Source: a virus. Taken from it: a DNA stretch of 40,014 bases. Both the position numbers and the translations under genes were made by a program. The notes beneath the pieces were generated by a model, which saw only the letters and a list, made by a program, of their open reading frames with translations, was not told the origin of the DNA and ran no database searches. Every line of letters begins with the position of its first letter. Within the stretch, counting starts at the first letter, position 1. The stretch is taken from positions 1-40,014 of IMG/VR virus record IMGVR_UViG_3300010885_080864. One strand, 5' to 3'. Of the stretch, positions 1 through 40,014 are shown in pieces.

Positions 1-1182
1 CATAGCCTTTGAAATTTCTGCATCAAGCTTTTCTAGATAGGCTATGGCGCGATCTAAACCAGCCAGATCTTTACCTGAATGCTTGGGAACATCATCTACA
101 CGATCTTTAATCCATGGAAGGAAACCTTTATGATCTTTTGATTGCCAGTCCCATTTAGACTTCTTTTTGTCTTTGGCTTGTTGATTATCTTCTGAATTAT
201 CTTCAGAATCTTCTTGCTCATCTTCGACAATGATATCTTCAACGTTTTCTGGCGCACCAGGAACTCTTGGTAATGTAATATTGATATCGCCATGAACATC
301 AACAACATTGATATGACCATCAGGTTTATGATGATTGGAATTAAGATCTAGTACTCCATTAATAGTTTCATCTATAGTTTCATCTATAAGCCCATCATGC
401 GGCATTACTTGAGTCATATCGTGACCTGTATGGTGGTCTACGTAGTTACCTACATGATGATCCTCGTGATGATCGCCGTGATGATCCGCATGATCTGCGC
501 CATATTCAACAGGGCTATGCATATCTAAAACCAATTCTTTTGAAGGCTTATCAGAATACATGAATACCGAATCGCTGCCTACTGGCAATTCATCGCCTGG
601 ACCAGGCATTTCTTCTACTACTATATTATCTAACATTTGGGCTTCGGATATTAATTTCATTGGTTCCTCTGATAAAAATACGCTATTCTTTAATAATGCA
701 TTATTATTAGTTTTTTCATGGGCTTCTGTATATACGCTATCAAAAACTCCATAATATAAATTTCTACTTATATCGTAATTATCTGATAATACTCCTGGCG
801 GATATGTCTGTATGCCATTTATACCACCATAAAATAATCTTGAAGGTGTTTGACCTAATGATCTGTCAATTCCATTAGAATCATTCGGTTCATCATAATT
901 ACAATCTACACTCTTAAATTTTTCAAGAATTGATGACATATATTTACATTTTGATACATTTCCAAATTTAGAAATATAATCTTTATAAATTTCATTATTA
1001 TTTGTAATAGCATTTTCTCGCTCTTCATCGGAAATTTGATAATGAGCGTCTTTGCTTTCTAGTGGAATCATGTTTAATACGCTGTTTCCTGCATTAATAC
1101 ATGCCTCTGGGATATTTAAACCAAATGGGCAAATATCATCTTTATTATTTCTTACTACTGCTAATTTAATTTTTCTATTCAT
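1..1182 (-). CDS. Unknown protein with His/Asp-rich segment, C-terminus beyond window
   Basis: An open minus-strand frame of 394 codons starts at ATG 1182 and runs off the window at base 1 with no stop, so the 3' end is missing. The start overlaps the stop of the upstream nucleotidyltransferase gene as ATGA. The N-terminus reads MNRKIKLAVVRNN and then ICPFGLNIPEACINAG. Residues about 227-254 are very rich in His and Asp (HHGDHHEDHH and neighbours), which could bind metal. A strongly acidic Glu/Asp/Ser stretch follows and then a lysine-rich patch. The last visible part, around DVPKHSGKDLAGLDRAIAYL, looks like a helical folded domain. I do not recognise a family. A virion or packaging-related role is only a guess from the neighbouring long unknown proteins. 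Confidence 0.85.
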   Translation of the reverse strand, partial: MNRKIKLAVVRNNKDDICPFGLNIPEACINAGNSVLNMIPLESKDAHYQISDEERENAITNNNEIYKDYISKFGNVSKCKYMSSILEKFKSVDCNYDEPNDSNGIDRSLGQTPSRLFYGGINGIQTYPPGVLSDNYDISRNLYYGVFDSVYTEAHEKTNNNALLKNSVFLSEEPMKLISEAQMLDNIVVEEMPGPGDELPVGSDSVFMYSDKPSKELVLDMHSPVEYGADHADHHGDHHEDHHVGNYVDHHTGHDMTQVMPHDGLIDETIDETINGVLDLNSNHHKPDGHINVVDVHGDINITLPRVPGAPENVEDIIVEDEQEDSEDNSEDNQQAKDKKKSKWDWQSKDHKGFLPWIKDRVDDVPKHSGKDLAGLDRAIAYLEKLDAEISKAM

Positions 1183-1934
1183 TTTTTTAAATTGTTTTTA
1201 TAATAAGGTAATAACTCATCTGACATAGGAATATGATTCCATAAATTCATTTTATTTAATAAATAAACCGTTCTTTCCGGGTTCAATTTTATTGATTTAT
1301 TTAATTTTTCTATTAAAAATTTTCTTGAAGATTTAAAAATAGAATTAGGATTATTTTTTATAAATTCTACTATTGATTTATCTACATCAAAATCTAATTT
1401 TGCACTTAGATATATGGATCTAATTGCTCTATTATTATTTTCAATAAATGCTGATTCCGGATAAGTATTACATTTAATAATTCTTTTATTAATGTCACTA
1501 ATTCCATTTTTCGTCGGATCTTTTATATTTTTCAAATCAGTAGATAATAGTAAAGAATTACATGTAAAATCTCTGCTAAACATTTCTTTCTGCATGTTAG
1601 TCGGCGAAGTTATACCATTACTAATAAGAAATTGATTTATACTGGGTGCATTAAAATTAGATGAAAAATCTAATTTTAAATCTTTTAAAAATATTGATGC
1701 ATGTCCATCATTAAAAGATTCATATTTAATTAGATATATTTTTTTTAATAAAATACTAAATTCTTGAGCTAGAATTTTGATTGTACTATCACCAGTAGTA
1801 ATATCTAAGTCCGAAATATTATCCAATCTATTCATAAATTTATCACGAGCTACGCCGCCGCAAATAAAAGGCTTGCTTGCGCCATACTTTATAGCAGCAT
1901 TATCTAGTGATTTTAAAATAGATGTTAATTTCAT
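1179..1934 (-). CDS. CCA tRNA nucleotidyltransferase / poly(A) polymerase head-domain protein
   Basis: Residues 26-31 read GGVARD and residues 42-44 DLD, matching the class II nucleotidyltransferase signature GG..RD...D(I/L)D whose two aspartates bind the catalytic metals. RDFTCNSLL near the middle matches the conserved RRDFTxNA(L/M) helix of CCA-adding enzymes. At 251 aa it is shorter than bacterial CCA enzymes (about 400 aa), so it has the head and neck but a reduced or missing body and tail. The family adds CCA or poly(A) to RNA 3' ends. In a phage it would most simply repair or mature tRNA ends. It is translationally coupled (ATGA) to the next gene. The family call is firm; which nucleotides it adds cannot be read from the sequence. 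Confidence 0.85.
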   Translation of the reverse strand: MKLTSILKSLDNAAIKYGASKPFICGGVARDKFMNRLDNISDLDITTGDSTIKILAQEFSILLKKIYLIKYESFNDGHASIFLKDLKLDFSSNFNAPSINQFLISNGITSPTNMQKEMFSRDFTCNSLLLSTDLKNIKDPTKNGISDINKRIIKCNTYPESAFIENNNRAIRSIYLSAKLDFDVDKSIVEFIKNNPNSIFKSSRKFLIEKLNKSIKLNPERTVYLLNKMNLWNHIPMSDELLPYYKNNLKK

Positions 1935-1945
1935 ATTTTTATCAT

Positions 1946-3883
1946 TTATACTTTGGCTGGAACTGTTACTGGCTGAGACAAATCTTGCGTAATTTCTACC
2001 GCAGGTGCTGGCAATGTGGCGCCAGTTAGATCCACTTCTTTGTTATCAATATCTTTTCTTAATTGCTTTCTGCGATCCTCTTTTGTTTGATCTTCTTGTA
2101 TTTTATTTTTTATTGCTGCCGCCTCTCCTGTGGTTGGGGCGGTAGCCTTAAGGTCTACAGAACTAACTCCAATAGATCCTCGTAATTTACTTAAAATATT
2201 TTCTACGCGTGATAAAATATAATTGTTAGCTTCAATAGATTTGCCAGAAGCCTCTGACAGTTCGCTAAATACAGAGCTTAATCCGACTTTATCAAGCATT
2301 AAGTCAACAATTGCTAACTGTCTAGGAATCTCTCTATTCTTAAATAAATTTGTTAAATCTTCTAATTTATCAACAATATCAGAAATTGTTACATTTTGAA
2401 ATGCACTATTAAGTATGGCGTCAAAATCTTTTCCACCTTTATTTTGAGAAATAACATTTGGATTTTCCTCAATTTCAACTTTATTCTCTATTTGTGGAGT
2501 GGCTGCCGGCATTGGCGCAGCTGCCGACAAAGGTGCTGGCGCAGCCTCAGCAATTTCTAATGGAGCTTCTGGTATCGAAGCCGCCTGAGCCTCTACAATC
2601 AATTCATCATTATTATTATAATAAAATTTATATTCTGATTTTTTATTAAAATTATTTATTCCGTTTAAGAAAGCATCCATTCCTGGAGTATTGTTTTGCG
2701 GAGCGGCAGAAATTCCTTCTTGATAAGGCATAGTATTTGGCGCGCCTCCGCCTATACTAGGAGAGCCTGGTGGCACATTTATAGGCGGCAAACTTGCTGT
2801 CGGTGCCGCGCTAGCATTAGGTGATGCAGAGTCGGTCGGTGGCGGTGGAGGCGGAAGATCAAATGATGATGGCGGCGCAACTACTGAGCCTGAAGGAGGC
2901 TGCGCTGTTGCCGGGGCGGAAGGAGACGCTGGAGTCAGCGATGGTGGACTTGCTCCCGGATTATTAGCAGGCACTATTGCTGGTGTTGGTGGTACGTTTT
3001 GTGGCGACGCTGGCGCACCAGCCGCAGGCGCAGACGCAGCTGCAGGCGCAGGCGCAGCTGCAGGCGCAGGCGCAGCAGGCGCAGGCGCTGCGCTTGGTGT
3101 AGATGCGTCAGCAACTTTATATAAAACAGCAGCAGCATTAGAGAACCCATTACTAATTAAAATATTAGCTTCTCTAATAATTAAATCATCATACAATGTA
3201 GTTGATGCTGTTTTTTTATTTAAAGAATAAATTTTTTGTTTTAATTTATGTATTATCTCTACCAAAGTATCTAATTCATCGCCGGCAAATACTTGACCAT
3301 TTTCTGATCTCAATAATTTTTCGGTAGAATCAAGCCTTGTAATAATTTTTTTTCTTTGCTGCTCAATTAATTGTTTTTTTACAGATACAGATTGAGTAGA
3401 AGCGCTCATTTCATCATTAACATTAATTTCATGTTCATCTCGGGCAGATCCTGGATTTGGCAATATATAACCAAAACCACCATCATAAATAGATAATTGC
3501 GCAGTTTTATATTTTTGATGATTGTTTCCCTCATAAAAATTTAACCAATTTTTAAAATTTAATTTTTCCATATCATCCCATCCGGAAGTTGCGCGCTCGA
3601 ATCCGTCACTTTGATTATTATTTTTATAATAAACGACGTCTTTAGCTGCAGTAATCCATTTATTTAAATCTGCTTTGTTGCCATATTGAACGTTACTTTC
3701 AAAATTAGGATATGCTGTTTTTAACTTAAGTTTTTTAAATTGAGATTTTTGTAAAACGTTATCTAATTTTTTAAAAAATCCTAAATTTTTCAATAATGAC
3801 ATTCTGATTTTTTTTGAAATGTCACTAGGAAATTTTTTAGCATCTCCCTCATAAAATAATTTTATTTCTTTTTTAGTTTTCAT
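1946..3883 (-). CDS. Large Pro/Ala-rich protein, possible virion component
   Basis: This 645-aa protein has three visible parts. An N-terminal region (about 1-255) is rich in Trp, Tyr and Lys and then becomes coiled-coil-like. A long low-complexity linker (about 260-395, with smaller patches near 440-470) is built from Pro, Ala and Ser, with runs such as APAPAAAPAPAAA and PPPPPPT. A C-terminal helical domain (about 480-580) contains FDAILNSAFQN and IPRQLAIVDLMLDKVG, followed by a charged tail. The gene overlaps the upstream gene by 11 bases. Such linkers occur in phage structural or scaffold-like proteins and also in adaptor proteins. I do not recognise the family, and a virion role is only an inference. 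Confidence 0.8.
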   Translation of the reverse strand: MKTKKEIKLFYEGDAKKFPSDISKKIRMSLLKNLGFFKKLDNVLQKSQFKKLKLKTAYPNFESNVQYGNKADLNKWITAAKDVVYYKNNNQSDGFERATSGWDDMEKLNFKNWLNFYEGNNHQKYKTAQLSIYDGGFGYILPNPGSARDEHEINVNDEMSASTQSVSVKKQLIEQQRKKIITRLDSTEKLLRSENGQVFAGDELDTLVEIIHKLKQKIYSLNKKTASTTLYDDLIIREANILISNGFSNAAAVLYKVADASTPSAAPAPAAPAPAAAPAPAAASAPAAGAPASPQNVPPTPAIVPANNPGASPPSLTPASPSAPATAQPPSGSVVAPPSSFDLPPPPPPTDSASPNASAAPTASLPPINVPPGSPSIGGGAPNTMPYQEGISAAPQNNTPGMDAFLNGINNFNKKSEYKFYYNNNDELIVEAQAASIPEAPLEIAEAAPAPLSAAAPMPAATPQIENKVEIEENPNVISQNKGGKDFDAILNSAFQNVTISDIVDKLEDLTNLFKNREIPRQLAIVDLMLDKVGLSSVFSELSEASGKSIEANNYILSRVENILSKLRGSIGVSSVDLKATAPTTGEAAAIKNKIQEDQTKEDRRKQLRKDIDNKEVDLTGATLPAPAVEITQDLSQPVTVPAKV

Positions 3884-4625
3884 TTAATTTATTTGTTATA
3901 GTTTCATTAATAATTTTTGCTTCAGTTAATCTGGTCTCTATATTTTTATTAGCCTCTGAAGCCGGCTTAAGTTTATTTAATTTTTCACTATATAATTCCA
4001 TAAACTTTAAAGAATATTCTATTCCCATCTCTGATAATGTGTCTTTAATAGCTTCAATAAAAACATCGCTGTACTTATCAACAGTTTGAATGTTGACATT
4101 ATGCTGCACTATTTGGTCCGGACCACCGATAACTAATTTATGATATTTTTCAAGCGTGCTACCAAGAGTATCAAACCACTCAATTAAAACGCGGTCCATT
4201 CTCATATTTCTGGGATCTTCTTGAATTTCATCAAACACTTGTGCTGCCCTAGTCTCTATAGCTACGATCATATTACCGAGCATACTTTTAATATCTAATT
4301 CGTTTTCAGCTAGCTGCAGCATTTTATCTTTATAAGTTTTATTATCTCTTACAGCTAAGCTTGCTTGATCGGATAAAGGTAGTGTTTGATTTTGCTGAGT
4401 TTTTAATAAATCTTCTTTTATATGATTATAAATATCTAAATAATTATTTTGAAAAGATACGAGTGACTTTTCCGCAATAACAAATTTACTTTCACTAACA
4501 TTTGTATATTTGCTTTTTAGCCAAGCATATATTTCTTTAGAAGGAACGCCTATTAGCAATTTACTAATAATTTCTTCTAGATCAGGATGCTCTAATATTT
4601 TCTTTAAACCAACGTCTTTTTTCAT
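3873..4625 (-). CDS. Unknown helical protein, possibly small-terminase-like
   Basis: This 250-aa protein is almost entirely helical and charged. Residues about 14-40 (PDLEEIISKLLIGVPSKEI followed by YAWLKSKY) resemble a helix-turn-helix of the kind at the N-terminus of phage small terminase subunits, which recognise DNA for packaging. The rest is long amphipathic helix (DIKSMLGNMIVAIETRAAQV, then FDTLGSTLEKYHKLV) that could oligomerise, as small terminases do. It overlaps the next gene by 11 bases. No large terminase lies in the window to support the idea, so the terminase reading is weak. The gene itself is convincing from its length and packing. Confidence 0.75.
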   Translation of the reverse strand: MKKDVGLKKILEHPDLEEIISKLLIGVPSKEIYAWLKSKYTNVSESKFVIAEKSLVSFQNNYLDIYNHIKEDLLKTQQNQTLPLSDQASLAVRDNKTYKDKMLQLAENELDIKSMLGNMIVAIETRAAQVFDEIQEDPRNMRMDRVLIEWFDTLGSTLEKYHKLVIGGPDQIVQHNVNIQTVDKYSDVFIEAIKDTLSEMGIEYSLKFMELYSEKLNKLKPASEANKNIETRLTEAKIINETITNKLNEN

Positions 4626-4647
4626 ATTATCTCTAGTATATGCTCAA

Positions 4648-5766
4648 TTATAGATTGATTATCTTTAGAGACAACCAATCATCTTCCCAAATAGAAATAA
4701 CATTATATCCTGATTTTTTAAGTAGATTTTCTCTGTTTAAAGTTTTGTTATATAATTCACCAAATGTTTTATTATTTCTTTTATTCATTTCGTTCGCTTC
4801 AAATAATGAGGGATTTCCATGCCAATAATCGCCATTAAATTCGTAAATTGTATTACTTTCGGCAACATACGCATCAACTATATATTTTTTATTATTAATA
4901 ATAATTGTTTGCTGTCTAAATTCTTGTTTAATTTTTAAAAAATCTAGCCATTCATTTTCGGATTTTGATACAAATTTACGCGCGCCACACTTCCTACATC
5001 CACGACCCAGCAAATGAGAATGTGGTGTTTGCCAAAAAATTAGATTGCAATCATTGCATTTTATTTCTATTTTTTTTGCAGAATTAATATAATTTGATTT
5101 ATCATAATTATATTTTTTTTTATGAATATTTACGGCATCAATAATAAATTGAGAGATATTTTTTGTTTTAGATAAATTTACGCAAAATATACAGCCATGC
5201 CCCATAAGGTGATGTCGTGCGGTCTGATTAAAAAAATTATTGCATTTATTACATTTAATTTTTAATTTTCCATTTAATTTTTTAAAATTAATATGAGAAT
5301 AATCATAATTATTTTTATGCTTTTTTATAGCATTTTCTAAAAAATAATTAACATCTAAATGTTTACCATCGCAATGTGGACAACATTTTGTTTTTAAATT
5401 GAATAATGGTAATTGCCAAAATTTATTATTACAAATGTTACATTTTATTAAAATTTTAGTACAAGAATTTATATATTTTGACTCAGTGTAGTCAAATTTA
5501 TCGCGATGTTTTAATTTTAATTTTTTAATAAACTCTTGCGGATCATTTCTTGATTTTACGCCTTTGGCTTTACAAGCGCAAATATTACAGCCATGACCTT
5601 TAAGATGGTCTATAGATCTTTGGTGAAAGATATTTTTGCAAGAATTACATAAAATTTCTATTTTGTTATTGCAATTAACATAAATAGATTTATCGTAATT
5701 GTATTTGTTTGCGTGCTTATGTTTGGCTCTTTTCAAGAATTCTTGTTGCGATAATTTTGATCTCAT
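4648..5766 (-). CDS. Zinc-ribbon-repeat endonuclease with Vsr-like C-terminal domain
   Basis: The first 260 residues hold four repeats of about 55-75 aa, each of the form KHxxKYNYDxSxYxN..KIxIxCxxCxxxFxQ....HLxGxGCxxC, so each carries two CxxC pairs expected to bind zinc. The C-terminal 110 residues contain VDAYV, then YEFNGDYWHGNP, and finish with KKSGYNVISIWEDDW. This is the pattern of the Vsr-like/EDxHD endonucleases found in phage homing enzymes, with acidic residues and histidine as likely catalytic groups. The gene sits alone between two non-paralogous genes with its own upstream spacer, as expected for a free-standing mobile endonuclease. TATAAT lies just upstream of ATG 5766. No intron or intein is visible beside it. 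Confidence 0.85.
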   Translation of the reverse strand: MRSKLSQQEFLKRAKHKHANKYNYDKSIYVNCNNKIEILCNSCKNIFHQRSIDHLKGHGCNICACKAKGVKSRNDPQEFIKKLKLKHRDKFDYTESKYINSCTKILIKCNICNNKFWQLPLFNLKTKCCPHCDGKHLDVNYFLENAIKKHKNNYDYSHINFKKLNGKLKIKCNKCNNFFNQTARHHLMGHGCIFCVNLSKTKNISQFIIDAVNIHKKKYNYDKSNYINSAKKIEIKCNDCNLIFWQTPHSHLLGRGCRKCGARKFVSKSENEWLDFLKIKQEFRQQTIIINNKKYIVDAYVAESNTIYEFNGDYWHGNPSLFEANEMNKRNNKTFGELYNKTLNRENLLKKSGYNVISIWEDDWLSLKIINL

Positions 5767-5842
5767 AATATTATAAGTTAACTGTTATAAAATAAAGGCT
5801 TAAGCAGGCTAAATTATATTTACAATTTACTTATATCATTTA

Positions 5843-6550
5843 TTATTGAGCTTGGCGCGCTTCCCTATTATCAAATAACGGATAAGAATCATTATGATCG
5901 GATGAAGTTTGAAGATCTACGCTGCCGCCAGGAACTTCATCACCATTTTCTTTTTTGTAACCTAATTCGAAATTAAATACTTTGCCATCTAATAAGCATT
6001 GCCAATTAGATTCACCTTTACGCGCTAACATAGACCCGGCATGATCTGGGCAATAACGAGAATTTAAACCGTGTTCTAAGACTCGGTATTTTTTTGTCAT
6101 ACCACTAGCATCAATTGCTTTCTTAATATCAGCGGCTTTATTTATTTCATCTATTTCAATTTTTGGCTGATTATACTTTTTTTTTAAAGTATCAATTCTT
6201 GACTCTTGCGCCATTTTTAGGCTTTCAAAAGCTCCTGCAGGTGCGGCTATTGTTAATAGCAATTCGTCAAGTACAGAAGCTTGTTTTTTTAGAAATGGGT
6301 CGCCGCTCGAATCAAATTCAGATGCAAGAGCAGCAATTTCTTCTATTGATTCTGAAGTAATTCTTGGCTCTTTTTCCGGTTCTAATTCGTCAGTCATTTC
6401 TGCAGTTTTACGAAGAGCTGTTGCAGCCTCGGATAAACCTGCTGCAACTGCGCTCAAACAATCATCATTGTATTCAGATAATAAAAAAACCTCATTATTA
6501 GGATTTTCTAGCCAAGAGGCAATTGATGTAAGTATTTCTGAGACTCTCAT
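5843..6550 (-). CDS. Unknown protein, possible virion component
   Basis: A 235-aa acidic protein. The N-terminal half is alanine-rich and helical (SAVAAGLSEAATALRKTAEM). The C-terminal half has a small Cys-containing domain (RYCPDHAGSMLARKGESNW and then QCLLDGK) that might bind a metal. The pentapeptide KQASV occurs here and again in the upstream 532-aa neighbour, which may reflect a shared motif or chance. Twelve bases separate it from that neighbour, so the three genes from 8644 down to 5843 look like one transcription unit. No family is recognised. Confidence 0.8.
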   Translation of the reverse strand: MRVSEILTSIASWLENPNNEVFLLSEYNDDCLSAVAAGLSEAATALRKTAEMTDELEPEKEPRITSESIEEIAALASEFDSSGDPFLKKQASVLDELLLTIAAPAGAFESLKMAQESRIDTLKKKYNQPKIEIDEINKAADIKKAIDASGMTKKYRVLEHGLNSRYCPDHAGSMLARKGESNWQCLLDGKVFNFELGYKKENGDEVPGGSVDLQTSSDHNDSYPLFDNREARQAQ

Positions 6551-6562
6551 TTTAATTCCTTA

Positions 6563-8161
6563 TCATCCAAAAATTTTGGAATTCATGAAAAATGCGCCTT
6601 CACCAGGACCATCGCTAGCTTTGCGATATAATGGAAGGCAGTTACCATGATCATCTTGATATACTTTATGAGTTGGCAATCCAGTATGACCACAAACTGG
6701 GTGCTTGCTGTTTGATGCTGTAATTATCATAGAACATTTATGTTCGACAGAAGCCTGTTTATTCATGCCAACGTTATTTATGAAGTAAGATAACGCTAAT
6801 TGATAAGAGTTTGAGTCATTCATTGTTGAAAGGACATTAAGAGCATCTTCTGCCTTTAAAAGGTTATTTTCAACCAGTGCAAGCTTAATGACCTCGACCA
6901 ATTGTCCGGACTTCATTGTACGCAATGGTGACGCCGATGCGGCAATAGAATAATCTGTTTCATTATTGATAAATAATTTATCAATATTGGCTTTACTAAA
7001 TGATGAGACAGCGCCATTTGAAATCATAATTTCTGGAGTATGAACTTTATTTTTTTCAATTTTAACTGGAACTTTAAATGCTACACGACCATTATTTAAT
7101 GACACCGCATAAACAATCGTTGTATCGTTACAATCAGCTACCGCAACTTGTGGCGCTTTAAACTCAGTTAAATTACGAGCAATTATTTCTCTGCCTAATT
7201 TTACTTTATCGTTTCCGAATTTAAATCCTGCAACTCCTGCTGGAGTCTCTAATTGAGCGGCAAAGCTTGTAGCTTCCGCGTCTTTAAAATCTGCAAGTTT
7301 AACATCTTGTACAGATTGTACATCAAATGATTGATCAAGAATTTGGTTTGCAAACAATTCACCATGACCGCGAGATGCATTCAATTTAATAATTGCCATT
7401 TCGACATTATTTACTTCTGGTTCATTATTTTTTAATGAAGATAATTTCTCCATTATTTTTGAAGAATTAATAGCTAATTTTTGACCGGCAAAACTTTTGA
7501 TATAAGCTGTTATATTTTTATTATTAATATCGCTAGGTCCAGCATTAGCCACGAAAATTTCAGGCTCCACAATCTTGTCTTTCAAGATTTCAACTGGAAC
7601 ATATACGCTAGTCATTCCTTTTGGAGTTTCGTAACTAGCTTTAACAACTATAAAATTATTATTACCATCTTCAATTTCTAGTTTAGAAGCGGCAACGCCC
7701 CAGATATCTAGTGCAACATTAACAGTATTAATTGCTTTTTCAGCAGCTAATTTTGAATACATTTTAACTTTAGCAGATTTATCAAAAACGCTTTCTAATG
7801 CGTTTGATAGTACGGGATCTGCCGTACTATGAACGTCAATATTTGGCTGTAATTGTTTTGGGGCTGATACTGTTTCTTTTTCAACTTCAATATTTAATTC
7901 ATCAGCGAAAAAACTAGCAAATTTTGTATTACGAGAATAGAATCTTTTATACAGATCCTTTATCTCGCCTCTTGTAATGCAAGACCTTTTATCGGCTAGT
8001 TTTTTGACTATGTTGTTTACAGAAGCAATAGTTGCATCATGCGGATATTGTTCAGCAAACTTTTGAAGTTTTACAGAAAATAAAGGTAAGGCAACTTTTT
8101 CATTATTTTCTATTGTCTTTGCAACTGAAGTAATTAATTTACTAATTTTATCGACACTCAT
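6563..8161 (-). CDS. Internally duplicated unknown protein, possible virion component
   Basis: This 532-aa protein carries two related beta-rich domains. One is around residues 140-220, with VYVPVEILKDKIVEPEIFVA, and the other around 325-400, with AFKVPVKIEKNKVHTPEIMI. They align with the shared pattern V-PV-I-K-K---PEI and a following N-NI--xI segment, so an internal duplication is directly visible. The C-terminus has a Cys/His cluster (HKCSMII, HPVCGHTGLPTH) and ends in EGAFFMNSKIFG. Nine bases separate it from the upstream gene. The composition and size suit a structural protein, but no family is recognised. Confidence 0.8.
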   Translation of the reverse strand: MSVDKISKLITSVAKTIENNEKVALPLFSVKLQKFAEQYPHDATIASVNNIVKKLADKRSCITRGEIKDLYKRFYSRNTKFASFFADELNIEVEKETVSAPKQLQPNIDVHSTADPVLSNALESVFDKSAKVKMYSKLAAEKAINTVNVALDIWGVAASKLEIEDGNNNFIVVKASYETPKGMTSVYVPVEILKDKIVEPEIFVANAGPSDINNKNITAYIKSFAGQKLAINSSKIMEKLSSLKNNEPEVNNVEMAIIKLNASRGHGELFANQILDQSFDVQSVQDVKLADFKDAEATSFAAQLETPAGVAGFKFGNDKVKLGREIIARNLTEFKAPQVAVADCNDTTIVYAVSLNNGRVAFKVPVKIEKNKVHTPEIMISNGAVSSFSKANIDKLFINNETDYSIAASASPLRTMKSGQLVEVIKLALVENNLLKAEDALNVLSTMNDSNSYQLALSYFINNVGMNKQASVEHKCSMIITASNSKHPVCGHTGLPTHKVYQDDHGNCLPLYRKASDGPGEGAFFMNSKIFG

Positions 8162-8170
8162 AAGTTGTCC

Positions 8171-8644
8171 TTATTTTAACTCTGGGTATTTATTTAATAC
8201 CACATTTTTAGTTGCTTCTGGCAATTCATTTAATAGAGCTGCTACCAATTTCTTATTTTCAGCAAGACTTTTAGGTAGGTAAGACTCAGCGTATTCGAGC
8301 GATGATTCTGGCAAACCTAATTTACCAGATGCTAGTTTTGCAATTGGATCACCTTTATAAAATATATTTAATGAATTTGATGATTTACTATGCAGAACTT
8401 CCCAATCAGATTTTGTTGCGGCAGTTTTTACAACCTCATCCACTGATGGATTGTATAATGCTACAATATAATCGCCATCATCAGCACTTTGAATTTGCCA
8501 TAAATCAGCACCTTTATCAGAATCTTTGAATCTAACAATATCAAATGCTACTTTTTCAATTTTATCTTTTATTTCTGATAATTTATAAGAGGTCTTATAA
8601 ATTGAGCCACTTAATTGGCTGTAATCAATATTAAACTTTGACAT
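8171..8644 (-). CDS. Unknown 157-aa protein
   Basis: A small protein that starts with a strong Shine-Dalgarno site (TTTTGGAG followed by AATAA and ATG). It is first in a run of three genes with short gaps. It mixes a short beta-rich middle (GDYIVALYNPSVDEVVK, LNIFYKGDPIAKL) with a helical C-terminus (LVAALLNELPEATKNVVLNK). No motif or family is recognised. The strong start and the AT-rich spacer upstream suggest it is the first gene of a late or structural operon. Confidence 0.75.
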   Translation of the reverse strand: MSKFNIDYSQLSGSIYKTSYKLSEIKDKIEKVAFDIVRFKDSDKGADLWQIQSADDGDYIVALYNPSVDEVVKTAATKSDWEVLHSKSSNSLNIFYKGDPIAKLASGKLGLPESSLEYAESYLPKSLAENKKLVAALLNELPEATKNVVLNKYPELK

Positions 8645-8693
8645 TTATTCTCCAAAAATATTAACAATACTATACAACATTATGAGTAAATAT

Positions 8694-8719
8694 TACTATT
8701 AACTATGATGTTAGTAGTA
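8694..8719. other. Imperfect inverted repeat in spacer
   Basis: TACTATTAAC and GTTAGTAGTA form a 10-bp stem, with one T-G pair, around a 6-base loop. It lies in the AT-rich spacer upstream of the gene starting at 8644. No long T run follows on either strand, so it is a weak terminator. It could be an operator or simply part of the promoter region. Confidence 0.35.
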
Positions 8720-8773
8720 TTTTAGTAAAATTATTTTTATTTTTATATAAAAAAACTAGATATTTAGTTGTTA

Positions 8774-9544
8774 TTAATTATTTTTAATAATTTTCTTTTT
8801 ATCCTTGGTGGCTTGCTCTTGTCTAAATTTTATTTCGTGACGCCTTAGCACCCGGTAAATATAATTTATTCTTACATGAATGGTTTTAACTATATCAGAA
8901 ATTAATGTGCCAGACAAATAAGCATCTATGACTAATTTCTCTTTCTCAATATTCCTTTTAGAAAAAGCTCTTTTTTTAACTATTTCAGGATTTACTTTTC
9001 TTCCTTTGAAAAAATTAGATATTTTTAATTTTGCCGCATCAGAATGATGCTTGCCAATCATTGGATGACCATTTTTTAGATGACGCTCTTTAATTAGTGA
9101 AGAATTATTTTGTTTCCATTCATCTGTATGAGGCTTTCTTTTTACGCCTTTATTAATTTTAGATAACAATTGCCTTGTCTTGTGTGAAACTAATTTGCCT
9201 ATTTGTGATGCCGATATTTTTTTCTTTGTTTCATCAGAATGCCTGCCAGCGCTGCCACCACTTTTGATGTTGTATCCTGTCGCCGAATCTCTGCTACAAT
9301 ACATTTTAATATAAGCTTCTTCAAATAAGTCCGCCTCAGCCTGGTTATCACATTCATCTAAAATTTCATATTCAAAATTTTCTGAACCATATTTCAAAAT
9401 AGCCGAATATAAATAAGTTGAATTATAATAGCCTTTACCTTTGCGCCCCATTCTTTCTTTGCAAGTCATCCAGGTTTGACCGACGTAAATTTTATTATTA
9501 ACTTTGTTAGTGAGCAAATATATTGTGCAAATTTCTTTTTTCAC
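8774..9544 (-). CDS. GIY-YIG homing endonuclease with NUMOD3-type DNA-binding repeats
   Basis: The N-terminus reads IYLLTNKVNNKIYVGQTW, the GIY-YIG nuclease core. YSAILKYGSENFEYEIL and a downstream Glu-containing helix (EADLFEEAYIKMY) complete the domain at about residues 1-95. Several copies of the short NUMOD3 motif follow (HSDETKKKISASQIGK, SHKTRQLLSKINKG, HSDAAKLKISNFFKGRK). A C-terminal helix-turn-helix (ISDIVKTIHVRINYIYRVLR) completes a DNA-binding tail as in I-TevI-like enzymes. The start is a GTG at 9544, with no Shine-Dalgarno site. A GATATA box sits 9 bases before it, so the message may be nearly leaderless. It is a free-standing mobile gene, and no interrupted gene is visible next to it. 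Confidence 0.9.
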   Translation of the reverse strand: MKKEICTIYLLTNKVNNKIYVGQTWMTCKERMGRKGKGYYNSTYLYSAILKYGSENFEYEILDECDNQAEADLFEEAYIKMYCSRDSATGYNIKSGGSAGRHSDETKKKISASQIGKLVSHKTRQLLSKINKGVKRKPHTDEWKQNNSSLIKERHLKNGHPMIGKHHSDAAKLKISNFFKGRKVNPEIVKKRAFSKRNIEKEKLVIDAYLSGTLISDIVKTIHVRINYIYRVLRRHEIKFRQEQATKDKKKIIKNN

Positions 9545-9550
9545 AAATTT

Positions 9551-9560
9551 TTTATATCAT
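9551..9560 (-). promoter_or_regulatory. Candidate promoter box TATGATATAA
   Basis: TATGATATAA on the minus strand sits directly after the terminator at 9569-9597 and just before the GTG start at 9544. It resembles an extended -10 element and the GATATA boxes seen before other genes in the window. With this spacing the transcript would have almost no leader. Confidence 0.4.
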
Positions 9561-9568
9561 AACAATAA

Positions 9569-9597
9569 AAAAGCGGATAATTTTATTATCCGCTTTT
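9569..9597 (-). terminator. Rho-independent terminator, works on both strands
   Basis: AAAAGCGGATAA and TTATCCGCTTTT form a perfect 12-bp stem with a 5-base loop and runs of T on the minus strand. It follows the stop of the sigma-like gene at 9621 and would end that minus-strand transcript. The A-rich left arm gives a shorter U tract for plus-strand transcripts too. Confidence 0.85.
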
Positions 9598-9620
9598 ATT
9601 TATTATTTATTTTTTAAAAT

Positions 9621-10061
9621 TTACCAGCGCTTTTCTCTTAATTCAGACATTCTTTTTAAGATATCTTTAATTTTCTCATCATTTTCTATAATCTTTAAAA
9701 TTTTTCGCTTTGAACCACCATAAACTTTTTTCTCGCCTTTATAATCTACATTGCCATTTAATGATTTAGTAATTGATGATTGATTGACATTTAATTTTTT
9801 CGCTATCTCTGTTTGTGTTAATCCGGATGCGGCTAGTTTTATAACTTCTTTTTGTCTTGTAGTTAAAAGAGTATTAACGATTCTCCAAAACTCAATTTTA
9901 AGCTCATCCTCTAAATCCAATAATTCTTCATTATATTGAAATGGATTTAATCTGTAACTTATACTGTCATAATTGTTGAAATTTTCAAGCATATCATTAC
10001 TTACGGACAATTCTAACAATAAATATTGATATCGGTCTGATCTATTAGGGCGCTTAGACAT
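9621..10061 (-). CDS. Sigma-70 region-4-like helix-turn-helix protein
   Basis: The segment LLTTRQKEVIKLAASGLTQT, followed by EIAKKLNVNQSSITKSLNG, is a classic region-4/LuxR-type helix-turn-helix. A basic C-terminus (YGGSKRKILKII) follows. At 146 aa it lacks an obvious region 2, so it is a region-4-like regulator or a minimal sigma factor rather than a full sigma70. I chose ATG 10061 (MSKRPN) because AAAGGAG lies at the right distance before it. A longer in-frame start exists at 10115. The start overlaps the end of the tandem-HNH gene by 8 bases, and a strong terminator follows. It may direct host RNA polymerase to phage promoters. Confidence 0.8.
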   Translation of the reverse strand: MSKRPNRSDRYQYLLLELSVSNDMLENFNNYDSISYRLNPFQYNEELLDLEDELKIEFWRIVNTLLTTRQKEVIKLAASGLTQTEIAKKLNVNQSSITKSLNGNVDYKGEKKVYGGSKRKILKIIENDEKIKDILKRMSELREKRW

Positions 10062-10599
10062 TTTTTTCTCCTTTATTATATCTATTATGAGTCTCTGCCC
10101 TATGACAATTGGCACATAATAATTGGCATTTCTTTATTTCCTCTATTAACTTTTCTATATTTGAAATTCTAGATATGTTATAGAGCTTTTTAAATCCTGG
10201 CAAATGATCATAATCCATTTGATAATATTTGTATTTTTTATTACAAATATTACACGGGTTGCTTTCTTTTAAATTTATATAATATAATTTATAATTAGAT
10301 AATTTAATACTTGACTTTTTAAGTAGATATCTAGCATGTGTTCTTTGTCTGTGGCAATTCGCGCAAACAAGCTCGCATTTATCTATCTCAGATAATATAT
10401 CTTTAATTGAATTTACTGATTGAATAATTTGGCTAACATTGCCAAATTTATCATTATTTATATGGTCATAATCCATACAATATGGTGCATAAATAATTTT
10501 GCAATCTTTGCATGGCTGAGACTTAATTGAATTAATAACTAATTTATTGGTTTTTTTAATGGCGCCAATATTTTTATTTTTTTTTGAATAGCCTGGCAT
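10054..10599 (-). CDS. Tandem HNH endonuclease
   Basis: Two HNH-type zinc modules lie in one 181-aa protein. The first has PCKDC, MDYDHI and LVCANCHRQRTH. The second has PCNIC, MDYDHLPG and LLCANCHRAETH. Each contains the CxxC pairs for structural zinc and the DH...H catalytic centre, so both copies look active. The duplication is evident from the near-identical closing motif CANCHRxxTHxR. HNH proteins of this type are often mobile phage endonucleases. The position between primase and the sigma-like gene, with no intron nearby, fits a free-standing element. Confidence 0.9.
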   Translation of the reverse strand: MPGYSKKNKNIGAIKKTNKLVINSIKSQPCKDCKIIYAPYCMDYDHINNDKFGNVSQIIQSVNSIKDILSEIDKCELVCANCHRQRTHARYLLKKSSIKLSNYKLYYINLKESNPCNICNKKYKYYQMDYDHLPGFKKLYNISRISNIEKLIEEIKKCQLLCANCHRAETHNRYNKGEKNV

Positions 10600-10620
10600 T
10601 AAACCTCAAATAATTTTTAT

Positions 10621-11382
10621 TTATATAAGCTCGCTCAAACTATCCGCAGTATTCTCTAATAGATATTCGTCTATGTCTTTGTATCCAGCAGGAATATATA
10701 TGTTTTTTATATTTACTGAATTTTCATATTTACCGTATGCATCAATTATTTTAGATCGACCCTTTTCCCCAGCCTCGTCATTATCTAGCAATATGCATAA
10801 ATTATTAGTATATCTATATATAAGTGAAAATTGATACGCGCTCATATTGCTATTACCAAGCGCGACAATATTTCTTATACCTTTTTCAAAGGCTTTAATA
10901 ACATCAAACTGACCCTCAACAATATAAACATAATTTTTATTTAGAATTTCTTGTTTAGCCTCATATAATCCAAACAAATAATTTCTTTTTTTAAAATCTG
11001 TATTTTTATATTTTGAAATTTTTAACTCATTCCTATCTTTGTCTGATAGAATTGTTCTTCCAACGATACCAATTATGTTGCCATAAGTATCTCTGTAAGG
11101 TAGTATTAATGGATGGTTTTCAAAAAAAGAAAAATGTATTGTGCTATGATTTTTATAATCATCTATATCTTTAGAATATAATAAATTATTTGATTTTAAA
11201 AAATTAATATCTAAAACAGATGATAATCCATTTAATTTATTTCCAGATGGGAAATATCCAAAATTAAAATTATTTATACTAGAATCATCCAGTCTATTAT
11301 TTAAATATGATAAATAATTTTCAGCTTCAGGAAAATTATGCAATAAATATTCGCAAGATGATATTATGTTATCATAACTCAT
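10621..11382 (-). CDS. DNA primase catalytic (TOPRIM) subunit, DnaG-like, no zinc domain
   Basis: The protein matches the RNA polymerase core of DnaG. FGYFPSGNKL and PLILPYRDTYGNIIGIVGR represent the N-terminal subdomain. YIVEGQFDV (Glu156) and CILLDNDEAGEKGR (Asp200, Asp202) form the TOPRIM metal site, and ALGN matches the usual ALGT. It synthesises RNA primers at the fork. At 253 aa it lacks both the N-terminal zinc-binding domain and the C-terminal helicase-binding domain. A separate gene at 30492-31115 encodes a zinc-binding domain, so the primase is split. It overlaps the upstream zinc-ribbon gene as ATGA, which couples it to the DnaJ/RuvC operon. Confidence 0.9.
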   Translation of the reverse strand: MSYDNIISSCEYLLHNFPEAENYLSYLNNRLDDSSINNFNFGYFPSGNKLNGLSSVLDINFLKSNNLLYSKDIDDYKNHSTIHFSFFENHPLILPYRDTYGNIIGIVGRTILSDKDRNELKISKYKNTDFKKRNYLFGLYEAKQEILNKNYVYIVEGQFDVIKAFEKGIRNIVALGNSNMSAYQFSLIYRYTNNLCILLDNDEAGEKGRSKIIDAYGKYENSVNIKNIYIPAGYKDIDEYLLENTADSLSELI

Positions 11383-11717
11383 AATTCTTTATCTATGTTT
11401 CCTAGCATTTTAATAAGCATACTTTTATATATCGGGCTAAGTTGATTCAATTCTTTTGAACAAAAAGAACAAATTAAATTATTATTATCTTTTTTAGGGC
11501 GACCATCTTTACCACAATTATTACATTTTATACCAAAAGATTTATTATTTTCTTTTTTTATTTGATTCATTGATTTCATTTGGTTTTTAATAAATGGATT
11601 TACATTTGTAATTTCTTTATCGCACTCTGCGCAATAAACTTTATTTTCTTCTACGGATAATGTTGGAGTTTGATGTTTTCCGCAACCTTTATTATTACAC
11701 ACCATCATAAACGGCAT
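11379..11717 (-). CDS. Small double zinc-ribbon protein
   Basis: A 112-aa protein with two zinc-ribbon-like modules: CNNKGC...CAEC in the first half and CNNCG...CSFC in the second. An ideal GGAGG precedes the start, and the upstream dnaJ stop abuts the ATG (TAAATG). It sits between dnaJ and the primase core and is coupled to both. A role in binding nucleic acid or a replication protein is plausible but not shown. It is not the CHC2-type DnaG zinc domain, because the ligand spacing differs. Confidence 0.85.
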   Translation of the reverse strand: MPFMMVCNNKGCGKHQTPTLSVEENKVYCAECDKEITNVNPFIKNQMKSMNQIKKENNKSFGIKCNNCGKDGRPKKDNNNLICSFCSKELNQLSPIYKSMLIKMLGNIDKEL

Positions 11718-12686
11718 TTAGCTTTCCTCCAATATTTTAATTATTTTTTTCGTAGCATCTTGGTCAGGATATTTAATATTTATTATTACTCTATGAGAGC
11801 CAATTTTGGCAATTCCAAGTTTAGGTAAAATAATTTCATCTTTATTTTTACACATTGCTGGAATGTTTATTTCCTGTTCTCCATTTATAGTCTTTACTTT
11901 TCTTGTACATCCTGATAACGCTTCAAGTAAAGATATATCTTTGCTTGATACAACATCATTATTTACTAATGATAGCTCATCATCATCTTGAACATTACAT
12001 GTAACATAGCAAGAAGTATATTCATTTGATCCGAAAAATCCAGAGCCACAATAATTTCCCATATTATTAAGCTTTAATACATTTTTATTTTTAATACCAG
12101 GTGGTATATTAATAGAGATAGATAATTCTGAATTAATGAATCCGTTAGTATTGCATGATTGACAAGGTTTTGTTTTCACCTTTCCTTGGCAAGACGCGCA
12201 AATAGTTGTTATGAACATATTTCCTTGGCGCCTAACAGTTCTGCCAAGGCTATTACAAGATTTACACCCATTGTTCTCTTGTATATTTCCATTGCCGTTG
12301 CAAGCATCACATTTCATAGTTCTTTTATAAGAAAGATTCTTTTCGCAACCTAATACAGATTCGACGAAAATAATATTTATTTCATTATGGATATCATCTG
12401 CATTTATTTTTTTTGATGATTGAAAAATCATAAAATTCATATCTAAAGGATTAAAATCACCATTAGATGCCCATGAAAATGGGTCCGACGAAGATGTAGT
12501 ATCGTACTCGCCATTTTTAATAGCGGAGTAAGCTTCATTTATTTTTTTAAATTTTTCTTCTGCGTCAGTATTTTTATTAATATCTGGATGATAAGTTCTT
12601 GCTAATTGCTTAAACTTCTTTTTAATTTCATCTTCCGATGCATCGGGGACTAATTCAAGTATTTTAAAAGCCTCATCTCTTTTCAT
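11718..12686 (-). CDS. dnaJ: DnaJ (Hsp40) co-chaperone, type I
   Basis: The J domain occupies residues 1-60 with the essential HPD at 33-35. Four CxxCxGxG-type zinc motifs follow at Cys126, 141, 163 and 175 (CDACNGNG, CKSCNSLG, CASCQGKV, CQSCNTNG). The third and fourth deviate at the glycines. The C-terminal substrate-binding domain (INIPPGIKNKNVLKL) completes a type I DnaJ, although the Gly/Phe-rich linker is reduced. DnaJ delivers clients to Hsp70 and stimulates its ATPase. No DnaK lies in the window, so it probably works with the host's. At 322 aa it is somewhat shorter than E. coli DnaJ. It overlaps the ruvC-like stop as ATGA. Confidence 0.95.
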   Translation of the reverse strand: MKRDEAFKILELVPDASEDEIKKKFKQLARTYHPDINKNTDAEEKFKKINEAYSAIKNGEYDTTSSSDPFSWASNGDFNPLDMNFMIFQSSKKINADDIHNEINIIFVESVLGCEKNLSYKRTMKCDACNGNGNIQENNGCKSCNSLGRTVRRQGNMFITTICASCQGKVKTKPCQSCNTNGFINSELSISINIPPGIKNKNVLKLNNMGNYCGSGFFGSNEYTSCYVTCNVQDDDELSLVNNDVVSSKDISLLEALSGCTRKVKTINGEQEINIPAMCKNKDEIILPKLGIAKIGSHRVIINIKYPDQDATKKIIKILEES

Positions 12687-13228
12687 TTTTTACTGCCTAA
12701 TTTATTTAATAATTTTAATGAATGGTATAATGCTACAGCTATGGCGTCAGCCTTGTCATATGATGTTACATTTATTGCGCCTTTCTTTCCATACTCAAAA
12801 GGGAAAGTAATTCCTAAATGCTTGGATACAAGTTCCGGCATATACTCTTTCTTAGGTAATAATTTATTTAATTTTAGACCATGCCTTATTTTCATAACTG
12901 AATATAATTCTGGGTTTGAGTTTAAATATTCATAACAAGTCAATCCAATCATTCTGTTGAATTGAGTCAACATAATAATTGTTTTTGCGCCGCTTGCACC
13001 GCTCATAAACTGTATGATATCTTCAATCGCTATTTCGTCTGGTTTATATTTTTCTAAAATTAACATTACCTCTTTTTTAGTGTAATTTAATCTTTCAAAA
13101 ATTGATCCCTTTTTTGGAGGCTTAATATATCCAGAATCTATGTACTCTATATTATTATTAATTATTCTTAAAGCACAATATGCAGTTGTTGCGCTACTAA
13201 TATCCCAACCTACAATTACTTTTTGCAT
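12683..13228 (-). CDS. ruvC: RuvC-like Holliday junction resolvase
   Basis: The RNase H fold with RuvC catalytic acids is visible: Asp9 in VGWDIS, Glu69 in AIEDI, and Asp158/Asp161 in YDKADAIAVAL. FMSGASGAKTI matches the conserved loop before the third strand. The enzyme would resolve four-way junctions produced by recombination or before DNA packaging. The 181-aa length is normal for RuvC. It begins right after the SSB terminator: the terminator's T run merges into GATATATA, and only six bases separate that from the ATG, with no Shine-Dalgarno site. Its stop is coupled to dnaJ. Confidence 0.9.
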   Translation of the reverse strand: MQKVIVGWDISSATTAYCALRIINNNIEYIDSGYIKPPKKGSIFERLNYTKKEVMLILEKYKPDEIAIEDIIQFMSGASGAKTIIMLTQFNRMIGLTCYEYLNSNPELYSVMKIRHGLKLNKLLPKKEYMPELVSKHLGITFPFEYGKKGAINVTSYDKADAIAVALYHSLKLLNKLGSKK

Positions 13229-13234
13229 ATAGGT

Positions 13235-13242
13235 TATATATC
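13235..13242 (-). promoter_or_regulatory. Candidate promoter box GATATATA
   Basis: On the minus strand the T run of the SSB terminator reads straight into GATATATAACCTATATG, placing a -10-like box six bases from the ruvC start. If used, it would give a leaderless message. The box matches the GATATA elements seen before other genes here. Confidence 0.4.
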
Positions 13243-13249
13243 AAAAAAA

Positions 13250-13281
13250 AATAAAGGGAGATTTTTCAATCTCCCTTTATT
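13250..13281 (-). terminator. Strong Rho-independent terminator after SSB
   Basis: AATAAAGGGAGATT and AATCTCCCTTTATT form a perfect 14-bp stem with a 4-base loop, followed on the minus strand by a run of T. It lies 30 bases beyond the SSB stop and separates SSB from the ruvC/dnaJ/primase operon. Confidence 0.92.
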
Positions 13282-13310
13282 AAGCTAAGCTAATCTAGTT
13301 TAATTTAGAT

Positions 13311-13988
13311 TCACTCATTAAATTCTGGAAATACATCTCCATCATCGTCTGATGAAACATCAACTACTGGAGTGGATTTCACAACTTTGGTTGCAGCAGT
13401 TTTAAATGCAGGCTTACCAATTGTTGCAGAATTAATTTTTGCAAGCCTAGTTTCTACCTGATCTGAAGTAGGAGGAGTTACTTTGCGAGTCAAATCATCC
13501 ACATCAAAATTATCTTTTAGTTGCTGTTCCGAAACAGCAAGAGGCTTATGAGGAATTGGTTGAACAGAATAATATCCTGTTGCACCACCATTTTTATTTA
13601 CAAAGATATTAATATCATATTTCTGAGGATCTCCCCATACATCTGTATTACGAGCAAGATTTCTAATCTGAGAGAATACCGAGAAAGATATATCTAGAAT
13701 TTTTACCGACTGGCTTTTCTTGTCAAGGACGCCGATAAACCAGCGTGGTTTTGCTTTATCGCCAGCTACACACAAAGGGCATTTGCCGTCAGATGGAGTG
13801 GAGCAATAAACTTTTTGACCGTATCCTGGATCGCCTTCTTTCTTATATCTGTGCACAAGATATTGATATGGCTTAGTTACTAAGCGCAATACATTCGCGC
13901 CTTCCTCTAATCTTAGAAAGGTATCTTTGCTATTTTTCTTTTCTGTACTAACTTCATCATCCCAAGAAATTTCACCATATGTACTCAT
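13311..13988 (-). CDS. Single-stranded DNA-binding protein, T4 gp32-like
   Basis: The order of features matches phage gp32-type SSBs. An OB-fold core contains a zinc site formed by His46, Cys62, Cys70 and Cys73 (HRYKKEG...YCSTPSDGKCPLC), the same His-Cys3 arrangement as T4 gp32. The C-terminal tail is acidic (VDVSSDDDGDVFPEFNE), as used to recruit replication proteins. The N-terminus MSTYGEISWDDEVS is repeated in similar form in the separate primase zinc-domain protein. The gene is a single unit: it has its own Shine-Dalgarno (AGGAAAA) and a strong terminator, which suits a protein needed in high amounts. Confidence 0.9.
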   Translation of the reverse strand: MSTYGEISWDDEVSTEKKNSKDTFLRLEEGANVLRLVTKPYQYLVHRYKKEGDPGYGQKVYCSTPSDGKCPLCVAGDKAKPRWFIGVLDKKSQSVKILDISFSVFSQIRNLARNTDVWGDPQKYDINIFVNKNGGATGYYSVQPIPHKPLAVSEQQLKDNFDVDDLTRKVTPPTSDQVETRLAKINSATIGKPAFKTAATKVVKSTPVVDVSSDDDGDVFPEFNE

Positions 13989-14065
13989 TTTATTTTTTCC
14001 TATTCTGTCATATATTTAATCATTAAAGATTTTATTTTGACTAATTTAATTATATTTTTATAAAA

Positions 14066-14092
14066 ATTGCTCGCGGTAATTCCGCGAGCAAT
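14066..14092 (-). terminator. Rho-independent terminator
   Basis: ATTGCTCGCGG and CCGCGAGCAAT form a perfect 11-bp GC-rich stem around a 5-base loop, followed on the minus strand by TTTTTATAAAAA. It ends the minus-strand transcript coming from the 14142 gene and isolates SSB from the upstream recombination operon. Confidence 0.9.
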
Positions 14093-14105
14093 CATTTTGA
14101 GAAGG

Positions 14106-14136
14106 CTAATTTAGCCCTATTAATATGCTAAATTAG
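14106..14136. other. AT-rich inverted repeat before the terminator
   Basis: CTAATTTAGC and GCTAAATTAG are exact complements separated by 11 bases, just after the stop of the 14142 gene and just before the strong terminator. The left arm is itself nearly palindromic (GGCTAATTTAGCC). It may assist termination or protect the transcript end, or be a protein-binding site. Confidence 0.45.
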
Positions 14137-14141
14137 TAGTA

Positions 14142-14444
14142 TCAGCGCGTTATGAATTTAACATAGCGAGTTCTGGTTGAATCAGATGATCTTCCAAACT
14201 TTACGCTTACTCCGGCTTTACGAATACGTCGCAGAATATTATTTACTGTAACTCTCATTGCTGAAGGCGATCCTGGTACAGTGGTACTTCCAACAAGCCT
14301 TGAAACTTGTTTACGTAATTGAGTCATTGTACCAACCCATTCTCCATTTTTTGAATTACGAATTACTTGAAGTACTCCATTAAATATGGAGTTCATTCTG
14401 TGTACGCGCGTCTGTGTGTCTGTGTGTGTTCGTCGTGTTTGCAT
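14142..14444 (-). CDS. Small basic protein with winged-helix-like domain
   Basis: A 100-aa, very basic protein. Residues about 36-98 (WVGTMTQLRKQVSRL, PGSPSAMRVTVNNILRRIRK, GVSVKFGRS, RYVKF) follow the pattern of the winged-helix domain found at the C-terminus of some plasmid and phage primase-polymerase proteins: W-GT--L...SP--L---L--L---G--V----. A DNA-binding role is inferred. The N-terminus RRTHTDTQTRVH comes from a GT/TC-rich stretch, so a second possible start is Met17 (MNSIFNG). The Shine-Dalgarno is only a purine run. It lies downstream of the recA operon and is followed by a terminator. Confidence 0.7.
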   Translation of the reverse strand: MQTRRTHTDTQTRVHRMNSIFNGVLQVIRNSKNGEWVGTMTQLRKQVSRLVGSTTVPGSPSAMRVTVNNILRRIRKAGVSVKFGRSSDSTRTRYVKFITR

Positions 14445-14463
14445 TTTTTTGTTCTTTCTTTCT

Positions 14464-14754
14464 TTATTTCATTTTGAACGATAAGTTCTTTATTTGAAGT
14501 ATCCTGTGCCACGGGAATAATATTTCTACTACTTGCGTTTTGTCAATGTCTGATAGTACATTTATAAAATCTTCTTTATTATTTATAAATAATCCCTTAA
14601 CCTTTACAAAATTTTCCTCTATTACAGGTGGCTCTAATGTGAGGAAATATTTGGTAGATTTGCCGTCTACTAAATCAATTAGATAAGGCGGCTTAGTGGC
14701 TGATATTACACTAGGCAAAACTATAGATGTTTGATTTACTGCTATATCAGTCAT
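14464..14754 (-). CDS. Unknown 96-aa protein downstream of recA
   Basis: A small protein mixing beta strands (KYFLTLEPPVIEENFVKVKG) with a short conserved-looking end (VVEILFPWHRILQIKNL). One base separates it from the recA stop, so it is co-transcribed with recA. No family is recognised. The tight coupling suggests a link to recombination or replication. Confidence 0.75.
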   Translation of the reverse strand: MTDIAVNQTSIVLPSVISATKPPYLIDLVDGKSTKYFLTLEPPVIEENFVKVKGLFINNKEDFINVLSDIDKTQVVEILFPWHRILQIKNLSFKMK

Positions 14755-14755
14755 A

Positions 14756-15949
14756 CTAAACCTTGGCTTTCTTTTTTGTTTTTAATCCTTCTAAAAATGA
14801 CTCTGATTCAGAGTCAGATTCCGAGTCAGATTCAATAGAAGATTTCGCTTCATTTTGACGTTTTCTTTTTTCTTCATTTTTTAAAATTCTTGCTTGAATT
14901 GTTTTTGATTTAATTTCCTGCATTAATGCAGGATCTTCTTTTAATGCTTCAAAGAATTTTGATTCTCCAACCCATTTTTGATCCCCATAAACATGGGAAA
15001 CATTGTTAGGCTTTTGAACTATTCCGTACTCAAGAGCTAATTTAGCTACCTCTTCATGTTTGTCAACTACTCCTTGAGAAAAATCTACTTTAAACTCGCA
15101 GTCTCGCGGCCATGGTCCAAATTTACTTTTCTCAACTTTAGCTTTTAATATAGTTCCTGTACGACGCTCTTTTTCATCAGTTATCTGAGCGTCTTTTCTT
15201 TGCGGAGCTACGAAATAAACATTTGCACTTAAGAAGTGAGTATATGAATTTCCGCCAGAATAAGTGTGATCTGCTCCATATGGATCCATATTTTCTCTTT
15301 TATGATTTATAACAATAAATGGTATTTTTGCTTTTTTAACCTCTAGTGAGAGCTTTTTCATAACGCTAGTTAAAAATCTAGCAAGAGTAGCCATGTTTGA
15401 TTTGCCTATAATAGCCACATCTTCTATTGGTGGTATAATTGCACCAAGTGAATCTAAAATAATTAGATTAATATCTAATTCATTATTCCTAATCTTATCA
15501 AGCATTCCTTCTGTTTTCTTGCCGACAAGAATATGACTTGATTTATCTTCTTTTGGTACTCCTAAAAGCATCTGGAAACATTTTCTTCCATTTGAAGCTA
15601 GGTCTCCGTCAACTATTATTACTTTAGAAACGTCGATGCCTAAGTTTTCACACCAAGCTGGAGAAAACGTTTGTTCGGCATCAATAAATACTTGCATAGA
15701 TTCTGGATTTTTTATCTGAGCCTCTCTTATTGCGCACAGGCTAAGCAATGTTTTACCTGATCCTGATGGACCGTAATATTGAATTATTCTTCCGCAAGGC
15801 AAGCCGCCAGATGATAGCGCATCATCAAGTAATATAGACCCTGTGCCAACGGTATCTACAAGCTCATCTACAACGTCCGATGCAATATGGAATCCCAACT
15901 CATCATCAGCCTCTGCGAAACTTTTAAAAAATTCTTGTAATTTAGACAT
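14756..15949 (-). CDS. recA: RecA/UvsX recombinase
   Basis: Walker A is GPSGSGKT at residues 60-67 and Walker B is LIILDSLGA. The RecA core has VFIDAEQTFSPAWCENLGID, and the L2-type region contains NMATLARFLTSVM. The protein coats single-stranded DNA and drives strand exchange in recombination-dependent replication and repair. At 397 aa it has an extra acidic tail of alternating Ser-Asp/Glu, followed by a lysine-rich end (KTKKKAKV). Unlike some phage recA genes it carries no intron or intein. It is preceded by a 3-base gap from a possible UvsY-like gene and followed by one base before the next gene. Confidence 0.95.
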   Translation of the reverse strand: MSKLQEFFKSFAEADDELGFHIASDVVDELVDTVGTGSILLDDALSSGGLPCGRIIQYYGPSGSGKTLLSLCAIREAQIKNPESMQVFIDAEQTFSPAWCENLGIDVSKVIIVDGDLASNGRKCFQMLLGVPKEDKSSHILVGKKTEGMLDKIRNNELDINLIILDSLGAIIPPIEDVAIIGKSNMATLARFLTSVMKKLSLEVKKAKIPFIVINHKRENMDPYGADHTYSGGNSYTHFLSANVYFVAPQRKDAQITDEKERRTGTILKAKVEKSKFGPWPRDCEFKVDFSQGVVDKHEEVAKLALEYGIVQKPNNVSHVYGDQKWVGESKFFEALKEDPALMQEIKSKTIQARILKNEEKRKRQNEAKSSIESDSESDSESESFLEGLKTKKKAKV

Positions 15950-15952
15950 GAT

Positions 15953-16468
15953 CTACTCCCAGCCCTCGGGCATTTTTTCTCTAGTTGGATTGATATTTGA
16001 TTGACCCACAATTGTCTTTTTGTATCCAGAAGCTAAATCTTTATAATAGTGATGGCTTCTAATTAAAATATCAAATTTTTTATCTAAAACTAATTTGCCA
16101 GCTTTAGCTTTCGCTAATTTAATATTAATTTCTTCTACTTCAGGAGAAGCCTCTGCGGCAAATCTTCTTAAATCCATAGTAGTTTTGCCATCGGCAGTCT
16201 TGTATTCAAGAGCAACTTTATTTTTTACCTTATTAAGTTGACTCTCTAAATACCCAACTGTTTTAATCATTCTGCCCATGTATTCTGAAAGAATGTCGGC
16301 TCCGCGCAAAGATAATCTTTGCAAGTTTTCCGCATGAGCAAGATCTATTACGTCTGTGCTTTGCAATTCAGATAAAAGCTCTTGAACTTCAGTTAAATCA
16401 AAATTTTGAAATTTTTCTTCTAGGTCTGCGCCAATTAATGAGCCTAATGTATGTTGTGACATATTCAC
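15953..16468 (-). CDS. Possible UvsY-like recombination mediator
   Basis: A 171-aa helical protein directly upstream of recA with a 3-base gap. The second half, NKVALEYKTADGKTTMDLRR and then LVLDKKFDILIRSHHYYKDL, resembles T4 UvsY in the order of elements: a KVAL helix, a short Gly/Thr turn, a conserved MDxRR/MDRY-like element, and a final helix pair in which an L-D-----L motif is followed by an SGxxK-type motif. The resemblance is judged by eye from memory of UvsY. UvsY loads UvsX onto SSB-coated DNA. The position fits, because gp32-like SSB and recA are both nearby. The upstream GATATATATT box may be its promoter. Confidence 0.5.
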   Translation of the reverse strand: MNMSQHTLGSLIGADLEEKFQNFDLTEVQELLSELQSTDVIDLAHAENLQRLSLRGADILSEYMGRMIKTVGYLESQLNKVKNKVALEYKTADGKTTMDLRRFAAEASPEVEEINIKLAKAKAGKLVLDKKFDILIRSHHYYKDLASGYKKTIVGQSNINPTREKMPEGWE

Positions 16469-16526
16469 GCCTCTCTTTCTGGTGTGTAATATATATCTTA
16501 TTCGTGCGATTGCAAATTAAAAGAAA

Positions 16527-16832
16527 TTATTTCACTTCTTTTAATTTGTCTTTGACCTGAGTTACCATATCATCAATCTGGGCATGCATTTGACGCAAAT
16601 GTTGCTGCATCATTAATGATGATAAAAAGAAGTATATTTCAAAAGACGTGAAAGTTGTTGGTGGTATTAAAAATAAAATAAAACCAGTTTCTTCATCCGT
16701 ATGAAATAAACCTCTAAATAGATCGTCTCCTTTAAAATTTGGTTTAGTATAAGATAAACAAATTTTTTGGTAGAGCTGCCATTCACTATCAGTCATATCT
16801 ATGACTTTTGAATCAACTATTCTTTTAGACAT
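16527..16832 (-). CDS. Unknown 101-aa protein
   Basis: A small protein with MTDSEWQLYQKICLSY at the N-terminus, a hydrophobic middle (FILFLIPPTTFTSFEIYFFL) and a C-terminal amphipathic helix (HAQIDDMVTQVKDKLKEVK). The hydrophobic part is shorter than a normal membrane segment and contains prolines, so a soluble fold is more likely. It is two bases from the upstream zinc-ribbon gene. No family is recognised. Confidence 0.75.
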   Translation of the reverse strand: MSKRIVDSKVIDMTDSEWQLYQKICLSYTKPNFKGDDLFRGLFHTDEETGFILFLIPPTTFTSFEIYFFLSSLMMQQHLRQMHAQIDDMVTQVKDKLKEVK

Positions 16833-16834
16833 GA

Positions 16835-17545
16835 TTACCCTGATCTGTTTATTATGCCGCTGCCTGACCTAGCTTTATTAACCATGTTCTGTAATCTTGC
16901 CAAATCTTTTGAATTATGATCTGATGATCTTGTTTTTTTATTTGCAAAATTTAATACATGTGCCGGTATTTCATCATCAAATTCAGAATCTTGTGCACTA
17001 GGTGCATCAGTCATAAATTCATCTAAGCCTCCGGCAGAGGCTTGTGAGCTAACAAAAGATTGCATTTCTGATAATTCGTTTCTATCTAAAGCATCTATTT
17101 CTACATCTGATAGATCATCACTAGATTCAGTTATGTTTCTTCCAGATTTTATCTGACTGACTAAATCTTTTAGATGACTTGCTTTGCCATTAATTTTAAT
17201 GGTATCTGCACGGCGCATCAACATATTCATTTTTTCTTGATTTAATAATGGCTCTGCAGAATTTTTTGAACCTGAATCTTGTGATGAATCAAAATTATCA
17301 CTAATAACTTTGCTTGATAATAATGGCTTTACATCCGAGGCATTAATTAAACTAAAATTAGTTTGTAAAAAATCTTTTAGCTCTTCGGGATAATTTTGTA
17401 ATTTATCAAAAATTACTCTTAGTTCTGTAAGAAGATTTCTTAGCTCTTCTTCCATAATAACGGAACCACAAAACGGGCAAGTATTTGATTCGATTGCATA
17501 TTTAAATTTTGAATTTATTTGCTCTGAACATGACATACATTTCAT
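16835..17545 (-). CDS. Zinc-ribbon protein of unknown function
   Basis: The N-terminus has a zinc ribbon (CMSCSEQ...CPFCGSV, residues about 3-27), then a helix (LRNLLTELRVIFDKLQNYP). A long, Ser/Asp-rich, probably disordered region with short helices makes up the rest. It is 236 aa. A TTTGATATATTA box lies upstream of the start, and AAAGGT serves as a weak Shine-Dalgarno. It lies between the polymerase C-half and the recA block. A protein-binding or transcription-related role is possible, but nothing in the sequence decides it. Confidence 0.75.
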   Translation of the reverse strand: MKCMSCSEQINSKFKYAIESNTCPFCGSVIMEEELRNLLTELRVIFDKLQNYPEELKDFLQTNFSLINASDVKPLLSSKVISDNFDSSQDSGSKNSAEPLLNQEKMNMLMRRADTIKINGKASHLKDLVSQIKSGRNITESSDDLSDVEIDALDRNELSEMQSFVSSQASAGGLDEFMTDAPSAQDSEFDDEIPAHVLNFANKKTRSSDHNSKDLARLQNMVNKARSGSGIINRSG

Positions 17546-17579
17546 GGTTTTACCTTTAATTTTAATATATCAAATGATT

Positions 17580-18809
17580 CTAAAATTCTTCGCTATCTTC
17601 GATTAAACCGTCATCTAATAAGTCAGATTCTATATTAGAGAATAAATCAGTACTATTAATTTCTGATTTATTCAGAGATTTTTCTCTTTTCATAGAAACC
17701 TTTCTCGCTTTTAGATCGATTGGCAATTCTGGAGGCGGAATAAAATTATAAAGACCATTTAATATAAGATTATTATCATCCTCATAATTATTCACTGTTG
17801 CAGACATGTGTATGATACAACCTATGTCAAAATTATATTTTTTATTTAAATCTTTAATTCTTTTTTGTACTTCTTCCCATTTGTCAGGAAATATTGTAAT
17901 ATAGCATTGGTTACTATATATATCTTCGATAACGGCTTTAACCATCGCTTTGCCGTAATATTTGCTTTCTTGTTTTTTAACTTTTAATTCAATGAAATTT
18001 TTTATTTCGCCTTTAACTGATTTTACCTTGTCTTTATTATTCATTTTTTTAATTTTTAAAATAGGAGTAGTGTTAGGATCATTAAAAAAATCAGGGTAAA
18101 TATTGTGCTTCTTATAAGTAAAACTTTCTCCCAAATAATGCAGCTCTAAAGAATACGATTCTTTTGGCGACCAATTTTCATTTTCTGTCCAAGGATACTC
18201 AAATATTTCCTTGGTAGCATCATGTTTTTTCATCCATGTTTGAAGTTTTTTTCTGAAATCTTGACAATAATAAAAAATAAGTTTTCTACTAATCCCAAAA
18301 TCATCAAAACAGCCCACGGAAGCCAGAGCCTGTATTGTATTGGCTCGTACTTTTCTGCTATCAACTTTTGCCATAAAATCAAAAAATGAATTAAATGGTC
18401 TTTTAGATATAATATCTTCAATAGCATCATTTGACACAAACTTTAGCGCACTTAAACCGGTTAAAAGTTTATTATTATCAATAAGTTTATAATGAAGATC
18501 AGACTTATTAATATTTGGCGGAAGAATTTTTACCTTGTATTTCTTGATTTCTTTTTTAATCTTTTCAATGTTAGCCGGTGCATCCGGAGTATTTGATTTT
18601 AGTTCTTCAATTAAATTCGCCATAAGAAATTCAATTGGAAAATGCGCTTTTAGATAAGCAGTTTGATAGCTAATCATGGAGTAAAGAATGGAGTGTGAAT
18701 TAGATGTTAACATTCCGTTAGATAAATAATATTGATGATCTGGGTGATCTACCTCTAAATCATATGTTTGTTGCGAACCAATTAATTTAACTGACTTAAT
18801 ATTTGACAT
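17580..18809 (-). CDS. dnaE: DNA polymerase III alpha, C-terminal half, preceded by split-intein C fragment
   Basis: Residues 1-37 are an intein C-terminal fragment ending LTSN. Residue 38 onward (SHSILYSMISYQTAYLKAHF) continues the DnaE sequence exactly where the gene at 18927-21632 leaves off. The 372-residue extein contains the end of the fingers region and tandem helix-hairpin-helix motifs (LKFVSNDAIEDIISKRPF, ANTIQALASVGCFDDFG). An OB-fold region follows, ending in an acidic tail. STDLF near the end could act as a clamp-binding motif. The start ATG 18809 has AGAGG as Shine-Dalgarno inside a small palindrome. The product must be joined to the N-half to give a full polymerase of about 1166 aa. 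Confidence 0.92.
   Translation of the reverse strand: MSNIKSVKLIGSQQTYDLEVDHPDHQYYLSNGMLTSNSHSILYSMISYQTAYLKAHFPIEFLMANLIEELKSNTPDAPANIEKIKKEIKKYKVKILPPNINKSDLHYKLIDNNKLLTGLSALKFVSNDAIEDIISKRPFNSFFDFMAKVDSRKVRANTIQALASVGCFDDFGISRKLIFYYCQDFRKKLQTWMKKHDATKEIFEYPWTENENWSPKESYSLELHYLGESFTYKKHNIYPDFFNDPNTTPILKIKKMNNKDKVKSVKGEIKNFIELKVKKQESKYYGKAMVKAVIEDIYSNQCYITIFPDKWEEVQKRIKDLNKKYNFDIGCIIHMSATVNNYEDDNNLILNGLYNFIPPPELPIDLKARKVSMKREKSLNKSEINSTDLFSNIESDLLDDGLIEDSEEF
18699..18809 (-). other. Split intein, C-terminal fragment (Int-C, 37 aa)
   Basis: The fragment runs from the start codon to Asn37. Block F is visible as TYDLEVDHPDHQYYLSNG and block G as MLTSN before the +1 Ser of the extein. The final Asn cyclises to release the intein. 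The usual penultimate His is Ser here. Splicing would leave GYGFNK joined to SHSILYS, the uninterrupted DnaE sequence. Confidence 0.9.
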
Positions 18810-18815
18810 AATAAA

Positions 18816-18828
18816 CCTCTAGTAGAGG
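18816..18828 (-). promoter_or_regulatory. Palindrome covering the Shine-Dalgarno of the polymerase C-half
   Basis: CCTCTAGTAGAGG is a perfect inverted repeat. On the minus-strand RNA, CCUCU and AGAGG can pair around a 3-base loop, and the AGAGG is the ribosome-binding site of the gene starting at 18809. Pairing would hide it, so translation of the C-half could be controlled here. Confidence 0.45.
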
Positions 18829-18926
18829 CAATATAATTACGCTACTGATTGTTGTACAGCGCATTTATATGCTTCCTCAATTTTATAAAAAACTAATCCT
18901 GCTTTACAAGATAAAGTAACCGCTAC

Positions 18927-21632
18927 CTATGCGGGTTGCTCATTTTTGTTTACTACAATTGATAAATTGTCTCTAAGTATTTGCCACAATGGTAGCATCT
19001 CTGAGTTTTCTATCGTTCTGAACTTATGATCGATTGTGCATTTTACTTTTTCTCCGGTATCTAGTTCAATTTCTACTAGATTGAGAATTCCGTGATCGTG
19101 CTTGTCTTTAACTTTCAAAAAGATATCCTGTTTTGTCTCTTCATCTCTTGAACGAACATAGTCTCCGGGCACAACATCTCCTATTTGTTTGCAATGTAGA
19201 AAATCTCCTTCTGGACTATATATATTAACGTTTTCAAAAACTGACACCGATTTGTTGAAACCATATCCACTGAAATTTGAAATTACCTCATCCCAGATTT
19301 TAGTAGCTATTAATTCGTGAATATTATTCTTTACAGCGCCTTCAATAAATTCTTTTCTCCATTGCTCAACTTTTTTGGATCCCTTTGATCCCTTCTCTTT
19401 TGTTAATTTTCTTAAACGGTCAGCTTCGTGCAAGCTCCATCCGGCAACATCTTGCGCCAAATACATTAGACTTTCTTCATATAGTCCAAAACCATAAGTT
19501 TCACCAAATGCCCTATTCAAAGAGTCATGCATCATGGCTACTTGTTTTTTGCCTTCTTTAGTAACGATAAAATCTTCTCTAATATCTCTGGCGCTAGGGC
19601 GTGCCAGCGAATTGATATGAGAAATGTCTTCAATACTTTTTGGTTTTATTTTTTTACACAAATCAATTGTACCGGCACTTGTGCCCAACTGGAAAACACA
19701 AAAAGTATCACCGGCACTAATTAGATCGTATGTCTTATCATCATATATGGCAAAATCAATGTTTGGTATTTCTTTTCCGGCATGTTTAATAAGCTTATGA
19801 GTTTCATCTATAATATCTAGCGTACTAAGACCCAGAATATCCATTTTAATTAATCCGCTCTCTTCTGCGCGGTCTTTATCATATTCTAGCGCCCATAGAC
19901 CATCTTTATCTTTTCGGATTGGTACTAATCCGGCTAGAGGTCTCTCGCTAATAACAATTCCTCCGGCATGAGTAGACCATGCGCGATATTTTCCATTAAT
20001 ATCTGAGTAGTCTTTTAATGCCGGATATCTTTTAGCATATTCAGAAAACAATGGTACTTTATCTAGTGCTGATGTTATGCTTGTAATTTCTTTAGGCAAA
20101 GAGTCAGCAATTTCTGTACCAATTTTAATTGCATCTTCTTTTGAATTTCCAAACTCACAAGTCCTAGCAATATCACGCGCATAAACTTTTGGCGTAATTG
20201 TCATTACGTTGCTAACGTGGGCTACCCTATCATTGCCATATTTTTGTCGCAAATAATTTTGAACCAATTCTCTGCCTGATGGAGAGAAGTCAAGGTCAAT
20301 ATCGGGGTAAGCTGTTTTTTCTTTATTTTGAAACCTTGCGAAAATCAATCCATACTTAATTGGGTCAGCTTGGTGAATACGCAAAAGATAGGCTACCAAA
20401 GAGCCTCCCACACTGCCTCGACCTGGACCAACAGAAATATTATTACTTCTAGCCCAATGAACATAATCGGCTACAATAAGCATATAGCTTGAAAAGCCGC
20501 GATATTCAATAACATCAAGCTCCTCATCAAGCCTATCCTCATAAACTTTTTTGTCGCTAAAAGTTAATTTTTCAAGTACTAACTTACATTTAAATCTAAG
20601 ATATAATTTATCCTCATCAAGCTTGTATTCATCGATAGTTTTAATAAAATCTTTGTTGGTTTCTTTCCACGCCAGAAATTCCTCATAATCTGATTCTTCT
20701 TTAATTGGAAAGACTGGCAATTCTTTGCCAGATGGATTTGAAAATTTAGGATCTATCCATGCAGGATATTCGCACATATTAGAGAAAAATTCTGTATTGT
20801 CACAGATTTCATCTGATATTTCAGGAAAGTTTCTATTAAAAAATGATTTCATTTCATTTTCATCTTTAAAATAAAAATTTGAATTTTCCGGATCATATTT
20901 TGTTCTAAAATTAGAAGATTTGGGTTGATGCAAACCTATTGCTAATAAAACGTCATGCTTATCTGCATCCTCTTTATTTAGATAAAGAGAATTAGAAGTA
21001 CCTACAACTTTTACATTGAATTCTTTTGATAATTTAATTAATTGATAATTAATTGTTTTTTGATCAATATTATCATTAAATGCAGATGATCTTCTGGTAA
21101 AATTATTTGCCTGAACTTCAAGTGCAAGATTTTCTCCAAAAATATCTTTTAATTTTTGAATTTGATTTTTTGCTTCTTCATAATTTCTACTCATTATGAG
21201 CTGAGAAATTATTCCGGTTCCGCCGGAAGTTAAGCAAATTAGACCCTCGCTGTATTTCTGCAATATATTCCAATCAATAATTGGATAAACTTTTTTAGTA
21301 AAAAGCGCGGAGTTATCAAAGCCTAATTTATTTATTGTTAATAAATTAAAATATCCTTTGGCATTCTTTGCATAAAGGATTATATTCCTGTATCTCTCTG
21401 ACTCTTTATTGGCGGTATTATTTACAAAATTAAACTCACATCCAATTATAAGTTTTACGCCAGTTTCTTTAGAATATTTTAAACAATCCCATGCACTTGC
21501 CATAGTGCCAAGATCACATATACCTATGGCGGTGTGCCCTAGCTCCTTGGCTTTATAAAAAATATCTTTAGGAGAAATTAAAGAATAAAGAATAGAAAAG
21601 TGCGTATAATTATGCAGGCTTACGTAACTCAT
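18927..21632 (-). CDS. dnaE: DNA polymerase III alpha, N-terminal half, followed by split-intein N fragment
   Basis: The N-terminal PHP domain is seen in VSLHNYTHFSILYS and IGICDLGTMAS. The palm has SVGPGRGSVGGSLVAYLL and PDIDLDFSPSGR, which holds catalytic aspartates, with further conserved DnaE blocks in GIVISERPL and MDILGLSTLDII. YGFGLYEESLMYLAQ and EADRLRKLTKEKG are conserved finger-region blocks. The extein ends at residue 794 in NFSGYGFNK. Residues 795-901 are an intein N fragment. The gene has a clear AGGAG before ATG 21632. It is the replicative polymerase, which most phages take from other families (A or B). The first His of the PHP motif is kept, but whether proofreading is active cannot be judged. 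Confidence 0.95.
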   Translation of the reverse strand: MSYVSLHNYTHFSILYSLISPKDIFYKAKELGHTAIGICDLGTMASAWDCLKYSKETGVKLIIGCEFNFVNNTANKESERYRNIILYAKNAKGYFNLLTINKLGFDNSALFTKKVYPIIDWNILQKYSEGLICLTSGGTGIISQLIMSRNYEEAKNQIQKLKDIFGENLALEVQANNFTRRSSAFNDNIDQKTINYQLIKLSKEFNVKVVGTSNSLYLNKEDADKHDVLLAIGLHQPKSSNFRTKYDPENSNFYFKDENEMKSFFNRNFPEISDEICDNTEFFSNMCEYPAWIDPKFSNPSGKELPVFPIKEESDYEEFLAWKETNKDFIKTIDEYKLDEDKLYLRFKCKLVLEKLTFSDKKVYEDRLDEELDVIEYRGFSSYMLIVADYVHWARSNNISVGPGRGSVGGSLVAYLLRIHQADPIKYGLIFARFQNKEKTAYPDIDLDFSPSGRELVQNYLRQKYGNDRVAHVSNVMTITPKVYARDIARTCEFGNSKEDAIKIGTEIADSLPKEITSITSALDKVPLFSEYAKRYPALKDYSDINGKYRAWSTHAGGIVISERPLAGLVPIRKDKDGLWALEYDKDRAEESGLIKMDILGLSTLDIIDETHKLIKHAGKEIPNIDFAIYDDKTYDLISAGDTFCVFQLGTSAGTIDLCKKIKPKSIEDISHINSLARPSARDIREDFIVTKEGKKQVAMMHDSLNRAFGETYGFGLYEESLMYLAQDVAGWSLHEADRLRKLTKEKGSKGSKKVEQWRKEFIEGAVKNNIHELIATKIWDEVISNFSGYGFNKSVSVFENVNIYSPEGDFLHCKQIGDVVPGDYVRSRDEETKQDIFLKVKDKHDHGILNLVEIELDTGEKVKCTIDHKFRTIENSEMLPLWQILRDNLSIVVNKNEQPA
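18930..19250 (-). other. Split intein, N-terminal fragment (Int-N, 107 aa)
   Basis: It starts with Ser1 (SVSVFENVNIYSPEGDF) directly after GYGFNK. Block A continues as HCKQIGDVVPGDYV, and block B is TGEKVKCTIDHKF with the TxxH catalytic motif. It ends at a TAG stop. Residue 1 is Ser rather than the more common Cys, so the first acyl shift would go through an oxygen ester. Its partner is the 37-aa fragment at 18699-18809. Confidence 0.9.
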
Positions 21633-21729
21633 GATTTCTCCTATATATTTTATTATGATGCATCGTCCAATAAGGATCTCAAAAATTAACTTGTAATTTT
21701 TGGCACATCACAACATTGAATATATTAAT

Positions 21730-22371
21730 TTAATTTGTTATAAAAGTTTTATACTGATTACTAGACATTAAATTATTTGATTTAAATATAAAATCAATAT
21801 TTTTTAATTTTTCTTTCCAAAAATCTTTATTTATTGATTTGATAAGTAATAATTTTTTAATATCTTTATATTTTAGCTTTTTACGCTTATACAACGTGTG
21901 TGCTATAAGCTGCACATCTTCCCAGTATTTATCAAGCTGGGCATGAGTGTCTTTAAATATTTTATTTTTAAGCTCGCGGCGCGCTGCGCCCGCACTAGCC
22001 AATTTATTTCGTGTGATTATATCTGAAATAATTGAAATATCAGACCATGAACCATTTTTTAATGTATTTGGAAATTTGTCTGATCCTGTCATTTTTTTAT
22101 AATAAATTTTTTCGGCGGTCAGCCCGCCATAAAATACAGAAATTTCAGATAATAAAATTTTTTTATGTAGTGCCTCATCCTCTAAATCATAATCAGCTAA
22201 GTTATAATAAGTAAGCCCGCTAACATTAGCGGGCTTAATTATGATCGATGGGACTTGCATATTATTTAATAATGCAGTTATGGCGTGACCACTTTCATGG
22301 TATATCAAAGCAATCATCTCATATTGATGAGACATTTTCTTTATTGTCACAGAATAATTCGCCTGATTCAT
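21730..22371 (-). CDS. Stand-alone FtsH-type M41 metallopeptidase
   Basis: HESGHA at residues 25-30 is the HExxH zinc site, and NGSWSDISIIS (Asp111) sits where FtsH has its third zinc ligand. SVFYGGLTAEKIYY matches the FtsH segment (L.GGR.AEE). The C-terminal helices match the rest of an M41 domain. At 213 aa it has only the peptidase domain, with no AAA ATPase and no membrane helix. In FtsH the ATPase feeds substrates into the protease, so here the partner is missing. It might cleave unfolded or tagged proteins alone, or borrow a host ring. Three short genes lead from trigger factor to it with gaps of 1-14 bases. Confidence 0.85.
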   Translation of the reverse strand: MNQANYSVTIKKMSHQYEMIALIYHESGHAITALLNNMQVPSIIIKPANVSGLTYYNLADYDLEDEALHKKILLSEISVFYGGLTAEKIYYKKMTGSDKFPNTLKNGSWSDISIISDIITRNKLASAGAARRELKNKIFKDTHAQLDKYWEDVQLIAHTLYKRKKLKYKDIKKLLLIKSINKDFWKEKLKNIDFIFKSNNLMSSNQYKTFITN

Positions 22372-22373
22372 AA

Positions 22374-22652
22374 CTACCCCAGGTTTAATAGAATATTATC
22401 AAACTCCTCAATATATTTCTGACATTCTTTAATTTTGCATTTTAATTGTAAATTATCAGATCCGAAAGCCCCAGTCACTATTAACTGTGGGCTTTCAATA
22501 TATAGAATATTGACGTCCGTAAAATGTTTAAGTTCCGTAAAACCATGAATCACAAATAATTTTAAAAAATCTTTATGTAGTATTTTATCTAATTTATATA
22601 CGTGAGAACTAGATCCACAACATGATTTTACAGAATTATTTTTAAAATTCAT
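22374..22652 (-). CDS. Unknown 92-aa protein
   Basis: A small protein with two adjacent cysteines near the start (SCCGSSSHVYKL). Its core reads HGFTELKHFTDVNILYIESP and LIVTGAFGSDNLQLKC, ending in an amphipathic helix. It looks like a compact alpha/beta fold. Two bases separate it from the M41 peptidase and one base from the gene upstream, so it is co-expressed with both. No family is recognised. Confidence 0.75.
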   Translation of the reverse strand: MNFKNNSVKSCCGSSSHVYKLDKILHKDFLKLFVIHGFTELKHFTDVNILYIESPQLIVTGAFGSDNLQLKCKIKECQKYIEEFDNILLNLG

Positions 22653-22653
22653 T

Positions 22654-22953
22654 TCATTCGGATGTTCCGCCGAAGTTCTCGCCCTTGGTTTCGAGAAGCC
22701 ATAAGCAATATCTTATTTTTGCCATTTGAGCTGATTTTGCCTCACGATATGGCGCCGAAAGTTCTTTAATAAGATCTTTTGCCCCATTTAATTTGTGGTC
22801 ATCTTCTTTTTCTTTATCAATAGTATAAACGTTAGCTTCCGACTGATAAATAGTATTTTTTAATTCTTCCTTACTAAGGCTATTTGCATCATCAGCAAAT
22901 CCTGTTGGTAATTTTTTTAAAATTTTATCCGGAAATGAATTTTCATCTGTCAT
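22654..22953 (-). CDS. Unknown 99-aa helical protein
   Basis: A charged, helical protein (LPTGFADDANSLSKEELK, then AKIRYCLWLLETKG). I chose the start at 22953 (MTDENS) because AGGAGAG lies just before it. An in-frame ATG at 22971 would overlap trigger factor by 4 bases. It has no recognised family. Its place between trigger factor and two further genes leading to the M41 peptidase puts it in a protein-quality operon. Confidence 0.75.
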   Translation of the reverse strand: MTDENSFPDKILKKLPTGFADDANSLSKEELKNTIYQSEANVYTIDKEKEDDHKLNGAKDLIKELSAPYREAKSAQMAKIRYCLWLLETKGENFGGTSE

Positions 22954-22967
22954 AATTTCTCTCCTAT

Positions 22968-24215
22968 TCACTCAACAATTGTGCTTGAGTTAATTATAAA
23001 TTGCATTGTGTGCTCATCACGAGCACGATTAATTAATACTTGTAAATAACCACCTGAATTTAAATCTTTTAAAGATTCTTCAACAGATTTTTTAAGGTCT
23101 GCCTTAGACAAATTATTTTTAATAATTTGAACGACCTCTTCGTCGCTTAATTGACAATCAGGCTCCTCTTCTCTTATTTTTTCAAGAATCAAAGATAATT
23201 TAACATTCTTTGCTCCAGCGTCAAGTAGCGACTGTTTATTTGCTTCAGTAAGAGAATTCCAGTCACCCTTATTAGACGAGCAAAGATATTGCGCTTCTTG
23301 CAAAGAAAGCCAAGATGGTACATCTATATTAGAACCCTCCAGAAGAATGCCTGTAATATTTTCTATTTTTTTAACAAGTAAAGAATCTTCATATCTTTTA
23401 GATGCCGCCATATTAATTTTAGATGTCAAATCATCAATATTTTCTGATGCAAATTTTTGAGCCAACTCATCATTAAGTGCGTGAGGAACAGTTTTAGATC
23501 CGGAGTTTAAAGTAACAACAAATCTTACTACCTTGCCTTTTATAATTGATACTGCATTCTCTGGTACAGAGAAATTAAATTCTCTAACTTCACCAAGCTT
23601 CATGCCTATTAGATTATTATCAAATTCTGATAATGATGTCTTGCCTACAAGTATAATATCTCCTTGAGCGCAAGCCTCTTTAATCATAACGTCTCCATCA
23701 AAGCAATCATAATCAATAATAATATTATCTCCTAATTGAACAATATCATCACTAGTAAATTGTTCTGATGTTCCGGCATTTTCCCTAAGTTCCTGCATCA
23801 TTTTTGCAGCAATAATTTCTGGCGTTTCATCAATATGAGGTTTAGGTATTTCAAAACCTTTATATTTTCCTAAATCAAAATTTGGTTTTGTATAAAGTGT
23901 AAATTCGCATTTGAAAGAACCATCAGTAATATTTAAAGAAGTAAACTGCGGTGACACTACTGGCTTAACATTTTTTTGAAATAGAGTCTCATGGAAGCAC
24001 GCCTCTGCCATTGCACGTTTAACTGATTCGCTAATTTGGTTTCTATAATGGAACTTAATAGATTCCAGAGAGGCTTTGTTTTTCCTGTTTCCTGGAACAG
24101 GCGCACGCTTAAAAGCGTCTAGTACCTCTGTTGTCTTGGCATCTAATTCTTCTTTAGAAGAAGAGCATATAACATTAAGCTTACAATATTCTATTTCGTT
24201 TGTTTGAATTTCCAT
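22968..24215 (-). CDS. tig: Trigger factor (ribosome-associated chaperone, PPIase)
   Basis: The N-terminal ribosome-binding domain holds AFKRAPVPGNRKNKASLESI (residues 34-53), matching the signature ..VPGFRKGK.P. here altered to PGNRKNKA. An FKBP-type peptidyl-prolyl isomerase domain follows at about 150-245 (VQLGDNIIIDYDCFDGDVMI, SEFDNNLIGMKLGEVREFNF). A helical chaperone domain forms the rest (DELAQKFASENIDDL). At 415 aa it is close to the bacterial length of about 430. Trigger factor meets nascent chains at the ribosome exit by docking on protein uL23. It has a strong Shine-Dalgarno (AAGGAGAT). Finding it in a phage is unusual. Confidence 0.93.
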   Translation of the reverse strand: MEIQTNEIEYCKLNVICSSSKEELDAKTTEVLDAFKRAPVPGNRKNKASLESIKFHYRNQISESVKRAMAEACFHETLFQKNVKPVVSPQFTSLNITDGSFKCEFTLYTKPNFDLGKYKGFEIPKPHIDETPEIIAAKMMQELRENAGTSEQFTSDDIVQLGDNIIIDYDCFDGDVMIKEACAQGDIILVGKTSLSEFDNNLIGMKLGEVREFNFSVPENAVSIIKGKVVRFVVTLNSGSKTVPHALNDELAQKFASENIDDLTSKINMAASKRYEDSLLVKKIENITGILLEGSNIDVPSWLSLQEAQYLCSSNKGDWNSLTEANKQSLLDAGAKNVKLSLILEKIREEEPDCQLSDEEVVQIIKNNLSKADLKKSVEESLKDLNSGGYLQVLINRARDEHTMQFIINSSTIVE

Positions 24216-24251
24216 TTTATCTCCTTTTAATTTCTTTTTTTATAATAAAAA

Positions 24252-25064
24252 TTACCAATTAGTTTCGCCAAAAAAATTATTTTTATAATTGCTTTTATCT
24301 TTAGATGTGCGCCTGAGCCCCTCTTCGCATCGCTCAAGATGATCGCAATATTTACAAAGAGGAGATGGCGATGCTAAAAATTGATCTTCTTTTAAGATTT
24401 TTTCAGCATAATCTATATATTTTTGTTTTATTTTTAAAATATCTTCTTTTTCAAATTCTTCAGTAATATACTCAAAATCATGCCTTAGCATGATATAGCT
24501 TGTCCTGACTTTTGTCAATGACGGATCTTCGCTAATCATAACAAACGCATACGTTAACAGCTGGAAGAAATCATTTACAAGATATTTTTTATCTTTTGTG
24601 CTCTTATAGTCAGCCACATGCACAACACCGTCTTTGTCTATTTGAACTCTATCTATAGCGCCATTAAGAGTAATGGTGTCGCTTATTGGCAGATTGAACC
24701 TTTTCTCAACCCCAGTTATATTATCTAGCCCTGATTTATATATCTTTTTAAGATAGCTATGTATTATTTTTTTGCAATCCTCTACGGATTGAGGAGACAT
24801 TTTATCACCATACTCTGCTACTGCTGTTTTATAAGCAATAGACATTTCTTTATTGAAAGGCTGAGTGCTGCCATTCATATAAGCAATATGAAACTCCTCT
24901 AAAACTTTGTGACAAAAAGTTCCAAAAATATGAAAATCCCAAGTTTTTCTTGGGAATTTCTCTATATAAGTAAATTTATATTGCTTTTTGCAATTTAAAA
25001 AAGTTTTAGTTTTAGACACACTTAGCTTTATAAGCTGGTCGGCACTTATTAATTTTTCTGTCAT
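24252..25064 (-). CDS. RecB/Cas4-like PD-(D/E)XK exonuclease with Fe-S cysteines
   Basis: The active site is visible as GAIDRVQI followed by VVHVADYKSTKD, the D...(D/E)xK nuclease motif. HKVLEEFH near residue 52 gives the upstream His. Cys25 (FLNCKKQYKF) and three cysteines near the end (CKYCDHLERC) match the four ligands of the iron-sulfur cluster in Cas4, AddB and related nucleases. No cas1 or CRISPR array is present, so a role in DNA recombination or degradation alongside SbcCD and RecA is more likely than one in CRISPR adaptation. The upstream TTGATATAGAGG box may be its promoter. Confidence 0.88.
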   Translation of the reverse strand: MTEKLISADQLIKLSVSKTKTFLNCKKQYKFTYIEKFPRKTWDFHIFGTFCHKVLEEFHIAYMNGSTQPFNKEMSIAYKTAVAEYGDKMSPQSVEDCKKIIHSYLKKIYKSGLDNITGVEKRFNLPISDTITLNGAIDRVQIDKDGVVHVADYKSTKDKKYLVNDFFQLLTYAFVMISEDPSLTKVRTSYIMLRHDFEYITEEFEKEDILKIKQKYIDYAEKILKEDQFLASPSPLCKYCDHLERCEEGLRRTSKDKSNYKNNFFGETNW

Positions 25065-25126
25065 TTTTTTTGCACTTAACGTTTAATTGTACAGTGCCTC
25101 TATATCAAGGGACGCAAATAATAATA

Positions 25127-26134
25127 TTAAAATAAAATTCTTCTTTTCCATAAAACCCAATTAAATACAAATCCGGCAGTATTAGTGTCTCTGCCATTAA
25201 CCATGCCTGAAAAATTGCCAGGATCTTTATTGGTTGGCTGGTAAGGTTGAGTACTGATTATCCATGATAATGATACACGGTCAAAATAATAATAAGTAAT
25301 ATTTTTTGTTCTTGGATTGTAATGACTTCTTAAGAAACTGCCAGTGGTAGTTTGGTTTTCTAATCCAGTATTCAGGAAATATGCGCCGTCTCTAACAGTC
25401 TCTGGATTTATATTAGTATAATACATCTTATTGATTACTGGCGGCTTTGCAGGATCGTCATTAACGTAATCTTGAAAAATTATAAAAGATTTTGGATTAA
25501 AATATTTATTATTAACATCTGATGTCTCTGGCGGAGGGGTTGGCACTTCTATTGTTACATTACCAGGTAAATTGCCAATCCCTCTGCCAGATTCGCCTTG
25601 TGAGTTTGTAGTAGAATATATTATATTATAATTTTTTGAATTAAATTCTAAATTTGTAAAATTATTAGGGCTTTGGTACCCATCAAAACCATTTGATATT
25701 TGCGGCAATTCTGGGTCGTCTACTATAATTCCTAAATTTCCTGGAGGTCCAGTAAATATTACGTTTGACTGATTATAATCTGAGCCAAATGGAAATTTAG
25801 AATTTGTTGCTACAACATCGTTTGGTTGCTGATTAGTATCGCCTCTATAATATCTTATGTCATTTGTTAAAGCAGGCTCATATATGTTAGTAATAATAGG
25901 AGAAGTGTCAATTCCATTTGTAGCAAAAACTTTTAGAATAATTTCTACATTATTTGAAGGTAGTCTGGATAATAAAATTTTATCAATATAAATTGTAGAG
26001 TCAATAGTTGGGTCGCTACCATCTAAAGTATAAAATATTGCGCTAGGTATATTTGCGGAAATATTAACAAATCTAGGTACCCCAGAAACAATTTGCTCTT
26101 CTGAATCTATTATTGATATATTAATAACTGACAT
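25127..26134 (-). CDS. Virion-like protein with chitobiase-type (CHB_HEX_C) domain
   Basis: Residues about 28-85 contain AIFYTLDGSDPTIDSTIYI and a following beta strand pattern ending in FATNGIDTS. This is the signature of the C-terminal Ig-like domain of chitobiase, which occurs in many surface and phage tail proteins. The remaining 250 residues are rich in Asn, Pro, Gly and Tyr, as in tail fibre or neck-decoration proteins. They contain IYEPALTNDIRYYRGDTNQQ and end in FVFNWVLWKRRILF. A role in virion attachment is inferred. The gene is isolated between the RecB-like nuclease and small unknown genes, rather than inside a tail operon. Confidence 0.8.
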   Translation of the reverse strand: MSVINISIIDSEEQIVSGVPRFVNISANIPSAIFYTLDGSDPTIDSTIYIDKILLSRLPSNNVEIILKVFATNGIDTSPIITNIYEPALTNDIRYYRGDTNQQPNDVVATNSKFPFGSDYNQSNVIFTGPPGNLGIIVDDPELPQISNGFDGYQSPNNFTNLEFNSKNYNIIYSTTNSQGESGRGIGNLPGNVTIEVPTPPPETSDVNNKYFNPKSFIIFQDYVNDDPAKPPVINKMYYTNINPETVRDGAYFLNTGLENQTTTGSFLRSHYNPRTKNITYYYFDRVSLSWIISTQPYQPTNKDPGNFSGMVNGRDTNTAGFVFNWVLWKRRILF

Positions 26135-26177
26135 GTGAAATCTTTTATACTAAATAATAGTATGTTAAAATAATAGT

Positions 26178-26492
26178 TTAAACAATATTTAAAAATTTTA
26201 AATTTTTTTCAGTTATTTTTTTCTTTAATGATATTCTATATATTTTATGAGCTATTTTCCTGAAACTATAGGCAATTTCTAGATATTGCTCTTTATTTTC
26301 GGATCTGTAAGCAGCTAAAAATTTATCATAATAATTTAATAATTCAATATGAGGCAACATTACTTTATTATTGCCTTCACGTATATTTATTAATATATTT
26401 AAACAATAGGCTACGAGAAAACGGTTAAATTTTTCTTGACCCATTTTATTATATTTATCAATAATTTCTTTCTTTAATAGAACATTACTCAT
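26178..26492 (-). CDS. Unknown 104-aa basic protein
   Basis: A small, lysine-rich helical protein (KEIIDKYNKMGQEKFNRFLV, HKIYRISLKKKITEKNLKFL). The upstream spacer is very AT-rich, with a TATAAT-like box. No family is recognised. It lies between the virion-like gene and dNMP kinase. Confidence 0.7.
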   Translation of the reverse strand: MSNVLLKKEIIDKYNKMGQEKFNRFLVAYCLNILINIREGNNKVMLPHIELLNYYDKFLAAYRSENKEQYLEIAYSFRKIAHKIYRISLKKKITEKNLKFLNIV

Positions 26493-26519
26493 ATATTATA
26501 TGCTATATTATAGTTTTAA

Positions 26520-27116
26520 TTATGTAAATTTTTTATATAAAAAAGGTATTATAGTATTAATATTATTTTTAAGATTTTCAATAGATCCATTATTATCTAT
26601 AATAGAATCAAATTGATCATTTTTTATTCCGTCCTGATCTGTCTCTGTATTATGATTTAATTTAAGAGAAGACTCTCTAATTATTTTAATAAAATAAAAA
26701 TTCTCTTGTTTTAAAAATTTAAGTTCATTTAGTCGGCGAGTATCTGAAACAATTACTGTTTCTATTCCATCATGTCCTGAAAATGAGTTTATCTTTAATA
26801 AGACTTCATTTAATTTTTCAACCCATATATCAGGATTATAACTCCTGCCAAGCTCTCCTAGATCAATTAAGCTATCTCTATATGTTAATGGCTTTCCATT
26901 TTTAAATGCTTTTGGTATAATATGGCTCCTAAGATTTGATGGACCAAACAAACATTCTTTATTTGCTTCCGTAAACATTGTTAGCACCATTTCTTTGATA
27001 GGATCGGCAAATGCGATTGACCTGTAATGCCGAGATATGTTAGATCCTAACATATTAGCCACTGTATTTTTACCGCTGTTTGCCTTGCCAACCAAAGCTA
27101 TCTTGTATTTTAACAT
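26520..27116 (-). CDS. Deoxynucleoside monophosphate kinase, T4 gp1-like
   Basis: The P-loop is ALVGKANSGKNTVANML. The segments IAFADPIKEMVLTMF, TYRDSLIDLGELGRSYNPDI and VIVSDTRRLNELKFLK match phage dNMP kinases. These enzymes phosphorylate dNMPs to supply dNTPs for replication and are common in large phages. I chose ATG 27116 because it overlaps the sbcC stop as TAATG and has GGAG at a good distance. A TTG two codons earlier is possible. The protein is 198 aa. It is co-transcribed with sbcC and sbcD. Confidence 0.88.
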   Translation of the reverse strand: MLKYKIALVGKANSGKNTVANMLGSNISRHYRSIAFADPIKEMVLTMFTEANKECLFGPSNLRSHIIPKAFKNGKPLTYRDSLIDLGELGRSYNPDIWVEKLNEVLLKINSFSGHDGIETVIVSDTRRLNELKFLKQENFYFIKIIRESSLKLNHNTETDQDGIKNDQFDSIIDNNGSIENLKNNINTIIPFLYKKFT

Positions 27117-29323
27117 TACCAACTCTCCACTACTTTAGCTCGTGAAGTACCATTAATATCTTGCTCTACTAAAATGCCATTATTAAATTTTTGTTTCATT
27201 CTATCATTGTGAGTTATCACAAGAATAGTAAAATCTTTTTGAAAAAATTTAATTATATCATATAGTGCATCAATCCCAGCCTTATCTAATGGCTGATCTA
27301 TTTCATCTAATAATAGTATTTTTATATCAGCACCCATAGTCTTTTGTAAAAGAAATGACAGCCCAAGTTTTAAACTAAAAGTTACAATAATTTTCATCGC
27401 GCCTGATAGCTGCTCATAATCCCTTTGTTTACCATTTAGTAGGTACTGAATATCTAGGGTATCATCTTGTGTGCCGTCATTTTTTGTCTTCTCAATAGCA
27501 AAAGACAGTTGTAACCCTGGTCTTAATTGAGATAAAAGGTTATTTGTTTCCACCTGCAAATCATCTAACATATTTTGTATTATTACTGCCGGTATTCCGT
27601 AAGATCCAAAAGAATCTATTACTAAAGGATAAATCGATAATTTTTCCACAAGAGAATTATTTTCTTTTAATAATTCATTTGATTTTTGCATATCATTATT
27701 TTTTTGCTCTAATATATGCGAGTGTACCGATTTGTCATTAGTTAATTTTGCAATAGATAATGATATTTGATCAATTTCAAATTGATAATTTTTTTTATCA
27801 CTAAGCATTTTGATAAGAGATACATCAAGTTCTTTTAGCTCAGTATCATTTTGATTATTTAATAATTTTTTATTTTCTAGTAAAATTATTTCATTATCTT
27901 CTAATGATTTTTTATAAGACATAATATTTCTATTGTAATCATCATAAATAGATTTATTCTCTATAAATTTTTCTTCAAAAGATTTTAAATCACTATTTAT
28001 TTTTAATAATAATTTTATATTATTTTCAATTACGCTTATATTTTGTATTGACTCATCACATTTTTGTTTTAAAGACTTATTATCTTCATTTATTTTTTTA
28101 TTTTGAGTAGAAAGAGTCTCAATTTCTAATTGAATTTCTGATTTACATTTTTCTGTATGATCTTTATTTAGTTCTTGCTTGCAATGTTTGCAACTTGCTA
28201 ATGAATCATTAATTGTAAAGAATTTTAATTGATTATTTAATTCATTGATTTTATCTATATTATTTTTAATAATAAAATTATTATTTAATAATATTTTTTT
28301 ATTTTCTTCTAAAGAAGACTTAATGTCATCTAATTTATCAAAATTAGATATATTTATTTTTTCTTTATTTTCTTTTAGAGATTTCAGTTCATTAACTATT
28401 TCTTTTGATTGTGATGCAATTTTAGACTTTTTAGCCGTTAATGATTCAATTGAATTTTTTAACCCAACAATAATTTCAGAGATTGATTTTATTGTTTTTA
28501 TAGTAGATGACTGGTCACTCCTGATTGAATTAATTTTTAAATTAATTATGTTATAGTCAGTATTATTTTTTTCTAATTTAATCTTTAAATTAGATAAGTT
28601 TTTATCGCCTTCTATAATAAAAGAATTTAATTCATTTAATCTATCGTTAATGATAGTAATTTCTTTTTCACAGTCTCCTAGAGTCTCTATAATTATTTTA
28701 TTTTTATCAAATTTTTTTGAAATAGAATTATATTTATCTTTTGCGATCTTTTCTAATTTTGAGTAAACTGATAGTTGAAGTGCCTCTTTTAATATTTGCT
28801 TTCTTTTTTCTGGCGTAGCAGTTGTTAGTCCGGACATATCATTCTGCGCAAAATGAACCGTACTTATAAAAGATTTATAATTTAATTTAATTAAATTATT
28901 AATATCTTTTTCTGTATCTATGGCTCTCCTGCTGGTCTTATTGTCCCATAACAAATTATCAGTATCAAAAATATGAGCGTTATCTGATTCTACTGAATTT
29001 CTCTCATAAAATGATAAATCAGATATAGATGATTTTTTTGTTCTTGATCTAGTTATCCTATAAGTTTTATTATCTATAAAAAAATCAAAAATAATTTTGC
29101 AAAAATTACTATCTTCTTTAATTATTTTTTCTAAATTTGCATTTGAATGATTAAATAAAACATATTCAATTGCTTTGAAAATAGTAGTCTTGCCAACTCC
29201 ATTAGAGTACAAGTCATTGCCTTCTACTTTTCCAATAATAACGGCAGAGTTAAAAGACGTGAAATCTATCTCGCTCTTTTCATAGCACATAAAATTTTCA
29301 ATAAATAATTTAATTGGTTTCAA
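27116..29323 (-). CDS. sbcC: SbcC/Rad50-like recombination ATPase (T4 gp46-like)
   Basis: Walker A is visible in LYSNGVGKTTIFKAIEYVLF, and Walker B in ILLLDEIDQPLDKAG. SGAMKIIVTFSLKLGL matches the ABC signature region. Between the two ends lies about 400 residues of coiled coil, broken by a zinc hook CKHC at 378-381. The two ATP-binding halves and hook make a Rad50-type machine that with SbcD processes DNA ends and hairpins. At 735 aa it is shorter than bacterial SbcC (about 1050) and nearer the length of T4 gp46. Two bases separate it from sbcD. Confidence 0.93.
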   Translation of the reverse strand: MKPIKLFIENFMCYEKSEIDFTSFNSAVIIGKVEGNDLYSNGVGKTTIFKAIEYVLFNHSNANLEKIIKEDSNFCKIIFDFFIDNKTYRITRSRTKKSSISDLSFYERNSVESDNAHIFDTDNLLWDNKTSRRAIDTEKDINNLIKLNYKSFISTVHFAQNDMSGLTTATPEKRKQILKEALQLSVYSKLEKIAKDKYNSISKKFDKNKIIIETLGDCEKEITIINDRLNELNSFIIEGDKNLSNLKIKLEKNNTDYNIINLKINSIRSDQSSTIKTIKSISEIIVGLKNSIESLTAKKSKIASQSKEIVNELKSLKENKEKINISNFDKLDDIKSSLEENKKILLNNNFIIKNNIDKINELNNQLKFFTINDSLASCKHCKQELNKDHTEKCKSEIQLEIETLSTQNKKINEDNKSLKQKCDESIQNISVIENNIKLLLKINSDLKSFEEKFIENKSIYDDYNRNIMSYKKSLEDNEIILLENKKLLNNQNDTELKELDVSLIKMLSDKKNYQFEIDQISLSIAKLTNDKSVHSHILEQKNNDMQKSNELLKENNSLVEKLSIYPLVIDSFGSYGIPAVIIQNMLDDLQVETNNLLSQLRPGLQLSFAIEKTKNDGTQDDTLDIQYLLNGKQRDYEQLSGAMKIIVTFSLKLGLSFLLQKTMGADIKILLLDEIDQPLDKAGIDALYDIIKFFQKDFTILVITHNDRMKQKFNNGILVEQDINGTSRAKVVESW

Positions 29324-29325
29324 GA

Positions 29326-30504
29326 TTAATCCTTAACTTCATTTTTAAATTCTGAATAAACTTCGGAAGCCAATTCTATAAATATGTTTCTATTTTTTTC
29401 TTCAATAAAAGTATCAGAATATAGTTTAATAGCCGACATTTCTGTGACAGATTTAAATATATCCTGCCCTTCTTTTTTTATAAAATTAATTTTTTTATTT
29501 TCTGAAAAATTAGAAATATTAAATACTCCCTTATCATATAGGCATTTTTCTATTATTTTTTTATCTATCGATAATAGATCTGCCGAAGACAGTGAGACCT
29601 CTAATTTAATTATTGATTTATTAAAATCTTTTATTTCAGATAATTTATCAATTACATAAGCTGTTGTATTTTCCGTATCTTTTGGAACTACAATTGTTAT
29701 TTTCTTTAGGTTTCTTGTTGGTATTTTTTTTGTTAAAAAATGACCGTCATTATATATGATGATATTTTTTTCTTGCTCAGTCTCGCCATAATTAGAAATG
29801 TCCATACTTCCTATATGCGCAATGTGAGGCTTGTCGCACATAACCTGGGGCTTGTGAACATGACCCATCCATACATAGTCATATCCTGCAAACATGTCTA
29901 GCGGGCACATTAATTCATTAGCCATGTCATCTATTTCATCGCCCATAGGTATAGACCCCTCAAGACATAAATGACCAACAACTATTTTTTTATATGTCAA
30001 AGGTATTGATGACAATTCATAATTTATGATATCTCTTAATAATATAATAGCGTCAGAATTATTTTGACAATTAAATGATTTTCTATCTCTGAAAGGAATT
30101 AAAGTAAAAGCTGAATTATTTATAAATAAAGTATCAATGTTTTTATAAACATTAATATTCTCTATCTCTGCTTCAGAAATAATATCCAGTGGAGATGTAT
30201 AAAAATTTCCAGATCTTAAGATATCATGATTACCAATGATAATATGAACTTTAATATTATTTGATTGGCATTTTTTCGCCCAAGAAATAAATAAAGATAT
30301 TAAATGTGGCGCTGGCTTAGGATCCTCAAAAACATCTCCTGTCACTATAATATCAGATACATTTTCATCAATTGCTTGCTCTAAAGTCCAATCTAATAAA
30401 TTGATCTGGTCAACTGTCCTGCTATTTAGTGATGCTCCTATGCCAATCTTTCCCAAAGATTGGGAGGCTCCTAAATGCGGATCGCCAAGAATTAAAATTG
30501 ACAT
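29326..30504 (-). CDS. sbcD: SbcD/Mre11-like nuclease (T4 gp47-like)
   Basis: The metallophosphoesterase motifs appear in order: GDPHLG, GDVFEDP, GNHD, a GHLCLEG segment, and GHVHKP. These bind two metal ions and cut DNA. The C-terminal 120 residues form the capping and SbcC-binding region. At 392 aa it is a normal length. The start overlaps the end of the primase zinc-domain gene by 13 bases, and the stop is two bases from sbcC, so nuclease and ATPase are made from one message. Confidence 0.93.
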   Translation of the reverse strand: MSILILGDPHLGASQSLGKIGIGASLNSRTVDQINLLDWTLEQAIDENVSDIIVTGDVFEDPKPAPHLISLFISWAKKCQSNNIKVHIIIGNHDILRSGNFYTSPLDIISEAEIENINVYKNIDTLFINNSAFTLIPFRDRKSFNCQNNSDAIILLRDIINYELSSIPLTYKKIVVGHLCLEGSIPMGDEIDDMANELMCPLDMFAGYDYVWMGHVHKPQVMCDKPHIAHIGSMDISNYGETEQEKNIIIYNDGHFLTKKIPTRNLKKITIVVPKDTENTTAYVIDKLSEIKDFNKSIIKLEVSLSSADLLSIDKKIIEKCLYDKGVFNISNFSENKKINFIKKEGQDIFKSVTEMSAIKLYSDTFIEEKNRNIFIELASEVYSEFKNEVKD

Positions 30505-31115
30505 AATATTTCGTCTATCCTATCTTTAATTTTTAAGATTGTGCTTTTTAATGCTTTAACATCTAAATCATATTTATTATTTAGTTTATCAAAAACATAA
30601 GTAGTATCTTCTATTTTATCAAGAGCCTCTTTATTATTTTTATAATATATAATTTTTTCATGAATAAAAAAAGAAAAATCAATTAATAATTGATTTTTCT
30701 CTAATTGAAAGTTATTGTTAATATTAACAATGTTTTGTATTTCTTCGGACCCAAATGATTCTATTATTTTGGTCGCTGCTTTTATCCTACCAATGTTTTC
30801 TATGTTTGATACAAAGTCAACTGGCAAGGTGCCTATTTTACATCCAAAACAATAAAATGAATTTGTTTCCGGATAAAAATAAAAAGATGGGCTACTTTCT
30901 CTTCCGCTTTTATGATTTAAAAATGGGCAAACGCATTTTCTATTATCAATATTTATATTATATAAATTGAATATTTTCAATAAATCTATTGAATTGGCTT
31001 CATTTATTAAATTCTTGTTATCTGAGATGCCTGAAGTAATTGATTGAGAATCTCCATCTTCCCACTGTATTTCGCCGTAGCCAGAGTGTCTTTTTCCATT
31101 TGATAGTAAGCACAT
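30492..31115 (-). CDS. DnaG-type zinc-binding domain protein (primase zinc subunit)
   Basis: The segment CPFLNHKSGRESSPSFYFYP, continuing to FYCFGCKIG, is the CHC2 zinc domain of DnaG: Cys63, His68, Cys89 and Cys92 are the expected ligands. The preceding SIDLLKIFNLYNI matches the first helix of the family. No catalytic TOPRIM domain is present; that lies in a separate gene at 10621-11382. In DnaG this domain reads template sequence and starts primers. The 38-residue N-terminal extension contains SGYGEIQWEDGDS, close to the SSB N-terminus YGEISWDDEVS. Only ATG 31115 gives a complete extension. Most of the extension overlaps a 59-aa ORF in another frame. Confidence 0.85.
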   Translation of the reverse strand: MCLLSNGKRHSGYGEIQWEDGDSQSITSGISDNKNLINEANSIDLLKIFNLYNINIDNRKCVCPFLNHKSGRESSPSFYFYPETNSFYCFGCKIGTLPVDFVSNIENIGRIKAATKIIESFGSEEIQNIVNINNNFQLEKNQLLIDFSFFIHEKIIYYKNNKEALDKIEDTTYVFDKLNNKYDLDVKALKSTILKIKDRIDEILCQF

Positions 31116-31186
31116 AATTGCGAATACTCCGAATACTTTTCTTTTTCTTTAGAAATTAATTCCAATATTAAATCTCTGTCTATCAT
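31007..31186 (-). CDS. Small helical ORF overlapping the primase zinc-domain gene
   Basis: Starting at ATG 31186, four bases after the upstream stop, this frame encodes 59 aa: MIDRDLILELISKEKEKYSE, then helical sequence with KYSGKMEILNQLLQ, ending ITRI and TAA. AAGGCGAG lies about 10 bases before the start. Its last 109 bases overlap the start of the primase zinc-domain gene in a different frame. Both frames look coding, since the other carries YGEIQWED. The composition is that of a small phage helical protein. It is not recognised. Confidence 0.55.
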   Translation of the reverse strand: MIDRDLILELISKEKEKYSEYSQLCAYYQMEKDTLATAKYSGKMEILNQLLQASQITRI

Positions 31187-31189
31187 AGA

Positions 31190-31666
31190 TTATACACTCG
31201 CCTTGTCTTTGGCAATAGCTTCGAGCTTTTCTTCAAGAAGTAAAATTCTTGATTCCAATTGTACGTAATTAAAATCTAAATTATTAATCCTATCTCTTTG
31301 AATAAGGCATGCTTTTAATAGAAGCGCCACTAATCCAGTGGCTCCCATAGACTCTTTTTCATTTTCGTCTTCATTCATTTCAATACATAATTTTATTAGA
31401 GATTCTAAAATATCTCTTTCTACATCTAATTGAAATACGTTTTTGTTTTTGACTAGAGATTTATCATCTAATATTTTCCTAAAATTTGATGATAATTCAG
31501 CTGCCCTCAAAGCATATTCTGCCGATTTGCCCTGCATATCAGAAATATTTTTTTCAAAATCTTGCTGAGAGACGTCATTTTTTTTTATAAAAATAGATTT
31601 ATCATTATTTATTTTTAAAGATTTTTTATTTGGCGCTTGCTGAGACTCTTCTTCATCGAAAGGCAT
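31190..31666 (-). CDS. Unknown coiled-coil-like protein
   Basis: I chose ATG 31666 (MPFDEEES), preceded by AAGGAT, which leaves a 10-base gap to the upstream gene. A start at 31741 would overlap that gene. The 158-aa protein is helical, with RDILESLIKLCIEMNEDENE and a C-terminal heptad-like stretch (YVQLESRILLLEEKLEAIAK). No family is recognised. A role as a structural or adaptor protein is possible. Confidence 0.75.
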   Translation of the reverse strand: MPFDEEESQQAPNKKSLKINNDKSIFIKKNDVSQQDFEKNISDMQGKSAEYALRAAELSSNFRKILDDKSLVKNKNVFQLDVERDILESLIKLCIEMNEDENEKESMGATGLVALLLKACLIQRDRINNLDFNYVQLESRILLLEEKLEAIAKDKASV

Positions 31667-31676
31667 GATTTTATCC

Positions 31677-32090
31677 TTATTTACCCTGAATAAATATGGC
31701 TGGCTTTTCCGAAACGTAAGATTCTGATTTAGATTCCGCATGTTTTACAATAATGTATTTATCTTGTTTCTCAACAATATAAGATGATGATATTGCATTT
31801 TCTAATGCTGGAAGAAACCCCGCTACACCAGATGTCAAATATAATTCCTTTTCATTTAAAGGAATGACTTTACAATGCATGTGTACTTTTTGATTTGGCA
31901 GAGAATATAAATTTAAATCTAGATTTTTTATTTCTTCCCATATATTATGGGTAGGTGACGATGCCACTGCTGATAATTCAGTTACTTTACCCGCTGACAT
32001 TACTAATGGGCTAAAATTTTTAGTCTCATCAGTAGTAGCAGTAGAATTAGTTTTAGGATCAACATTTTTTTCCATTTTATTATCTCTCAT
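31677..32090 (-). CDS. Unknown 137-aa protein
   Basis: A small protein with a disordered N-terminus (KNVDPKTNSTATTDETK), then an alpha/beta region (QKVHMHCKVIPLNEKELYL, YIIVKHAESKSESYV). The start may instead be 32075 (MEKNVD), which has GAGAG at a better distance. Upstream lies the 16-base promoter-like box shared with the bS21 gene. No family is recognised. Confidence 0.7.
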   Translation of the reverse strand: MRDNKMEKNVDPKTNSTATTDETKNFSPLVMSAGKVTELSAVASSPTHNIWEEIKNLDLNLYSLPNQKVHMHCKVIPLNEKELYLTSGVAGFLPALENAISSSYIVEKQDKYIIVKHAESKSESYVSEKPAIFIQGK

Positions 32091-32124
32091 TTCTTTCTTT
32101 TTATGTTTGTATGAAAACGCGTAT

Positions 32125-32140
32125 AATCAATATATATCAG
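32125..32140 (-). promoter_or_regulatory. Candidate promoter box CTGATATATATTGATT
   Basis: The minus strand reads CTGATATATATTGATT 35 bases before ATG 32090. The same 16 bases recur exactly before the bS21 gene at 35542-35557. TGATATATA resembles an extended -10 element. It overlaps the end of the thioredoxin-like gene and lies beside an inverted repeat (TCAGACATATATCTGA). Confidence 0.55.
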
Positions 32141-32423
32141 ATATATGTCTGATCATTTCATTGCGACTTACAATATTTTTTAATCTTAATTTTTCTTTTT
32201 TGTTTTTAAAAAATAAAATTGTTGGAATTGATTGTAAATCATATATTTTAATATATTCTTTAAATTTTTCTATATTTATAAAATAAATATTTATATTTTT
32301 AATTTCTAAAAAAATAGATTTTATTTTTTTATGAATAAAATTATCATTTATATAAAAATATAAAATACAGTTGTCAATTTTTAAATCTTTAAAATCACCA
32401 AGAAATATTATTTCCCGTGACAT
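32127..32423 (-). CDS. Thioredoxin-fold protein without CxxC
   Basis: The segment LQSIPTILFFKNKKEKLRL is the conserved cis-proline strand-turn of thioredoxins. The preceding helix and strand order (ILYFYINDNFIHKKIKSIFL) fits the fold. The place where CxxC should sit (near residues 26-30) has no cysteine pair, so redox activity is unlikely. It may act as a binding or structural protein, as do other inactive thioredoxin-like phage proteins. It is 98 aa. Its start overlaps the end of the peptide deformylase gene by 16 bases. Confidence 0.7.
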   Translation of the reverse strand: MSREIIFLGDFKDLKIDNCILYFYINDNFIHKKIKSIFLEIKNINIYFINIEKFKEYIKIYDLQSIPTILFFKNKKEKLRLKNIVSRNEMIRHISDIY

Positions 32424-32929
32424 TTTTTATACTTAAATCCACTATTGCATGGACATTTTTCGTTTGGCTTTACTTTATCAAAAGTAATTTTATTTGCGAC
32501 TTCTCTTTCGTAGAAAACTATGCCATTAAGATGATCTAGTTCATGCTGTATTGCTACTGCTAATAAGCCAGTGGCAGTAAAAGTATGAGGGTAGCATAAA
32601 TTATTACCAACAACTATTTCATTATATCTTTTTGTTTTTAAAATTTTGTCAGGAAATGATAAACATCCCTCGCCATCAAAAATAATTTCATCATATGATT
32701 TAATGATTTTAGCGTTTATAAGATCAATTGATATATTTCCTAGTCTTATAATTGCTACATGCTTGTATTTTCCGCATTGAGGGGCAGCAAGACCTATTCC
32801 TGGGCTTCCGAGTTTAGCCGAACTATTTAATTCATCTTCTAAAGATTTGATTATTAAATCAGCTTCTTCTAAAGAAGAAATCTGTTCGCATTTTATTTTT
32901 AAAGAATCAATATTGTTAATAATAATCAT
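32408..32929 (-). CDS. def: Peptide deformylase with C-terminal SEC-C zinc motif
   Basis: All three deformylase motifs are present: GIGLAAPQ (44-51), EGCLS (87-91) and HELDH (129-133), so Cys89 and two His can bind the catalytic metal. The enzyme removes formyl from new proteins at the ribosome exit. The C-terminus PNEKCPCNSGFKYKKCHGK is a SEC-C motif, the zinc element found at the end of SecA and of some other proteins. Here it may hold the enzyme to the ribosome or to a partner. I chose ATG 32929 (173 aa), one base after the upstream stop, over the longer in-frame start at 32962. Confidence 0.93.
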   Translation of the reverse strand: MIIINNIDSLKIKCEQISSLEEADLIIKSLEDELNSSAKLGSPGIGLAAPQCGKYKHVAIIRLGNISIDLINAKIIKSYDEIIFDGEGCLSFPDKILKTKRYNEIVVGNNLCYPHTFTATGLLAVAIQHELDHLNGIVFYEREVANKITFDKVKPNEKCPCNSGFKYKKCHGK

Positions 32930-32930
32930 A

Positions 32931-33143
32931 TTATTTACCGCACCTATTGCATCTGGCACCATCTATTTTTGTTGCGTCAGCAGTTATAATTAATAAATTT
33001 TTTAAACAAATACAACATTTTTTTTGATTTGTCGAGCAAGTATCACATATTATGTGCTGCTTATAAGATAATGATCCCGAACAGCCAAGGCAATATTTAT
33101 TCGCTGGGGTGAGCGCTAATTTTTTACAATTTAAACATATCAT
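32931..33143 (-). CDS. Small Cys-rich zinc-finger protein
   Basis: A 70-aa protein with at least five CxxC pairs (CLNC, CLGC, CDTC, CCICL, CNRC), enough to bind two or three zinc ions. It is one base upstream of the deformylase gene and is probably translated with it. Its start shares a short AT-rich promoter region with the divergent plus-strand gene at 33174. No specific family is recognised. Confidence 0.75.
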   Translation of the reverse strand: MICLNCKKLALTPANKYCLGCSGSLSYKQHIICDTCSTNQKKCCICLKNLLIITADATKIDGARCNRCGK

Positions 33144-33173
33144 ATATAATTACTTATATTTTAGTATATTGAT

Positions 33174-33341
33174 ATGGACTTCTCTAACGATTTTTTTAAA
33201 TTCATTAAAGAGAAAGAATCAACAAATAATTACGAACAATTGCAGGCGGAATTAGAAATTCCTGTAAAAATAGAAATTATTAAAAATAAAGAAAACGAAA
33301 GTGAGTATAAAGAAGAAATGATAATAATTCAGATTACCTAG
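33174..33341 (+). CDS. Small plus-strand protein of 55 aa
   Basis: One of only two supported genes on the plus strand. It encodes MDFSNDFFKFIKEKESTNNY followed by a charged stretch, ending IIQIT and TAG. No Shine-Dalgarno is visible. A TATAAT about 25 bases upstream suggests a short or absent leader. Its end overlaps the convergent HNH gene by 8 bases. It is too short to place in a family, but it fills the space between divergent and convergent neighbours, which supports it being real. Confidence 0.55.
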   Translation: MDFSNDFFKFIKEKESTNNYEQLQAELEIPVKIEIIKNKENESEYKEEMIIIQIT

Positions 33342-33846
33342 GAATGTAGTCTTTCCAATCTTCATGCCAGCAACCATTTAATTTATCTTCAAAATAATCA
33401 ATAAAAGAAAAATTTGGCTTTTCTGGTTTTTTCAATAATGGCATATTGGACTCTTCCGGAGTCCTATTGCCTTTATTATTATTACAATTAAAGCAACTAA
33501 CAACTACGTTAGTATAATTACTTTTACCGCCTCTAGAAATAGGAATAATGTGATCAAGCGTCAAATTCTTTCCAGTAATTAATTTGTTACAATACTGACA
33601 GATACTTTTATCTCTTAGTACAAGATTATATTTGCTGTATATTGGATTATGAATATATCTTTTAATATATTTTTTTAATTTTAAAATAGATGGTATTTTA
33701 AATTCTCCGCCAGAATATGTAATTCCTTGTTGCCAATTAGATATGACGTCTACTTTATTTTTAAAATATAGTTTTAAAGCCCTTTTTTCAGTTATAAAGT
33801 TTAATGGCTCATAATTAAAATTTATTAATAATACAAATTTAGACAT
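33334..33846 (-). CDS. HNH endonuclease
   Basis: The N-terminus LLINFNYEPLNFITEKRALK is typical of one large HNH family. CQYCNKLI is the first zinc pair. LDHIIPISRGGKSNYTNVVV gives the catalytic DH and the central Asn. CFNCNNNKGNRTPEE closes the ββα-metal fold. At 170 aa it is a normal length. Such genes act as homing or DNA-processing nucleases in phages, and some work with the packaging machinery. It is not next to any terminase here. Confidence 0.9.
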   Translation of the reverse strand: MSKFVLLINFNYEPLNFITEKRALKLYFKNKVDVISNWQQGITYSGGEFKIPSILKLKKYIKRYIHNPIYSKYNLVLRDKSICQYCNKLITGKNLTLDHIIPISRGGKSNYTNVVVSCFNCNNNKGNRTPEESNMPLLKKPEKPNFSFIDYFEDKLNGCWHEDWKDYIPR

Positions 33847-33853
33847 GGCACAA

Positions 33854-34495
33854 TCATTTAATTATTATGATCGGTAACTCTAGTAACTTGGACTCACTAT
33901 TAACTTTAATTTCTTGAATTCCTTCAAGCTTAGAGTTTGATAGCGGCTCATTTTTTCTTATTATTATCTTGTAATTGCCAGGAGGCAATTGAGCTTGGTA
34001 TTTACCAACTGAATTAGTTTTTACTTTGCATACTTGCACGGAATTTTCATTTAAAACTTCTACTTCAGCCAGAAATAAAGATTTTCCATTTTTATCTACG
34101 ACTCTCTGTACTATAGGTATTTTCCTATCTGAATTATAAGTTTCTGGAGATACTGTTTTATTATTTTCTTTTGTTTCAAAATCAAAAATATCTGAGGAAG
34201 ATCTAGATGTTCTCCTTGTTCCCGAAGGGGCTTTATCTTCTTCAATATTAAATTCGCTATTAATAAAAATTTCTTCTTTTTGAGGAGATAGTAAAGAAAC
34301 GGTAGGCAATAAATTATTTTTATTTATTTCATCTAAATTGTTTGGATGATTATCATCATTACCTATATCAATCAGCGACTGCAATTTATTTGCAACTATT
34401 TTCATGGTTAAATCATTAGAGCTAATTAAACCAACTATCTGATCTAATTTTTTTTCTATTGATAATAGAATATCGGAGGCTTTTCTTGATTCCAT
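33854..34495 (-). CDS. Unknown protein with carboxypeptidase-regulatory-like domain
   Basis: The C-terminal 75 residues (VVDKNGKSLFLAEVEVLN, KTNSVGKYQAQLPPGNYKII) form a carboxypeptidase regulatory-like beta sandwich, used in many surface and phage decoration proteins. The N-terminal part is helical, and the middle is Ser/Glu-rich and probably disordered. It is 213 aa. It sits two bases from the next acidic gene. A virion surface role is inferred only from the domain type. Confidence 0.75.
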   Translation of the reverse strand: MESRKASDILLSIEKKLDQIVGLISSNDLTMKIVANKLQSLIDIGNDDNHPNNLDEINKNNLLPTVSLLSPQKEEIFINSEFNIEEDKAPSGTRRTSRSSSDIFDFETKENNKTVSPETYNSDRKIPIVQRVVDKNGKSLFLAEVEVLNENSVQVCKVKTNSVGKYQAQLPPGNYKIIIRKNEPLSNSKLEGIQEIKVNSESKLLELPIIIIK

Positions 34496-34497
34496 GA

Positions 34498-35124
34498 TTA
34501 CTCCAAAAACACTCCAACTTTAATATTTAATCGTCTATAAACTTTTATAGCTTCTGCCTGAATTAATTTATTAAATTTGGGATGAGTTCCAAAAATTAAA
34601 CTTTCTACTTGAAATTGAATATCCTCAAAAGAAGATATACTTATAATGTCATTATCAACAATTAAAATACATCTGTCGCTATCATCTTCTTTTAAGTCTA
34701 CAGAATCATCGCCGTCGTCGGCTAGAGAATCAGTGTCATTTAGTTCGTCATAACTGGCATCATCACCCTGTGATGAATCATCATCTGTGTCAGATGTGAC
34801 AGTTTCACTAGGATCATTTGATTCGTAATTATCTTCTTGAATATTTGTTTCTGCCGTATAAAATTCTATTTCAGAATTATATGGATCAACATAATCTTTA
34901 TTATTTTGCATTTTGTTACTTGTAAATAGTTGAGGTAATGTGTTATTACTACTTACTATTTTATCTAATTTAGTATTAATATTCTTTTTAGAATTAGGTA
35001 TTACAATGACTTTGCTTTCCGAGAAATTATTAGGTATAATCCCATATTTTTTATATTCTGGAACATATCTATTTTTTTTAATTTCTTGCTTATTCCTTTT
35101 TGGATTTTTTAAAACATCACTCAT
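34498..35124 (-). CDS. Unknown acidic protein
   Basis: The N-terminus is basic (NPKRNKQEIKKNRYVPEYKK). The middle is strongly acidic (DPSETVTSDTDDDSSQGD, DDGDDSVDLKEDDSD). The last 60 residues form an alpha/beta part (RCILIVDNDIISISSF, KLIQAEAIKVYRRLNIKV). It is 208 aa. The opposing charges suggest a protein-binding linker. No family is recognised. Confidence 0.7.
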   Translation of the reverse strand: MSDVLKNPKRNKQEIKKNRYVPEYKKYGIIPNNFSESKVIVIPNSKKNINTKLDKIVSSNNTLPQLFTSNKMQNNKDYVDPYNSEIEFYTAETNIQEDNYESNDPSETVTSDTDDDSSQGDDASYDELNDTDSLADDGDDSVDLKEDDSDRCILIVDNDIISISSFEDIQFQVESLIFGTHPKFNKLIQAEAIKVYRRLNIKVGVFLE

Positions 35125-35145
35125 TGTAATACCTTAATTACCTAA

Positions 35146-35505
35146 TTACTCTTTTGTTTGCTCTTGATCGCGATCTCTTTTTTTGCTTTTAAATTCTTTA
35201 TTATCAAACTCTAAAGATTTTCGCTGTGATTCATTATTTTTTCTGCGCTTTTTATCAGATGGCTTTTCATACCTCTGCTTCTCTTTATATAGAGAGAGAA
35301 TTCTGTCTTTTTGGACGAGGGCTCTAAAAGCCTTCATAGCTCTGTCAAAATTATTTTGAACTTGAACTTGAATTGGAACAGATTGTACAGCTTGAATATA
35401 ATCAAACTTTGTTCCGACGCTATCTTGTACTAAATCACCCCCTCTCGAAATAGCTCTAGATTGTTTTTCATTCTTATTTTTAATATCATCATCCATGTCT
35501 GTCAA
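35146..35505 (-). CDS. rpsU: Ribosomal protein bS21 homologue with extensions
   Basis: Residues about 42-95 match bS21: PIQVQVQNNFDRAMKAFRAL, then a helix ending YEKPSDKKRRKN. This corresponds to the bS21 pattern of an early strand, F---L--FKR, and YEKP---RK followed by basic residues. bS21 binds the 30S platform near the mRNA start site, so a phage copy could favour phage messages. It has about 40 extra N-terminal residues and a longer charged C-terminus than bacterial bS21. The start is either TTG 35505, four bases after GAGG, or ATG 35496. Confidence 0.85.
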   Translation of the reverse strand: MTDMDDDIKNKNEKQSRAISRGGDLVQDSVGTKFDYIQAVQSVPIQVQVQNNFDRAMKAFRALVQKDRILSLYKEKQRYEKPSDKKRRKNNESQRKSLEFDNKEFKSKKRDRDQEQTKE

Positions 35506-35523
35506 CTAACCTCGTTTATTCGT

Positions 35524-35540
35524 AACACTCATGAAGTGTT
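35524..35540 (-). promoter_or_regulatory. Hairpin in the bS21 leader
   Basis: AACACT and AGTGTT form a 6-bp stem with a 5-base loop in the 5' leader of the bS21 gene, immediately downstream of the promoter-like box. It may stabilise the message or be a site for regulation, perhaps by bS21 itself. No direct evidence for binding is visible. Confidence 0.4.
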
Positions 35541-35541
35541 C

Positions 35542-35557
35542 AATCAATATATATCAG
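35542..35557 (-). promoter_or_regulatory. Candidate promoter box CTGATATATATTGATT
   Basis: An exact copy of the 16-base box at 32125-32140, placed about 36-45 bases before the possible bS21 starts. It contains TGATATATA, like an extended -10 element. It sits in a 78-base intergenic spacer, so its conservation is not due to coding. Confidence 0.6.
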
Positions 35558-35583
35558 TGTCCGATTATTCATTTGAACTTTTA

Positions 35584-37350
35584 TTAGGCAGCTTCAAAAG
35601 TTTTTTTATGATTGTTTAAACAAGCATAAAATTTACCATACTTACCATTTAATAATTTTTGAGGAGATCCGCACTCACATATTGTAGCCCCTTGGTTTTT
35701 ATAAGCAACTGCTATTTGCTGGCTAAAATTAGTATAAAATAATTTTAACATATCTAAATAATCCAATTTACCTTCAGCAATTAAATCTAATTGTTTTTCT
35801 AATTGAGCAGAATAATTTATTTCTGCAAAAGAAAATATGTCTTTTAAAATTTTATTAACTTTTTTACCCAATTCAGTTGGATAAAAAATATTATTCTTTT
35901 TTTCAACATAACTTCTAGCCTGAATTTTAGACACCATATCTGCGACAGTAGCAGGTCTACCAATTTCTTTGGTCTCTAATTCTTTTAGAAAAGAAGACTC
36001 AGAGTATCTTGGTGGTGGCTGAGTAAATTTTTGCTCAGGCAATATATCTTTAGAATTATTAATATTCAATTTTTCATTCTTTGATAAATTTGGTATGTCT
36101 ATTTTATTATCATCATTAACTCCAAGTATCTCGAAGAAGCCCTTGGATATTAAACATTTTCCAGAAGATTTAAATTCTATATTTTTATTATTAGATGGAT
36201 TTATTTTTATTTTAATAGTATTATAAATCGCTGGTTCCATTTGACTGGCTACGAAATATTTCCATATTATTTCGTAAACTTTTTTCTCATCTTGTGTTAT
36301 TATTTCCTTACAATTTGATGGAATCAAATTAACATCTGTTGGTCTGATACATTCATGAGCGTCTGCTGCTGACGCTTTCACGCTATAAACATTCGCTTTT
36401 TTAGGAACTGAATAATTATTTGATTTCAACCAATCTCTACATTCTTTTAAAGCCTCGTCACTAATTCTAGTCGAGTCAGTTCTAATGTATGAACAAAACC
36501 CATTTTCGTATAACCATTGCGCCGCCTTCATTGTTCTTTCTGGCGATATGTTAAAACTTTTTGACATGACTTGTTGCAATTTAGTTGTTGTCAATGGCGG
36601 ATTAGGTTTACGACTTTCGTCTTTAGCATCTATATTCGCTACAACAAAATCTACATTTTTAATAGCATTTAAAACTTTATCAGTATCCTGCTTATTTGAT
36701 AATTTTCCCTCATATTTGGCATTAAATTTTTCTTGATTACTATTAGAAAATTTTATATTTATTGTCCAATATTCTTCTGGCTTAAAATCATCAATTTCTT
36801 CTTCTCTATCAATTATCATTCTTGCGGCTACTGATTGAACTCTACCGGCGGAAAGATTTGGTCCAAAAAAATGTATTAAAAATGGAGAAACGGTGAAGCC
36901 AACGATTCTATCTAAGAATCGCCTTGCTTCTTGTGCCCTTACTAAGTTCATATCAAGATCTCTTGGATTTTTTATAGCTTCAAGAACTGCTTTTTTAGTT
37001 ATTTCATTAACTGTAATTCGCTTTATTGGCTTATTAATTCCATCAAGCCGTTGCATAATATGCCAGGAGATAGCCTCCCCTTCTCTATCTGGGTCTGATA
37101 ATAACAATATATTATCTACTTTTTCTGCGGCATTTAATATTGCCTCCATTACTTTTAACTTATCATCTAAAAGCATATAGCGTGGTTTAAAATTATTTTT
37201 AATATCAATTCCAATGCCCCACTTGCCACCTTTAGCAAGGTCTGCAATATGACCCTTGCTAGCTAATACAATATAATCTTTACCTAAAAATTCTTGTATT
37301 TTCTCACCTTTATGTGGACTCTCAACTATTATTAATGTTTTTGTCGGCAT
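35584..37350 (-). CDS. topA: DNA topoisomerase I (type IA)
   Basis: The start at ATG 37350 (MPTKTLIIVESPHKGEKI) is preceded by AGGAT. TOPRIM residues are Glu10 and the SDPDREGE motif (85-92). SAGRVQSVAARMI lines the DNA gate. Tyr288 in SYIRTDSTRIS is the catalytic tyrosine. EIGRPATVADMVSKIQ is a conserved late block. The C-terminus has one short Cys-containing segment (CECGSPQKLLNGKYGKFYAC) in place of the several zinc domains of E. coli TopA, so at 588 aa it is a compact form. It relaxes negative supercoils. An extra 39 residues upstream in frame have no Shine-Dalgarno and cross the start of the plus-strand gene, so I left them out. Confidence 0.95.
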   Translation of the reverse strand: MPTKTLIIVESPHKGEKIQEFLGKDYIVLASKGHIADLAKGGKWGIGIDIKNNFKPRYMLLDDKLKVMEAILNAAEKVDNILLLSDPDREGEAISWHIMQRLDGINKPIKRITVNEITKKAVLEAIKNPRDLDMNLVRAQEARRFLDRIVGFTVSPFLIHFFGPNLSAGRVQSVAARMIIDREEEIDDFKPEEYWTINIKFSNSNQEKFNAKYEGKLSNKQDTDKVLNAIKNVDFVVANIDAKDESRKPNPPLTTTKLQQVMSKSFNISPERTMKAAQWLYENGFCSYIRTDSTRISDEALKECRDWLKSNNYSVPKKANVYSVKASAADAHECIRPTDVNLIPSNCKEIITQDEKKVYEIIWKYFVASQMEPAIYNTIKIKINPSNNKNIEFKSSGKCLISKGFFEILGVNDDNKIDIPNLSKNEKLNINNSKDILPEQKFTQPPPRYSESSFLKELETKEIGRPATVADMVSKIQARSYVEKKNNIFYPTELGKKVNKILKDIFSFAEINYSAQLEKQLDLIAEGKLDYLDMLKLFYTNFSQQIAVAYKNQGATICECGSPQKLLNGKYGKFYACLNNHKKTFEAA

Positions 37351-37391
37351 TTTTAATCCTATGCTAATAAAATTATATATTTTATATATAT

Positions 37392-37790
37392 ATGTACCAC
37401 TATAAAAACTTAAATGATTTTTTAAGTGAAGTTTTAACCGGACTATCTTCTTGTAGCCCGAATACACGAGCTTATATAATAAGCGTGTTAAGTAAATACA
37501 AAAATTCAGAGTTCGATCTATCTAACAAAAGTTTAACCATCTTATATTCAGATGCAAGATCAAATATGGATTTCTGTACTTTTCAGAATATTGGAGACTG
37601 GATAATGTTTTGCGAAACAATTAATCCTAAAAGTTTGAGGTTTGCTTCCAAGGATTATTATAACCAACTAGCAAAAATATCATATTATAATTGTTATAAA
37701 TTAATTAATAAAAAATGGTTATTATTCGAGGAATTAAGCGATAACTTTGCAGAAATAACTAAGGAAATAAAATTAAAAATTAATAAATAA
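37392..37790 (+). CDS. Unknown plus-strand protein of 132 aa
   Basis: The larger of the two supported plus-strand genes. It runs divergently from topoisomerase I and ends two bases before the convergent stop of the FtsK-like gene, so the fit into the space is exact. The protein begins MYHYKNLNDFLSEVLTGLSS and has regular alpha/beta composition with several Tyr and Cys (DWIMFCETINPKSLRF, YYNQLAKISYYNCYKL). The leader is nearly all A and T (TATATATATATG), with no Shine-Dalgarno. No family is recognised. The reversed orientation suggests separate, perhaps early, expression. Confidence 0.75.
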   Translation: MYHYKNLNDFLSEVLTGLSSCSPNTRAYIISVLSKYKNSEFDLSNKSLTILYSDARSNMDFCTFQNIGDWIMFCETINPKSLRFASKDYYNQLAKISYYNCYKLINKKWLLFEELSDNFAEITKEIKLKINK

Positions 37791-37791
37791 A

Positions 37792-38775
37792 TTAGTTGCT
37801 TTCTATTAAGTTTTTAATTGCTTGATCTGGGCAGGCATATGCTGATTGAAATCTGCTAATATTTCCTTGATGATCTCTAATAAGAGCGTCTCCTCTGCCC
37901 AAAAGTTTTTCTGCGCCAATTGATTCTAGAATTATTTTAGAATTTATAGAGGACGATGTTTTGCAAGCTATCCTTACGGGTATATTAGCTTTAATATTGC
38001 CTGTTAATACGTCTGCGCTAGGTCTTTGAGTAGCCAATATTACATGAATAGATGCTGCTCTACATTTCTGTATTAATCTTAATAAGTCGCGGTTAAGCTC
38101 GCCGGTAATATCATGCATAATCAAATCAGCAAATTCGTCTATGATAAGGACTGATGGTTCAGCCCCGTTCCTTTTTATTGCTCCTGATAAAATAGCATTA
38201 TATATGCAGTTCATTTTATCATATAAATATTTTATAATAGATAAGGCACCCTCATAAGAGTTATAAATTGTAATATTACTAAATCTATCATATTCAAAAA
38301 AATCTATACCTTTTAAATCGACCAAAAAGGTCTGAACATTATTGCGCAATAAATTTGAAATTATTACATTAATTAATGTGCTTTTGCCAGACCCTGTTGA
38401 TCCGGATATCAATGCATGTGGTGATGATTCAATGTCTAAAAAAATATCTTTACCAGATAAATCTTTGCCAAGAAAACAAGATAATTTATTTTCAATATTT
38501 TTTGGTATATCTTCCCAAAAATTAATAATTTGCCTATCTAATTTTAGATATTCAAATTTAATTATGTTCTCTCCATATATTATTTTTATCGTTGATTCTG
38601 AAGCCTCTTTTAGAAACATGGTAATTTCTGCGCTATGTTTCTGAAGGTCTTTTACTTTTGCTCCTGGCAAAAGTGAGAAATCATAAATTCTTGACAAGGA
38701 ATTTTCTGAAATATTTTGGCAATATGCTTTTATTTTAAAGTTTTTTAAAAAGGCGTTAATTTCTTGTATCATCAT
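37792..38775 (-). CDS. FtsK/SpoIIIE-type DNA translocase motor
   Basis: Walker A is SGSTGSGKSTLINVIISNLL and Walker B is VLIIDEFADLIM. The segment LLRLIQKCRAASIHVILATQ, then RPSADVLTGNIKANIPVRIA, is the FtsK/SpoIIIE family signature. GRGDALI completes the motor. These motors pull double-stranded DNA. The 327-aa protein has no membrane helices and no gamma (wHTH) domain, so it is a bare motor with a short N-terminal region. I chose ATG 38775. A near-ideal sigma70 promoter lies right before it. Possible roles are moving or segregating phage DNA in the cell. It is not a typical phage packaging terminase. Confidence 0.9.
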   Translation of the reverse strand: MMIQEINAFLKNFKIKAYCQNISENSLSRIYDFSLLPGAKVKDLQKHSAEITMFLKEASESTIKIIYGENIIKFEYLKLDRQIINFWEDIPKNIENKLSCFLGKDLSGKDIFLDIESSPHALISGSTGSGKSTLINVIISNLLRNNVQTFLVDLKGIDFFEYDRFSNITIYNSYEGALSIIKYLYDKMNCIYNAILSGAIKRNGAEPSVLIIDEFADLIMHDITGELNRDLLRLIQKCRAASIHVILATQRPSADVLTGNIKANIPVRIACKTSSSINSKIILESIGAEKLLGRGDALIRDHQGNISRFQSAYACPDQAIKNLIESN

Positions 38776-38782
38776 ACACTTT

Positions 38783-38811
38783 ACTATAGCGCACGAAACC
38801 AGCCGTATCAA
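38783..38811 (-). promoter_or_regulatory. Sigma70-type promoter before the FtsK-like gene
   Basis: TTGATA, a 17-base spacer and TATAGT lie in order on the minus strand, with the -10 box ending 7 bases before ATG 38775. The transcript would be leaderless or nearly so, and no Shine-Dalgarno precedes the ATG. This is the best host-type promoter I found in the window. Confidence 0.65.
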
Positions 38812-38817
38812 GGCAGG

Positions 38818-39216
38818 CTATATTTTTAAAAATATGCTGTAGTTATCTTTTAAATCATTATTACCATTAATATTTAACTTGACCGAATCCCCAAGTTTTA
38901 TTTTTTTAGATTCGCAAGTACCGTATGGTAACTCTATTATTAGGTCTGAAAAATTATCTTCGCCTACAAGCTCAGTAGATAAAGGTTCTCCTTTACAAAT
39001 ATTTATAATTTTATTATTAAGGCAAAATACAATATCTAGTGCACATGGAGTGTTCTTCATCCAGAATTTATTTATTTTAGGATATTCATAAATGAATGAC
39101 ATTACTGGTGGCGGAAATTTTTGATGCATAAGACCTTTTTCCTGTTCAGCCTGTGTGACCGCCAGCAAAGTTGGTATTTCATCGCCATTAATACTAATTA
39201 CTCCAGTATTTTTCAT
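38818..39216 (-). CDS. DUF192 family protein
   Basis: AEQEKGLMHQKFPPP, NKFWMKNTPCALDIVFC and LIIELPYGTCESKKIKLGDS match, in order, the DUF192 pattern (ERxxGLM..., FWMKNTxxPLDIxF, VLELPAG--...GD). The fold is known from structures, but the biochemical role in bacteria is unclear. Bacterial copies are usually secreted or lipid-linked, whereas this 132-aa version has no signal peptide. The start overlaps the stop of the upstream Pro/Ala-repeat gene by 4 bases. Confidence 0.85.
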   Translation of the reverse strand: MKNTGVISINGDEIPTLLAVTQAEQEKGLMHQKFPPPVMSFIYEYPKINKFWMKNTPCALDIVFCLNNKIINICKGEPLSTELVGEDNFSDLIIELPYGTCESKKIKLGDSVKLNINGNNDLKDNYSIFLKI

Positions 39217-40014
39217 TTTCTATATGTTGACAAGCTTTTTGGTGTAGATGTTGGCGATACAGAATCTTTTGATTCATTCGCATTATAATAACTCATTAAT
39301 AGCTCATTAACTTGCTTGATACCAATAAAAGATTTTTCTAATTTTTCTATATCTTTATCTAAAGATAAGGCATCAAGGTCGCTCTCAAGATCATTCATAA
39401 TATCTGATGTAATAGATCTTGACTCTTCAATTTTTTCGAATGCATCAAGCCTGAGCGCTGAGCTTTTATCAAATGGACTTAATTCATGTATCTTTTTCTT
39501 TAGCCATCTAGAAACAACATTAGCAATTTTTATGCGATTTTCATTATTTTCATGTGATTTACTAGTCTTGCGATTAATATAATCTATCGCTTGTTCGAAT
39601 GACATGATGCTAGGGTATTTTAAATTACCCTGTAATCTTTCAATTCCTAATTCATAATCAATAATAAAATTATTGACGCTTAAATCATCTTTGTCTCTAT
39701 TGGCAATTATTAATTTATCATGAATACTAGCCAATAATTTATGACTAATAGGTCCTGGCTGTGGCATTAGCCCAAAATTCTTTTCAAAATCTTTTTTGTG
39801 ATCTTGAAATTCTGGTTCTGAATATGACGCTGGCTGTGATGCTGACTGTGGTGCTGGTGCTGGCTGTGATGCTGACTGTGGTGCTGGTGCTGGCTGTGGT
39901 GCTGGCGCTAGTTTCCCGCGACTCGCGCGGTTGTCTTGTGGTGAAACATACTCTGCGACATATGGCTGCATCTGCTCAAAACTATCATAGAACTCAATAG
40001 TTCCATTATTCGTA
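39213..40014 (-). CDS. Pro/Ala-repeat protein, N-terminus beyond window
   Basis: The frame is open to the window edge, reading NNGTIEFYDSFEQMQPYVAE, so the true start lies upstream of 40014. After about 35 residues comes a repeated linker (PAPAPQSASQ twice, then PAS). The rest is helical (KLLASIHDKLIIANRDKDDL, VVSRWLKKKIHELSPFD, LESDLDALSLDKDIEKLE). It may be a structural or scaffold-type protein, by likeness in composition to the 1946-3883 protein. No family is recognised. Confidence 0.8.
   Translation of the reverse strand, partial: TNNGTIEFYDSFEQMQPYVAEYVSPQDNRASRGKLAPAPQPAPAPQSASQPAPAPQSASQPASYSEPEFQDHKKDFEKNFGLMPQPGPISHKLLASIHDKLIIANRDKDDLSVNNFIIDYELGIERLQGNLKYPSIMSFEQAIDYINRKTSKSHENNENRIKIANVVSRWLKKKIHELSPFDKSSALRLDAFEKIEESRSITSDIMNDLESDLDALSLDKDIEKLEKSFIGIKQVNELLMSYYNANESKDSVSPTSTPKSLSTYRK
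39831..39905. repeat. 30-bp tandem repeat, two and a half copies
   Basis: A 30-base unit starting TGGCTGTGATGCTGACTGTG is repeated exactly at 39831-39860 and 39861-39890, with a variant half copy to 39905. On the minus strand it encodes the PAPAPQSASQ repeats. It is a coding repeat likely to vary in copy number by slippage. Confidence 0.9.

What the first reader, a model, noticed from the sequence alone, without database searches (positions are those of the whole stretch)
18699..19250. Replicative DNA polymerase III alpha assembled by a split intein at GYGFNK/SHS
The sequence shows two separate genes. One ends with DnaE up to GYGFNK plus a 107-aa intein N fragment (blocks A and B with TIDH). 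The other starts with a 37-aa intein C fragment (blocks F and G) and continues with SHSILYS. Joining the exteins restores the conserved FNKSH segment. Cyanobacterial split DnaE inteins interrupt at Y/CFNKSH, so this one sits four residues later, at a different site in the same loop. A phage polymerase that must be trans-spliced to work is unusual and would tie polymerase assembly to synthesis of both halves.
Basis: partly seen in the sequence, partly recalled or inferred. Interest (0 to 1): 0.85.

Follow-up and report, generated by a model that had tools for sequence, protein, structure and literature searches.

The report
Phage DNA polymerase split by intein
This phage makes its replicative DNA polymerase as two separate proteins that carry the two halves of a self-splicing element and should weld into one enzyme; relatives show the split beside a parasitic endonuclease gene in every state from intact to erased, which makes the origin of split inteins testable.

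Summary
On the minus strand, dnaE-N (18927-21632) ends in 794 aa of DNA polymerase III alpha plus a 107-aa IntN (18930-19250). dnaE-C (17580-18809) begins with a 37-aa IntC (18699-18809) followed by SHS and the rest of DnaE. Joining the exteins gives 1166 aa in exact register with intein-free DnaE. The catalytic features of a class 1 intein are present: Ser1, TIDH, terminal Asn, Ser+1. The intein halves are as constrained as the polymerase. About 21 further metagenomic virus contigs, up to 459 kb, share the split, and where whole records were searched it is the only DnaE. Trans-splicing is therefore the best reading, though no experiment exists. It is not unprecedented: cyanobacterial DnaE and Aeromonas phage PolB have split inteins, and K/SHS is an occupied DnaE intein site in bacteria and Rhodococcus phages. 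Relatives show an evolutionary series: an intact Vsr-like endonuclease gene between the halves, clear remnants of it, a bare short gap (the window), halves kilobases apart, and one uninterrupted intein nested among split ones. The window's 117-nt gap may hold a last scrap of that gene (weak evidence). One relative appears to carry the same polymerase in eight genes.

The parts
18927..21632 (-). dnaE-N gene, 901 aa: PHP, palm and finger domains of DNA polymerase III alpha followed by IntN
   Evidence: ORF; Pfam PHP, DNA_pol3_alpha, DNA_pol3_finger; TIGR00594 580 bits
19251..21632 (-). N-extein, 794 aa ending GYGFNK; carries the catalytic motifs PDIDLD and KMDILG
18930..19250 (-). Intein N fragment (IntN), 107 aa, Ser1, block B CTIDH
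18810..18926 (-). 117-nt gap between the halves, longer than most gaps in this window (median 12 nt); in relatives this spot holds a Vsr-like homing endonuclease gene or its remains
18861..18905 (-). Possible scrap of the endonuclease C-terminus (KAGLVFYKIEEAYKC); best DNA match 18867-18887, 19 of 21 bases to the decayed tail in L019. Suggestive only
18815..18829 (-). Short hairpin that contains the ribosome-binding AGAGG of dnaE-C; not seen in the closest relative
17580..18809 (-). dnaE-C gene, 409 aa: IntC followed by the C-terminal part of DNA polymerase III alpha
   Evidence: ORF; Pfam HHH_6; DnaE and intein_Cterm models
18699..18809 (-). Intein C fragment (IntC), 37 aa, ending LTSN (penultimate Ser, terminal Asn)
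17583..18698 (-). C-extein, 372 aa, beginning SHSILYS

Best explanation
A naturally split class 1 intein sits in the DNA polymerase III alpha gene of a large phage. Two separately translated proteins meet through IntN and IntC, which fold together into one Hint domain. Ser1 attacks the Lys-Ser bond at GYGFNK/S, the acyl chain passes to Ser+1 of the C-extein, the terminal Asn of IntC cyclises, and the two polymerase parts are joined as ...GYGFNK-SHSILYS..., a 1166-aa enzyme of about 134 kDa. Shown by sequence: all parts, the motifs, the exact register, and conservation across a phage family. Inferred: that splicing occurs and is needed. The split most likely dates from an ancestor in which a free-standing Vsr-like homing endonuclease gene lay between the halves (a 'fractured gene'); in the window's lineage that gene has been lost, leaving a 117-nt gap.
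For: Both halves and their motifs are present. The joined exteins give a single uninterrupted DnaE match and align without gap or overlap to intein-free DnaE. About 21 other virus contigs have the same split with Ser, Cys or Thr at position 1, TxxH, LTSN (SVSN in the most distant) and +1 Ser. In the large records searched whole for dnaE-N it is the only DnaE, including 394- and 459-kb records. IntN and IntC show low dN with near-saturated synonymous sites, like the exteins. An uninterrupted homologue matches Npu DnaE intein in sequence and predicted fold. For the origin: a Vsr-like endonuclease gene lies between the halves in most relatives; clear remnants are in L017 and L006 and a frameshifted one in L019; window, L017, L018 and L019 are one clade (98/96 on the polymerase tree).
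Against: No expression or splicing data exist. The curated intein models score near or below their cutoffs for the window alone. The penultimate residue is Ser, not the usual His, although cyanobacterial DnaE inteins share this. The opposite-charge pattern of some split inteins is absent: IntN -7, IntC -2. The endonuclease scrap in the window's own gap is weak: 139 of 5000 shuffles score as high with the protein profile; 4 of 1500 shuffles but 39 of 1500 random window pieces score as high on DNA.
Confidence: 0.9

Rival explanations
1. Gene in pieces without splicing: the two proteins form a non-covalent polymerase and the intein pieces are inert tails or a docking clamp, as reported for an endonuclease-split phage ribonucleotide reductase.
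For: A functional non-spliced split phage enzyme is on record (Friedrich 2007, cited in PMC10448857). Catalytic motifs lie in dnaE-N, so a complex is conceivable.
Against: Splice-chemistry residues (1, TxxH, Asn, +1) are kept in every relative; IntC is more conserved than the adjoining C-extein; the junction is exact to the residue.
Confidence: 0.06
2. Broken gene or assembly error: a formerly uninterrupted intein or polymerase has acquired stops and is no longer functional.
For: Metagenomic contig; three in-frame stops between the halves.
Against: The same split is in about 21 other contigs with different gap contents; IntC has its own start and ribosome-binding site; purifying selection on all four segments.
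Confidence: 0.02
3. The two ORFs are joined at the RNA or translation level: an intron, or read-through of stops giving an uninterrupted intein.
For: Both ORFs are in the same frame.
Against: No Rfam match in the window; stops of two kinds, TAG and TAA, both in normal use here; the gap differs between relatives in length, frame and content.
Confidence: 0.02
4. On origin only: the gap was never occupied by an endonuclease; the split arose by simple breakage and endonucleases entered the gap later in some relatives.
For: The remnant in the window itself is weak; L003 and L040 have short gaps with no recognisable remnant; different endonuclease types occupy the gap (L001 against the rest).
Against: Three of the window's nearest relatives carry the endonuclease gene or its remnants; most of the wider clade carries it intact.
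Confidence: 0.3

Closest known systems
Cyanobacterial split DnaE inteins (Npu, Ssp DnaE)
   Same: Same host protein, similar split (about 100 + 36 aa), same penultimate Ser-Asn, nearest solved structures in sequence and fold
   Different: Site is K/SHS, not Y/CFN (four residues downstream); Ser1 and Ser+1 instead of Cys and Cys; host is a phage; the genes are 117 nt apart
'Fractured genes' of phages with split inteins and Vsr-like endonucleases (Dassa 2009)
   Same: Phage DNA-synthesis gene broken by a split intein; relatives carry a free-standing endonuclease whose predicted fold is nearest to Vsr
   Different: The window has no endonuclease gene between the halves. That paper was not available here, so whether DnaE was among its eight enzyme types is unchecked
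Aes123 PolB1 cysteine-less split intein of Aeromonas phages
   Same: Phage replicative polymerase, serine nucleophiles, naturally split (PMC11923092; structure 9hth found)
   Different: B-family polymerase, different site, only distant structural similarity (TM 0.72, about 20% identity)
Unsplit DnaE inteins at K/SHS in Chloroflexota, Planctomycetota and others, and in Rhodococcus phages (Trina, Grayson, Weasels2, NiceHouse)
   Same: Identical insertion site FNK/SHS
   Different: One gene; Cys1 and penultimate His; bacterial ones about 190-460 aa, long enough for an endonuclease domain in most; a separate clade on the intein tree

Membership tests
Naturally split class 1 intein | Two ORFs, one ending in IntN and one starting with IntC, in one host protein | tested here: met
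Naturally split class 1 intein | Nucleophile (C/S/T) at position 1, block B TxxH, terminal Asn, C/S/T at +1 | tested here: met
   S1, TIDH, Asn37, Ser+1; conserved in relatives
Naturally split class 1 intein | Hint fold | tested here: met
   Predicted for the uninterrupted homologue L004, pLDDT 82; best PDB match NpuDnaE intein. The window's two chains could not be co-folded here
Naturally split class 1 intein | Removal restores an uninterrupted host protein | tested here: met
Naturally split class 1 intein | Protein trans-splicing activity | not testable with these tools
   needs co-expression
Cyanobacterial split DnaE intein (Y/CFN allele) | Insertion between Tyr and CFNKSH | tested here: not met
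   Site is FNK/SHS
Cyanobacterial split DnaE intein (Y/CFN allele) | Cys1 and Cys+1 | tested here: not met
   Ser1 and Ser+1
Fractured gene with endonuclease (Dassa 2009) | Free-standing endonuclease gene between the halves | tested here: not met
   117-nt gap only in the window; met in L001, L002, L005, L007, L008, L018, L021, L023, L024, L030, L036-L038 and L041
Fractured gene with endonuclease (Dassa 2009) | Endonuclease of the Vsr-like family | tested here: inconclusive
   None in the window. In relatives: top fold matches 1cw0 and 1vsr, probability 1.00 and 0.99 but E 4e-3 and 1e-2; invariant E, D, H, D residues. L001 carries a different endonuclease
Cysteine-less split intein | Ser/Thr at 1 and +1 | tested here: met
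   definition from PMC13014065
Cysteine-less split intein | No other cysteine, or only nonessential ones | tested here: inconclusive
   Two Cys in the window's IntN, one of them (before TxxH) invariant in the phage family

The most novel reading that the evidence does not exclude
In this family of large phages one DnaE intein site has gone round a full cycle: split intein with an endonuclease gene between the halves, decay and loss of that gene (the window), separation of the halves by kilobases of other genes, and re-fusion into a working uninterrupted intein (L004). In a distant branch the same process has run on until the polymerase comes from eight genes joined by several split inteins, one junction lying between the two aspartates of the catalytic PDIDTD motif, so the active site exists only after trans-splicing.
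Probability: 0.45. Interest if true: 0.85.

Novelty: new member of a known kind. Interest (0 to 1): 0.58.

Why it matters
How naturally split inteins arise is an open question; invasion by a free-standing endonuclease gene has been proposed as the route. Here one insertion site in one gene family shows intact, decaying, erased, far-separated and re-fused states, so each step can be expressed and tested. [quoted passage not shown]

Tried and rejected
Direct search of viral contigs with dnaE-N alone found no relative; dnaE-C and then the IntC alignment worked. Endonuclease remnant in the window's gap by protein profile: not significant (a whole-window scan gives higher chance scores). Remnant in L003, L040 and L004: none detected; the L004 linker aligns convincingly to no part of the endonuclease. 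LAGLIDADG reading of the cyanobacterial gap peptide: no Pfam match. Intron: no Rfam match. Stop recoding: rejected, since TAG and TAA both occur in the gap. Charge complementarity of the halves: not seen. Promoter-like sites in the gap: no more than chance. Split DnaE of this type in sequenced phage isolates: none found with IntN of the window or of L007; the matches in Mycobacterium phages are partial (64% of the query, E 2e-3) and lie in genes not annotated as polymerase. Early shuffling scripts failed on an option clash. The key earlier paper (Dassa 2009) and Caspi 2003 are not held.
Full report
1. What is there. On the minus strand of this 40,014-base virus contig two adjacent genes encode the two parts of a bacterial-type DNA polymerase III alpha subunit. 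dnaE-N (18927-21632, 901 aa) has PHP, palm and finger domains. Its last 107 residues (18930-19250) are not polymerase. dnaE-C (17580-18809, 409 aa) starts with 37 non-polymerase residues (18699-18809) and continues SHSILYS... with the C-terminal polymerase region. Both ORFs are in one frame, but the stop of dnaE-N and 117 nt with two more stops lie between them.

2. The extra pieces are an intein. General models see them only weakly: PF14890 20.9 bits (cutoff 35.8), TIGR01443 15.8 (cutoff 15.6), TIGR01445 15.4 (cutoff 24.5). Relatives make the case. In L004 the same sequence family is one uninterrupted 147-aa intein inside a single dnaE gene. That intein matches solved cyanobacterial DnaE inteins (7qil E 6e-12, Npu 2keq 8e-10), and its predicted structure (pLDDT 82) has NpuDnaE as best fold match, TM 0.77. 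The window halves align with L004 along its length (45% identity for IntN, 68% for IntC). The splice residues are Ser1, block B TIDH, terminal Asn and Ser+1; the penultimate residue is Ser, as in the cyanobacterial inteins.

3. Joining restores the polymerase. N-extein (794 aa) plus C-extein (372 aa) gives 1166 aa, 134 kDa. It matches TIGR00594 in one stretch, residues 3-1053, 704.7 bits against a cutoff of 434; the parts alone score 580 and 113. At the junction it aligns without gap or overlap to intein-free DnaE of Mycobacterium phage Cane17 and of a cyanobacterium.

4. It is under selection and general. Scans of IMG/VR with dnaE-C and with an IntC alignment, and a profile search of the loci, give about 21 further contigs with the split at FNK/SHS. 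Position 1 is Ser in most, Cys in L019, L021 and L040, Thr in L037; +1 is always Ser. In the records searched whole, the split gene is the only DnaE found, including records of 321, 354, 394 and 459 kb. Between the window and its nearest relative L017, dN is 0.21 (IntN) and 0.11 (IntC) against 0.28 and 0.39 for the exteins, with synonymous sites close to saturation. None of 50,697 phage records holds an IntN close to these: the window's IntN finds only partial, weak matches in genes not annotated as polymerase and L007's finds nothing. Unsplit inteins at the same site occur in Rhodococcus phages and in DnaE of Chloroflexota, Planctomycetota and other bacteria.

5. What used to lie in the gap. 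In 14 relatives an intact or nearly intact endonuclease-like ORF lies between the halves (in L007 it is broken into two ORFs). In 13 it is one family: zinc fingers, invariant E, D, H and D residues and a predicted structure whose best PDB matches are Vsr endonucleases 1cw0 and 1vsr (probability 1.00 and 0.99, E 4e-3 and 1e-2). L001 has a different endonuclease of phrog_559 type. In L017 the gap keeps about the last 60 codons (62.8 bits, 0 of 5000 shuffles), in L006 both ends, in L019 a frameshifted tail (0 of 5000). On a tree of the polymerase exteins, which leaves the intein out, the window groups with L017, L018 and L019 (98/96); endonuclease presence changes at least seven times on well-supported branches. 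In the window itself the evidence is thin: 19 of 21 bases match the L019 tail at 18867-18887, reached by 4 of 1500 shuffles but 39 of 1500 random window pieces; the protein profile is not significant. The loss reading rests mainly on the relatives.

6. Other states. L004 (uninterrupted) is sister to L002 (split, endonuclease present) at 100/100 on the extein tree; a clade of the split rows without L004 is rejected (AU p 4e-6), less clearly on the intein tree (p 0.07). Re-fusion of a split intein is the simplest account; several independent splits are the alternative. In L025, L026 and L029 the halves lie 3.5-4.7 kb apart with other genes between.

7. Mechanism. Shown: parts, motifs, register, conservation. 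Inferred: association of IntN and IntC, Ser1-Ser+1 acyl shift, Asn cyclisation, ligation to the 1166-aa enzyme (established class 1 intein chemistry). The main rival, an unspliced complex, is disfavoured by conservation of the chemistry but not excluded. A control function for the split is neither supported nor refuted.

8. Known or new. A split intein in DnaE is known (cyanobacteria), in a phage polymerase is known (Aes123 PolB1, PMC11923092), and endonuclease-linked 'fractured' phage genes are known (Dassa 2009; known to me from general knowledge and citations, not readable here). The window is a new member with a different site and serine nucleophiles. The family-wide series of states is the more valuable part.

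9. A side result. In record G018 (309 kb, source of L036) the polymerase lies in eight genes. The pieces tile TIGR00594 in order and six junctions align exactly with intein-free DnaE, one between the aspartates of PDIDTD; one junction (piece 4 to 5) has no clear intein. G020 (172 kb) has four genes, with three split and one unsplit intein. These were read by eye and partly tested.

Noticed in passing
G018:C1 about 87816 down to 70900 (loci L101, L102, L036): DNA polymerase III alpha in eight genes with several split inteins and endonuclease-like ORFs between; one junction splits the catalytic PDIDTD motif. One junction (piece 4 to 5) lacks a recognisable intein.
   Followed up: partly
G020:C1 155483-133674 (loci L099, L100, L040): DNA polymerase III alpha in four genes, three apparent split inteins plus one unsplit intein.
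   Followed up: partly
L098 / L097 / L088 (G004:C481): A cyanobacterium whose two split dnaE genes are adjacent (gap about 120 nt). The gap encodes VHYWNLYGRGNISKFYDWVYQFPNLGLVRKKKKAEAILGSYRRG, which by eye resembles a LAGLIDADG endonuclease tail but has no Pfam match.
   Followed up: partly
L025, L026, L029: The two dnaE halves lie 3.5-4.7 kb apart with other genes between them, including secretion-like proteins and, in L025, ORFs resembling a transposase and a DNA methylase.
   Followed up: partly
L003 and L007, N-terminal part of dnaE: A second, unsplit intein in the palm region (GPARG/S.AGS), the site that is split in G018 and G020.
   Followed up: no
window 10621-11382 and 30492-31115: DNA primase appears to be in two genes 19 kb apart: zinc ribbon (30492-31115) and catalytic core plus Toprim (10621-11382); this intein family's profiles find no intein there.
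   Followed up: no
window 4648-5766 and 8774-9544: Two further homing-endonuclease-like genes (phrog_559 type; GIY-YIG with NUMOD3) near the primase core gene.
   Followed up: no
window 22968-24215 and 21730-22371: Phage-encoded trigger factor and a peptidase M41-like protein next to the polymerase.
   Followed up: no
L002, L005, L007, L021, L023, L024, L030, L036-L038, L041: The endonuclease ORF as called starts inside the IntN coding sequence in another frame (ATG near the TxxH codons), so the two genes may overlap by about 100 nt.
   Followed up: no

Follow-up and report, generated by a model that had tools for sequence, protein, structure and literature searches.

A trigger factor (TF) predicted to be complete in all three domains is encoded by the virus fragment analyzed here (IMG/VR record IMGVR_UViG_3300010885_080864, 40,014 bases; this whole stretch is called the window below). 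It belongs to a set of translation and protein-folding genes that is fixed, beyond chance, in one deeply diverged lineage of huge phages. With a probability of roughly 0.55, we read these genes as a clade-wide translation/folding kit that is kept within the replication/recombination block of that lineage.

The window is mainly a replication and recombination region, and its minus strand holds nearly all of the genes (Table 1). The replication content comprises DnaE (DNA polymerase III alpha), SbcC/SbcD-like proteins, a DnaG zinc-ribbon primase part, RecA, a Toprim primase part, RuvC and a PD-(D/E)XK nuclease. The assignments of topoisomerase I and of a single-strand-binding protein come from sequence and position alone, and the latter protein has no Pfam match. 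The DNA primase appears to be split, with its CHC2 zinc-ribbon and DNAG_N/Toprim genes (10621–11382 and 30492–31115) lying ~19 kb apart. A tRNA search of all 40,014 bases found none, and Shine-Dalgarno motifs precede 14 of 43 starts, compared with a background of 8%. Interleaved with the replication and recombination genes, scattered along the same strand and not forming one operon, are the genes for TF, peptide deformylase (PDF), bS21, DnaJ, an M41 peptidase and a CCA-type head protein. All six match Pfam, each with its main domain above the cut-off. The first-pass annotation had listed these six under the coordinates 22968–35505; all are present, but only TF, PDF and bS21 lie in that interval, with M41, DnaJ and the CCA-type protein outside it.

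Table 1 Features of the window discussed in the text
Feature	Position	Strand	Basis or remark
CCA-type nucleotidyltransferase head, 251 aa, no neck/body/tail	1179–1934	-	PolyA_pol head, 43.6 bits
DnaJ, class-A layout	11718–12686	-	J domain 62.9 bits, DnaJ_C 71.8 bits, both above cut-off
DnaE, N part with intein N half	18927–21632	-	Constant downstream neighbor of the TF operon
Stand-alone M41 (FtsH-type) peptidase domain	21730–22371	-	33.9 bits (cut-off 29.9)
p92, conserved neighbor with near-invariant cysteines	22374–22652	-	Sequence comparison
p105, conserved TF neighbor	22654–22971	-	Start overlaps TF stop by 4 nt
Trigger factor, 415 aa	22968–24215	-	Pfam; sequence match to PDB TFs; AlphaFold model with Foldseek/VIA
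PD-(D/E)XK nuclease	24252–25064	-	Constant upstream neighbor of TF
Thioredoxin-like protein, 98 aa	32127–32423	-	Thioredoxin 22.1 bits, below cut-off 23.5; overlaps end of PDF gene
Peptide deformylase with C-terminal SEC-C tail CPCNSGFKYKKCHG	32408–32962	-	Sequence, Pfam
bS21 ribosomal protein, extended at the N terminus (~45 aa) and at the C terminus	35146–35505	-	Pfam; directly downstream of topoisomerase I

The trigger factor and its docking loop

The ribosome-binding domain (residues 1–113), the PPIase/FKBP arm (152–243) and the C-terminal chaperone domain are all present and follow one another in TF order. Trigger_N matches at 57 bits (cut-off 22.2), Trigger_C reaches 19.8 bits, just below its cut-off of 22.7, and a sequence search ties the protein to solved TFs in the PDB. 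The AlphaFold model (mean pLDDT 88.9, pTM 0.65) retrieved E. coli TF (1w26) in Foldseek at an E value of 7e-22 and the ribosome-bound form (2vrh) with a TM score of 0.76; VIA aligned it with 1w26 over its whole length (Z 20.9 across 403 residues). By these model-based comparisons, the window protein is a full three-domain trigger factor with a predicted fold like that of ribosome-bound E. coli TF. Among the viral structures of BFVD, no full-length TF match was obtained at E ≤ 0.001, and PHROGs gave one matching family, phrog_26774 (7.8e-19), annotated as of unknown function.

Relatives were gathered by alignment-based scans, since single-sequence scans with TF, DnaE and TopA gave nothing; the TF scan returned 39 viral loci. 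The docking loop reads GFRxGK in most relatives, and the window has VPGNRKNKAS where GFRxGKxP is expected. Relative to the signature GFRxGxxP, the window's GNRKNKAS keeps the arginine and the first glycine, with the phenylalanine, the second glycine and the proline changed. Two of these changes, F44N and G47N (E. coli numbering), may weaken ribosome docking, and F44N recurs in the near-identical pair L023/L030. The residue equivalent to E. coli F44 (position 43) is F in 35, N in two (the window and L023) and Y in one of the 38 core TFs, a set from which the near-copy L030 was dropped. Within this core set R44 never varies and K47 hardly does, and the docking-loop arginine is kept in 43/43 aligned phage TFs. 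With a mean entropy of 0.57 versus 1.53 for its domain, the loop stands out in these alignments as among the best-kept parts of TF across deep divergence. Two basic residues beside it, K54 and K/R58, are phage-specific additions.

Because one TF search pattern included the docking loop, the survey was redone with DnaE. TF again lay upstream of DnaE in 16 loci with the loop arginine kept, including loops beyond the reach of the TF pattern (GFRKGR, GYRKGK, GFREGK, GFRPGH and GFRAGK), which rules out that loop conservation is an artefact of the search pattern. In the same survey, the TF of one locus (L077) is split across two frames, and no TF was seen in L076, L082 and L084.

Within the PPIase arm, several bacterial-consensus residues are gone (F217 and, in the IPGF stretch, P196/G197 among them) and others are kept; the arm is shortened in some relatives (L034, L036 and L038). 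Bacterial-consensus columns are retained to a similar mean degree in the PPIase arm (63%) and the ribosome-binding domain (61%), and we therefore make no claim of faster PPIase decay overall.

The 38 core phage TFs form a single branch apart from bacterial TFs (SH-aLRT 100). When deeper phage TFs are added, just two label changes are needed, one of them from the long-branched L045, and the tree therefore suggests a single old acquisition. One record of 371,675 bases (G044) has two TFs; the second, TF-like protein (L247) is encoded ~93 kb upstream of the DnaE-adjacent copy, and its docking loop is replaced by LPPHPKGSVP. INPHARED records of named phages also gave TF matches, which we set aside as bacterial contamination after inspecting those fetched: ClpP/ClpX-like motifs lie directly downstream of TF in L001, L002, L003 and L006, four of the six records L001–L006, and an annotated Acinetobacter record has a tig-clpP-clpX locus. 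Several named 'phage' records with such bacterial loci, L253 (CAKLQF020000005.1) and those among L001–L006, thus look like host contamination of the phage collection.

Deformylase, bS21, DnaJ and two weaker members

The deformylase domain scores 88.4 bits in Pfam, and its catalytic motifs GxGLAAxQ, EGCLS and HExDH are all found, as GIGLAAPQ, EGCLS and HELDH. Its tail is a SEC-C motif (23.3 bits, cut-off 20.4), which ends 23/26 deformylases of the clade. Cyanophage and vibriophage PDFs belong to the same deformylase family; among the matches listed, however, those to named phages end before the tail (query residues to ~150), whereas the window lineage has it. In E. coli PDF, a C-terminal helix binds L22 near the tunnel exit, and PDF and TF are able to occupy one ribosome together (PMC8712518). 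The phage enzyme has SEC-C where the E. coli enzyme has this ribosome-binding helix, and the SEC-C-bearing tail of SecA binds 70S ribosomes (PMC6620043); by this analogy, we infer that SEC-C would tether the phage PDF to the ribosome. A literature search found no paper linking phage, deformylase and SEC-C. A phage outside the lineage (LR745206.1, L252; 634,780 bases) also encodes a SEC-C-tailed deformylase, and no TF was found in it.

The Ribosomal_S21 core of the phage bS21 (residues 46–96) scores 52.2 bits (cut-off 27) and has a basic C-terminal helix, and the core stretch YEKPSDKKRRK is kept in relatives. In DnaJ, the HPD motif and the zinc-finger cysteines can be read in the sequence, with the zinc-finger model at 24.2 bits, below its cut-off of 32.7. 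Phage DnaJ proteins have been predicted to recruit host HSP70 (PMC7824862; PMC12619734). A search for HSP70/DnaK in 30 relative records found none, which argues against a phage-encoded DnaK as partner and points to host DnaK in that role.

The M41 and CCA-type proteins fit a 'ribosome set' only weakly, because the former is missing from deeper branches and the latter is a head domain only. The M41 domain retains the HExxH motif (H25, E26 and H29) and the distal zinc-ligand aspartate D111, none of which varies in 15 sequences, and lacks the AAA ATPase domain that, with M41, makes up FtsH; the first-pass description as a stand-alone M41 peptidase holds. The gene, between those for p92 and DnaE, is confined to the nearer part of the clade. 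CCA enzymes carry an EDxxR templating motif, in place of which the window protein has ENNNR. Of the CCA-type tRNA enzyme first proposed at position 1179, the PolyA_pol head is thus confirmed, but the tRNA-binding body and EDxxR are absent, and a CCA-adding function is therefore not secured. Five relatives (G002, G005, G008, G010 and G014) encode a second, full-length PolyA_pol/CCA enzyme (415–425 aa) beside the short head protein.

Conservation of the set and its replication-gene surroundings

Each of the 20 TF-bearing records that are 100 kb or longer encodes PDF and bS21 (16 were retrieved by the TF scan, the other four by the DnaE scan and not by TF; ten are 350–481 kb long), and DnaJ and the PolyA_pol head occur in all 16 such records tested. 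The order bS21-PDF-TF-DnaJ-CCA, on a single strand and spanning 25–77 kb, is identical in 20/20 records compared, a set that includes four records below 100 kb and omits the four from the DnaE scan. The records are possibly fragments. Two pairs, L007/L008 and L023/L030, are nearly identical, which leaves ~19 independent records among the 20 that reach 100 kb. TF, PDF, bS21 and DnaJ are kept in the large records of the lineage down to a DnaE identity of ~37%; among the more distant DnaE relatives of 100 kb or longer, TF is found in 0/5, bS21 in 0/5 and PDF in 1/5. The co-occurrence analysis that the first-pass annotation had called for is thus positive, and it is the presence of PDF and bS21 in all 20 large relatives, together with the unvarying order, that places the association beyond chance.

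These genes are passed on together with the replication block in which they sit, and their shared retention may thus be a matter of descent. It is possible, if doubtful, that each gene brings an independent benefit and that co-occurrence stems only from a long replication block inherited whole, with no joint ribosome programme. The order of the adjoining replication genes is kept equally well, many other genes separate the translation genes, deeper branches lack M41, and the out-of-lineage 635-kb phage encodes a SEC-C deformylase but no TF. On the other hand, TF, PDF, bS21 and DnaJ all bear on the synthesis and maturation of new proteins, and across the range of DnaE divergence given above TF, PDF and bS21 were never lost in the 20 large records (DnaJ in 16).

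The genes for p105 and p92 follow TF in nearly all relatives; p92 has a confidently predicted structure (pLDDT 91.6), and a search of the PDB with it gave no match at E ≤ 0.001. In essentially all relatives, TF lies directly upstream of DnaE and beside the PD-(D/E)XK nuclease. The window's DnaE comes in two pieces (17580–18809 and the N part in Table 1) of split-intein appearance. In the N piece, GYGFNK is followed by an intein N half that closes the piece; the C piece opens with an intein C half ending LTSN|SHSILYSM. DnaE of relatives is either unsplit (~1170–1240 aa) or split.

Given this position beside DnaE, TF and DnaJ could conceivably serve as chaperones of the replication machinery (DnaE, the split-intein halves, RecA and primase), with the docking loop simply inherited and PDF and bS21 acquired separately. 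DnaJ lies beside RuvC, single-strand-binding protein and primase genes, and host DnaJ/DnaK take part in lambda and P1 replication. We nevertheless consider this explanation unlikely: the neighborhood is a general replication block, so that adjacency says little about function, and the retention of the docking loop among the best-kept parts of TF would be unexpected if ribosome binding were unused.

Proposed working and comparison with known systems

Under the favored reading of a translation/folding kit, the phage TF would dock on uL23 at the host tunnel exit through its conserved loop and cradle nascent phage chains, and the SEC-C-tethered deformylase would strip formyl groups at that same exit. 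The phage bS21, joining the 30S subunit close to the anti-Shine-Dalgarno site, would bias initiation, and DnaJ would pass clients to host DnaK. Ribosome binding, its timing, a preference for phage chains and cooperation between the proteins are what we infer here. The earlier suggestion of a strategy for re-tuning host ribosomes is plausible, with the proteins presumed to act jointly: the clade-fixed combination, the kept TF loop, the deformylase motifs with SEC-C and the intact bS21 speak for it, but the patchy M41, the head-only CCA-type protein and the potential for shared descent do not.

When N-terminally complete TF is overproduced in E. coli, growth suffers and protein content falls to 64.7%, and bacteria almost never keep a second complete, ribosome-binding TF (PMC11559001). 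A second complete TF could therefore be a burden; for the phage copy, expression must be tuned or the overdose effect put to use. The latter option would make TF a host shut-down factor, extra copies filling the tunnel exit, holding host proteins and lowering host output. Those E. coli data and the retained N-terminal domain agree with such an effect; phage proteins would be hit too, however, and the chaperone domain is retained as well, which makes it improbable that shut-down is what TF is for. Returning to the kit, we tentatively suggest that phage TF and SEC-C PDF displace their host counterparts on ribosomes carrying phage bS21, which would then be phage-specialized from initiation to folding. 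If true, such ribosomes would break the rule that a cell has a single ribosome-binding TF.

The translation factors known from phages concern mainly initiation, tRNAs and elongation, and a complete, clade-wide TF adds a nascent-chain chaperone step. The set suggests that viruses carrying it take charge of how their own proteins are made and folded. Viral takeover of the ribosome exit tunnel becomes testable, ~40 diverged natural TF variants are supplied for docking-loop studies, and phage TF is a natural exception to the dosage rule reported for bacteria (PMC11559001).

In comparison with bacterial TF (tig; E. coli 1w26/2vrh), the whole-length three-domain fold, the GxR docking loop and the chaperone arms are shared. 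Identity in the structural alignment is 17%, however, and phage TFs form a separate branch, with PPIase residues lost, the arm shortened in some, extra basic residues near the loop and, in the window, F44N. Gene context differs as well, phage TF adjoining DnaE and bacterial tig adjoining clpP-clpX. One virus survey states that no TF was detected (PMC8407431), and no report of a phage TF was found in a literature search of incomplete coverage. The first-pass view that known parts are combined here is right for PDF, bS21, DnaJ and CCA (PMC7162821, PMC9723584, PMC7824862) but seems not to extend to TF. Huge phages are known to carry bS21, PDF and a CCA-adding enzyme, and redirection of host translation was proposed for them (Al-Shayeb et al. 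2020, PMC7162821); as far as the available text of that work goes, TF is not among its translation genes, whereas the window lineage has five genes in fixed order in one block. Bacteroidetes phages with bS21 likewise combine it with folding chaperones and a protease, leading to the idea of ribosome takeover (Chen et al. 2022, PMC9723584); a term search of that paper gave no TF, PDF or DnaJ. Their bS21 is expressed late with structural genes, whereas that of the window lies beside topoisomerase I in the replication block. Set against these systems, TF is the new element, and the rest of the set extends a known theme.
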